From a virus: a DNA stretch of 38,881 bases. The stretch covers positions 1 through 38,881 of the IMG/VR virus record IMGVR_UViG_3300011126_000130; one strand, 5' to 3'. The translations under genes and the position numbers were made by a program. This document shows positions 1 to 38,881 of the stretch, one piece after another; position 1 is the stretch's first letter; every line of letters starts with the position of its first letter. Below the pieces are notes generated by a model. It searched no databases. It had not been told where the DNA came from and saw only the letters and a program-made list of their open reading frames with translations.

Positions 1-1
1 C

Positions 2-271
2 CTCCGCAAGAAGCTCCTGGAGACCCTCGAACAACTCGGAGAGTCCTGGACTCCGGACGAGCGTCAGTTCGTCGAGGTAGTCGCTGAGGCGTATGCGGCT
101 CTTGTCGCTCGCAGGATCGCCGGAGAGGACGTCGAGACGGAACTCGTGCAAGTTCGGGCGCAGGCGTCCTCGATCGCAGCAGGAGCCGCAGGGAGCCTCT
201 CGGAGGCTCTCGAAGAAGGCATCCGAGACTTCCTCTCGGATCTCGTCAGGGAGATCCTTCCCGGGTTCTAG
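2..271 (+). CDS. 3' part of a small helical protein, gene crosses the window edge
   Basis: The frame is open from base 2 to a TAG at 269-271 and gives 89 residues of predicted alpha-helical, Ala/Glu/Leu-rich protein ending ILPGF. There is no start codon inside the window. Joining the window end to its beginning supplies one: TTG at 38874 continues in phase (TTG ACC TC + C CTC CGC), giving a 92-aa protein. It would follow the membrane/lipoprotein gene 38473-38877 with a TTGA overlap. I do not recognise a family. It would be the last gene of the plus-strand arm, followed by the terminator at 332-360. That it is coding is well supported; the function is unknown. Confidence 0.7.
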   Translation, partial: LRKKLLETLEQLGESWTPDERQFVEVVAEAYAALVARRIAGEDVETELVQVRAQASSIAAGAAGSLSEALEEGIRDFLSDLVREILPGF

Positions 272-331
272 CGAGGCTGGTATCCTCCGGGCTCATCCCT
301 TGGGTGGGTTGAGAGATCAGGCAACAGGCGC

Positions 332-360
332 GGGCTTCCTTCGGGGAGCCCGTTTTGTGT
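332..360 (+). terminator. Intrinsic terminator at the end of the plus-strand arm
   Basis: An 8-bp stem (GGGCTTCC / GGGAGCCC, one G-U pair) closes a TTCG tetraloop at 332-351 and is followed by GTTTTGTGT. It lies 60 bases after the last plus-strand stop codon and ends the rightward late transcript, facing the minus-strand terminator hairpin at 367-400. Confidence 0.75.
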
Positions 361-366
361 ACAGCG

Positions 367-400
367 AGAGACCCCCGAGCCTGCACGCTCGGAGGTCTCT
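367..400 (-). terminator. Convergent hairpin at the end of the minus-strand arm
   Basis: The inverted repeat has 14-base arms and a 6-base loop. Its single mismatch is C-A when read on the plus strand but becomes a G-U pair on the minus strand, so it folds best in the leftward transcript. It lies 25 bases beyond the last minus-strand stop (425). There is no clear U tract after it, so it may act as a processing barrier or a factor-dependent terminator. Confidence 0.55.
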
Positions 401-424
401 CTAAGATCAGCCCCGCCCACGGAG

Positions 425-748
425 TCACGTTTCAGGAGCTTCTCTCTTCGTATCGTTGAGGGCCTCGGCAAGGTCGCCGAGGGAGGACTTCAAGCCGGTC
501 GCGAAGTCGTTGAGGACTCGTTGCTGTTTCCGGAGGATTCCGTCGAGGGTCGAGTCGTCGGCCTTCATCTTCTCGATGTGGGACTCGATCCCTTCGATGA
601 CGTCTGCCGTGACGAGCGCCGAGACCTGGGGACCGGCGGCGACGACGAGGCGGGTGATCGCTCGCTGTAGTGTAGTGATCGTCGCGGCCTGCATCACGAG
701 GACGCGCTCTATCCTGACGAGTCGATACTCGGCTTTGTCGTGCTTCAC
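425..748 (-). CDS. Small helical protein, last gene of the minus arm
   Basis: A GTG start at 748 overlaps the stop of the upstream gene (GTGA), giving 107 aa beginning VKHDKAEYRL. The frame extends further upstream, but those 21 residues are Arg/Asp/Pro-rich and lie antiparallel in phase over the preceding membrane gene, so the GTG is preferred. The protein looks fully helical with heptad-like stretches (residues about 8-35 and 52-100) and no membrane segment. It is translationally coupled to two small membrane proteins, which suggests it works with them at the membrane (lysis, exclusion or envelope modification), but this is inference. No family recognised. Confidence 0.65.
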   Translation of the reverse strand: MKHDKAEYRLVRIERVLVMQAATITTLQRAITRLVVAAGPQVSALVTADVIEGIESHIEKMKADDSTLDGILRKQQRVLNDFATGLKSSLGDLAEALNDTKREAPET

Positions 749-933
749 CGGATCCCTCCGAACAGGATCCCGCCGATCCCTCCGAGGACGATCGAGATCA
801 CGACCGCGCAAAGGAGGAAGATCAACTGCGCGAAGATCATCCCGAGGCCGAACTGGAACCCGTCGCCGATCGTGAGACCTTCCCGCCGGTACCGCTCTGC
901 GATCGAGCCCGAACGTCTTGGAACCCTACTCAT
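745..933 (-). CDS. Small membrane protein
   Basis: A 62-aa protein with a basic N-terminus (five Arg in the first 17 residues) and one long hydrophobic stretch, about residues 27-59. That stretch is long enough for one long or two short membrane segments and ends in a Gly-rich run (GGIGGILFGG). It starts by ATGA overlap with the 45-aa membrane gene and ends by GTGA overlap with the 107-aa gene, so the three form a tight cassette. Size and topology would allow a holin-like role, but nothing in the sequence proves it. It lies in the opposite arm from the other membrane genes (38192-38877). Confidence 0.65.
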   Translation of the reverse strand: MSRVPRRSGSIAERYRREGLTIGDGFQFGLGMIFAQLIFLLCAVVISIVLGGIGGILFGGIR

Positions 934-1067
934 CGGGAACCTCCGAAGACGCGCTGCGCGAGGACGAAGGGAAAGAGGAGGACGATCGCCGAGTAAAAGA
1001 CGACGACGGTCCAGAGAGAGGGATGGGATTGCGAGGCGACCTTGGCCTCTTGTGCTTCTCGTTTCAT
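930..1067 (-). CDS. 45-aa single-pass membrane peptide
   Basis: The leader AGGAGCAAACAAG ends exactly at an ATG at 1067. The frame runs MKREAQEAKVASQSHPSLW, then a hydrophobic segment (about residues 20-38), and ends QRVFGGSR with an ATGA overlap into the next gene. The copy of the conserved leader and the overlap make it convincing despite its size. One membrane helix with a charged N-terminus is predicted. It is first in the three-gene cassette downstream of the terminator at 1131-1163. No function assigned. Confidence 0.7.
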   Translation of the reverse strand: MKREAQEAKVASQSHPSLWTVVVFYSAIVLLFPFVLAQRVFGGSR

Positions 1068-1096
1068 CTTGTTTGCTCCTTCGGGCGAGTTCGCCC
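1065..1096 (-). promoter_or_regulatory. Leader module: hairpin plus conserved ribosome-binding site
   Basis: On the minus strand a hairpin (GGGCG-AACT-CGCCC) is followed after two bases by AGGAGCAAACAAGATG, the start of the 45-aa gene. This is one of eight places where a stem-loop directly precedes the shared GGAGCAAA-type signal. Confidence 0.6.
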
Positions 1097-1130
1097 TGAC
1101 TCCCCTTCGACGATACGGCAGAAGATTCGC

Positions 1131-1163
1131 AAAGAAAAGGGGGAGGGCGATGAACCCTCCCCC
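1131..1163 (-). terminator. Intrinsic terminator, minus strand
   Basis: On the minus strand a nine-base-pair stem GGGGGAGGG / CCCTCCCCC with a 7-base loop (1139-1163) is followed by TTTTCTTT. This is a textbook intrinsic terminator. It closes the long operon ending with the 206-aa gene (stop at 1227) and separates it from the membrane cassette. Confidence 0.85.
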
Positions 1164-1180
1164 AGGAGCAAACTCGATGA
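1164..1180 (+). promoter_or_regulatory. Orphan copy of the conserved leader in plus orientation
   Basis: On the plus strand AGGAGCAAACTCGATG directly follows the 1139-1163 hairpin, exactly the hairpin-plus-leader arrangement seen on the minus strand. The ATG opens only a three-codon frame (ATG ACC CGC TGA), and the downstream plus strand is antisense to the 206-aa gene. It therefore has no gene behind it. It may be a remnant of a lost or inverted gene or have a non-coding role. Confidence 0.45.
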
Positions 1181-1226
1181 CCCGCTGAAAGTGTCCGAGG
1201 AAACCTCGTCCTAGCCAGCGGTCGAG
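1173..1226. repeat. Nested inverted repeat directly after a stop codon
   Basis: Outer arms (CTCGA, four-base bulge, CCGCTG / CAGCGG, TCGAG) enclose an inner perfect hairpin CGAGG-AAA-CCTCG with internal loops of 8 and 7 bases. The structure begins immediately after the TAG of the 206-aa gene on the minus strand and sits just before the terminator, so it would form the 3' end of that mRNA. Confidence 0.5.
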
Positions 1227-1847
1227 CTATTCGTCGTATGTCAAACGGACCCGCAGCTCTACTACGTCGGCGTCATCGTCGTACGCCAACTTGTTGAGCG
1301 CGTCGGCGACGACCGCTGGCACGTTGATCGTGTCCCTTTTGAGGCCTGTCCTTCGCCGTGTCGGTCGATCCCCAACCTCCTCGACGCGTACCTCGGTGCG
1401 ATCGCTCGCCTCCGATGCTCCGACGATAACCTCGATGTCCATCTTGACGACCTTCTTCTCGAAGAGAGGCGTCTTCTCGCGGAGGCGGGCTTTGTCCCTG
1501 GCCTTCTGGATGGCGGCAGGCCCTACCCCGTTCCCGGAGAAGGCTCCCCTCTTCGAGATGCTACGGAGGAAGCCGAAGGTCTTCTCGTCGATCTCCCCGT
1601 TGTCGAAGGCCTGCGTCGCGTCCCAGAGGAGCCCTATCGCGTCCTCCTGCCGTTGCGTCGACCCGCCGGGGACAACTATCGCGTACGGCTTCGAGCGCGT
1701 CTTGGGGTCTCTGTAGCGGACCAATCCCCTGTAGTCGTTCTTCTTGGCGACGGGGATCCACGGGATCGAGACACGACCGGCGCTCGGGTTCTCTCCGTCG
1801 CGGAGGAACTCCTTCAACACGGTCTTCGGATCGGGGGGGTTGTTCAT
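1227..1847 (-). CDS. Conserved-looking protein of unknown function after recT
   Basis: 206 aa, starting at the ATG that overlaps the recT stop (ATGA). The open frame reaches 30 codons further upstream, but those residues are a shadow of recT. The N-terminal half has several Trp/Pro and aromatic residues (SIPWIPVAKKNDYRGLVRYR) and looks globular. The C-terminal half carries a basic stretch followed by a region rich in Val/Glu. I do not recognise a domain. Being last in the recombination operon and coupled to the annealing protein, it may act in phage DNA metabolism, but this is context only. Confidence 0.75.
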   Translation of the reverse strand: MNNPPDPKTVLKEFLRDGENPSAGRVSIPWIPVAKKNDYRGLVRYRDPKTRSKPYAIVVPGGSTQRQEDAIGLLWDATQAFDNGEIDEKTFGFLRSISKRGAFSGNGVGPAAIQKARDKARLREKTPLFEKKVVKMDIEVIVGASEASDRTEVRVEEVGDRPTRRRTGLKRDTINVPAVVADALNKLAYDDDADVVELRVRLTYDE

Positions 1848-2920
1848 CGGTAAATCTCGGCATCTTCTGGCGTCTCCTGCTCGATCGACTCGGCGAGGAG
1901 TGCGGCCTCGTGGGGGTCGAGTTCGGCGAGGGGACAAGACCTACCGAGGTAGAACTCCATGGCCTTCTTGACCTGCGGAGCCTTGAGCTTCTTCTTCTTG
2001 AGGACGGCTCCGAGGTCCGGTCCTTCCGGTGCCTTGTTCTGCGGAGCCTTCCCCTGCATCTTGTTCGACGGGGACGAGGTTCCCTTGCCCCCGAGATTGA
2101 CTTCCATGTTCACGGCTGGATCCTCCTCGGTCTTGTCGTACGGGTTCTGCGCTTCCTTCGTCTCTCCGATCTGTACGTTCGGCTGTTCGTCGTGCGCTAC
2201 GGAGACCGGCGCGTCGGAAACCTTCGCGTGGATCTTCTGGGTCGACCCGGTCTCTCCCGAGTTGTCGATCTCGATCCCTTCCCCGAGGACGGAGGACGAC
2301 GGGATGCGGACCTTCCCGCTCATGAACAGCCTCTTGACGACGGTCTTCTGCGCCATCTCCTTGTACCACTTGTTCCAGACGTTCTTCGTCATCGCGACCT
2401 GTTTCCTCTTCTCGATCTCCGAGCGAGCCATCATCTCGACGAGCTTCTTCCCGTCAGGGAGAGTCGCGATCGCGTACGCTCCGATGATCTTGTCGTCCCT
2501 CCGGTCGACGTCGAAGCTGTAGGGGTGATGGATCTCGCCGGTTCCCCGGTCGAACGAGAAGTCCTCCCCTTCGTAGACGACCTCGGAGACGACGGAGGAG
2601 ACGACCTTCGACCGGACCGCAAGTTCGATCATCCCTCGGAAGCCGAGTTGCATCGTACACTCCCTCTTGTAGGGAATGAGCCACGCGTGCCCGAGAGTTC
2701 CTCCGGCGTCGAGGCCGATCTGCGCTGCGAGCATCAGGGAGAGGAGGACGCTATCGGGCGTGCAGGTCGCGAGGTCTTTGTTCTTCTGCATCGCGGCGAG
2801 AGCTACGGCAATGACCCTCTTCGGCTCGATCCCCGCCGGGAGGACTGCCTTCAAGAGGCTCTGGTTGTTCCAAAGGAACTGCTTCTGTCTGTCTACTGTT
2901 GAGACCTTCGTTTCACTCAT
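1844..2920 (-). CDS. recT: RecT-family single-strand annealing protein
   Basis: 358 aa. Residues about 1-215 match the RecT core: an N-terminal AVLPAGIEPKRVIAVALAAMQ stretch, then SLMLAAQIGLDAGG, a PYKRECTMQLGFRGMIELA segment and a basic patch around KNVWNKWYKEMAQKTVVKRL. RecT proteins anneal complementary single strands during phage recombination and replication. The tail (about 225-358) is long, charged and Pro/Lys-rich, ending in a small helical segment, and is probably a flexible partner-binding extension. The stop of the upstream nuclease lies inside its leader (TAGGAGCAAACAAGATG), so the two are tightly coupled, as expected for an exonuclease-annealase pair. Confidence 0.9.
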   Translation of the reverse strand: MSETKVSTVDRQKQFLWNNQSLLKAVLPAGIEPKRVIAVALAAMQKNKDLATCTPDSVLLSLMLAAQIGLDAGGTLGHAWLIPYKRECTMQLGFRGMIELAVRSKVVSSVVSEVVYEGEDFSFDRGTGEIHHPYSFDVDRRDDKIIGAYAIATLPDGKKLVEMMARSEIEKRKQVAMTKNVWNKWYKEMAQKTVVKRLFMSGKVRIPSSSVLGEGIEIDNSGETGSTQKIHAKVSDAPVSVAHDEQPNVQIGETKEAQNPYDKTEEDPAVNMEVNLGGKGTSSPSNKMQGKAPQNKAPEGPDLGAVLKKKKLKAPQVKKAMEFYLGRSCPLAELDPHEAALLAESIEQETPEDAEIYR

Positions 2921-2931
2921 CTTGTTTGCTC

Positions 2932-3804
2932 CTACTCCGGGATTCTACCGCCGAACGACTTCTCGCAATCGTGCCAGAAGCCGCAGAAGCGGCGCGTGCA
3001 AAGGGTGTGCTTGCGGTTCGGGAGGAAGACCCCCGAGCGGAAGCAGTCCATGATTTGGGTTCGAGCCATCGAGAGGCGGAGGACGTATCCGTCGCGCTCC
3101 CTTTGGTCGACTGGTCGATTGATGATCTGCGACTCCGCCTCCGGTCCTCTCGACTTCGTGTTCTTCCGGACCATGACTTGGTATTGGAAGATGTCGATCC
3201 TCGCCGAGATCTGCGGCGAGTGCTGTAGCGCGAGGGAGTAGGCAACCGGCTGGTCCTCTTCGAGAACCTTCTTCAACTGCCACTTCCTCTTGGTCGTCTT
3301 CGTGTCGGCGGCGATAGGATCGAGGTGCGCCTCGTTGATCGGCCTCCCGATCGTGTCGATCTCCCCGTTCAAGATCCAGTCTTGGATCGGGAGTTCGAAG
3401 TAGAACTTCGTGTCGACCGGGAGGAACTTCGTCCCTACGTCTTCGCGCCAAGTCGTCGCGAGGTGGACTCCCTGATCGAGCATGATGCCCTTGTCCTCTC
3501 CCTCCCAGTCTTCGACTTCCTTCGAGGCTACGTCCCAGCGGTCGGCCCAGAAGTCGCGAGTCAGCGCCTCGTCCCAATCCACCTGCTCGTGCTTCTTCTC
3601 CTCGAAGTAGGCTCCCGAGAGATCGTCCGTCGCGTTGCCGAAGGCGATCGCTCCCGAGGGAGGACGCCTCAACCCGAGGACGTAGCGGTTGAAGAACTGA
3701 AACTGACAGCGTGTCCACATCCCGAACTTCGATGGGCTCATGCTTCGGACGACGTCCGTTGCTACCTTCGGCTCGACGTAGCCTTCGACCTTTGTATCCG
3801 TCAT
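2932..3804 (-). CDS. Cas4/RecB-like PD-(D/E)XK nuclease with Fe-S cysteines
   Basis: 290 aa. Nuclease core signatures are visible: GEID at 147-150, a D-x-K motif (ADTKT, D167 and K169) and a Q-x3-Y motif (Q185, Y189). Four cysteines, C33 and C269/C274/C280, are placed like the 4Fe-4S cluster ligands of Cas4 and AddB nucleases. The likely role is resection of DNA ends to give the single strand that RecT anneals. It sits directly upstream of recT and 3 bases after the stop of the Zn-finger gene. It is not a CRISPR adaptation gene here: there is no cas1, cas2 or array in the window. Confidence 0.85.
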   Translation of the reverse strand: MTDTKVEGYVEPKVATDVVRSMSPSKFGMWTRCQFQFFNRYVLGLRRPPSGAIAFGNATDDLSGAYFEEKKHEQVDWDEALTRDFWADRWDVASKEVEDWEGEDKGIMLDQGVHLATTWREDVGTKFLPVDTKFYFELPIQDWILNGEIDTIGRPINEAHLDPIAADTKTTKRKWQLKKVLEEDQPVAYSLALQHSPQISARIDIFQYQVMVRKNTKSRGPEAESQIINRPVDQRERDGYVLRLSMARTQIMDCFRSGVFLPNRKHTLCTRRFCGFWHDCEKSFGGRIPE

Positions 3805-3807
3805 CCT

Positions 3808-4113
3808 CTACTCCTTCCCGTCAATGACGGGCTTCGCTCGTTGCAGGAACCGCTCGAACGCGCCGTCGAGCATCTGTTGATGTGGGATCCGGGCTTTGAT
3901 GTCGCCTCCCCACTTGAGGCCTCTCTTCCCGCTCTCGTAGTACTCGACGACCTCGATGCCGAGTTCGAGAAGATCTTCGAGGAGGAGGAGCTTTGCGCGG
4001 ACGCAATCCCCGCAGAGCCAGCTTCCCGAGATCGCGATCTGCTCGGAGTCTACGTTGCAGAAGGCTTGCTCGCAAAGGTCGCAGAGTCCGTTCCCGGCGT
4101 CGTCAGTCTTCAC
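3808..4113 (-). CDS. Small zinc-finger protein
   Basis: 101 aa with two Cys pairs near the N-terminus (C11-x2-C14 and C34-x2-C37, plus C19) that would form a treble-clef or ribbon zinc site. A helical segment rich in Leu and Glu (40-60) and a basic, Trp-containing region follow. It starts inside the 3' end of the HNH gene (11-base overlap) and ends just before the nuclease gene. Possible roles are DNA or protein binding in the recombination operon; no specific family is assigned. Confidence 0.75.
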   Translation of the reverse strand: MKTDDAGNGLCDLCEQAFCNVDSEQIAISGSWLCGDCVRAKLLLLEDLLELGIEVVEYYESGKRGLKWGGDIKARIPHQQMLDGAFERFLQRAKPVIDGKE

Positions 4114-4417
4114 GGCTCTCCCTCTCTCGTCTTCGCCTCCGGTTCGCCGCTCGGTGCGGAGCGTCGTATGTGTTGTGGCAACGCTGACACCACGCTCGGA
4201 GGTTCGCTGGAGCGTTGTTCCCTGGGTTGTGGTCGAGGTGTGCGATCGTCAGGACGACCTTCGAGCCTGTGACCGGATGCGGCTCCCCGTTCGGCGCGGA
4301 GCAATGAGGGTATCGCGGGCTCCCCTCGCAGCACTGCTGCGCTCGTTCGAGAATCCGCGCTCGGATCTCCTTCCAGTTTGCCGGATAGAGCTTCTTGTTC
4401 TCAGGACGGATCGGCAT
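4103..4417 (-). CDS. HNH endonuclease
   Basis: 104 aa. The HNH core is clear in residues 57-85: LTIAHLDHNPGNNAPANL followed by C77-x2-C80-H81, with a further Cys cluster upstream (C29, C30, C39) likely completing the zinc site. H60 and H63, N72 and H81 are the expected metal and catalytic positions. The C-terminus is very Arg-rich. It lies between the SMC-like ATPase (17-base overlap) and the Zn-finger gene. Small HNH proteins in phages can be packaging nucleases, but those normally lie beside the terminase; here the context is recombination. Confidence 0.85.
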   Translation of the reverse strand: MPIRPENKKLYPANWKEIRARILERAQQCCEGSPRYPHCSAPNGEPHPVTGSKVVLTIAHLDHNPGNNAPANLRAWCQRCHNTYDAPHRAANRRRRRERESRED

Positions 4418-5660
4418 CGCTCTCCTCGACCTCCCCGTCCTCGATGATGACGGTACACTCGTTGCCCTTGCCTACCCGTTCGAGCCAGACCTGCGCGTCG
4501 GCTTCCTCGGCCATCTGCGCGAGGAGCTTCACGCCGTTCTCGTCGAGCCTGCACCCGTCTCGGATGAGGAGGACGCGGAGTTCGGGGTTCAACGCCATCC
4601 CGATCGCGACGCAGGCTCGGAGCCTCTCGGCCTGCGAAGCTCGACCGAAGGGAACGCCTCCGAGCCTGACGCCGTCGTCGTGCGCTTCGAGACCCTCGAT
4701 CGGATACTTCGCCTTGGCGATCGCCTTCGCCTTCCGGTCGTCGAAGAGCTTGATCTGCGTCGAGAGCTGGTCCGCGCTGGCCTTCGCGTCGTGGAGCTGG
4801 CCTTCGACGTCTGCTATTGTCGCGTTCTCGGCCTTCCGCTGCCGGTGCCCGTCGACCTCCCCCATCTCTTCGAGGAGCGGCTCGACGTCGATGTCGACGA
4901 GCTTTGTCGCCTCGATCCTCGCCGACTCGGCCTTCGTCTTCGCGTCCATTACCTCGGCCTCCCTCCGCTCTAGCAGGGATCGAGCTTCCTTCACGGCCAC
5001 GATCTTGCCTTCGACCTCGTGCGCGAGGCGGTTGACGTCCTGCCTCTCCTCGTGGTTCCTCCGGTTGTGTGCCTGCGCCGTCGAGATCTCCTCTTGCAGT
5101 TCGACCGGGCTCCGGACGTCCTCGGGGACTCCCTTATGCGGTCCGGGGAGGCTATCGCGCTGGACTTCGAGGCGGTTCACTACCCGGTTGAACTCCGTTC
5201 GCTCCTCGTACTTCGCCTTCCTCGCGGCGTTCAAGGCTGTGAAGTCGAGCCCTACCATCTTGCGGAGGATCTCCGCCTGCGCCCTGGGCTCCGCTCTCTC
5301 GAACTCCAGCGGATCGAAGGTCAAGGCTCCGAAGAGTGCGTCGAGGACCTTCTGCGGGGACGTCAGGGTCGACTTCGGGTTGTCCTTCGGGATCACGCGC
5401 ACTTGGTTCGTCTTCTCTGTGATGATCCGAGAGACGATGAGTTCCTCGGTTTCGAGGACGATCCTCGCCTTCGAGGTTCCGGCGCGAACCGTGCCGACGG
5501 GAGCTTTGCGCTTGCCCCCGAGGGCGGCTTCTATCGCGTCGAGGATCGACGACTTCCCGGCGGCGTTGTTACCCCCGAGGATGACGGACTTGCCGTCAGC
5601 GGTGATACGGACGGCCTTGAGGCCTTTGACGTTCTCGGCTTCGAGTTGAATGATCTTCAT
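4401..5660 (-). CDS. SMC/RecF-like ATPase
   Basis: 419 aa. Walker A is GGNNAAGKSS at residues 29-38 (K36), close to the N-terminus as in RecF, SbcC and Rad50. Residues about 180-320 are charged and helical, a coiled-coil arm much shorter than in true SMC proteins. Near the C-terminus come a degenerate signature region (RASQAERLRACVAIGMALN) and a Walker B-like segment LRVLLIRDG, in which the acidic pair is atypical. Such proteins accompany nucleases and annealases in phages and probably help process DNA ends. The start ATG overlaps the upstream stop within the conserved leader. Confidence 0.85.
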   Translation of the reverse strand: MKIIQLEAENVKGLKAVRITADGKSVILGGNNAAGKSSILDAIEAALGGKRKAPVGTVRAGTSKARIVLETEELIVSRIITEKTNQVRVIPKDNPKSTLTSPQKVLDALFGALTFDPLEFERAEPRAQAEILRKMVGLDFTALNAARKAKYEERTEFNRVVNRLEVQRDSLPGPHKGVPEDVRSPVELQEEISTAQAHNRRNHEERQDVNRLAHEVEGKIVAVKEARSLLERREAEVMDAKTKAESARIEATKLVDIDVEPLLEEMGEVDGHRQRKAENATIADVEGQLHDAKASADQLSTQIKLFDDRKAKAIAKAKYPIEGLEAHDDGVRLGGVPFGRASQAERLRACVAIGMALNPELRVLLIRDGCRLDENGVKLLAQMAEEADAQVWLERVGKGNECTVIIEDGEVEESDADPS

Positions 5661-5932
5661 CGTGTTTGCTCCTGATACGGGTACTTCGGCTTGTCTGCCC
5701 CCCTCTTCCCTTGCCGAGTCTGTGGCATTCCGACTCGCAACTTGATTAGAAGGGAGAGGTCTTCGTCTGGTTCGAGGAGGTCGTTGATCGCCTCCTTCAT
5801 TACCTCTAGGTGGTCTTCATCCTCCAAGAGCATGAAGACCCTTTCGCCCTTGCGGGCTGCTGTGACGATATAGCGAGCCTTGTCTTCGGCTTGCTCTCGA
5901 CGTCGATAGGGGACTTCGGACTCGGAGATCAT
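5657..5932 (-). CDS. Small charged protein of unknown function
   Basis: 91 aa, coupled on both sides by ATGA overlaps. The sequence is charged, with a predicted alternation of helix and strand (ARYIVTAARKGERVFMLLEDEDHLEVMKEAI) and a basic C-terminus. Its last five codons (QEQTR then TGA) are the leader of the ATPase gene: CAG GAG CAA ACA CGA TGA contains the GGAGCAAACACGATG signal, so the ribosome-binding site is read as coding sequence. No family recognised. Confidence 0.7.
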   Translation of the reverse strand: MISESEVPYRRREQAEDKARYIVTAARKGERVFMLLEDEDHLEVMKEAINDLLEPDEDLSLLIKLRVGMPQTRQGKRGADKPKYPYQEQTR

Positions 5933-6315
5933 CCCTCTTCCCCTTCGAACTCCCCGAGCGCGTGCGCGAGACCTTCGGCGGCGAGGGAGGCTACACCTCC
6001 GGCCAGTTCGAGCGCACGGAGAGAGTCGGCAGCGGCTCGCAGGCTCCTATGGAGACCCTGGAGACATCGCTTGCGCCCTACCTCTAAGGCCTCCTCTTCT
6101 GTGAGGAAGTACTTGATCCCAAGCATCTCCTTTGAGATCTGGGAGTTCCACTGAGTGCCTTCGCAGCCTCCCCCCTCGGGGTACCAGAGCTTCTTTGTGG
6201 TCTTCCTGACTCGGATCTTGTGAAGCTCGAAGCTGTTGTAGGCAACCCGAGGGCGGTAGATGAACTCCGGATCGACGTCCGGCCAAACCTGGGTCAAGGA
6301 GTGGATATGCCTCAT
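5929..6315 (-). CDS. Protein of unknown function
   Basis: 128 aa. The start overlaps the upstream stop (ATGA) and the end overlaps the next start. The N-terminal half is rich in aromatic and basic residues (FIYRPRVAYNSFELHKIRVRKTTKKLWYP) and looks like a small beta-rich domain. The C-terminal half is an Ala/Leu/Glu-rich helix ending in an acidic EFEGEEG tail. No domain recognised; the operon position suggests DNA metabolism or takeover. Confidence 0.7.
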   Translation of the reverse strand: MRHIHSLTQVWPDVDPEFIYRPRVAYNSFELHKIRVRKTTKKLWYPEGGGCEGTQWNSQISKEMLGIKYFLTEEEALEVGRKRCLQGLHRSLRAAADSLRALELAGGVASLAAEGLAHALGEFEGEEG

Positions 6316-6827
6316 TGCGCGTTCCTCTCGATGTCGTTCAAGAGGTCAGCGGCTTCGGCGGCGGTCGGCTTCGAGTCGTTGCGCTCGTCGTCGCAGGGCT
6401 CGCAGTAGAGGATCTCGGTGTCGTCCTCGTCGCCGATCCCGTCCTCGATCGCGATGACCTTCCCGCAGCCTCCGCAGATACCGCAGTCCTCGATGTGCGA
6501 GTACGCCTCCTGCATCTCGATCTTCGCCCGTTCGAGGCGGTCGATCGAGCGTGCGAGGAAGAGGGAGAGAGTCCTCTTCGCCTCGTCGAAGTCAGTCCAG
6601 AGGTTGTTCGTCGGATCGCCGATGTCCTCGACGCCGGGATCGACGAGGCGGGGATGCGCGAAGACCGGGTTCGCCTCGGGATCCCTCCCTTCGGGTCGAA
6701 GCTCGTAGATGACGACCTTGCGTCCGTTCGCTCCCCCGTAGACGGGGATGGCTTCGATTGCCCTGATGAAGTGCGGCTCGTTCGCCGTTTCTTGGGCGTA
6801 GATGTATAGAGTTCTCGTGAGTTTCAT
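6312..6827 (-). CDS. Zinc-ribbon protein, first gene of the recombination operon
   Basis: 171 aa. It begins at an ATG preceded by AGGAGCAAACAACG. A C-terminal zinc ribbon is likely from C115-x2-C118-x2-C121 and C142-x2-C145. Before it is a helix-rich region (DFDEAKRTLSLFLARSIDRLERAKIEMQEAY). The first 60 residues form a possible small alpha/beta domain. It opens the operon that runs without gaps down to 1227, so its leader probably sets expression for that whole block. Family not recognised. Confidence 0.75.
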   Translation of the reverse strand: MKLTRTLYIYAQETANEPHFIRAIEAIPVYGGANGRKVVIYELRPEGRDPEANPVFAHPRLVDPGVEDIGDPTNNLWTDFDEAKRTLSLFLARSIDRLERAKIEMQEAYSHIEDCGICGGCGKVIAIEDGIGDEDDTEILYCEPCDDERNDSKPTAAEAADLLNDIERNAQ

Positions 6828-6866
6828 CGTTGTTTGCTCCTACTGAACAGAGGAGGGGATCTCCTC
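6825..6866 (-). promoter_or_regulatory. Leader module: hairpin plus conserved ribosome-binding site
   Basis: On the minus strand a perfect 6-bp hairpin GAGGAG-ATCCC-CTCCTC (6850-6866) is followed by TGTTCAGT and then AGGAGCAAACAACGATG, the start of the 171-aa gene. It is the first spacer upstream of the recombination operon; no convincing -10/-35 pair was seen. Confidence 0.55.
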
Positions 6867-6885
6867 TTCGGGGTCGAGTCTACTC

Positions 6886-7257
6886 CTACTCGAAGAGTCC
6901 GTCGAGCGGCTTCTTCGGGAAGGAACGGTCGAACACCTCCTTCGGTCCTTCGCTGGGAATATCCTCCAGAATGCGGTCGAGGATCTTCTCCGGATCCATC
7001 TCCCCGCAGGTGTAAACGTCGACGACGAACTCTCCCGACTCCGGCCAAGTATGGATGGAGACATGCGACTCGGAGAGGAGGAAGAGAGCCGTGAAGCCCT
7101 GCGGCTTGAACCTGTGCGTGATGTGCCGAAGGAGCGTTGCGCCTCCCTCCTCGATCGCTCGCCTGACGACGGCGACCAGAACGAGCGGATCGTCGAGGAG
7201 ATACAGGTTGCCGTAGTCGACCCGCCTCGTTGCGATCGCCATCTTCCCGAGGTTCAA
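6886..7257 (-). CDS. speD: SpeD-type pyruvoyl-dependent decarboxylase (AdoMet decarboxylase family)
   Basis: 123 aa, the usual length of the bacterial single-chain proenzyme. The hallmark LSESHVSIHTWPE is intact: self-cleavage would fall between E63 and S64, making S64 the pyruvoyl group, with H69 and C84 (DVYTCG) as the partner residues. AdoMet decarboxylase feeds aminopropyl groups into spermidine, a counter-ion for packaged DNA. The N-terminal motif typical of AdoMet decarboxylases (GxHLLVDLYGC) is not visible; instead the protein reads RRVDYGNLYLLDDP. Since some phage SpeD homologues act on arginine or ornithine, the substrate is open. The start is a TTG in a TTGA overlap with a GGAGG sequence upstream; a later ATG lacks one. 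Confidence 0.85.
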   Translation of the reverse strand: MNLGKMAIATRRVDYGNLYLLDDPLVLVAVVRRAIEEGGATLLRHITHRFKPQGFTALFLLSESHVSIHTWPESGEFVVDVYTCGEMDPEKILDRILEDIPSEGPKEVFDRSFPKKPLDGLFE

Positions 7258-8192
7258 CTCGGCCTCCGAAACACGATCGCGAACTCGTGGACCTTCGGCG
7301 CGATCCGGTTCTTGTTGTAGTTCACCCCGAAGATCTTAGGGAGGCCTCCGACGAGTCCTTCGATGATCCACTGATCGTGAAGCTCCCAGCCTGCGCGGAG
7401 GTAGAAGGCGATGGTGTCGGCGTGGTAGGAGTAGAACCTGCCGTCTCGACGGAAGTCATTGACGTTCACTACGTGGTATGCGCCGGGTTTGTGCTTCGGG
7501 AGCCACGCCTTCGCGACGTCGTGCATCCCTTCGAGGAAGTCCGGGTAGCTCTGACCGTGCCCGAGTTGCGCCTCCTCCGTGCCGTAGAACTCGATGTCCC
7601 AGTATGGGGGGGAGTGAAAGGAGAAGTCTCCGACTCCGTCAGGGATCGCCTCGGGGAACCGGGAGTCGCCGAGGTTCGCCTCGATCTTCGTCTCCCCGTC
7701 GTTGATCCTCTCGGCGATCGCTTGGATGTAGCGGACGAACTCCTCGCTAGCATCCATCCCGAGGTAGTGAAGGCCTCGGAGCTTCGCCACCTGCATTTGG
7801 ATACCCTGGCCCATGAACGGATCGACGTATGTCTGCCCCGGCACTGTGTAGTATTTGACGAAGAAGTCGACCAGCTCCGCAGGCATGATCGAGAGACCCT
7901 TCCGATCCTTGGCCTCGTTGTTCCGATAGCCAACCGTGCCCTTGTAGCCAACCTCCTTGTATGCGGCGAGGGTCTCGTCGGCCTTCTCTCTCCCTACGCG
8001 CTCGCGCCAACCCGTGTCGGTGTTGCCGGTCCTCGTCGGGACCTCGTTCTGATAGACGAACATCGACTTCGAGAGGGAGCCTCGCGAGAGCTTCAAGACG
8101 GACATCGGGACGAAGCCGAACTTCTTGACCATCGCCTTCCTCTTGCGGACGGAGTCTTGCATCGACTCCCCGAGCTTCTTTGCGGAAGTCAT
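7254..8192 (-). CDS. DNA methyltransferase (N4-cytosine/N6-adenine type)
   Basis: 312 aa. Motif I (AdoMet binding) is DPFMGQG at 124-130 and the catalytic motif IV is SPPYW at 194-198, with an HSPPYWDIEFYG context typical of amino-methyltransferases. The order I then IV fits the alpha/gamma classes. An N-terminal 100 residues, basic and rich in Lys/Arg, probably helps target DNA. It is flanked by a ParB-like gene, to which it is coupled by ATGA, and by the SpeD gene. It could protect phage DNA against restriction; no cognate restriction enzyme is seen. The target sequence cannot be predicted. Confidence 0.85.
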   Translation of the reverse strand: MTSAKKLGESMQDSVRKRKAMVKKFGFVPMSVLKLSRGSLSKSMFVYQNEVPTRTGNTDTGWRERVGREKADETLAAYKEVGYKGTVGYRNNEAKDRKGLSIMPAELVDFFVKYYTVPGQTYVDPFMGQGIQMQVAKLRGLHYLGMDASEEFVRYIQAIAERINDGETKIEANLGDSRFPEAIPDGVGDFSFHSPPYWDIEFYGTEEAQLGHGQSYPDFLEGMHDVAKAWLPKHKPGAYHVVNVNDFRRDGRFYSYHADTIAFYLRAGWELHDQWIIEGLVGGLPKIFGVNYNKNRIAPKVHEFAIVFRRPS

Positions 8193-8791
8193 CCGAGAAG
8201 CTCCAGGATGGCCTCGTCGATCGTCGGCGAGGACTCTCGCGTCGAGTTGTAGCGCGTCAGGAAGGCGTCGAACGTCTCCTTCGAGACTCGACCCTTCACA
8301 CTACCGAAGGAGAAGAGGATCATCCCGAGGTCGTCAGCGTCTTCGTCGTTGCTCTCCGTTCCTCCTCCCCCGAGACCGTCGAAGAGGTTCGCGATCTCGT
8401 CCTCTGTAAATCCTGACGAGAGGAGAAGCTCCTCGTCGTCCGTGAGAGATCCAATGAGCTGCGCGAGGGTGTCGTCATCCCACTCGGCCAGCTCGGCGGT
8501 CCGGTTGTCGGCGATCGCGAAGGAGGTCGCCTCGGCCTGCGACATCTTCACCCGCACCACGGCGATTGAATCCCAGCCGAGTTCCCTCGCGGCTTCGAGC
8601 GTGCCGTTGCCTGCTACGACGATGCTCGTCTCGTCCTGTACGACGATCGGCTTGACCTGCCCGAACTGCGCAAGGCTGGATTTGATCGCTTCGAGGTTCC
8701 GAACGGAGTGCGTTCGAGCGTTCGCCGGATCGAAGCGGAGGGAGTCGATCGGGGTCAAGAGAGGTTCGAGGTTGCTAGGTACGTTGGTCAC
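8189..8791 (-). CDS. ParB/sulfiredoxin-fold protein paired with the methyltransferase
   Basis: 200 aa from a GTG at 8791. A ParB N-terminal-like domain covers residues about 10-110: ARTHSVRNLEAIKSSLAQFGQVKPIVV (26-52), the nucleotide-pocket motif VAGNGTLEAARELG (59-72) and ADNRTAELAEWD (94-105). In phages this domain often precedes or is fused to DNA methyltransferases. The C-terminal part is acidic with a Gly-rich linker. An ATG at 8848 would add 19 residues but overlaps the upstream gene by 74 bases with a poor ribosome-binding site; the GTG has GGAGG eight bases upstream and a 17-base overlap, so it is preferred. Confidence 0.8.
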   Translation of the reverse strand: MTNVPSNLEPLLTPIDSLRFDPANARTHSVRNLEAIKSSLAQFGQVKPIVVQDETSIVVAGNGTLEAARELGWDSIAVVRVKMSQAEATSFAIADNRTAELAEWDDDTLAQLIGSLTDDEELLLSSGFTEDEIANLFDGLGGGGTESNDEDADDLGMILFSFGSVKGRVSKETFDAFLTRYNSTRESSPTIDEAILELLG

Positions 8792-9047
8792 GCGGAATGC
8801 CTCCGAGGCTTCGCCAGAGTGAGAGGTAGGAAGGAAGGCTGCGGTCATGTACGTAAACCTGCCGAGGGTGTCGACCCCCCTCGACGATGTCGGTCACGAG
8901 CCTGTATTGTTGCTTCGAGACCTGCCCGGAATGGTCGAACAGGACCGCGAAGATTGGCTTCACGAGCCCCAGTTCGAGGGCGAAGACTCGCCCATCATAG
9001 GGACCGCCGAAGAACTCGATCGAGTGGGTTGGTTTGCTCCAAAACAT
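8775..9047 (-). CDS. Small protein with a GGPYDG motif
   Basis: 90 aa. The N-terminal SIEFFGGPYDGRVFALE resembles a common class of small phage proteins that begin with a GGPxDG turn between two strands. The following YRLVTDIVEGGRHPRQVYVHD fits a compact beta fold. The ATG at 9047 lies just after the terminator hairpin. Unusually, the shared leader core GGAGCAAACC lies inside the coding sequence (codons 3-6) and is not followed by a start codon at the usual distance, so the 5' end is worth checking. Confidence 0.65.
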   Translation of the reverse strand: MFWSKPTHSIEFFGGPYDGRVFALELGLVKPIFAVLFDHSGQVSKQQYRLVTDIVEGGRHPRQVYVHDRSLPSYLSLWRSLGGIPRDQRT

Positions 9048-9083
9048 GAAAGACCCCCCTCGATCGTATCGACCGAGGGGGGT
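9040..9083 (-). terminator. Strong terminator hairpin after the DUF932 gene
   Basis: The arms at 9053-9066 and 9070-9083 pair over 14 positions with a 3-base loop. The one mismatch seen on the plus strand (A-C) becomes a G-U pair in the minus-strand RNA. It is followed on the minus strand by CTTTCATGTTTT. It ends the 375-aa gene's transcript, and the start of the 90-aa gene falls within its tail. Confidence 0.75.
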
Positions 9084-9143
9084 GAACGCTATCCCGGAGA
9101 GGAGGGCGGTCTCGTAGGGAGGGGGGTTCCCCTCCGGGACGTT

Positions 9144-10271
9144 CTAGTTCGTGACGTATTGGAGGAGCTTCCCGGCGGCGACGTCGATCTTCGTGCGCTG
9201 CTCGGCGGTCGTCTCGTCCTGGGAGAGGCGGGTAAGAGAGTTGACTGCGCCCCAGGCTGTGTTCGGACTGCCGTCCTGGTCGACGAACCGCTCGCCGATC
9301 TCGTAGGCTGCGCGGAGGCGCTTCTCGGTGAAGACGGCGCGTTGCCTAATCTTACCGCCGAGGCCGAAGAGCGCGTCGAGGACCTCGTCTTTGTTCTTCC
9401 CGAGGACGATACTCTGAGCGGAGCGGATCTTCGCGAGGTCCTTCTCGGTCGTCGAGGCGGCGAAGGCCTCGATCGCGCCGGTGACGCTCGCGGTCCAGCT
9501 CTCCCGGATGTCGCCGGTGTGGATGAGGTCGATCTCGACGGCGTTCTCGATGCCCCAGACGATGTGATTGCCGCAGATTCCTCGGTGGAGGAACGTCGTG
9601 ACGTTCAGCTTCCGATAGCCTACCTCGGAGTTCGAGACGAAGACGCCTCGATGGAGGCCTCCGTCGGCTCCGCCTCTTCCGGGCTCGTCGAGGAAGGAAC
9701 CGCCGGTGATGAGGAAGGCGAAGAGATCGCGCTCGCCTCGGTACAGGCCTGCGGGCTGGTCGCCTGCGGAGGGGGGAACCTTCCACCCGTTCTCCTGCAT
9801 CTCCAGGAGGCGCTCGGTTATGTCGGCGTCGTGGATGCGCTGGTATCGGTCGGAGAGGACGGAGCGGAGGTCGTGCTGCTCGCAGTCGCTGCGATCCGGG
9901 GTGACGTAGAGTTCCCGTTTGAGGTCGTCGGTCTGAGCGCGGAGCCCGTTTTCGAGACAGCGGGCGGCGAGTTCGACGGGGATCTTCGAGAGGTAGGTAG
10001 GAGGACAGCCGACGCGAGTGCAGGTCTGGTCGAAGGCGAAGTTCGTGAGGTCGAACCGGGAAGAACCCGAGACGAGCTGGAGGCGATCGTCCGAGGTCGA
10101 GGCGTGGAGGTCTCCGGCGACCGTCTCGACCGAGTACGAGGAGTCGCGGTCGCGGACTGCGTCGGCGTGGAGGGCTTCGAGGCTTGCGAAGCGTTCGTCG
10201 TCGGGACGACTTCTCCACTGGTCGTGGGCGCGAAGAGAGATTCCGTCGGTCGAGTTGAAAGTGAGTGTCAT
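9144..10271 (-). CDS. DUF932-family phage/plasmid protein
   Basis: 375 aa, one of the larger accessory genes. Its features match the DUF932 family found on phages and plasmids: FDLTNFAFDQTCTRVGCPPTYL near residues 73-94 and a central VFVSNSEVGYRKLNVTTFLHRGICGNHIVW block. The biochemical function of this family is not established; it is often abundant and placed among early genes. Here it is a single-gene unit with its own hairpin leader (10269-10325) and a strong terminator downstream, which suggests independent and perhaps high expression. Confidence 0.8.
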   Translation of the reverse strand: MTLTFNSTDGISLRAHDQWRSRPDDERFASLEALHADAVRDRDSSYSVETVAGDLHASTSDDRLQLVSGSSRFDLTNFAFDQTCTRVGCPPTYLSKIPVELAARCLENGLRAQTDDLKRELYVTPDRSDCEQHDLRSVLSDRYQRIHDADITERLLEMQENGWKVPPSAGDQPAGLYRGERDLFAFLITGGSFLDEPGRGGADGGLHRGVFVSNSEVGYRKLNVTTFLHRGICGNHIVWGIENAVEIDLIHTGDIRESWTASVTGAIEAFAASTTEKDLAKIRSAQSIVLGKNKDEVLDALFGLGGKIRQRAVFTEKRLRAAYEIGERFVDQDGSPNTAWGAVNSLTRLSQDETTAEQRTKIDVAAGKLLQYVTN

Positions 10272-10325
10272 CGTATGGCTCCGTGGTTACGAGCGGTCGA
10301 AGAAGGTGCCCCCCCGAGACCGCTC
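10269..10325 (-). promoter_or_regulatory. Leader of the DUF932 gene with an 8-bp stem-loop
   Basis: On the minus strand GAGCGGTC and GACCGCTC pair (10318-10325 with 10291-10298) around a 19-base loop containing a G run. GTAACCACGGAGCCATACGATG follows. The CCACGGAGC element is shared with the leaders at 11987 and 12548; here CATACG replaces AAACAAG. Confidence 0.5.
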
Positions 10326-10340
10326 GACTCGGGGAGGCGG

Positions 10341-10363
10341 GGAAAGTGGAGGCCGAAGCCTCC
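10341..10363 (-). terminator. Possible terminator after the 76-aa gene
   Basis: On the minus strand GGAGGC-TTCG-GCCTCC is followed by ACTTTCC, six bases after the stop at 10370. The stem is short and the U tract is weak, so it may terminate only in part. Confidence 0.45.
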
Positions 10364-10369
10364 GGTGTT

Positions 10370-10600
10370 CTATCGTCGAGAGCTGCGCTGAATCTGCCGG
10401 TCGATCATCGTGTTGACGCCGTCGATCGCGTTCTCGACGCGGCGGCGATCGCTGCGGGAGAGAGAGGAGAACCGCTCGTCGAGGTAGTCGACGAGGTCGC
10501 CTTCGAGGTTGAGGAGGCCTTCGTCGTCGAGCCAGGAGATGTCTCCGTTGGCGACTCCGTAGCGGGCGAGGATCTGGGTGAGTGCTTTCGCGTTCGTCAT
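10370..10600 (-). CDS. Small helical protein
   Basis: 76 aa, charged and helical throughout (ILARYGVANGDISWLDDEGLLNLEGDLVDYLDERFSSLSRSDRRRVENAIDGVNTMIDRQ), with a basic C-terminus (QRSSRR). The start is set by AAGGAGCAAATAAG just before the ATG. It stands alone between two hairpin leaders, as a single-gene unit. No family recognised; size and charge would fit a small host-takeover or nucleic-acid-binding protein, but this is speculation. Confidence 0.7.
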   Translation of the reverse strand: MTNAKALTQILARYGVANGDISWLDDEGLLNLEGDLVDYLDERFSSLSRSDRRRVENAIDGVNTMIDRQIQRSSRR

Positions 10601-10633
10601 CTTATTTGCTCCTTGGCGAGAAACCCTCTCGCC
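10598..10633 (-). promoter_or_regulatory. Leader module: perfect hairpin abutting the ribosome-binding site
   Basis: A perfect 7-bp stem (GGCGAGA-GGGTT-TCTCGCC) is followed with no gap by AAGGAGCAAATAAGATG. A stem this close to the Shine-Dalgarno would shape ribosome access or protect the mRNA 5' end. Confidence 0.6.
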
Positions 10634-10684
10634 GACTCCCTACCCTACGAAGCCGTCACTAAATATCGCTGACCATCCATGTAA

Positions 10685-10725
10685 TCTCGGCGGAATGTTC
10701 ACCGAATATGAACAGACCGCCGAGA
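10685..10725. repeat. Long nested inverted repeat after the lipoprotein gene
   Basis: Nine-base outer arms (TCTCGGCGG / CCGCCGAGA) and six-base inner arms (TGTTCA / TGAACA) are separated by 2-base internal loops around a 7-base loop. It begins six bases after the lipoprotein stop (10731). There is no U tract on either strand, so it could be an operator-like dyad, a processing site or a factor-dependent terminator. Confidence 0.55.
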
Positions 10726-10730
10726 AGGTG

Positions 10731-11111
10731 CTATTGCGAGATCTCGTCTGCTGCGAGTTTGAAGTAGATGCCGGACTCGTCCCAGTTCGTGACGTTCCCG
10801 CTCGCTGCATCGACGAGGAAGAACGGCAGCGCGAGGTATCCCCAGAAGAGATTGAGGAAGGTCGCCGGTTGGATGCTCGTCCCTACCTTGCGGGTCTGCG
10901 GGACGTAGCCTGAGAGGGAGACAGTGATCTTCCCTTTCGCGTTCTGCTTCAGGTGGACCTGCGCCGGAGTGACTCCGACCTCCTTGCCGTCGAGCTGGAT
11001 CTCGGCTCCGCTCGGCTTGCTCGTGACCATGATGTCGCCTCCTCCCTTCGAGAAGAGTGTCCCGCATGAAGTCAGCGAGAGGAAGAGAACGAGGGCTGCT
11101 ATGAATCGCAT
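10731..11111 (-). CDS. PEGA-domain lipoprotein
   Basis: 126 aa. A lipoprotein signal peptide is clear: MRF, a hydrophobic core AALVLFLSL, and lipobox L13-T14-S15-C16. The mature part carries a PEGA-type repeat (IMVTSKPSGAEIQLDGKEVGVTPAQVHL then KITVSLSGYVPQTRKV), a small beta domain common in bacterial envelope proteins, and then a hydrophobic stretch (about residues 82-105) that may touch the membrane. A phage lipoprotein expressed from the early arm could alter the host envelope or block superinfection, as other phage lipoproteins do. Leader and hairpin make it a single-gene unit. Confidence 0.85.
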   Translation of the reverse strand: MRFIAALVLFLSLTSCGTLFSKGGGDIMVTSKPSGAEIQLDGKEVGVTPAQVHLKQNAKGKITVSLSGYVPQTRKVGTSIQPATFLNLFWGYLALPFFLVDAASGNVTNWDESGIYFKLAADEISQ

Positions 11112-11170
11112 CGTGTTTGCTCCTGTGTTGTAGTTGTGAGAATGCCCCCTCGGCGACGAGCCGAGGAGGC
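11109..11170 (-). promoter_or_regulatory. Leader module of the lipoprotein gene
   Basis: An 11-bp stem (GCCTCCTCGGC / GCCGAGGGGGC with one G-U pair, loop TCGTC, 11144-11170) lies between the metallohydrolase stop and the lipoprotein start. It is followed by ATTCTC and, 20 bases on, AGGAGCAAACACGATG. It may double as a weak terminator for the upstream pair. Confidence 0.55.
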
Positions 11171-11177
11171 GAAGAGG

Positions 11178-11741
11178 CTATGTCTTGAGGTCTCGGATCT
11201 TCGAGGTGATCTCGTCGATCGCTCGACGATGCCGCTGCCGCTCCAGCCGGAGGACAGCGATCTTCTCGATGCGTGCCCGGTCGACCCGAGAGAGCGGCTT
11301 CGGGCACTGCCCGGGATGCGCGAACCGAACCATGCGAGGGCGCTGTTCGAGACCGAGAGCGACCGCGAAGGATGGGTCGAGTCCGGCGTGGTCCTCGAAC
11401 AACTCGACCAGGATCCGGGCGAACTTCGGCCCGTGCCAGGGACCGTCGCCGTCGAGGAGCGAGTGCGCTACCTCGTGGAGGACGGTCTGCACGTTGCGTG
11501 CGTAGAGAGGGAGAGCGATCCTCCGGCGAGAGCCGCAGGCGCTCCTCCTCCCGCGACCGTCTCCGACAACCGGCGGCTTGGCGTTCGGTCCTCGGTACGA
11601 CTCCCAGACCTCGTGGACGAGGGTCGCGCACTCGCGGAGGGTAAGCTCGCGGAGGAGTGCCTTCCGGGTGTCGGGGTCGACTTGGTTGACGAGCCGGACC
11701 TCCCACCGATAGACAGCGGAGCGTTGCGAGTCGCGGGTCAT
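11178..11741 (-). CDS. HExxH zinc metallohydrolase, TIGR04338-like
   Basis: 187 aa. The zinc site is H89-E90-V-A-H93 with a likely third ligand at H103 (PWHGPKFARIL). The opening TRDSQRSAVYRWE resembles the start of the TIGR04338 putative metallohydrolases known from actinobacteria and their phages; SprT-like proteases share the HExxH...HGP layout. The C-terminal 60 residues are basic and helical. Substrate unknown. It is coupled by ATGA to the 83-aa gene upstream. Roles could include cleavage of a host protein or peptidoglycan peptide; nothing in the sequence decides this. Confidence 0.75.
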   Translation of the reverse strand: MTRDSQRSAVYRWEVRLVNQVDPDTRKALLRELTLRECATLVHEVWESYRGPNAKPPVVGDGRGRRSACGSRRRIALPLYARNVQTVLHEVAHSLLDGDGPWHGPKFARILVELFEDHAGLDPSFAVALGLEQRPRMVRFAHPGQCPKPLSRVDRARIEKIAVLRLERQRHRRAIDEITSKIRDLKT

Positions 11742-11989
11742 CGAGCTTCCTCCTCGCAGGAGGCTTTGGCTTCGCGGAGGGTCGTCGCGTCGTCTGTGAC
11801 GATCATCCAGCCGAAGTTCGACTTCTGCCGGACGTAGAAGCGTCCAGAGGGCTGACGGAAGATCCAGAACTCCCGGCGGCTGAGGGTGCGTCCTCCGGCG
11901 TACGACCAGACGGCGTTGGCCTCCTCGGTCGCGTGCGCGAGATCGACCGGCCAGTCGGAGTAGGCTTCTCGGTGTAGGGTCAGGTTCAT
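11738..11989 (-). CDS. Small protein coupled to the metallohydrolase
   Basis: 83 aa, starting after CCACGGAGCAAACACG and ending in an ATGA overlap with the metallohydrolase. Many aromatic residues (YSDWPVDLA, AVWSYAGGRT, EFWIFRQPSGRFYVRQ, FGWMIV) indicate a small beta-rich globular domain, followed by a short charged helix. No family recognised. The fixed pairing suggests it could modulate the metallohydrolase or share its target. Confidence 0.7.
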   Translation of the reverse strand: MNLTLHREAYSDWPVDLAHATEEANAVWSYAGGRTLSRREFWIFRQPSGRFYVRQKSNFGWMIVTDDATTLREAKASCEEEAR

Positions 11990-12031
11990 CGTGTTTGCTC
12001 CGTGGTTGCGGAGAGCGCGGAGTGCGCTCCC
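11987..12031 (-). promoter_or_regulatory. Leader module: hairpin plus CCACGGAGCAAAC
   Basis: On the minus strand the hairpin GAGCGC-ACTCC-GCGCTC (12013-12029) is followed by TCCGCAACCACGGAGCAAACACGATG in two adjoining pieces: the spacer TCCGCAA and the shared element CCACGGAGCAAAC. The same element heads the 65-aa gene (12548) and, in part, the DUF932 gene. Confidence 0.6.
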
Positions 12032-12038
12032 CTGAGTG

Positions 12039-12356
12039 TTAGCAGTCGAAGTGATTCTCGAAGGTCCTCTGAACGTGGGCGCAGGCCCTGTCGTAGGCTG
12101 CTTGGTTCTTCTCCCGGCGAGAGAGTTCGGCGCGGACCCAGGCCAGCGCCCCCTCGTTGGCGGCGATCCGGTTGTTCGTCTCGTACGCCTCGACCTTGAG
12201 CTGATCGAGGGTCTCTCCCCTCGTGGGATAGTCCTCCTCGTTGTGGAAGATGTCGGCCTCGTGGCGGATCGTCGCGAGGAGGCCTCGATCGAGTGCGAGG
12301 TCTGTTTCGAGACGGAGGAGGCTGGCTTCGAGTTCGGCGTTCGTCTGGATGGTCAT
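12039..12356 (-). CDS. Coiled-coil protein, paralogue of the adjacent gene
   Basis: 105 aa, almost entirely helical with heptad character. Its ends match the neighbouring 65-aa protein: NAELEA near the start and EGALAWVRAELSRREKN near residues 68-84. It has about 35 extra residues in the middle and a Cys-ending tail (ENHFDC). It is coupled to that gene by ATGA, with AGGAGCAAAGACG as leader. The pair looks like a tandem duplication; the function is unknown, and they may form a heteromeric coiled coil. Confidence 0.7.
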   Translation of the reverse strand: MTIQTNAELEASLLRLETDLALDRGLLATIRHEADIFHNEEDYPTRGETLDQLKVEAYETNNRIAANEGALAWVRAELSRREKNQAAYDRACAHVQRTFENHFDC

Positions 12357-12550
12357 CGTCTTTGCTCCTTTGTGCGTAGTTCGGCCTCGACCCAGATCAG
12401 TGCCCCCTCGGAGGAGGCGATCGCGTCGAGGAGGTATGCGTGGCGTCGAGCGTGCCTCGGGTCTCCGAGCTGGAGGCGTCCGTGCCTCAGTTCGAGCTTG
12501 AGTTCTTCGCGGCGGGCTTCGAGTTCGGCGGTCGTGCGGGGGGTCGTCAT
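12353..12550 (-). CDS. Small coiled-coil protein, first gene of the minus arm
   Basis: 65 aa, helical and charged: TAELEARREELKLELR at the N-terminus and EGALIWVEAELRTKEQRR at the C-terminus, both similar to the following gene. It is the first gene after the divergent control region, so probably the earliest expressed protein. Its leader is GGAGCGAACAAG with a hairpin upstream. No family recognised. Confidence 0.7.
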   Translation of the reverse strand: MTTPRTTAELEARREELKLELRHGRLQLGDPRHARRHAYLLDAIASSEGALIWVEAELRTKEQRR

Positions 12551-12591
12551 CTTGTTCGCTCCGTGGCTTCGGGTTCGCTAAATCCTAGCGA
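12548..12591 (-). promoter_or_regulatory. Leader module of the first minus-arm gene
   Basis: A perfect hairpin TCGCTA-GGATT-TAGCGA (12575-12591) is followed by a 12-base spacer and GGAGCGAACAAGATG, preceded by CCAC as in the leader at 11987. This is the 5' leader of the leftward transcript. Confidence 0.6.
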
Positions 12592-12714
12592 CCTCTAACC
12601 GGGATACGAGAACCACTTCGCCATATTCGTGGCTTTCTCGTTTTATTCGCGTTCACCGTGCGTAAGGTCTCCTCGAAGTGCGCCGGATGTCCCGACGCGA
12701 AGGAGTAAATCACG
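12551..12714. promoter_or_regulatory. Divergent control region between the two arms
   Basis: This 164-base gap is the only place where the two arms diverge, so it should hold promoters for both. Its middle (about 12615-12665) is richer in A/T than the surroundings, with TTTTATTC and CCATATTC. An imperfect dyad (CGAGAACCAC ... GTGGCTTTCTCG, about 12616-12652) could be an operator. I could not find a convincing -35/-10 pair on either strand. AAGGAGTAAATCACG before 12715 is the ribosome-binding site of the rightward gene. Confidence 0.5.
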
Positions 12715-14298
12715 ATGACCGGAGTCAGAGACATGGAATGGATGAAGGTAGACTGCAACTACTTCCGCAACGAGAAGGTCGCAGAATCGGGGGTCGCGGG
12801 AGCGATCGTCTTCCTGGAGATCCTCTCGATGAACAGGACGGAGCGCCTCGGGGGGATCATCCCGGCGCGCAAGCTCAGGCCGAGGATCGTCTCGGCGAAG
12901 CTCCTCCTCCTCCTCGATGAGATCCAGGTGGAGGCTGGGATCGAGCGCCTCGTCGAGAACGAGCTTCTCGCCTTCTGCGAGGGAGAGACCGACTACGAGA
13001 TCGTAGGATGGGACGAGACCTGGGAGACCCCCCTCTCGCAGAACGAGAGGAACCGCCGACATCAGGCGAAGAAGAGGCTCGAAGAGGACCGGAAAACGAG
13101 GGAGAACGCCTCCTCCGTAACAAAGAAACGGAACGGTGAACGACTAGAGAGAGAGAAAGAGAGATTAACCCAGGAGAAGGAGAGCGAGCCTACAGGCGAA
13201 GCTCGCTCTCCTTCGACGAACGTCTCTCGTGGTACCGCCTCCTCCTCGGAACCGGAACCTGCGCCTGGGGGCTCCGGCTCCGATCCGGAGGCTGAGACCG
13301 TCGAGCTACCGAGGATGGCGAGAGCCCTACGACCAGAGTCGGACCCAGAGTCAACGAAGCATCGAATCGAGCCCTACTTCGGGGAGGCCAAGGTTCCAGG
13401 AGGGAAGCATAGCAAGCCCACCCAGAAGGAGCCTCCCTCCTCGCCTCCCGTAGAAACGGCCCCTGACGCGACTACCGAGACCCCCCCAGAGGCCGGAGCC
13501 CGTACAGAGCAATCTGAGGCCTCTCGCGGAGGACCTGTCGAGGAGGACTTCTATCCCGATGATCCGGACTTCTACGTCGGGAAGAAGCTCCCCTCGAAGG
13601 ACGAGAAGGAAACGATCCGGAAACAACGCGACGGAGAGGCCGACAAGGCCGACTGGGTCAAGTCGATCGGAGACACCCTCGCGATCAGGAAGGTCTACGC
13701 TAACGCCAAGGTCAAGAGAGCCCAGCTGGCCGAGGCGCTCTATCACGAGGGCTGGCGAGGAAGGGACGTCCTCAAGGCCTGGGAGGCGCTACGAACGAAC
13801 CCGGGAAGAGATCCCTCGCCGAAGGCCTTCTCGGACCTCTTGCACAGCGAGGAGCGTCGCAAGGGCGCTCTAACGAAGATCAGGACAAGGGAGAAACGGG
13901 CGAAGAACGTGGCCCATCCCTTCGGGATCGAGATCGAGGAGAAGCTCCAGAAGGAGGCGCGAGAGCTAGCTGAGGGCTGCGCCCTACTGACCGAGGACCA
14001 GATCAGGACGAGGCTTCTCGCGAGGCGCTACCTCGACCTAGTCAAGCACGGATCAGCCCACCACTCGACCCCAGAGGGTGCCCCCATCCCCTGGTCCCTA
14101 CCCGACGTTCCAGAGGACGAGAGAGCGATCATCATCCTCTCGGCAGGCGATTCGCTCAACGAGAAGGAGCTGACCCGCAAGGCTACGATCACAGCCAAGC
14201 AGCGAGGCCTCTCGGTACAGGCCTGCTTCGAGGCGGGTAGAGCAGCCGCGCTCAGTAAGCTCACCATCCACCCGGTACCGCCTACCTTCGAGGACTGA
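12715..14298 (+). CDS. DnaD-like replication protein
   Basis: 527 aa. Residues about 7-110 (MEWMKVDCNYFRNEKV, then GGIIPARKL, GIERLVENELLAFCEGE, EIVGWDETWE) resemble the winged-helix N-terminal domain of phage replisome organisers of the DnaD/DnaB-primosome type. Residues about 110-300 are a disordered linker, first Arg/Lys/Glu-rich, then Ser/Pro/Glu/Thr-rich. The C-terminal 220 residues are helical and basic. No helicase or polymerase is present in the window, so this protein probably marks the origin and recruits host replication proteins. It is the first rightward gene and is followed by a structured non-coding region that may be the origin. The start at 12715 has a good Shine-Dalgarno. 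Confidence 0.65.
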   Translation: MTGVRDMEWMKVDCNYFRNEKVAESGVAGAIVFLEILSMNRTERLGGIIPARKLRPRIVSAKLLLLLDEIQVEAGIERLVENELLAFCEGETDYEIVGWDETWETPLSQNERNRRHQAKKRLEEDRKTRENASSVTKKRNGERLEREKERLTQEKESEPTGEARSPSTNVSRGTASSSEPEPAPGGSGSDPEAETVELPRMARALRPESDPESTKHRIEPYFGEAKVPGGKHSKPTQKEPPSSPPVETAPDATTETPPEAGARTEQSEASRGGPVEEDFYPDDPDFYVGKKLPSKDEKETIRKQRDGEADKADWVKSIGDTLAIRKVYANAKVKRAQLAEALYHEGWRGRDVLKAWEALRTNPGRDPSPKAFSDLLHSEERRKGALTKIRTREKRAKNVAHPFGIEIEEKLQKEARELAEGCALLTEDQIRTRLLARRYLDLVKHGSAHHSTPEGAPIPWSLPDVPEDERAIIILSAGDSLNEKELTRKATITAKQRGLSVQACFEAGRAAALSKLTIHPVPPTFED

Positions 14299-14668
14299 GC
14301 CCCGTGCACAGCGAACACCCCCGCCTCTCGACGAAGACCGGCGCGGGGTTGACGCGGCGAGGGAGTCTCGGTATTCGTAGGAGTATCATCGAAGGCGTCG
14401 GGAGCGGCAGCTCTCGATGCCGAGGGGATCGAGCGAGCGAAGCGATGCGAGATGGGGGGAGCGCGATTGGCGGGAGGAAGCACGAAGCGCCGACGCACGG
14501 CGTCGCGGGTGCGGGCGAGGGGGAGAGCCAGTGGCCTCTCGTACCTCTTCGAGGGTGGCTTCCGATAACGGACCTTATCGGGTTTCGGTGGACCGTATCC
14601 CTGCCACTGGGGGGGGGTGGTCGAGAATCACAACGCGACCCCCCCAGGGGAAGGAGAGACCCGTAAGC
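14299..14668. other. Structured non-coding region between replication and terminase genes
   Basis: This is the largest gap in the plus arm. It holds a perfect CGACGC-ACG-GCGTCG hairpin (14491-14505). A closed multibranch unit has ends CCAGTGG (14528-14534) and CCACTGG (14604-14610) and contains CCTC-TTC-GAGG (14544-14554) and a 7-bp stem CCGATAA/TTATCGG (14562-14581). A G-run/C-run hairpin spans 14611-14645. A frame spanning 14304-14666 has Gly/Arg-biased composition and no ribosome-binding site and is not called. Position suggests a packaging start site (cos or pac), a replication origin or a non-coding RNA. Confidence 0.55.
14349..14377 (+). promoter_or_regulatory. Possible promoter for the terminase/structural genes
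   Basis: TTGACG (14349-14354) and TATTCG (14372-14377) are 17 bases apart. The -35 matches the sigma70 consensus at five of six positions, the -10 only at three. Its position upstream of the terminase genes makes it a candidate late promoter. Confidence 0.3.
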
Positions 14669-15457
14669 ATGTCAGACCGTGAATCCTTCCAACCTCATCC
14701 GTCCAGAAACCTCGACCGGGGCGGGCTGATCAGTCCCTCTGAACGGGAGACGACGGAGCCTCGGAGGCGGAAGGGGCGGGCTCTCTCGGTCTCGAAGCCG
14801 TGGCGTCCGTCGAGGAATCAGCTCGCGGCTCTCCGTGTCGCGATCGAGAACCCGGGGATCCGGGGAGCGAGAAGTATCGCGAGAGTCTGCGGGCTGCACT
14901 TCAAGACGGTTATGCAGTGGCGTCGGCGGGCGGAGTTCGTCGAGTGGTGGGAGAAGAGCCTTCTCTCCTACGTGCGGAAGCAGAGTGGGGTAGTCCTCGC
15001 GGAGCTTCTTCGCATCGTCCAGGATCCCGAGGTTCCGGAAGGAGCGAAGATCAAGGCGGGGCAAGTCTACCTCTCGCACGTTGCGCCGGTGGCCGATCCT
15101 ATGCAGGGCGCTCTTGCTGCGCTGACTGCGGCCTTCGGACCGGCTTCCGAGATTGCCTTCGCGGCTCGGGACGGCGCGACGGGGAACGAGATCTCGGCGA
15201 AGCTCTCGAAGAAGTCGTCGGCTCGGGACCTCGACGAGATGGGGATCGAGTCGGGAGCGATCGACGCGGCCTTCGAAGGGGCGGCGAAGAACGGAGCGGA
15301 GAAGGCTGTCGCCGAGATGCGGCAGGTCGAGGTCGAAGGGAAGGAACGGGCCGAGGGCGGGCGCGTGGGCGTGCCGAAGATCCTCACCCTCGATCACCTC
15401 GGGACGCAGGCTGTTCCGACGGTCTACCCGAACCGGATCGAGAGGATCGACTTGTGA
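14669..15457 (+). CDS. terS: Small terminase subunit-like protein
   Basis: 262 aa from an ATG at 14669, 12 bases after AAGGAG. The open frame extends further upstream, but through the structured non-coding region. An N-terminal basic tail is followed by a helix-turn-helix at about residues 62-90 (IRGARSIARVCGLHFKTVMQWRRR), as in small terminase DNA-recognition domains. Helical oligomerisation segments follow. The C-terminal part is Ala/Glu-rich. It lies upstream of the large terminase but is separated from it by three genes. The small subunit would bind the packaging site, plausibly in the adjacent upstream gap. Confidence 0.65.
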   Translation: MSDRESFQPHPSRNLDRGGLISPSERETTEPRRRKGRALSVSKPWRPSRNQLAALRVAIENPGIRGARSIARVCGLHFKTVMQWRRRAEFVEWWEKSLLSYVRKQSGVVLAELLRIVQDPEVPEGAKIKAGQVYLSHVAPVADPMQGALAALTAAFGPASEIAFAARDGATGNEISAKLSKKSSARDLDEMGIESGAIDAAFEGAAKNGAEKAVAEMRQVEVEGKERAEGGRVGVPKILTLDHLGTQAVPTVYPNRIERIDL

Positions 15458-15870
15458 TTCCGGATCGCGAGAAGCTGACGGCGAAGGAGGTCCTCTTCTC
15501 CGAGAAGAAGAAGGTCGCCTCGATGGAGAACCTCTACCCGGCGACGCTCGTCTCCGACTACGCGCTCGTGCTTCTCGTCGCGAACTGGCCTCGGGTTGGC
15601 AAGGGAGGGTTCGACGGCTCTCTGATTTTCGAGCCCGTGAAAGACCAAGACGATTGGGACACCCTTTGGGATCTCGCCGTGTTCGACCTCGAAGACGTCG
15701 CCGTCGCGCTCGGGACGAACCTCCTCCGGGCTTGCTCCGTGTTCGAGCAGGCTGTCCTCCTCCGGATCATCTTCCCGGACGGGACCGTTCCCGAGGAAGC
15801 TCGGAAGGCGGCGAAGGGCCTCGCGATGGCTGCGATCGAGGTCGCTCGGAAGAAGGGCTTCGCTCGATGA
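15454..15870 (+). CDS. Protein of unknown function in the terminase cluster
   Basis: 138 aa from a GTG that overlaps the previous stop (GTGA), with GAGAGG upstream. The sequence is mostly helical: NLYPATLVSDYALVLLVANWPRVGKGGFDGSLIF, then FDLEDVAVALGTNLLRACSVFEQAVLLRIIFPDG and a basic C-terminus. No family recognised. The hydrophobic character of YALVLLVANW and VFEQAVLLRIIF fits a packed helical core rather than membrane segments. Confidence 0.7.
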   Translation: MIPDREKLTAKEVLFSEKKKVASMENLYPATLVSDYALVLLVANWPRVGKGGFDGSLIFEPVKDQDDWDTLWDLAVFDLEDVAVALGTNLLRACSVFEQAVLLRIIFPDGTVPEEARKAAKGLAMAAIEVARKKGFAR

Positions 15871-16013
15871 CACCGGAGGACCGGGAGTTCTTCGAGGAGC
15901 GGGCAGCGATCCGAGAGTTCGATGGTATCCTCCCGAGAGCCGAGGCGGAGCGACTCGCGCTCCGGGACCTCGTCGCCGAACGTAAACGCAGAAGCAAGGA
16001 GCAAGCTCGATGA
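15867..16013 (+). CDS. 48-aa charged peptide
   Basis: 48 aa, joined by ATGA overlaps to the genes on both sides. It is a single charged helix (MTPEDREFFEERAAIREFDG, then ILPRAEAERLALRDLVAERKRR). Its last codons (AAG GAG CAA GCT CGA TGA) double as the ribosome-binding site of the 647-aa gene, whose leader GGAGCAAGCTCGATG is a variant of the conserved signal. The precise couplings support it as real. No function assigned. Confidence 0.65.
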   Translation: MTPEDREFFEERAAIREFDGILPRAEAERLALRDLVAERKRRSKEQAR

Positions 16014-17953
16014 CGCTACGAATCCTGAACCCTACCCGGTACGCTCGCCAGCAATGGGTCCTCTTCGGATCCGAGATGGAACAGATGGCCGGGATCTCCG
16101 TTCGCTCGAACCCCGGCGGCTCGATCTTCGCGGTGCCCGTCCTCGCACCTGTCGGGTCAACGCTGGTATCCAACGAGGCGATCGAGGCGGCGATCGAGAT
16201 GGTCTCCGACCTCGACTTCCTCTCCCCGGCGGTCAAGGCGACGATCGGAGGAGGCCTCTTCCGACCAGAGTTCGTTGTCGACGGCGTCTCCTATCCACTG
16301 ACTCTCAAGAAGTCGACTTGGACCGCCAACCTCCCGGGCTCGATCGAACCGGCGATCACTAAGTTCGAGTGGCGTTGCCAAGGTCCGGGCTTCTACGGAC
16401 GCCTATGGACGATCCTCGGACGCGGCGATTCAGTGATGCCCTTCGAGGCAATGATCTCCTTCGAGAACCTGACGACGACGGAGGCGAAGACAAGGAAGGT
16501 CGCCTTCCGCTGCGGAGGGAAGATGCCGCCGGTCTTCGTGAAGGTCTACTCCGTGAACTCCCCCGAGGGAGTCGCCTTCGAGGCGAAGGTCACGGACCGG
16601 CAGTCGATCTCGTTCGACGGAGCCTTCCTCTTCTACTCGGCGACGAAGCTCGTCCTCTCGAAGCACGGCGAACGGAACGACCTCCTCTCGGCGTGGAGCG
16701 GACCTCTCGTCGGAGGACCGGACTCCGAGATGCTGCAAGGACCTTGGCATCGCGACCCGTGGCCCTTGACTGAGGGTTCACATCTTCTAAACAGTTCACA
16801 GAAACTAAACGCATTCATGCGAAGGAGGGATGATCTCCTCGCATACGTCGGCTGGATCGGCTCGAAGAGGCCTGGGGACACGGGAGAACAGGGGGGATTC
16901 GGGGCTTGGCAGGGCTTCGACTCCTACGCATACGTAGGATCTCGCGGCAGGATGCCGGAGAAGACCCTCTATCTCGACGGGCAGATCGCTCGGCAAGAGG
17001 TGAATCGTCCGATCATGTTCTTCGAGGAGGACGGGGAGATCGCTCTCGCGAGGAATCATCCCGACTGGATCTCCTTCACGGAAGGCCTCCACTACGACAC
17101 GAACGTCTGTCCGGACCGGATGCGGAGGAAGGACCAGACCGGCGGGTTCTACAATCCGAACTGGCTACCGAACGACGACGAGCATGACGTCTCCGCGCTA
17201 TGGCCTTCGGTGGACGTTCTCGCGAACGACGGCGAAGCCTCCCGCCTCGCGCTGGAGATGAAGGCGCAGCACTGGATCGCAAGGCACACACTCCCCTCGA
17301 AGAAGCCTCGCTGGCCTACCGCCGGAGCTGGAACCGGACGCCACATCGGACGCGGCTTCCTGAACGTCGCCGACAACTACCGGGCAACCGGCAACCTCGA
17401 ACTCCTCAACCACGCGAAGGCGCGGTTCCACGAGACGATCGAGCCACACTTCGCCGGACCTCTCCCTGCGATCCCTGTCTATCGGGTGATCTGCGGCGAC
17501 AACCGAGTCTTCAAAGGGAAGAAGTGCGGCTGGATCTGCTGGGAGGACGGGATCTTCTGCATGGGTCTCGACGCATTCCGGCAGGTTCTCGTCGATGCGG
17601 GATGGCATACAACCGCTCTTGCCGTCGAGAGGATCGTCAACCTCGTCGCAAAGAGCCTCCTCCTTCACGCCTTCTGGTGGGAAGGGCCTGAGTTGAAGTT
17701 CGCTCAGAGGATCTCCTGGGAGCTGGAGGGGAAGGAGTTCCCCTCGACTTGGTACGGAGACGAGGACTTCTGCGTCGACGATACCGGGACCGACTACAAG
17801 AACTGGATGCGAGCCGTCCTCTCGATCGGAGAGCGTTGGTCGAACGACGAGACCGAGACCGGGAAGGCGGCGCACCTTCGCGCCAAGCTCTTCCGAGCCT
17901 ACCTCGGAGACCCTGTCGACTACCGCTTGCAGAAGTACGACGGGGTTCTATGA
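16010..17953 (+). CDS. Large protein of possible alpha/alpha-toroid fold, between small and large terminase
   Basis: 647 aa. The first 250 residues look beta-rich (FVVDGVSYPLTLKKSTWTAN, FEWRCQGPGFYGRLWTI), like the N-terminal domain of large carbohydrate-active enzymes. The rest is rich in Trp, His and acid residues with helix pairs: HPDWISFTEGLHYDTNVCPDR, LPNDDEHDVSALWPSVDVL, EMKAQHWIARHTL, GTGRHIGRGFLNVADNYRATG. These fit an (alpha/alpha)n toroid such as exo-rhamnogalacturonan or YetA-like lyases, but I cannot assign a family. It is ATGA-linked on both sides and has no signal peptide. It may be a virion protein or a polysaccharide-degrading enzyme. The position inside the terminase cluster is unusual. 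Confidence 0.7.
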   Translation: MTLRILNPTRYARQQWVLFGSEMEQMAGISVRSNPGGSIFAVPVLAPVGSTLVSNEAIEAAIEMVSDLDFLSPAVKATIGGGLFRPEFVVDGVSYPLTLKKSTWTANLPGSIEPAITKFEWRCQGPGFYGRLWTILGRGDSVMPFEAMISFENLTTTEAKTRKVAFRCGGKMPPVFVKVYSVNSPEGVAFEAKVTDRQSISFDGAFLFYSATKLVLSKHGERNDLLSAWSGPLVGGPDSEMLQGPWHRDPWPLTEGSHLLNSSQKLNAFMRRRDDLLAYVGWIGSKRPGDTGEQGGFGAWQGFDSYAYVGSRGRMPEKTLYLDGQIARQEVNRPIMFFEEDGEIALARNHPDWISFTEGLHYDTNVCPDRMRRKDQTGGFYNPNWLPNDDEHDVSALWPSVDVLANDGEASRLALEMKAQHWIARHTLPSKKPRWPTAGAGTGRHIGRGFLNVADNYRATGNLELLNHAKARFHETIEPHFAGPLPAIPVYRVICGDNRVFKGKKCGWICWEDGIFCMGLDAFRQVLVDAGWHTTALAVERIVNLVAKSLLLHAFWWEGPELKFAQRISWELEGKEFPSTWYGDEDFCVDDTGTDYKNWMRAVLSIGERWSNDETETGKAAHLRAKLFRAYLGDPVDYRLQKYDGVL

Positions 17954-19500
17954 AGGCGAAGGACCTCTTCGCCGACAAAGGGCGATGGGACCCGACGCTC
18001 GTCGCATGGTTCGAAGAGCATCGGAAGCGATGGGAGCGCGGAGAGATCCGTCTCTCCGACTACATCTCGGCATGGAAGGAAGTCCAGGACGACGCCGGAC
18101 ACCTTCGGAAGGTCCCTATGTGGTACCCGGAGCCTCTCGATTCGAAGTGCATCTTCGACAAGGGTGAGCTCTATGACCGGATTGACTACAAACCGGCGCA
18201 CCCTTCCTGCAAGCTCCACGCCTCGACGGCGCACTTCAAGAGCCTCGCGGGGGGCTCCCGTTACGGGAAGAGCTTCGCGGCGGCGATGGAGGTCCTCCCT
18301 CTTGTCCTCTCGCCGGGAACGCAGGGCTGGATCGTCGGCCCCGAGTACATCAACACGATCAAGGAGTTCGGCTACATCATCGAGGCGTCGATCGAGCATC
18401 CGAAGTTGGGACCGATCCTCAAACCCTACATCGAGAAGTTCCACAACCGACCGGACGCCGGAGCTATGGAGCTGGTCTTCAACTGGGGACCGGGCTACCC
18501 CCGGAGCTTCATGAAGTGTAAGTCGGCGCAGCAGGCGAGGTCGGCGGCGCTCCTCTCGGAGGAACTCGATTGGATGCTCGTCTGCGAAGCTCCGCTGATC
18601 GACGAGTTCACGTTCGAAGAGCGGCTCCGTATGCGCATGGTCAACCGAGATGGGATGATGGTCTTCCCCGCCTCCCCCGCCGGAATGGGCTGGACGAACC
18701 GTCTCTTCAACAAAGGCCTGACCGGGGATGACCCAGACTACTTCTCGATTCGGGCCGACACGCGGGCGAACCCGACGATCGACCTCCACTCGATCGCTCG
18801 ATGGACCGAGGAGATGGACGACCACGCCTGGGACGAACAGGTTCTCGGGAAGGCTCGTCCGAAGCATGGCCTCATCTACCCAGGCTTCGACGCGGACATC
18901 CACGTTCGATCCTTCCGCCTCGACTGGCCGAAGAAGGGTTGGAAGAGGTATTGCTCCTTCGACTTCGGCTTCCAGGATCCGTTCGTTTGCCTTTGGGCGG
19001 CGAAGGACGAGGACGGGCGCTTCTACATCTATCGCGAGTTCTACCGGAAGCAGCAACTCCACGACGACGTAGTCAGCTACATCGCGAAGGCGGAGGGCTT
19101 CGAGTTCAAGCGAGACGCTCGAACCGGGCGCATCCGCCTCGCCGGTCCACACGGCCAGAAGGAGAAGATCACCCAGCGCGTTGCGGACTGGGATGCACAG
19201 GGAAGAGCCGAACTCCTCTCTCGCGGAGTCCGAACGAGACGCGCCAAGAAAGAGATCCTCCCCGGAATCGAGACAGTCTCGCATTATTTCAAGGTCCAGC
19301 GCGACGGTCGTCCGAGGCTCTTCATCCACCGATCCTGCAAGAACCTCATCCGGGAGCTAATGGCCTACGAGTGGGGAAAACAAGGCGGTGACGCGCCGAA
19401 GGACAAGCAGGATGACCACGCTCTCGACTCCCTCCGCTACCTCTTGCACACTCTCGGGGGGATAAAGAAACGGAACCTCGGCGTCCGAGTTGGGGCTTGA
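17950..19500 (+). CDS. terL: Large terminase subunit
   Basis: 516 aa from the ATG overlapping the upstream stop. The ATPase domain has Walker A GGSRYGKS (101-108), a Walker B-like LDWMLVCEA (206-214, with Cys in place of the usual Asp) and the coupling segment MMVFPASPAGMGW (236-248). The RNase H-like nuclease domain has a first acidic residue at D338 (YCSFDFGFQDPF) and the final motif KDKQDDHALDSLRYLL near the C-terminus. It pumps DNA into proheads and cuts the concatemer. It is followed directly by the portal gene. Confidence 0.92.
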   Translation: MKAKDLFADKGRWDPTLVAWFEEHRKRWERGEIRLSDYISAWKEVQDDAGHLRKVPMWYPEPLDSKCIFDKGELYDRIDYKPAHPSCKLHASTAHFKSLAGGSRYGKSFAAAMEVLPLVLSPGTQGWIVGPEYINTIKEFGYIIEASIEHPKLGPILKPYIEKFHNRPDAGAMELVFNWGPGYPRSFMKCKSAQQARSAALLSEELDWMLVCEAPLIDEFTFEERLRMRMVNRDGMMVFPASPAGMGWTNRLFNKGLTGDDPDYFSIRADTRANPTIDLHSIARWTEEMDDHAWDEQVLGKARPKHGLIYPGFDADIHVRSFRLDWPKKGWKRYCSFDFGFQDPFVCLWAAKDEDGRFYIYREFYRKQQLHDDVVSYIAKAEGFEFKRDARTGRIRLAGPHGQKEKITQRVADWDAQGRAELLSRGVRTRRAKKEILPGIETVSHYFKVQRDGRPRLFIHRSCKNLIRELMAYEWGKQGGDAPKDKQDDHALDSLRYLLHTLGGIKKRNLGVRVGA

Positions 19501-19541
19501 CATACCCCCCCCTTGCCCGGTCAAGATCACGGAAACCCGAC

Positions 19542-21770
19542 ATGGGGGAAGGGATGACGAGGATCGAAGAGCCGGGAGCAAGCACGACGAAGGCAACGGA
19601 ACCGACCTCGAAGAAGTCGGCGACGTTCAAGCCGTTGGCTGCGCATATCAAAGGCATGGGCGGCGCTCGTCCTGTCTTCGACCTCTCCTCGATGGAGAAG
19701 GCTGCGGAGATCAACGTCTGGGTCTACGCCTCCGTGTATCGGATCGCGAAGACCCTCGCGTCGATTCGCCCGATGGTCGTCGAGACCGGGACGGAGATCG
19801 AGTCGAAGAGCCCTGACGCAAAGAGGATCCTGGACATCCTCCGCCGGGCAAACTCGCATCAGACCTACCAAGCGTTCGCGATCTCCTACTTCGTCCATAA
19901 GCTCCTCGACGGAGAGGCCTTCATCGAGAAGGGACGAGACCTCGCCGGGCGCACGAACCGCTTCTTCATCATCCCTCCCGCTGCGATCGACGTCTTCCCG
20001 GACAGCTCCGGGGTGAATCTCTTCGGAGGCTTCAAAGCTCGGATCGCAGGCAAGACCGTCTCCTATGGACCGGACGACATCATTCCGGTTATCAACTACA
20101 ACCCCAAGACGCCTTACCGAGGCCTCTCTCCGGTCGCACCTATCCGGCGAGAGATCGAGGTCGACGTCAACGCACTCCTCTACAACGCCTCTCTCCTTGA
20201 GAACTTCGGGCGTCCGGGAGGAGTCCTCGAACCCAAAGAGGGTGAGATGTTCGGCGAGGACGAGTTCCTCTCGATCGCCGAGAGCATCCGGGAGCAACTC
20301 TCCGGCGCGAAGAGCGCGGGAGATCTCCTCATCCTTCCCGCCGGTTTCAACTGGAAGCCGGACACTGTCTCGAACCGCGACCTCCAGTTCTTGGACGGTC
20401 GCAGGTACTCCCGCGAAGCGATCTCCGCAGCCTTCGGAGCCGCTCCAACCCATGTCAACAACTTTGATTCTGCGACCTACGCTAACGCGAAGGAACAGCA
20501 GACGGTCTTCTGGGATCACGTAGGGAAGCCGGAACTCGCTGAGTTCTTCGGTCCTATGACGGAGTTCTGGATCCAACCGGAGATCTCCTCCGGGCTGGAG
20601 CTGGTTCCTGATTTCAAGCAGATCGCGGCTCTAACTGGTGAACTTGACAAGCGGCGGGAACAGTCTCGGGCGGACTACCAAGCGGGAACTGCGACTTTGA
20701 ATGAGGCTAGAATCCTGGCGGGTCGGGAGCCCGTCGCGGGTGGGGACGTCTTGCTAATGCCGCTGGCTCAGAATCCGATAGCGGTCGAGGACTTGGGCAG
20801 CGCGATCGCTGCAAGTGGGGAACCGGAACCTGCGCCACCAGAGAGAGACGCTGCTTCGGCGCGGGTGGAGGTCGTCAAAGCCTCCGCTCGTGTCCGGGGC
20901 GTTTCCCGGGAGGCGATCGGGAACTCGATCGAGCGGCAGCAGAAGAGGCTCTCCGCCTCGATCTCGATCCTGATGCAGAAGCAGAGCGAGAGGCTCGGGG
21001 ATCGCGTCCGGGAGTCCGGGATGCTTCCCTCGAACGTCGACTCGATCTTCTCGACCGAAGGAGAGATGTCCGACTCGATGCGGATCCTTGTCCCGGAGAT
21101 CCTCGCCGTGATCAAGGCGGGAGGCGAGGAGACCCTCCGCCGGTTCGGGTTCGAGAAGCGCGGTCCGGTCTACGTCGCAAAGGACGAGACTCCGTTCGTG
21201 TCCGAGGTCTCCTCGATCACTTCGAACTTCAACCTCGGCAATCAGAGGATCCTCGACCACATCGAGAAGCACTTCACGACGCGGATCCGAAACATCACGG
21301 AGACGACTCGCGAGGCTGTGATGAAGGAGATCCAGGCAGGGCTCGACAACGGAGAGAGCCCAATGGAGATCGCATCGAGGATCGAGAAGATCCCCGTCTT
21401 CAACGCGGCGCGGGCGCTCAAGATTGCACAAACGGAGGTCGTCGGAGCCTACAACCTCGGGGGGCAAGAGGCCTTCATCGAGGCTGGCACTCCGCGCAAG
21501 TCGTGGCTATCGTCCCTCGACGAACTCACGAGAGACAGCCACCTCGAAGCAGAGCAACGATATTCGGCGGAGCCCATCCTGGTAGGAGACGACTTCGTTC
21601 TGATCGACAACGAGAGAGGAACGGAGACGGAACTCAGCTTTCCGGGAGACCCGCAAGCTGCGGCCCACGAGACGGTGAACTGTCGCTGCTCTCTTGTTCC
21701 GGAGAGCGACGAGAAGGCGTTCTTCTTTGGCCTTCAGTGCCTCGAAGAACTTCGGAGGACGATGCAATGA
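19542..21770 (+). CDS. Portal protein fused to a MuF-like head morphogenesis domain
   Basis: 742 aa. An HK97-type portal occupies roughly residues 35-400 (VYRIAKTLASIRPMVV, GPDDIIPVINYNPKTPYRGL, SREAISAAFGAAPTHVNN). A Pro/Ala/Glu linker and helical region follow. The C-terminal 170 residues form a Mu F-like domain: ARALKIAQTEVVGAYNLGG, SWLSSLDELTRDSHLEAEQ, AAAHETVNCRCSLVP. In many phages these are separate genes; here one polypeptide builds the portal and carries the minor head domain. The start is uncertain: a TTG at 19497 would give a TTGA overlap with terL and 15 more residues, and an ATG at 19554 is also possible. The end overlaps the protease gene (ATGA). Confidence 0.9.
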   Translation: MGEGMTRIEEPGASTTKATEPTSKKSATFKPLAAHIKGMGGARPVFDLSSMEKAAEINVWVYASVYRIAKTLASIRPMVVETGTEIESKSPDAKRILDILRRANSHQTYQAFAISYFVHKLLDGEAFIEKGRDLAGRTNRFFIIPPAAIDVFPDSSGVNLFGGFKARIAGKTVSYGPDDIIPVINYNPKTPYRGLSPVAPIRREIEVDVNALLYNASLLENFGRPGGVLEPKEGEMFGEDEFLSIAESIREQLSGAKSAGDLLILPAGFNWKPDTVSNRDLQFLDGRRYSREAISAAFGAAPTHVNNFDSATYANAKEQQTVFWDHVGKPELAEFFGPMTEFWIQPEISSGLELVPDFKQIAALTGELDKRREQSRADYQAGTATLNEARILAGREPVAGGDVLLMPLAQNPIAVEDLGSAIAASGEPEPAPPERDAASARVEVVKASARVRGVSREAIGNSIERQQKRLSASISILMQKQSERLGDRVRESGMLPSNVDSIFSTEGEMSDSMRILVPEILAVIKAGGEETLRRFGFEKRGPVYVAKDETPFVSEVSSITSNFNLGNQRILDHIEKHFTTRIRNITETTREAVMKEIQAGLDNGESPMEIASRIEKIPVFNAARALKIAQTEVVGAYNLGGQEAFIEAGTPRKSWLSSLDELTRDSHLEAEQRYSAEPILVGDDFVLIDNERGTETELSFPGDPQAAAHETVNCRCSLVPESDEKAFFFGLQCLEELRRTMQ

Positions 21771-22525
21771 CGAACAAAATGAGCTTGCCGACTGAGATCA
21801 AGTCGGCCTCCTACGACCCGAAGACCCGGAGCTTCGACGCCGTCCTCTCGGACGAGCGCGTCGACCGGGACGGAGAGATCATCAGGCAGGCGGCTTGGGA
21901 GGAGAACATTGATACCTTCCTCAAGAACCCCCAGATGCTCTACAACCACAATCCTTTCATCCCGCCTATCGGTAGATGGGAGGAGATCCAGGTCGGGAAG
22001 AACGGCAAGCCTACGGTCGGGAAGGGCGTCTTCCGTCCAGAGGGAGACGACGAGCTGACCGACAACCTCGCGCTCGCCGTGGAGAAGGGATTCATCTCTT
22101 CGATCTCGGTTGGCTTCCGGACCCTCAAGCGCAAGCCTGCGGAGCGCGACGACGAAGGCAAACAGATCACCCCGGCGGAGATCTTGAAGGCGGAGCTGTT
22201 CGAAGGCTCCCTCGTGAACATCCCTTCGAACGTCGGAGCGGCGGTTCGCATGGCGAAGGCGATGTCCCTCGACGAGTTCGTCGAAGGCCGGGTCAAGACC
22301 ATCTATTCGGCTCCGACTGACGTCGAAGTCATGAAGCGAGCGGCAATCCTTCTCGACGAGTTCTCGAAGCAACTCGTCGCCGGAAAAGCACTGGACGCCG
22401 AGACGGTCTCGGCACTCGATGACCTACGGATGCGGGTGATTGCGCTCGCGTCTACACGACGCGAAGACGGGGCAACGAAGGCGGCGATCACCGACCTCCG
22501 AGACCTCGTTCGGAGCTTTCACTAG
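21767..22525 (+). CDS. HK97-family prohead protease
   Basis: 252 aa. The assemblin-type protease core is recognisable: DRDGEIIRQAAWE (33-45), MLYNHNPFIPPIGRWEEI with the likely catalytic H61, and ISSISVGFRTL with the serine at S112/S114, followed by KAELFEGSLVNIPSN (141-155). It trims the capsid protein's N-terminal scaffold domain during maturation. The C-terminal 80 residues are helical and probably tether it in the prohead. It lies directly before the capsid gene. Confidence 0.92.
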   Translation: MTNKMSLPTEIKSASYDPKTRSFDAVLSDERVDRDGEIIRQAAWEENIDTFLKNPQMLYNHNPFIPPIGRWEEIQVGKNGKPTVGKGVFRPEGDDELTDNLALAVEKGFISSISVGFRTLKRKPAERDDEGKQITPAEILKAELFEGSLVNIPSNVGAAVRMAKAMSLDEFVEGRVKTIYSAPTDVEVMKRAAILLDEFSKQLVAGKALDAETVSALDDLRMRVIALASTRREDGATKAAITDLRDLVRSFH

Positions 22526-22537
22526 CGGAGAGAGACT

Positions 22538-24091
22538 ATGACGGAAGAACTGATCACCCTAATCGGGGAGACGAAGGCGGCAGTCGAGGAGGCGAAGAAG
22601 AACTTCGCCGACAAGAAGTCCGTCGGTGAACTCAAAGAACGTCTCGACAAGATCGGGACAGACTTCGAGGAGATGCACAAGGTCCTCGAAGAGTCGAAGG
22701 CTCGCGGAGGCAAAGAGGAAGACGTCCTCGACGTCGACGTCGACATCGACGTTGCGAAGAGCATGTACAGCCTCGGCGCTTCGGGGATCGCTCCGAGAGA
22801 CAAGAAGACCGGGGAAGGCGAGTACGTCTGCCGAGTCTTCGAGGATGATCTCGTCTCAGGGCAGATCAAAGACACGGTCCTCGACGGGCAAGTCCAGCGG
22901 GCTCTCCATCTCGGCGACACGATCTACATCGCGGATCGCCTGATGGCTGCAACCCGTGGCGTGAACTACGAGCATGAGAAGGCTCGGGACGGCGAGAAGG
23001 CTACCTTCTGCAAGTACTTCCCCGAGCTTGGCGCTCGATGGGATCGCTTGCATTCAGCCTTCGCTCGCGTCACGAAGACCCTCGACTCGACGACCGCGAC
23101 CGGCGCGGACGAGTGGGTTCCGACCGGGACCTCCTCGAACCTCCTCGACGAAGTCCGTCTGGCGACTCCCGAGGTCAATCTGTTCCCGACCTTCAACCAG
23201 CCGACTCCTACCTTCGATTGGCCTCTCCTGACCGGGATCGGCCAGGGCTACATCCGTTCGGAAGGAACCGCTCCCTCCGCCGGAGAGCTGACCTCGGGGA
23301 AGGTGACGTTCACGGCGAAGGAGTTCGCGAACCTCCAGAAGTTCACGAACATCCTCTCGGAGGACTCGATCATCGCGATCGCTCCGATCGTCCGCGCCAA
23401 CATGGTTCGGAGCCTCGCGGAGTCTCTGACGCAGGCGATGGTCAACGGCGACACGGATGCCGCTGCCCACTTCGACGACGACTACGACACCGCCTCCCTT
23501 GGAGCCGCCAACTTCCCGCAGCACGGGTTCAACGGCATGTTCCAGTATTGCCTCGACCAAGCCGTCGCCGGAGATCGCTCCGACTACGACTGCGCTGCGG
23601 CTACCCTGACCTCGACGAAGATCGCGGCGGGTCTGACCCTCATGGGCAAGTACGGAGCCGGACGCCTCAACGAGGTCGCGCTCCTCCTCGGCCCGAAGCG
23701 TTGGTTCGATATGCTCGTCGACACCAACCTCCTGACGCTCGACAAGTACGGCGCACGGGCAACGATCCTCACGGGAGAGGTCGCTCGGGTCTACGGTGTG
23801 CCGGTCTTCATCTCTCACGCCGTCGGCGAGAGGGAAGCGGCGGTCCATACGACCGGCGTCAATACCGACGCGCAGGCCAACACCTCCTCGCGTGCGCTCC
23901 TCGTGAACCGTTCGCGCTGGCGTCTCGGTGATCGTCGGACGACCGTCTTCGAGCAGGACAAGAACATCGAGTCCGGCGTGACTTCGATGATCGCGACCTC
24001 TCGTTGGTCCTTCAACATGGTCGAGAACGCGGGAGCCGCGACGACTCCGATCCTGACGCCTCACACGCTGGCGCTGATCAACATCATCTAG
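22538..24091 (+). CDS. Major capsid protein, HK97 fold
   Basis: 517 aa, preceded by GGAGAGAGACT. Residues 1-75 are a charged coiled coil (ETKAAVEEAKKNFADKK) and look like the delta/scaffold domain removed by the prohead protease. The HK97-fold body follows, with SEGTAPSAGELTSGKVTFTA and NLQKFTNILSEDSI (spine helix region), a VNGDTDAA loop, LLGPKRWFDMLVDTN and a closing RWSFNMVENAG stretch. Position after portal and protease confirms it. Two stem-loops follow the stop, as often after highly expressed capsid genes. Confidence 0.92.
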   Translation: MTEELITLIGETKAAVEEAKKNFADKKSVGELKERLDKIGTDFEEMHKVLEESKARGGKEEDVLDVDVDIDVAKSMYSLGASGIAPRDKKTGEGEYVCRVFEDDLVSGQIKDTVLDGQVQRALHLGDTIYIADRLMAATRGVNYEHEKARDGEKATFCKYFPELGARWDRLHSAFARVTKTLDSTTATGADEWVPTGTSSNLLDEVRLATPEVNLFPTFNQPTPTFDWPLLTGIGQGYIRSEGTAPSAGELTSGKVTFTAKEFANLQKFTNILSEDSIIAIAPIVRANMVRSLAESLTQAMVNGDTDAAAHFDDDYDTASLGAANFPQHGFNGMFQYCLDQAVAGDRSDYDCAAATLTSTKIAAGLTLMGKYGAGRLNEVALLLGPKRWFDMLVDTNLLTLDKYGARATILTGEVARVYGVPVFISHAVGEREAAVHTTGVNTDAQANTSSRALLVNRSRWRLGDRRTTVFEQDKNIESGVTSMIATSRWSFNMVENAGAATTPILTPHTLALINII

Positions 24092-24097
24092 GCACTC

Positions 24098-24122
24098 GGA
24101 GGGCCTCGGTCCTCCTTGCTTG
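24098..24122 (+). terminator. Hairpin just after the capsid gene
   Basis: GGAGGGC-CTCG-GTCCTCC (7 pairs, one G-U, tetraloop) is followed by TTGCTTG, seven bases after the capsid stop. It is probably a partial terminator or mRNA-stabilising hairpin that sets capsid expression apart from downstream genes. Confidence 0.55.
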
Positions 24123-24135
24123 CAATCGCATCTGT

Positions 24136-24176
24136 TGCCCCGTGGGCGCGAGGAAGGTCACAACGGGGCACTTTTC
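24136..24176 (+). terminator. Second hairpin after the capsid gene
   Basis: TGCCCCGT (24136-24143) pairs perfectly with ACGGGGCA (24163-24170) across a 19-base loop and is followed by CTTTTC. With the preceding hairpin it forms a double attenuator between the capsid gene and the connector genes. Confidence 0.5.
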
Positions 24177-24201
24177 AAGACCGAAAGCAAAGGAACAAGA
24201 C

Positions 24202-24453
24202 ATGCAGATTCGCAACATCACCAAAGGCTCTGACTGGAAGAAGCTCGCGAAGAGGCCGGAGCTGACGCACATCGACGGGAAGGTCTACGAGGCCTCCGAC
24301 GAGATCGTCGAGGTCCTCCTCTCGGACGAACCCGAAGCCTGGGAAGTCGTCGGCGACGAGAAGGATGAGGTCCCTCAGACGGATCCCTCGGACGTCGACC
24401 CTGTCGTCGATCTCGACGAAGACGAAGACGACGACGAAGAAGAGGAGGAGTAA
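24202..24453 (+). CDS. Small acidic protein after the capsid gene
   Basis: 83 aa from the ATG behind AAAGGAACAAGAC. The N-terminal half (ITKGSDWKKLAKRPELTHIDGKVYEASDEIVEVLLSDEPEAWEVV) has strand-like segments. The last 25 residues are nearly all Asp/Glu, ending in a run of Glu. The EIVEV stretch and an acidic end recur in the 57-aa protein at 26424-26597, so the two may be related. Possible capsid accessory or head-completion protein; not assigned. Confidence 0.75.
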   Translation: MQIRNITKGSDWKKLAKRPELTHIDGKVYEASDEIVEVLLSDEPEAWEVVGDEKDEVPQTDPSDVDPVVDLDEDEDDDEEEEE

Positions 24454-24456
24454 CCC

Positions 24457-25059
24457 GTGGCACTCTTCACTGCGGCAGAGTTCAAGACGCACTTCGGTAT
24501 CTCGGTTGCGACCTACGATGCCTTCATTGCTACCCTTGCAACTTCGGTGACTGCCTCGGTGAAGAAGTATCTGCGGCGGAACCTGGAGCCTGTGTCCTAC
24601 ACGGAGATCCAATCCGGGAACGGGAAGAAGACTCTGCAAGTCAGACAGCCTCCGGTTCGCTCCGCCTCGCCGACGGTCTACATCTCTTCGATCCAGACCT
24701 GGGACGCGACGACAACTCTCGCGGCGACGGACTTCCGGTTCGACTCGGACGCGGGGATCTTCCTTCGCGTCGACGCGACCCTCGACGGACTCCTCCACTC
24801 GAACGAGGCGATCTGGCCGGAAGGTAACATGAACATCCGGATCGACTACGACGGCGGCTTTGCCGCTGTCCCGGACGACGTCAAGATGGGCGCGATGATC
24901 TGGGCCGGGATGATCTTCAACCGCCGGAAGGCGGCGGGGATCTCCTCTCGATCCGTCGGCGGATACTCGGAGAGCTTCACAGCGCAGAAGCTCCCCCGAG
25001 AGGCGCAGGGCTTCCTCGATCAATACCGAGGAGTGCAGAGGACAAGGTTCTATGCATGA
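24457..25059 (+). CDS. Head-tail connector (gp6-like adaptor)
   Basis: 200 aa from a GTG at 24457 with GAGGAGGAG overlapping the end of the previous gene. The N-terminal helices (FKTHFGISVATYDAFIATLATSVTASVKKYLRRNLE) and the following beta insertion fit phage head-tail connectors of the HK97 gp6 / SPP1 gp15 class, which form a ring under the portal. A C-terminal helical region (VPDDVKMGAMIWAGMIFNRRKAAG) is also typical. It is followed by head-closure and tail-joining genes in the usual order. Confidence 0.75.
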   Translation: MALFTAAEFKTHFGISVATYDAFIATLATSVTASVKKYLRRNLEPVSYTEIQSGNGKKTLQVRQPPVRSASPTVYISSIQTWDATTTLAATDFRFDSDAGIFLRVDATLDGLLHSNEAIWPEGNMNIRIDYDGGFAAVPDDVKMGAMIWAGMIFNRRKAAGISSRSVGGYSESFTAQKLPREAQGFLDQYRGVQRTRFYA

Positions 25060-25397
25060 TCGAAGGTCTCTTTGTTCACACGGCAACGATCAGTCGACCC
25101 ACGAAGTCGATCGCCTCGAAGGAATACACGCATAGCAGCGTCGCGGTCGGAACCGTGCAATGCTACATCCAGGCCGAGGGAGAGAGCCTCGTCGACACGC
25201 CTCACGGCGTAGCAGTCCAGAGAACCTACTCGGCCTTCTTCATGGCGAGTGAGGATCTCCAGGACGGGGATCATGTGGATTGGATCGAGACCGGCTTCGA
25301 GCTGGTCGTTCGCTCGATCGCGAGACCGTTCGCCTCCTTCGGCGCGGAGGAGGACCATCTCGAAGTTCTACTTGCCGAGAGGGTGCAGGTCGCATGA
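25056..25397 (+). CDS. Head closure (stopper-like) protein
   Basis: 113 aa, joined by ATGA overlaps. It has a small beta-barrel pattern (HTATISRPTK, VAVGTVQCYIQAEGE, QRTYSAFFMASEDLQDGDHVDW, FELVVRSIARPF) like SPP1 gp16-type stoppers, which seal the portal channel. The assignment rests on fold impression and gene order between the connector and the gp10-like protein. Confidence 0.65.
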   Translation: MIEGLFVHTATISRPTKSIASKEYTHSSVAVGTVQCYIQAEGESLVDTPHGVAVQRTYSAFFMASEDLQDGDHVDWIETGFELVVRSIARPFASFGAEEDHLEVLLAERVQVA

Positions 25398-25939
25398 CTG
25401 TTTCGATCTCCCTCACAGTCGATACCTCCAGAGTCCAGCGTGCGCTCCAGATCGCTCCGTCGAGGATCGAGAAGGCTATCCTCAACGGGCTCCGCCGAGG
25501 GAGTGAAGTCGTCGTCAAGAAGGCACAGCGGAACCTACAGCGAGGGATCACTCCGACCGGATCGCTCCGAGGGTCCATCTGGTACAAGATCGACACGGCC
25601 TCGAAGATCTCCTACATCGGGCCGGGGATGAAGAAGAAGGGTTCGAAGACCTTCGGCGATCCCGCCAACTACGGCTTCTTTGTCGAGTTCGGTAGGAAGC
25701 CGGGAGGCTACCCGCCTCGCGCCGTCATCAAGGCCTGGACGCAGAAGGTTCTCGGTCTATCGGGCGCTGAGTTGAACCGGGTCAGTCGAGCGATCCAACA
25801 CAAGATCGCAACGAAGGGTGTCCCTCCGAATCCGTATCTCGTTCCCGCACTCGAAGCGTCGAGGGCTGAGGTCATCGCCGTCTTCAACCGGGAGGTCGAG
25901 AAGGCGGTTGCTGCTGTTCTTGACGAGGCCAGCCAATGA
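25394..25939 (+). CDS. HK97 gp10-like tail-completion protein
   Basis: 181 aa. Helical N-terminus (RVQRALQIAPSRIEKAILNGLRRGSEVVVKKAQRNL) followed by GSLRGSIWYKI and NYGFFVEFGRKPGGYPPRAVIKAW matches the HK97 gp10-like family: a paired amphipathic helix, the S(L/I)R motif and the (Y/F)-x-VEFG signature. These proteins join head and tail. The ATG at 25394 overlaps the previous stop. Confidence 0.8.
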   Translation: MTVSISLTVDTSRVQRALQIAPSRIEKAILNGLRRGSEVVVKKAQRNLQRGITPTGSLRGSIWYKIDTASKISYIGPGMKKKGSKTFGDPANYGFFVEFGRKPGGYPPRAVIKAWTQKVLGLSGAELNRVSRAIQHKIATKGVPPNPYLVPALEASRAEVIAVFNREVEKAVAAVLDEASQ

Positions 25940-26427
25940 CTACCCTCTACACCGACGAGATCCTCGAAGCCGTCGTCACGCTCTGCAAGGCTCTTGCCTG
26001 GACGGCGATCGTCGAGAAGGGAGACCTCTCATACCTCCCCGAGCCGGTCCTCCTCGCGCTCCACGTTCCCTCTGTCTACGTGAAGGTTCTCCGGATCGAG
26101 ACGGAGCCGGACGGCGCAACCGGGCACGAGATCAACTCGGGGACCTCCCTCCGGATCGTCGTCATCGACGAGTACGACGAGACGACCGAGGACGTAATGA
26201 AGAAGAGGGTCGACCGGGCGCAGGCGATCGCCGAGGCCTTTATCGGAACCTCCGGAGCAGACTTCGACATCGGAGGAGCGTCGATCGCTGGCTTCGAGAT
26301 CCATACGGCGCTCCCGACGACATTGAACCTTGAGCCTGACGAGGATAGCCTCGTCAGCATGAACGAATCGAGGAAGCTCTTCGCGGTCTCCGTGGATGTT
26401 TCCGTCGAAGGGAGAGCGACTCGATGA
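25936..26427 (+). CDS. Probable tail terminator protein
   Basis: 163 aa, ATGA-linked on both sides. The alternating helix and strand pattern (ILEAVVTLCKALAW, SVYVKVLRIETEPDG, SLRIVVIDEYDE, ALPTTLNLEPDEDSLVSMNESRKLFAVSVDVSVEG) and the place between the gp10-like gene and the tail tube gene fit a tail terminator, which caps the tube. No strong motif exists for this family, so the call depends on context. Confidence 0.6.
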   Translation: MTTLYTDEILEAVVTLCKALAWTAIVEKGDLSYLPEPVLLALHVPSVYVKVLRIETEPDGATGHEINSGTSLRIVVIDEYDETTEDVMKKRVDRAQAIAEAFIGTSGADFDIGGASIAGFEIHTALPTTLNLEPDEDSLVSMNESRKLFAVSVDVSVEGRATR

Positions 26428-26597
26428 GATACAAACTGATTGAGAAGGCGACGACCACCGTCAACGGTGCTTGCGTTCGTAGCGGAGAGATCGTCGAGGT
26501 CGAAGACACTTCGTCTTTGCCTCGGTTTCCAGAATGGTGGGAGGAGGTGGAGGTCCAGGCTTCCCCCGTCGCCGACGACACTGAGGAGGACTGTTAG
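26424..26597 (+). CDS. 57-aa acidic protein before the tail tube gene
   Basis: The ATG overlaps the previous stop (CGATGAG) and the TAG at 26595-26597 abuts the ATG of the tube gene. The protein begins MRYKLIEKATTTVNGACVRS, has a GEIVEVED strand and a PEWWEEVEVQ segment and ends ADDTEEDC. It is shaped like the acidic 83-aa protein at 24202-24453 (basic start, EIVEV, acidic tail), which suggests a duplicated small module. Function unknown. Confidence 0.7.
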   Translation: MRYKLIEKATTTVNGACVRSGEIVEVEDTSSLPRFPEWWEEVEVQASPVADDTEEDC

Positions 26598-27608
26598 ATG
26601 ACTGCTAGACTAGGGCTTGGATCCTTCATCGGATTCGGATACACGGCGCTTTACACCACGGACGCGGTCGCGGCAGACGTCGACTTCCGCCTCCCGGTCG
26701 AGGGAGGATTCCATAACCTCCAGGGTGAAACCGATCGGATGGACTTCCAGAACCTCGACACCTACGACGCTCTCGCGTCGTTGCAGTTCGCCGGGCAGAA
26801 GAGGGTCTCGGGGGGAGTAACCTTCCGGGCTCCGTGGTCCGCAATCGGCGACATCCTTCGGATGATCACCGGGCACAATCCGACGATCGCGGGAGGTCCT
26901 CCCGTCACGGGAACCTTCAACCTCCTCGATCCGGATGACACAACGCACATCCTGACGGGGACGACGAAGAGGAACCTCTTCTGCGAGATCTTCACGAACG
27001 GAACCGACGGTCTCTCGGTCTTCTACCAAGGCCTCATCATCACGCAGGCGCAGATCACGTTCAATGAGAACGAGTGGGTCGAGATCGCTCTGACCTTCCT
27101 TGGTCGAGGCGTTACCCGCTCCGCGAAGTCTACGACTCCCGTCCTCGCGGTCGACCTGATGAAGACTCCGAACGGTCAAGCCGTGCGGCTCATGAACATC
27201 GGAGGCGCGGACCTTCGAGCGAACTCCGTCACGCTGACGATCGACTCGCCATACACGCACAACTACGACGTGACGGACGACGAAGCAACGACGACTCCGA
27301 GCGTCGACGGCAAGCGTGCGGTCTCCCTCGAAGCCGATGTCGAAGCTCCCGGGACGGACACCGAGTTCGCGAACCTGATGGAGACCCTGACCCCCCAGGA
27401 CATCATCCTGACCTTGAGTCCTACCGGAGACGACCAGCTCGTCATCACGGCTCGGGATTGCATCATCAGTCCGGGTTCCGAGGCTCGACCCGAGGGAGTG
27501 AACACCCTTCGAGCCAACCCGAGTTGGACCGCGCACGATGACGGGACGAATCCGATCGTCGCCATCCAGGCAGACAACAACGTTTACATCGCTGCGACCC
27601 TTCCTTGA
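26598..27608 (+). CDS. Major tail tube protein
   Basis: 336 aa, beta-rich. It opens MTARLGLGSFIGFGYTALYT, typical of tail tube proteins beginning with an activated-tube segment. Further features are DVDFRLPVEGGFHNLQGETDRM, long strand-forming stretches (VSGGVTFRAPWSAIGDILRM, QGLIITQAQITFNENEWVEI) and a C-terminal DQLVITARDCIISPGS. Size and position, after the terminator and before the tail assembly chaperone and tape measure, are as expected for the tube of a long non-contractile tail. No sheath gene is present. Confidence 0.8.
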   Translation: MTARLGLGSFIGFGYTALYTTDAVAADVDFRLPVEGGFHNLQGETDRMDFQNLDTYDALASLQFAGQKRVSGGVTFRAPWSAIGDILRMITGHNPTIAGGPPVTGTFNLLDPDDTTHILTGTTKRNLFCEIFTNGTDGLSVFYQGLIITQAQITFNENEWVEIALTFLGRGVTRSAKSTTPVLAVDLMKTPNGQAVRLMNIGGADLRANSVTLTIDSPYTHNYDVTDDEATTTPSVDGKRAVSLEADVEAPGTDTEFANLMETLTPQDIILTLSPTGDDQLVITARDCIISPGSEARPEGVNTLRANPSWTAHDDGTNPIVAIQADNNVYIAATLP

Positions 27609-27646
27609 GTCCGGCGTTCCTCTGACCACAAGCAAGGAAACCAATC

Positions 27647-28057
27647 ATGGACAAACCTTCCGACCTCGTTCCTCTTCCACCGAAGGAGCTACCGCTTTCC
27701 GGCGGTCGGCTCCTCGTGCTGGAGGAACCCAACATGCTCGACATCGCCGACGCGCAAGAGATCCTCGGCGACGACCTCCAGTCTTGGTTCGAGGAGGCTA
27801 ACGTCATCAAGACGCTCCCCGTTCTCATGTGGGTTTGCTCTCGCGGCCACGGCCTCTCGCAAGACGAGAAGATCAACCGGGCTTGGAAGCAGGACTACAA
27901 GGCCTTCCAACTCGCGACGAAGCCTCGCGACGTAACAACGAACGCCAACGAGCTGGTGCTTTTTTTCGTGGATGCCTTTGGACTTCGGGTCACAGCCGAA
28001 GATCTCGAAGGCTCCTCCTCCGAGGAATCAAACTCGGATTCTCATACAGGGACCTGA
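27647..28057 (+). CDS. Tail assembly chaperone (G)
   Basis: 136 aa, preceded by AAGCAAGGAAACCAATC. It lies between tube and tape measure, the normal place of the G/GT chaperone. The helical body (NMLDIADAQEILGDDLQSWFEEA, KINRAWKQDYKAFQLATKPRD) fits the G domain. The sequence TTTTTTC at 27961-27967 is a canonical -1 slippery heptamer in the right phase, 91 bases before the stop, allowing part of the ribosomes to enter the overlapping -1 frame (see 27967-28197). Confidence 0.8.
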   Translation: MDKPSDLVPLPPKELPLSGGRLLVLEEPNMLDIADAQEILGDDLQSWFEEANVIKTLPVLMWVCSRGHGLSQDEKINRAWKQDYKAFQLATKPRDVTTNANELVLFFVDAFGLRVTAEDLEGSSSEESNSDSHTGT

Positions 28058-28197
28058 TCGTCATGCCCGTTCGCATCCTCATCCTCCTCCTTGGCGAGGC
28101 GAAGGTAATGAAGACCGAACGGAACCGGGCGCTCAAGAAGGCGGCAAAGGGACACAAGATGCAAGGCGTCATCGCGTTCCCGCCGATCGAGGACTAG
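27967..28197 (+). CDS. T extension of the tail chaperone, reached by -1 frameshift
   Basis: After slippage at T TTT TTC the -1 frame stays open for 76 codons to a TAG four bases before the tape measure ATG, making a GT fusion of about 183 aa. The part after residue 20 of the extension (IKLGFSYRDLIVMPVRILIL, then LLGEAKVMKTERNRALKKAA) has real protein character and a basic end. The first 20 residues look like a passive out-of-frame linker. A 6-bp hairpin (27983-28001) lies 15 bases after the heptamer. Alternatively, translation may start at the ATG at 28063 and give a free 44-aa protein. Confidence 0.6.
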   Translation, partial: RGCLWTSGHSRRSRRLLLRGIKLGFSYRDLIVMPVRILILLLGEAKVMKTERNRALKKAAKGHKMQGVIAFPPIED

Positions 28198-28200
28198 CCC

Positions 28201-30372
28201 ATGGCAGACATTCCGGTCAGGATCAAGGGCGAGTTCCAAGGCGGCAACGCCTTCGACAAAGCCGACAAGAAAACGAAGAAGCTCAAGAAGTCCACGAAGG
28301 CCTTCACGGCTTCCCTTCGGGATCTTGTCGTCATCTCGACCGGCGTGAAGCGTGCGCTCGGTTCGATGGTCGGTGCGCTCGGGAAGATCAACAAAGCAGC
28401 CGATCGGCAGATTCGCGCCGAGGCTTCTCTCTCGATCCAGGCCGGGAAGCTCGGGAGAGACGTCAAGAAAACGGTCGGCGTCTTCCGAGACTTCTCCCGA
28501 GAGATCCAGGCGACGACGACCTTCGGCGACGAGTTCGTCCTGGAGCTGTCGTCTATGGCGATGGGCCTCGGCAAGATGACGAACAACGAGACGAAGGACG
28601 CGGTCCGTGCCGCGCTCGACTTCTCGGAAGCCTACGGCGTCGATGCGAAGATGGCGGTCACGCAGCTCGCTCGGATCCTCACGACCGGGCAGAGTGGCCT
28701 CTCCCGTTACGGAGTCTCTATCGACGAGGGCTCCTCGAAGGCGGAGAAGTTCGCGCAGGCTGTCGAGCAGATGTCCTCCGGCACAGCGAAGGCCTTCGGG
28801 CAGCTCCCGACCTCGAAGATGAAGCAGGCGCAGAACGCCTTCGGGGACATGGTCGAGGCGATCGGCCTGATGGTGACGCAGAGCGGAACGTACAAGCAGA
28901 TCCTCAACGTCTTGACCGGAGGCTTCGGGGATCTCGCCGACGCGCTCCGGGATCCCGAGACGGTCAAGAAGTGGATCAATGCGTTCGACAAGTTCGTCTC
29001 GGGGACGCTCCGAGTCGCCGGGGAAGTCATCGGAGGACTTCTCATCGGCTTCGGGAAGCTCGTGGAGCTGGTCGAGAACATCCAGAGGTTCGGCTTCTTG
29101 GCGAACTTCGAGAAGGAAGCTCGGAAGGCGTCGGCGTCGATCGTCGTCTTCGAGGACAGGATCGTCGCGATCAAGAGGGTCATGCGCGACGTCGCCGACG
29201 AGATCAACGGAGGAGCGCAGAACTCCGAACTCCTCCGGGCACACTTCAAAGCTCTCGGCGGCGAACTGGATACGCTCGGATCGAAGCTCGCCGACGCAAG
29301 ATGGAAGGCGCAGTCGACCGGGAACGAGATCGGCCAGATGGGTCGCGACGTCCGGGATGCGATCCAGGACTTCGCTGGCGACATCGACGACACTCCCTTC
29401 CAATCCTTGCAGGACTTCGTCGTCAAGATCGGCGAAGACACGAAGGCCTTCTGGGACAACCTACGCAAGGGAGGGAAGAGCGCGGCAGTCGCTCTCTCCG
29501 CCTCGATGACTCTCATCCGAGACACGATCCGGACAAACCTCTTCGGCGAGGACTCCGAGACCTTCCAACTCGTCTCCGAGGAACAACGCCAGCTCATCTA
29601 CGACGAGGCCTCGGCTCTCGGCTCGGGGTGGGCGTCGATCTTCGCGGGAAGTCTCACGGAGGGAATCATCAACGCGGAAGGTCCGAGGGAGGCCTTCAAG
29701 ATGCTCGGAGACGACGTCAAGAACTCCTTCATAGGTCAGATGTCGCAAGAGGCGTTCGCTCCTCTCCGGGAGTCCTTCGGCCTTCTGGCGCAAACTCTCG
29801 CGCTGCCCTTCAAGATCGTCGGGACCGTCATCAATGACCTCGTCCTCGCACCTCTCGTGAAGGCGGTCTCGAAGGTCATCTCGGGAGTCATCGGAGGACT
29901 GCTTGAGATCTTCGGCTTGCAGATCGCGGCGCAGTCTGCGACGGCTGCGGCCTTCGCCTCGACGATTGCGATGAGCATCCCTCTTGCTATCCAGCTCTCC
30001 GGCATGGCGGCGGCGGCGGCGATCGCTTCCTTCGGATCGGCGCTCGCGTTCGGACCCGCTGCGATCGGAGTCATCAAGAGCAGTGCGGCGGCGGGAGGCG
30101 TTCCCTTCGCCGAGGAGGGAGGCCTCTTCATGCCGAACTCCTCGACGGGAGGCCAGCTCATCCACGTAGCGGAACACGAACCCGAGGTCGTGATCCCGGT
30201 CTCGAAGCTGGGAGGCGGAGGGCTCGACGGAGGTCTCGGCGGCGGGATGCAGATCGAAGTCAACGTCGACTCCGTCGGAAGCGGCGCGGGAGACATCCAG
30301 TCCTTCGTCGACGCGGTCGCGGACGCGCTACAGTTCCGCCTCGCCGAGGCCGGATTCGGAGGGAGGATCTAA
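28201..30372 (+). CDS. Tail tape measure protein
   Basis: 723 aa, the usual helix-rich, Ala/Gly/Lys-rich composition. The N-terminal coiled region (KADKKTKKLKKSTKAFTASL) is followed by helical stretches, hydrophobic segments about residues 545-640 (LPFKIVGTVINDLVLAPLV, AAFASTIAMSIPLAIQLSG) and the typical C-terminal EEGGLFMPNSSTGGQLIHV, then EVVIPVSKL, like the AEAGPEAVIPL ends of many tape measures. Its length sets tail length and predicts a tail of about 110 nm by the usual 0.15 nm per residue. It is the longest protein but one in the window. Confidence 0.9.
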   Translation: MADIPVRIKGEFQGGNAFDKADKKTKKLKKSTKAFTASLRDLVVISTGVKRALGSMVGALGKINKAADRQIRAEASLSIQAGKLGRDVKKTVGVFRDFSREIQATTTFGDEFVLELSSMAMGLGKMTNNETKDAVRAALDFSEAYGVDAKMAVTQLARILTTGQSGLSRYGVSIDEGSSKAEKFAQAVEQMSSGTAKAFGQLPTSKMKQAQNAFGDMVEAIGLMVTQSGTYKQILNVLTGGFGDLADALRDPETVKKWINAFDKFVSGTLRVAGEVIGGLLIGFGKLVELVENIQRFGFLANFEKEARKASASIVVFEDRIVAIKRVMRDVADEINGGAQNSELLRAHFKALGGELDTLGSKLADARWKAQSTGNEIGQMGRDVRDAIQDFAGDIDDTPFQSLQDFVVKIGEDTKAFWDNLRKGGKSAAVALSASMTLIRDTIRTNLFGEDSETFQLVSEEQRQLIYDEASALGSGWASIFAGSLTEGIINAEGPREAFKMLGDDVKNSFIGQMSQEAFAPLRESFGLLAQTLALPFKIVGTVINDLVLAPLVKAVSKVISGVIGGLLEIFGLQIAAQSATAAAFASTIAMSIPLAIQLSGMAAAAAIASFGSALAFGPAAIGVIKSSAAAGGVPFAEEGGLFMPNSSTGGQLIHVAEHEPEVVIPVSKLGGGGLDGGLGGGMQIEVNVDSVGSGAGDIQSFVDAVADALQFRLAEAGFGGRI

Positions 30373-31163
30373 TGGCATCTCTGACACGCGATCGCAAGTT
30401 TGGGACCTTCAACCTCGACTCGACGAACAACATCGTCCTAACCTCGCAGAGCGACAAGCAACTTCGCAGGACGGAGTATCGACCGAAGCTCTCCGGGGAC
30501 GGCTCTCTCTTCTCCAGAGCGCAAGGCGTGGGGCGTCGAGTGACGTTGCAAGGGATCGTCTACGGAACCGACGAGGGCGAACGTCGGACGAATCAGGATG
30601 CTTTGATGGCGGCGCTCGTCAACGGGGAGCAGGACCTCTACATCTACAACGACCGCTTCCTCCCCTGCAAGCTGGAGAAGGAAGTGACCTTCACCCCGAG
30701 GCGAGGCGCAAAGGGATCCTCGGCCAACTTCGCGGCGACCTTCCGTTCGAGGTTCGAACACTGGCGAGGCGCTACGGTTCAGGACATCTTCTCTATCACT
30801 TCGAGCCCGGACCAGAAGACGCTGACCTCGAACCCCGGAGAAGCAGCCTCCCCTCTCAAGATCGAGCTATCCAACGACGGCGCAGCCTTCGACGACAAGA
30901 CGATCATGTTGACGAACCTCTCCGCCGGGAAGACCCTCGTCTTGCATGGGATCTCCCTCTCAGCATTCCAGACTCTCACGATCGACTTCCAAGACGGAAG
31001 GCTCGGGGACGGATCCTTTCAAACCCCGGTCGTCGCAGCGGTCGGCGGCGAGTGGTGGAAGGCGGTCGCCGGAGTGGCGAACATCCTCGAAGTCGTGACC
31101 AATATCTCGACGCCGAATCTAGGCTTCACGTCGAAGATCTTCCCCGCCTACTTCGCAGAATGA
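30372..31163 (+). CDS. Distal tail protein (Dit-like)
   Basis: 263 aa, starting one base into the tape measure stop (TAATG). Position directly after the tape measure and a beta-rich pattern (RRVTLQGIVYGTDEGERRTN, QDLYIYNDRFLPCKLEKEVTF) resemble Dit proteins, the hub between tube and tip. The C-terminal half looks like a galectin-like or carbohydrate-binding domain (SPLKIELSNDGAAFDDKTIML), common in evolved Dit proteins. It is followed by the large Tal-like protein by an ATGA overlap. Confidence 0.7.
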   Translation: MASLTRDRKFGTFNLDSTNNIVLTSQSDKQLRRTEYRPKLSGDGSLFSRAQGVGRRVTLQGIVYGTDEGERRTNQDALMAALVNGEQDLYIYNDRFLPCKLEKEVTFTPRRGAKGSSANFAATFRSRFEHWRGATVQDIFSITSSPDQKTLTSNPGEAASPLKIELSNDGAAFDDKTIMLTNLSAGKTLVLHGISLSAFQTLTIDFQDGRLGDGSFQTPVVAAVGGEWWKAVAGVANILEVVTNISTPNLGFTSKIFPAYFAE

Positions 31164-34093
31164 GCCGCGACAAACCATGGAGCAGACGGAAGGTCGTCCT
31201 CTCCGCGCAAGGAGACCAGTCCTTCGCGAGTTGGACGCAGCGCGTCAAGCTGTCGGCTTCCTTCTATTCGATCGGGATCCCGAACACCTCGCCGAACTAT
31301 GACGTCATCGGGTTCACGAACAACTCCGGAGCCGGAGCGGCGACGGCGGAACACTATGTCTCCTACGCCGACATGACCTTCGGCACCGGGACGAACCTCG
31401 AAGACATCCATACGGTTTCGATGAGGATGACGAGGACGAACGATTCGGTCACGATCGCTGCGAGTCCGGCGACGGCGATCCATACCGGAGGCGCGGGCCA
31501 GCCGGGGAACTGCTACTTTGCCTTCGCTCGCTACGACGCGGGAACCGCGAAGGTTGGGCTCGCTGCGTTCTTCCTCGGGACCTTCGTCCTCCTCGCCGAG
31601 TTTGCCTACACGGTCTCCGCCGGAGACGTCCTCTCGATCCGGTATCAATACAACACGCTCCTCTCACGAGCCGAACTTGCGGTCCTCGTCAACGGGGCTT
31701 CGATCGCAACCTTCAACAGTCCGGGAGGGTATCGGATGTCTACGCTCTCCGCGAAGCCGGGGATCGTCGGCATCGGGAGCCCATCCATCCCGACCGCCGG
31801 GAGCGGCTTCGGCCATTGGTTCGCGGAGTGGTGGGTCACGAACTCGGACGAGACGGAGTTCATGGAACTCGACCGTCCGTACCCGGGGAAGGTCGGCGAC
31901 GTCAAAGTTCGGATCATGGAGACGCAGAGGTTCTCGACGGACCCCACTCCAAAGGCGAAGTATCTCTTCGGCGCTGAGATCGTCAACGCCTCCTTTGCCT
32001 ACAAGAGACTCGGAGGCTGTACGACGGCGAAGGTGACGCTCCTCCTACAGGACTGGGTCGAGGGCGTTACCCCGAACCCGATGTCGAAGAGCTTGGAGGA
32101 ACCGTTCTCGGAGGAATGGAACGACTTCAACTGGATGGGAGGAGACTTCGTTCTCTCCTGCTCCTACAGCGCGAGGGCGTATGCGATCGGAGACTTCGTC
32201 GACGAGGACCTTTGGCGAGGAGAGGTCACGAAGATCGACTTCGACCGGAGGACGAAGGTCGCGACGATCACAGCGAGAGGTCTCACGGAGAGCTTGAAAG
32301 ACCACTACGTCGACAAGTATGTCAAGGAAGGCGAGACGATCCGGACAGCCGTCGCGACCATCCTTGGTTACGCGCTCAAGACCGGCACCAACGACGGGCG
32401 GATCCTCGCGACGGATATCATTGGCATCCAATCCGTACTCGACCAGATCGTCGACGTCGACTTCGAGGCGGTCTCCTGTCGAGACGCGCTCGAAGAAGTC
32501 CTCCGTGTCGTTCCCGATGGAGTGATCTGGGGGACCGACCGGAACGGAACCTTCTACGTCCAGCAGCAGCTCGACCACTACACCGAAGACCTCTCGGGGG
32601 GGATCTACTTCCCGCACTTCGACGCGGACTTCGTCACAGCCTGGAAGAAGACAAACGACTTCACTCCGATAAACAAAGTGCAGGTCCTCGGCAAGGAGGT
32701 CGAGGAAGGGCAACCCGTCTTCGACACGATAGAGCGGTTCTCCGGCGAGGCGACAATGGAGAGGTATCGCTCGATCCGAGGAACGCGGAAGCAGATCATC
32801 ATGGAGTCCTCGATCGTCGACCGAGGGCTCGCGGCGAAGCTCGCGCAAGTCACGCTCAAGAGGACCGGAGGACATAAGCTCGCGGCGAAGCTCACGACCC
32901 TCGAACCGATCGAAGGGACGCGGAGCTTCTGGCATGCGCTCGTTCCCTTCCGTCCATACGTGAGCATCCAGGAGCGGCTCGAACCCGACGCCAACCTGAC
33001 GGATCCGAGGCTCTCCTCGACGGACTTCTATAGCGTCCATGACGAGATGATCCGTCTCTACGGCGACCTCCCCGGATACGCGGCACATCTCGACGGAGCG
33101 TCCGGAGGGAAGCTCTCGATCGCCTCGACGGCGTCGGAGCAGAACCTGACCGGGTTCAACTGGATGATGCAGGTCTCCTTGAAGTTCACCTCGGCGCACA
33201 CGGGAGGCCTCACGAGCCAAGCGCACGTTGTCGGTCGCGCCGAGGCCGGAGTAAATGTCGGATGGGGATACCTCTCCTGGCAGGAAGGGACCGGGAACCT
33301 CTTCTGGAACTACCGGACAAACGGAGGGCTGACCCGTCTCATCTGGACCGGAATCAATGTCCCGGCGGCGGCTCCGGCGAACGCGGTCGTCAACTTCACA
33401 GTCTGGCGCGACAACGTAGGAGACTTCCACTTCTACAACGGAGGAACGCTCGGAGCTACGGTCGCGACCTACCGTACCGACGTCATCCGGACCTCTACCG
33501 CAGATTGGTCGATCTTCTCAGGAGATCATCTAGCGGTCGGATGGGAGGGGGACGCGCAGGAGTTCCGAGTCTTCGACACGACGGCGCTACATACGAGCGC
33601 GACGGGAGGTCCTTCGACTGGAGTCCTCGGCTTCCTCGCACGCAACAACGGGACGGCTCTGCACCGGAACGAAGCTCTCGGCCTGCTTCGGTACGCGAAG
33701 CTCAACGAGCCTTATACCCCCGGCGGCATCCAGCTCGCTGGGTCTGTGTGTTGGTTCCGGAACGGAGTCAACGGAACTCCTACGAGTGGGGCCTGGATCA
33801 TCGGAAGCATTGGCCCGGTCTCCTCGGCCTCCTTCGTAAGCAACATGCGGCAAGCGTGGAAGCTCGGGGACTCGTCTGGATCCTCGGTCGCTCTCGGCCT
33901 CAAGAAGTGGGGAGGTCCTCTCGTCCTCCTCGTCGAGGGAGTCTCCTACTCGGTGAAGGTCTCGACCGGGATGGTCGAGACCTCCTTCAAACTCGGAGCC
34001 GACACGGAGAGCTTCGAGAAGTCGATCGCGGACGTCACCCGTCAGGTCGAGAGGCAAGGAGAGATCCTCAAGAAGATCAAGGAGGACTTCTAA
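31160..34093 (+). CDS. Tail tip (Tal-like) protein with two lectin-like domains
   Basis: 977 aa. The centre (about residues 265-640) resembles the gp27/Tal hub: AKVTLLLQDWVEG, DLWRGEVTKIDFDRRTKVATI, ARGLTESLKDHYVDKYVKEGE and the CRDALEEVLRVVPDGVIWG stretch. Both flanks look like concanavalin A/LamG-type jelly rolls: residues about 20-250 (SFASWTQRVKLSASFYS, CYFAFARYDAGTAKVGLAAFF) and about 645-880 (GKLSIASTASEQNLTGFNWM, VVNFTVWRDNVGDFHFYNGG). It ends in a short coiled coil. It probably binds the cell surface and anchors fibres. No lysin motif was recognised. Confidence 0.75.
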   Translation: MSRDKPWSRRKVVLSAQGDQSFASWTQRVKLSASFYSIGIPNTSPNYDVIGFTNNSGAGAATAEHYVSYADMTFGTGTNLEDIHTVSMRMTRTNDSVTIAASPATAIHTGGAGQPGNCYFAFARYDAGTAKVGLAAFFLGTFVLLAEFAYTVSAGDVLSIRYQYNTLLSRAELAVLVNGASIATFNSPGGYRMSTLSAKPGIVGIGSPSIPTAGSGFGHWFAEWWVTNSDETEFMELDRPYPGKVGDVKVRIMETQRFSTDPTPKAKYLFGAEIVNASFAYKRLGGCTTAKVTLLLQDWVEGVTPNPMSKSLEEPFSEEWNDFNWMGGDFVLSCSYSARAYAIGDFVDEDLWRGEVTKIDFDRRTKVATITARGLTESLKDHYVDKYVKEGETIRTAVATILGYALKTGTNDGRILATDIIGIQSVLDQIVDVDFEAVSCRDALEEVLRVVPDGVIWGTDRNGTFYVQQQLDHYTEDLSGGIYFPHFDADFVTAWKKTNDFTPINKVQVLGKEVEEGQPVFDTIERFSGEATMERYRSIRGTRKQIIMESSIVDRGLAAKLAQVTLKRTGGHKLAAKLTTLEPIEGTRSFWHALVPFRPYVSIQERLEPDANLTDPRLSSTDFYSVHDEMIRLYGDLPGYAAHLDGASGGKLSIASTASEQNLTGFNWMMQVSLKFTSAHTGGLTSQAHVVGRAEAGVNVGWGYLSWQEGTGNLFWNYRTNGGLTRLIWTGINVPAAAPANAVVNFTVWRDNVGDFHFYNGGTLGATVATYRTDVIRTSTADWSIFSGDHLAVGWEGDAQEFRVFDTTALHTSATGGPSTGVLGFLARNNGTALHRNEALGLLRYAKLNEPYTPGGIQLAGSVCWFRNGVNGTPTSGAWIIGSIGPVSSASFVSNMRQAWKLGDSSGSSVALGLKKWGGPLVLLVEGVSYSVKVSTGMVETSFKLGADTESFEKSIADVTRQVERQGEILKKIKEDF

Positions 34094-34650
34094 TGTCGAC
34101 CCTCTACCCGTACGAGCAAGACCGGATCCGTCGATGGGTGAAGGACGTCGACGATATGGTTGCCGGAGACCTCAACGACCTCTTCGACATCGCGGTCGCG
34201 ATCGAGACGGAACTCGGGATCCAACCGAGTGGCAAGTTCGGCACGGTCGAGGCTCGCCTCTTCTCCCTCGGTAACATCTCTCTGATCGACGGGCGCTTCC
34301 GGCGGCTCCAATGGTGGATCAAGTACCATCAGGTTGGCTCGATCTTCAGTGACACCGGGTTCGGGCTCATACAGAACTACCAAGGCCAGCGGTTCGCGAA
34401 CCGGACGACGGTCTTCGGCGAAGGAGTGCCGGGCATATTCGTAGCGTTGCAGGCTCCTCTCTCGACAACCATCGGGACCGGCGGCTATGGTGGCGTGCCT
34501 TGGGCTCTCTCGGTGGCGATACTGGAGAAGGACTTCTTCGTTGTGTTTGGGTCGGATGGCTACGGGACCTCCCTGCACAAGGGGCGGCTCTCGACGACGA
34601 ACCAAGCCACGGCGATCCAGTTCGCCTCCCTTGCTTGGAACATGTACTAG
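34093..34650 (+). CDS. Tail tip/fibre protein
   Basis: 185 aa, starting one base into the previous stop (TAATG). Residues about 40-57 (ELGIQPSGKFGTVEARLFSL) match a motif frequent in phage fibre and tip proteins, in which a trimeric helix leads into a beta domain. The remainder is Gly- and aromatic-rich (GYGGVPWALSVAILEKDFFVVFGSDG). The role in host contact is inferred from this motif and from position. Confidence 0.6.
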   Translation: MSTLYPYEQDRIRRWVKDVDDMVAGDLNDLFDIAVAIETELGIQPSGKFGTVEARLFSLGNISLIDGRFRRLQWWIKYHQVGSIFSDTGFGLIQNYQGQRFANRTTVFGEGVPGIFVALQAPLSTTIGTGGYGGVPWALSVAILEKDFFVVFGSDGYGTSLHKGRLSTTNQATAIQFASLAWNMY

Positions 34651-34662
34651 GAGCAAACGATG
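34651..34662 (+). promoter_or_regulatory. Conserved ribosome-binding leader on the plus strand
   Basis: TAGGAGCAAACGATG joins the stop of the 185-aa gene to the start of the 229-aa gene. It is the best plus-strand match to the leader used repeatedly on the minus strand, with a spacer shorter by three bases. Confidence 0.6.
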
Positions 34663-35349
34663 GCGGTCTCACGACGATGGTATTTGGCGAAGATCCTCCG
34701 AGGATCGACGGTTGCGAACGCGAAGAACCGGCGAGGCTTTGTCCCCTCCGTCGTGAACTACGTTCCCTTCTCGGCTCCTGGTAGGTGGTGGGGGTTCGCG
34801 CCGGTCGAGGCTCTCGGCCTCGGAGTCTTGGCGGTCACCTGGGACAATGCGATCATGGATCCCGCCGAGGTCGTCTTGGAGAAGCAAGCTCTGATCGACG
34901 CTCCGGACAACCGTCTCTTCGATCTCCGTGCGGCCTTCACCTCGACCTCTCAACAGTGGACGAGGTTCGAGAAGTTCAAGACGGCGCTCGAAGCTGTGCA
35001 TGTCGACGCCTCCCGCATCGGACCTCAGACGCACTCCGTGAAGAGAGTCTTCCGGGAGGCGGTCCGACACTTCCTCCTCTACGCTCGCCTCGGTCCTGTC
35101 GTCCCGCAACGCGGGCTCGACGAGACGCAGGCGACGATGCCGAAGCTCTTCCGGGACGCCTTCCATAATCGGCTGCTGGAGATGGGGGTTCCCTCGGCGA
35201 GGCTCGGCTCCGGGACGACGAACTTCCGGACCGTGTATCGGGGCATCCTCTCGGCGGGATTCGCGCCGGAACTCGACAACGGCAAGTTCCATCTCGGTCG
35301 CAGGGACACGAACCTCGGCGGGTCAGCCGAAGGAGTCAACCTCGGATGA
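34660..35349 (+). CDS. Probable tail-associated protein of unknown function
   Basis: 229 aa. The first 35 residues are basic and aromatic (RRWYLAKILRG, NRRGFVPSVVNYVPFSAPGRWWGFAPVE); the rest is mostly helical (TSTSQQWTRFEKFKTALEAVHV, VKRVFREAVRHFLLYARLG). No family recognised. It lies among tail genes and ends by ATGA overlap with a lectin-like protein. Confidence 0.65.
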   Translation: MAVSRRWYLAKILRGSTVANAKNRRGFVPSVVNYVPFSAPGRWWGFAPVEALGLGVLAVTWDNAIMDPAEVVLEKQALIDAPDNRLFDLRAAFTSTSQQWTRFEKFKTALEAVHVDASRIGPQTHSVKRVFREAVRHFLLYARLGPVVPQRGLDETQATMPKLFRDAFHNRLLEMGVPSARLGSGTTNFRTVYRGILSAGFAPELDNGKFHLGRRDTNLGGSAEGVNLG

Positions 35350-36038
35350 CCCGGGTCAAGATCTTCGAACAGACCTTCGTTGCTGGCGACGGGACCGACC
35401 TCGTCTCCGAGTGGAACTTCGACGCCTGCCCGGACTCGGTCGGCTTGGAGGTCCACTCGAACGGAGCGAACGGGATCAACGCCAACGCCGAGCAAGGGAA
35501 CTCGGTCGAGACCGACACGGACGACTCGAACGGGTTCACGCCGAAGGCTACCTTTGCGCCAAACCAATACGCCGGAGTGAAGGTCGGCGTCGCGTCTCTC
35601 AGCTATTCGCCGGGCGCAATGGTGATGTGCGACCAAGCCAGCAACAACGATTACGGAGTCGACCCGGTCTCCTGGGGTGGAGGGCTGGAGATCTTCAAGC
35701 ACACAGGCGGGAGCTGGTCTGCGCTCGGGTCGGGAGGCGGAACGCTCCCTGTCGTGACGGACTGGCTCTGGGTTGAGTATGTCGACGGTGCGATCGAGGG
35801 GTTCATCAACAGTACCTCGCAACTCTCGACAACGGACTCGGACTTCTTCGCCGGGCAACCGGGTTGCTACGACTACGCCGGGACGGACGGAGCGACGATC
35901 TCCGACATGGAAGCAGGAAACATCTCTTCGCGGATCGAGCCGATGAAGCATCGGAAGGCACGAGGAGCGGACCACAACGCAGCACGGCAAGCGGCGCAAC
36001 GTATCGCAAGGAACCCGAGACACTTCGCGGGAGTTTGA
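35346..36038 (+). CDS. Lectin-like (LamG/ConA-type) tail protein
   Basis: 230 aa. It opens VKIFEQTFVAGDGTDLVSEW and continues with Asp/Asn/Gly-rich loops and strands (AGVKVGVASLSYSPGAMVMC, VVTDWLWVEYVDGAIEGFIN) typical of concanavalin A-like jelly rolls, where LWVEYVDGAI is like the penultimate strand of a LamG domain. The C-terminal 30 residues are basic (KHRKARGADHNAARQAAQRI). Likely a tail tip receptor-binding part; the family call is by fold impression only. Confidence 0.6.
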   Translation: MTRVKIFEQTFVAGDGTDLVSEWNFDACPDSVGLEVHSNGANGINANAEQGNSVETDTDDSNGFTPKATFAPNQYAGVKVGVASLSYSPGAMVMCDQASNNDYGVDPVSWGGGLEIFKHTGGSWSALGSGGGTLPVVTDWLWVEYVDGAIEGFINSTSQLSTTDSDFFAGQPGCYDYAGTDGATISDMEAGNISSRIEPMKHRKARGADHNAARQAAQRIARNPRHFAGV

Positions 36039-36040
36039 AC

Positions 36041-36502
36041 ATGAGAGCAAGATCTACACGGGTGCAAGCATCCATCACAGGGACCGGAGCGCAAACGCTC
36101 TTGCAGGTCTACGCGGCGAACTCGAACCGACCGATCAAGATCGTCAAGTGGGGGATCTCCTTCACGGGAACCGACAACCTCGGGGAACCGATCCGTTGCC
36201 AGCTCGTGAAGCAGACGACGACGGGGACCGGCGGAGGAACGAATACACCCGTCAAGAAGACCACGACCGAGAGCGAGTCCGTCGAGGCGACTGCCTTCGA
36301 CGACTCGACGGCGATCACGGTCCAGCCGACAACCTCCGACCTCTATGACGAGGAGATGGTTCATCCCCAGGGAGGATACGAAGCCGTCGAGACGGACCCG
36401 GAGAAGTTCAAGATCGCAGGCGGTCAACGCATCGCGGTCTACCTCCCCGAGGGAGTTCCCGCCACGGTCGAGGGTGTCGCCTTCATCGAGTGGGACGAGT
36501 AG
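36041..36502 (+). CDS. Beta-rich virion protein
   Basis: 153 aa from the ATG behind CGGGAGTTTGAAC. Features such as TGTGAQTLLQVYAANSNRPI, KIVKWGISFTGTDNL, EPIRCQLVKQTTTGTGGGTN, HPQGGYEAVE and QRIAVYLPEG resemble a widespread class of small phage structural proteins that wrap a beta barrel around bound ligands or capsids. Their exact role is unsettled; here the gene lies among tail tip genes. Confidence 0.65.
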   Translation: MRARSTRVQASITGTGAQTLLQVYAANSNRPIKIVKWGISFTGTDNLGEPIRCQLVKQTTTGTGGGTNTPVKKTTTESESVEATAFDDSTAITVQPTTSDLYDEEMVHPQGGYEAVETDPEKFKIAGGQRIAVYLPEGVPATVEGVAFIEWDE

Positions 36503-36505
36503 GCC

Positions 36506-37174
36506 ATGGCTCCCGGACTTCGTAGAGCGGCGAACCGAAGGCTCCCTCCTCTTGCTCCGAGTACGAACCTCGGACCGCAGGCGGCAGGGTCCACGGTATC
36601 CGTTCCGAAGTATCCGGGAGGGCTCGACTCGGCGACGACCTTCGAAGATGACAAGACGATCCTCTCGGCGATCTGGACGAACTACCTCGGCAGGATGATC
36701 GAGGCGATCGAGGCCGAGGTCGGACCGATCGGCCAACCCAACCTTCCCGAGTCGAGTTGGATTGCAGGGAACGCGAACCTCCGCGACCTCCTCGACGACC
36801 TGACCTTCGCATCGAACTCCTTCAAGGCCGGAGCGATCGTCGGCATCTATCGCTTCACCCTCAAGAAGGCAGCAGCCAGCTTCGGGGCTCTCGCCTCGGT
36901 GACGCTGAACGTCGGCAAGAAGCCGGTCGGAGCGCAGCCGATCTTCTTCGGGACGATGTTCCAAGGCCTCCTCGGGAACGCGACCTTCCTCCCAGGTGCC
37001 GCGACCGTGCGAGGCTATTGCGCTTGGACGGGACCAACCTCGATCGCTCTGACCTACCGAGGGATGGCACTCGGAGCGGCGAACCCCGGAGCCGGTGGCG
37101 CTCCAGCAGGCTCCTATATCGCGGAGATGGACGGCGTCGTCATCTTCGTTCCTCTCGGGAACCCGGCACGATGA
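36506..37174 (+). CDS. Probable tail fibre protein
   Basis: 222 aa. A basic, Pro-rich N-terminus is followed by a helical segment (TFEDDKTILSAIWTNYLGRMIEAIEAEVG) and a Gly/Ala-rich beta domain (AGAIVGIYRFTLKKAAASFG, TSIALTYRGMALGAANPGAG). The helix-then-beta order fits a trimeric fibre or tip protein. It is ATGA-linked to the 181-aa gene. No specific family recognised. Confidence 0.6.
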   Translation: MAPGLRRAANRRLPPLAPSTNLGPQAAGSTVSVPKYPGGLDSATTFEDDKTILSAIWTNYLGRMIEAIEAEVGPIGQPNLPESSWIAGNANLRDLLDDLTFASNSFKAGAIVGIYRFTLKKAAASFGALASVTLNVGKKPVGAQPIFFGTMFQGLLGNATFLPGAATVRGYCAWTGPTSIALTYRGMALGAANPGAGGAPAGSYIAEMDGVVIFVPLGNPAR

Positions 37175-37716
37175 CTGAACAAGAGACCATCTTCCCGCTA
37201 TCGCTCGACGCCTTCCTCCCTCTCGTGGACGGCTTCCACCCGATCGACGAACTCGACCTGAACGACAAGGCCTCCGCCCTGGAGCAGATCCAAAAGGCTC
37301 TTGGGATCGGGATCTCCCCGGCGTACTCGGGAACGGCGATTGGCCCAAAGGGCAAGAACACGGACCTCCGGGCGAGGCTCGACACCTTCCTCGATGACAA
37401 TGGATCCCTCCGGGACATCGCCTTCATCACGGGAGCGACCAACGTCGGATGGTTCGACGAGGATCTCCAGGGCTTCGAGGTTCCCTTCGGGAAGACCTTC
37501 ACGAGCTTGAACTACACGGTCCTCTTCTCCGCTATCGGCGGAGATTCTACCGACTCTTGGGCGTGGGAGGTCCCTACCTACTACTGGGTGAAACAGAAGT
37601 CCTTCAGCTCGTGTAGGGTCGTTGGTCGAGGGCATCTCAACCAGAAGCTCGGGTTCTTCATCCAGAAGAAGGTCGACTTCGCTGCGCTGATTATCGGCGA
37701 CGGATCGCTGATCTGA
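37171..37716 (+). CDS. Probable tail fibre or tip protein
   Basis: 181 aa. Residues about 35-72 carry a helix and the fibre-type motif QIQKALGIGISPAYSG and DLRARLDTFLDDNGSLRDIA, similar in plan to the 185-aa protein at 34093 (LGIQPSG...VEARL). The C-terminal part is beta-rich and aromatic (SLNYTVLFSAIGGDSTDSWA, VPTYYWVKQKSFSSCRVVGR). Probably host-contacting; the next gene begins one base inside its stop. Confidence 0.6.
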   Translation: MTEQETIFPLSLDAFLPLVDGFHPIDELDLNDKASALEQIQKALGIGISPAYSGTAIGPKGKNTDLRARLDTFLDDNGSLRDIAFITGATNVGWFDEDLQGFEVPFGKTFTSLNYTVLFSAIGGDSTDSWAWEVPTYYWVKQKSFSSCRVVGRGHLNQKLGFFIQKKVDFAALIIGDGSLI

Positions 37717-38195
37717 TGCTATCCCTGCTCTTTCATTCACGTTCGAACGTCCTCTCGCAGTTGATCGAGGCTCCCACCGAGGTCCAGTCCGAGGGGTTCT
37801 TCACCGTCTCCGTCACAGGAGAGGAGATAGTAAAATGGCCCATCTCGCCCAAGGCTCTGCTCGACGTCGCGAAGTACATCCCCCCCAACACCATCGAGGT
37901 TCTGGACCTTGCTTCGCTCCGAGAGCGAGCGGCGGTGATAGCGCGATACTCCCTCGACCTGGAGGAGAGGACTCTCTCCCATCAGGTCGTAGCACTCAGG
38001 ATGTTGTCCCGGCACCGAAGAGGGCTAAGGTTCTGGAAGCAGGGTCTCACCGAGGCGGAGGTAAGAAACCTGCAAGAGATTCGAAGCCGACTGTCGGCGA
38101 TCTCGAAAAGCAGAAGGGAGGTTCCGCAAGCTCCCCCCCCACTACCGAAGGGATTGGAGGAGGTCGCGGGAAGAAGCTGGGAGCTGGGCGTATGA
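37716..38195 (+). CDS. Protein of unknown function before the membrane cassette
   Basis: 159 aa. A short beta-rich start (SEGFFTVSVTGEEIVKWPIS) is followed by helices (LDVAKYIPPNTIEVLDLASL, EAEVRNLQEIRSRLSAISKS) and a basic Pro-rich tail. No family recognised. It sits at the boundary between tail tip genes and the membrane genes and is joined to both by overlapping codons. Confidence 0.65.
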   Translation: MLSLLFHSRSNVLSQLIEAPTEVQSEGFFTVSVTGEEIVKWPISPKALLDVAKYIPPNTIEVLDLASLRERAAVIARYSLDLEERTLSHQVVALRMLSRHRRGLRFWKQGLTEAEVRNLQEIRSRLSAISKSRREVPQAPPPLPKGLEEVAGRSWELGV

Positions 38196-38476
38196 GCGAT
38201 AGGCAATCCGGGGTCTACCCGGGGACGGTCTTCCAAGTCGTCGTTGGGCTGGTCCTGACGATCGCACTCGGGATCTCCTCGTGGACGGTCCTCCAAACGA
38301 TCGACCTCAAAGAGCGCATGGCTAGCAGCGAGTCAGCCTCGAAGGGCGCGAGGGATCTGATCCTCGACTTGAAGCGAGACTTCAACTCGCAATCTATGGA
38401 GGTCTCCTCGGAGCTTCGCGAAGTGCGGGCGCTCCTGAACGAGATCCTCCTCAACGGAGCAAAGAAGGATAAATGA
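38192..38476 (+). CDS. Membrane-anchored coiled-coil protein
   Basis: 94 aa. One membrane segment near the N-terminus (residues about 13-33, VFQVVVGLVLTIALGISSWT) is followed by a long charged helix (LKERMASSESASKGARDLI, SMEVSSELREVRALLNEI). This layout, N-terminal anchor and soluble coiled coil, suits an inner-membrane spanin-like or holin-associated protein. Next comes a gene with a lipobox, so the two could form an i-spanin/o-spanin-type pair, but there is no sequence proof. Confidence 0.7.
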   Translation: MSDRQSGVYPGTVFQVVVGLVLTIALGISSWTVLQTIDLKERMASSESASKGARDLILDLKRDFNSQSMEVSSELREVRALLNEILLNGAKKDK

Positions 38477-38877
38477 TGGAAAAGAGATCTACTATCCAGT
38501 GGGCGCTCGTCGCCTTCGTTATCGTCGCCACGGCGGCGAGGGAGAGCGACGCTATCCCGAACGACCCCTGGGGGAAGTTCGTCGGCTTGCTCATCATGGG
38601 CCTCTACACCTGGGGGATCCTCAAGAGGCCAGCAGCAACCGCGAAGGTCCTCCTGCCCTTCCTCTTCATCCTCTCGCTATCGGCGTGCAGCGTGAGTGAG
38701 CTCTATCTCAAGAGCGACGCCGACACCTACAAAGCCGTGGCTCCCTTCCACGCGCAATACCTCGAAGCGGATCCCGCGCTCTCCCCTGAGCAGAAGGCGC
38801 TCCGTCTCAACACCCTCAAGGCATGGAAGCTCCGGATCGAGAAGGTCGGCGGGAAGGTCGAGGAGGACGGCTCTTGA
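38473..38877 (+). CDS. Membrane protein with internal lipoprotein signal (holin/spanin candidate)
   Basis: 134 aa. Two hydrophobic segments (about 9-25 and 35-50) precede a classical lipoprotein signal inside the protein: basic KRPAATAK, hydrophobic VLLPFLFILSL and lipobox L69-S70-A71-C72. The remaining 62 residues form a helical domain (YLEADPALSPEQKALRLNTL then KAWKLRIEKVGG). An in-frame ATG at 38596 (residue 42) would start a lipoprotein alone, so two products may come from one gene: a small multi-span membrane protein and an outer-membrane lipoprotein. Position after the coiled-coil membrane gene fits a lysis cassette. Confidence 0.7.
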   Translation: MMEKRSTIQWALVAFVIVATAARESDAIPNDPWGKFVGLLIMGLYTWGILKRPAATAKVLLPFLFILSLSACSVSELYLKSDADTYKAVAPFHAQYLEADPALSPEQKALRLNTLKAWKLRIEKVGGKVEEDGS

Positions 38878-38881
38878 CCTC
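38874..38881 (+). CDS. 5' end of the gene continued at window position 2
   Basis: TTG at 38874 overlaps the TGA of the preceding gene (TTGA) and has GAGGAGGAC a few bases upstream. Reading on from 38881 into position 1 keeps the frame: TTG ACC TC + C, then CTC CGC AAG AAG. This gives the missing start of the 2-271 gene if the sequence is circular. Confidence 0.5.

Follow-up and report, generated by a model that had tools for sequence, protein, structure and literature searches.

Why should about ten genes of one phage begin behind almost the same ribosome-binding site, and what are the stem-loops that stand in front of many of these sites? The window, which is the whole 38,881-nt stretch of viral DNA analysed here, allows the question to be followed from the leader itself to its upstream hairpins and then to an inverted copy near one of its ends. 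The reading to which we would give about an even chance is that the leader is a phage-specific, strong translation signal resembling the start-associated sequences (SAS) of mycobacteriophages, that the hairpins are independent of it, and that gene 1067 is probably subject to sequestration of the T4 gene e type. In this explanation, an AGGAG Shine-Dalgarno sequence (SD) would be followed by an A-rich, unstructured and near-fixed spacer (CAAAC + ACG or AAG) and then by ATG, and its repetition would equip some ten early recombination and accessory genes with ribosome-binding sites that are alike and accessible. The hairpins of the non-coding gaps would be a further feature, separable from the leader.

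The repeated leader and its gene starts

The sequence GGAGCAAAC is found nine times in the window, where 0.22 copies are expected, and mainly at gene starts of a minus-strand recombination module. The first-pass annotation had put this sequence, or a near variant, before nine minus-strand starts. Indeed, it precedes those at 1067, 2920, 5660, 6827, 11111 and 11989, and near variants are present at 10600 (GGAGCAAAT), 12356 (GGAGCAAAG) and 12550 (GGAGCGAAC); the start at 10271 has a more divergent one, GGAGCCATACG. Identity does run past the SD into the spacer, as had been claimed, and GGAG plus CAAA precedes eight minus-strand starts in the window. CCACGGAGC, which had been placed further upstream at three leaders, is in fact the SD itself preceded by CCAC. 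Another GGAGCAAAC, at 9040, is internal to an ORF whose own start, at 9047, has no leader.

All the leaders of the module lie on the minus strand. AGGAGCAAACAAGATG is found at 1065..1080, before a gene for 45 aa with one hydrophobic stretch (930-1067), and at 2918..2933, before recT (1844-2920). AGGAGCAAACACGATG occurs at 5658..5673, within the end of the upstream gene and before an SbcC-like ATPase gene (4401-5660), and at 11109..11124, before a gene for a lipoprotein-like product with a PEGA domain (10731-11111). The others are AGGAGCAAACAACGATG at 6825..6841 (gene 6312-6827), the divergent CCACGGAGCCATACGATG at 10269..10286 (gene 9144-10271, phrog_1362), AGGAGCAAATAAGATG at 10598..10613 (gene 10370-10600), CCACGGAGCAAACACGATG at 11987..12005 (gene 11738-11989), AGGAGCAAAGACGATG at 12354..12369 (gene 12039-12356), again within the end of the upstream gene, and CCACGGAGCGAACAAGATG at 12548..12566, before the first gene of the module (12353-12550). 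On the plus strand, GGAGCAAACGATG (34650..34662) stands at the start of gene 34660-35349. This copy and a second plus-strand copy at 1165, which is an anti-leader on the transcribed strand, are absent from the first-pass annotation.

Could the leader be just a favourable host-type ribosome-binding site with an A-rich spacer, the hairpins being ordinary 3'-end or intercistronic structures of a GC-rich phage and the plus-strand copy at 1165 a coincidence or a relic start? We regard this as possible but doubtful. GGAGCAAAC does stand before ATG in unrelated phages, five times in L050 and twice each in L045, L080, L098 and L111, and two of these sites lie behind a terminator-like hairpin. However, GGAGCAAA is found at 0 of 385 GGAG...ATG starts in a 404-kb set of phage DNA that was assembled without regard to the motif, and most structural genes of the same phage have other spacers. 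Searched for exactly, the two commonest forms of the leader turned up almost only as single copies; L050 alone has five GGAGCAAAC, and it has no protein in common with the window. When fetched loci are ranked by one repeated start-associated 9-mer, the window comes second, behind SAS of phage Anaya. From SD to start, the predicted mean unpaired probability is 0.70 at leaders vs 0.42 at other starts. Read from its sequence and judged against phage DNA, the leader is probably a phage-specific translation-initiation signal, and presumably a strong one.

Relatives carrying the minus-strand module were found neither in viral contigs, in protein-guided searches with the AAA ATPase, phrog_1362, RecT, major capsid, RusA-like and terminase proteins, nor in genome contigs, in such searches with portal and terminase. 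The sole close relative that they gave, L128, consists of 7.5 kb of structural genes, is 76% identical at the nucleotide level and is without the module. By its structural proteins, the phage is only distantly related to sequenced phages.

Hairpins upstream of the leader

All eight stems that the first-pass annotation had listed at non-coding leaders are present on the minus strand, but not in the same placement as it had stated: the distance from hairpin 3' end to GGAG is mostly 2-12 nt and about 21 nt at 11111. The 5-bp stem GGGCG/CGCCC (1083..1096) has the SD 3 nt downstream, and GGCGAGA/TCTCGCC (10615..10633) has it 2 nt downstream. The hairpin at 6849..6867 consists of 7 bp with a 5-nt loop; that at 10290..10326, of 9 bp with a 19-nt loop, is mutually exclusive with an overlapping 11-bp hairpin at 10308-10338. 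An upstream stop codon lies directly before the hairpin at 11144..11170 (11 bp, loop 5 nt) and just before that at 12010..12032 (9 bp, loop 5 nt). TCGCTA-GGATT-TAGCGA (12575..12591) is not a gene 3' end because no gene lies upstream of it on the same strand. The remaining stem, at 9053..9083 (14 bp, U-rich tail), had been taken for a leader stem-loop and is not of that kind; it is an intrinsic terminator before the leaderless ORF start at 9047.

In folding against dinucleotide shuffles, the 45 nt upstream of the SD at the eight non-coding leaders give a mean z of -2.25 (Stouffer -6.4), and the other 15 starts show no hairpin enrichment in the same test (mean z +0.19). Stems of at least 7 bp occur in 6 of the 8 non-coding leaders vs 13% of module positions; in three actinophages, 15-24% of non-coding leaders have them. 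The motif is without a hairpin at 2920, 5660 and 12356, so that motif and hairpin are separable. It had been proposed, from conserved structure with changing sequence, that selection acts on the RNA. For the translation-initiation region the proposal is supported by a leader that is phage-specific and, by prediction, more open than other starts; hairpins are enriched beyond composition. Its argument does not hold, because the leaders compared are non-homologous sites of one genome, and such variation is not covariation; homologous leaders, from which covariation could be read, were not found in relatives.

Then, what do the hairpins do? At 11989, 11111 and 6827, the single hairpin lies shortly past the stop codon of the preceding gene and thus may belong to that gene's 3' end. 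Stop codons directly preceding some hairpins are what ordinary 3'-end structures, as supposed in the host-type explanation, would lead one to expect, whereas the SD-proximal hairpins at 1067, 10271, 10600 and 12550 are not gene 3' ends and argue against it. These SD-proximal hairpins are also without a U-tract, which speaks against the attenuator suggested earlier; among minus-strand structures, only 9053-9083 and 1139-1163 qualify as strong terminators (GC-rich hairpin + U-tract). Most likely, the hairpins act as local mRNA structures that stabilise the RNA at its 5' end or between cistrons, rather than as terminators or as operators recognised by their sequence. Their sequences vary by site with no k-mers shared beyond shuffles, no promoter or motif is shared upstream of them beyond shuffles, and Rfam covariance models give 0 matches in the window at the gathering score. 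A role as SD insulators was rejected, as SD accessibility is not significantly above that of shuffled leaders.

It is also conceivable, though we think it very improbable, that hairpin and GGAG together are the target of a RegA- or RegB-like phage protein controlling early mRNAs. There is a precedent in T4, whose early translation initiation regions are subject both to RegB, which cleaves their GGAG, and, in about 30 cases, to RegA (PMC3014915), and the concentration of the motif in a non-structural gene module would suit such a protein. However, the scanned window proteins, which represent part of the ORFs, include no RegA/RegB-like family match, and hairpin sequences, loop sequences and distances vary, three leaders having no hairpin at all.

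An inverted copy of the leader before gene 1067

In the minus-strand anti-leader TCATCGAGTTTGCTCCT (1164..1180), 15 of 17 positions are complementary to the SD, spacer and AUG of gene 1067; the other leaders, too, are nearly complementary to it. On the 5' side of the anti-leader, past the rusA-like stop codon, lies a hairpin (1182..1221), and directly on its 3' side a strong intrinsic terminator, GGGGGAGGG..CCCTCCCCC TTTTCTTT (1132..1163), which is among the region's two best and closes the exonuclease-recT-rusA operon. With up to 2 mismatches allowed, the window would be expected to contain 0.08 copies of the anti-leader pattern; the site has 0 mismatches.

How could one antisense copy at the 3' end of this operon, flanked by a hairpin and a terminator, be used? 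We propose that, when polymerase reads through, the anti-leader would cover the SD and AUG before gene 1067 by pairing and keep the gene untranslated, so that translation would be possible only from RNA begun past the terminator. Such control may be important in vivo and would parallel that of T4 genes e, soc and 49. In the read-through RNA, the anti-leader/leader helix is predicted in both MFE and centroid folds (z -5.9), blocking the anti-leader costs 15.4 kcal/mol (ddG -15.4), and SD and AUG are almost wholly paired (about 0% unpaired). In RNA beginning after the terminator, the SD core is predicted to be mostly open (0.7-0.99), but the AUG is predicted to be paired in this short RNA as well, which runs counter to a cis switch. 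It is also odd for a purely cis element that gene 1067 (15/17) is matched less well than gene 5660 (16/17) and gene 11741 (20/22). Chance alone yields 10-nt complements upstream of starts, at about 1% of positions. We infer a promoter between 1138 and 1100; a scan for sigma-70-like promoters found no such site between the terminator and leader 1067.

Also counter to a cis switch, the same site resembles a gene start on the plus strand (1165..1188, GGAGCAAACTCGATGACCCGCTGA), where it opens a 3-codon ORF (MTR, stop). It fits the gene-start consensus including ATGACC and is closest to the starts at 11741 and 16010, as the coincidence or relic start of the host-type explanation would have it, yet, against that explanation, it opens only three codons and sits just where an anti-SD would act. 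The copy was also considered as part of a larger inverted duplication, and this was rejected, similarity being confined to the leader and first codons.

Another possibility, which we judge unlikely, is that the recT operon releases a small antisense RNA acting in trans. It would consist of the operon's terminated 3' end (hairpin, anti-SD and terminator, about 1226-1132), pair with all leaders and shut off the early genes together. If true, one RNA would silence a whole phage regulon of about ten early genes, and the fixed spacer would be accounted for, the invariant part being the target site. The layout is like that of a terminator-ended small RNA, with the anti-SD UUGCUCCU single-stranded between two hairpins; the predicted duplex energies with the anti-leader range from -23 to -30 kcal/mol at nine leaders, with -37 at 11741, and predicted hybrids with leader genes are in the best 1-8% of background. 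However, where a motif is repeated, a single inverted copy is bound to be complementary to all leaders, the seed is partly paired within the RNA itself, and L050, with five motif copies, has no inverted copy.

Comparison with known systems

Cluster K mycobacteriophages carry SAS, GGGATAGGAGCCC, and an extended SAS (ESAS) (PMC3203893, PMC12699233). Like SAS, the leader is a short repeat with AGGAG a few bases before ATG, at mostly non-structural genes and in one orientation, with an inverted repeat just upstream at part of the sites; also, the K1 phages Anaya, Adephagia, Angelica and CrimD have one opposite-orientation copy that is not at a gene start. Unlike SAS, it reads AGGAGCAAAC followed by ACG or AAG ahead of ATG and does not match the 13-bp SAS consensus within 2 mismatches. 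Rarity in the genome of the host is a further mark of SAS. The ESAS repeats, upstream of about half the sites, have a common 17-bp consensus and have been argued not to be RNA hairpins (PMC3203893, PMC12699233), whereas the hairpins here differ from gene to gene. The inverted copy here precedes a terminator; after Anaya's reverse SAS, no terminator hairpin is seen.

In T4 genes e, soc, 49 and I-TevI, the SD is sequestered in long early transcripts (PMC3014915). Likewise, an upstream complement here pairs, by prediction, with SD and AUG of a downstream gene in a stable helix of the read-through RNA, and it would be absent from RNA begun nearer the gene. Unlike in T4, the complement is separated from the leader by about 83 nt, with an intrinsic terminator in between, and it copies a leader that many genes share; a late promoter is presumed here, and the product of gene 1067 is a protein of 45 aa with no assigned function. 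Among phage antisense and small RNAs, lambda OOP, P22 sas and VpdS (reviewed in PMC12197685) also offer a short antisense stretch in a non-coding RNA, which here ends at a terminator; in contrast to them, the targets here would be many leaders with one motif, and the RNA is putative.

The function of SAS was left open when it was described in 2011, the question being why a ribosome site is conserved beyond the ribosome's needs. The same habit is met here in another sequence, together with one inverted copy that lies ahead of a terminator in the position of an anti-SD, and this offers a concrete and testable idea, control of a repeated leader by base-pairing.

A repeated leader in the early module

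On the minus strand of this 38,881-base IMG/VR virus record (GC 61.6%), the genes between about 0.4 and 12.6 kb form a recombination and accessory module, with genes for RusA-like (1227-1844), RecT (1844-2920), exonuclease (2932-3804), SbcC-like ATPase (4401-5660), DNA methyltransferase (7254-8192) and ParB-like (8189-8848) proteins, and terminase, portal, capsid and tail genes follow on the plus strand from 12.7 kb. Gene starts were picked by hand from the ORF list without a gene caller. The methyltransferase and ParB-like genes of this phage recombination module are adjoined by an S-adenosylmethionine decarboxylase gene (6886-7257, minus; Pfam AdoMet_dc, E 1e-25), and 10731-11111 (minus) encodes a protein with a PEGA domain and, at its N-terminus, a lipobox-like sequence (LTSC), a lipoprotein being unusual in an early phage module. 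A tRNA-Glu called by ARAGORN at 34774-34873 (plus), within ORF 34660-35349, is probably a false positive. Megablast against GenBank phages gave no match to the first 25 kb, and protein-guided scans of viral and genome contigs found no relative carrying the minus-strand module. The only close relative found, phage locus L128, matches from terminase to capsid genes (its positions 1-7489; 76% nucleotide identity, 64-83% at the protein level) and offers a handle for locating the module elsewhere.

The near-invariant translation signal that the first-pass annotation proposed for minus-strand starts is borne out: GGAGCAAAC occurs nine times in the window versus 0.22 expected. Six copies precede minus-strand starts (1067, 2920, 5660, 6827, 11111, 11989), another (9040) is internal to ORF 8775-9047, and the plus strand holds the remaining two (1165, 34650). 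Near variants stand at minus-strand starts 10600, 12356 and 12550; the variant at 10271, also minus, is divergent. The leaders of 5660 and 12356 retain the motif even though they sit inside the last part of the preceding gene. In 404 kb of phage loci, fetched without regard to the motif, CAAA follows GGAG at 0 of 385 GGAG...ATG starts versus eight on the minus strand here, and therefore the leader is not a general phage ribosome-binding site. Unrelated phages do reuse the motif (locus L050 five times). In the number of starts that share one 9-mer, the window is exceeded among the loci fetched only by phage Anaya with its Start-Associated Sequence (SAS). At 625-800 of another phage locus, L111, a terminator-like hairpin, AGGAGCAAACACGATG and the same first codons follow one another, and this unit occurs twice in tandem at a distance of 173 bp.

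The stretch from Shine-Dalgarno (SD) to start has a predicted accessibility of 0.70 at leaders versus 0.42 at other starts. Most leader-bearing early genes are not translationally coupled, and the simplest reading is that the leader would serve them as a strong, standard ribosome site.

Hairpins upstream of the leaders

A stem-loop had been placed directly upstream of every non-coding leader. Folding tests agree with this: compared with dinucleotide-shuffled sequence, the 45-nt stretch ahead of the SD is more stably folded in the eight non-coding leaders (mean z -2.25), which is not so at the other 15 starts (+0.19). The structure at 9053-9083, though, is a terminator. Stems of 7 bp or longer are present in 6/8 of these leaders, versus 13% of module positions and 15-24% of the non-coding leaders of Anaya, Sonali and Gorpy. 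The supposed common placement does not hold, as hairpin-to-SD distances vary, and the differing stem sequences cannot be taken as covariation because they belong to non-homologous leaders.

The SD-proximal hairpins of 1067, 10271 and 10600 are not 3' ends of upstream genes, because in each of those gaps another hairpin follows the stop codon, nor is that of 12550, the first gene of the module. At 6827, 11111 and 11989 a single hairpin occupies both positions, before the SD and after the upstream stop codon, and may belong to either gene. At 2920, 5660 and 12356 the motif is present without a hairpin; thus, motif and hairpin are separate features. The hairpins do not measurably raise the accessibility of the SD-to-start stretch over shuffled leaders; they may have a role in mRNA stability. 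Before the phrog_1362 gene, 10272-10369 (minus) shows a switch-like arrangement of three hairpins, one with a TTCG tetraloop (about 10346-10363) and two mutually exclusive (10308-10338 and 10290-10326). After the PEGA-domain gene, a long interrupted inverted repeat without U-tail (10685-10722, minus; CTCGGCGG..GTTCA..TGAAC..CCGCCGAG) is possibly a protein site or an RNA structure.

An inverted leader copy before gene 1067

The plus-strand copy at 1165 falls within the 3'-terminal part of the exonuclease-recT-rusA operon, where the transcribed strand (1164-1180) reads TCATCGAGTTTGCTCCT, an anti-leader followed directly 3' by a minus-strand terminator, GGGGGAGGG-TTCATCG-CCCTCCCCC-TTTTCTTT. Gene 1067 comes next downstream, and its AGGAGCAAACAAGATGA is complementary to the anti-leader at 15/17 positions. 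Chance is an unlikely origin, since only 0.08 matches to the anti-leader pattern with up to two mismatches are expected in the window; a 10-nt complement upstream of a start, found at about 1% of positions, is not rare. The alternatives to chance are a working anti-leader and a relic: the plus-strand site may be an old gene start (AGGAGCAAACTCGATGACCCGCTGA), since it shares 20/22 positions with the gene 11741 start, and AGGAGCAAACTCGATGACCCGCTGA there opens a 3-codon ORF.

For a working anti-leader, sequestration of the gene 1067 SD and AUG in cis would require only terminator read-through. In the read-through RNA the anti-leader/leader helix appears in both MFE and centroid structures (z -5.9), and preventing it is predicted to cost 15.4 kcal/mol and to leave mostly open the gene 1067 SD, which is otherwise fully paired. 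It is rather improbable that the anti-leader acts in trans, as a small antisense RNA against all leaders. The predicted layout of hairpin, open anti-SD and terminator would suit such an RNA, and its predicted hybrids with leader genes fall within the best 1-8% of background, but this pairing counts for little because one inverted copy gives complementarity to all leaders for free.

Comparison with known phage systems

The nearest known kind to this leader set is the SAS and its extended form (ESAS) of Cluster K mycobacteriophages. There a sequence that includes AGGAG recurs at the starts of non-structural genes, some sites have an inverted repeat upstream, and four K1 phages have one reverse copy (PMC3203893). 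The window leader is similarly placed, but judged by sequence it is not a member, because it departs from the SAS sequence definition and lacks the shared 17-bp repeat of Cluster K. Nor is an anti-leader joined to a terminator a known SAS trait, since no terminator hairpin was seen after the reverse SAS of the K1 phage Anaya. The proposed sequestration in cis at gene 1067 finds its parallel in genes e, soc and 49 of T4 (PMC3014915).
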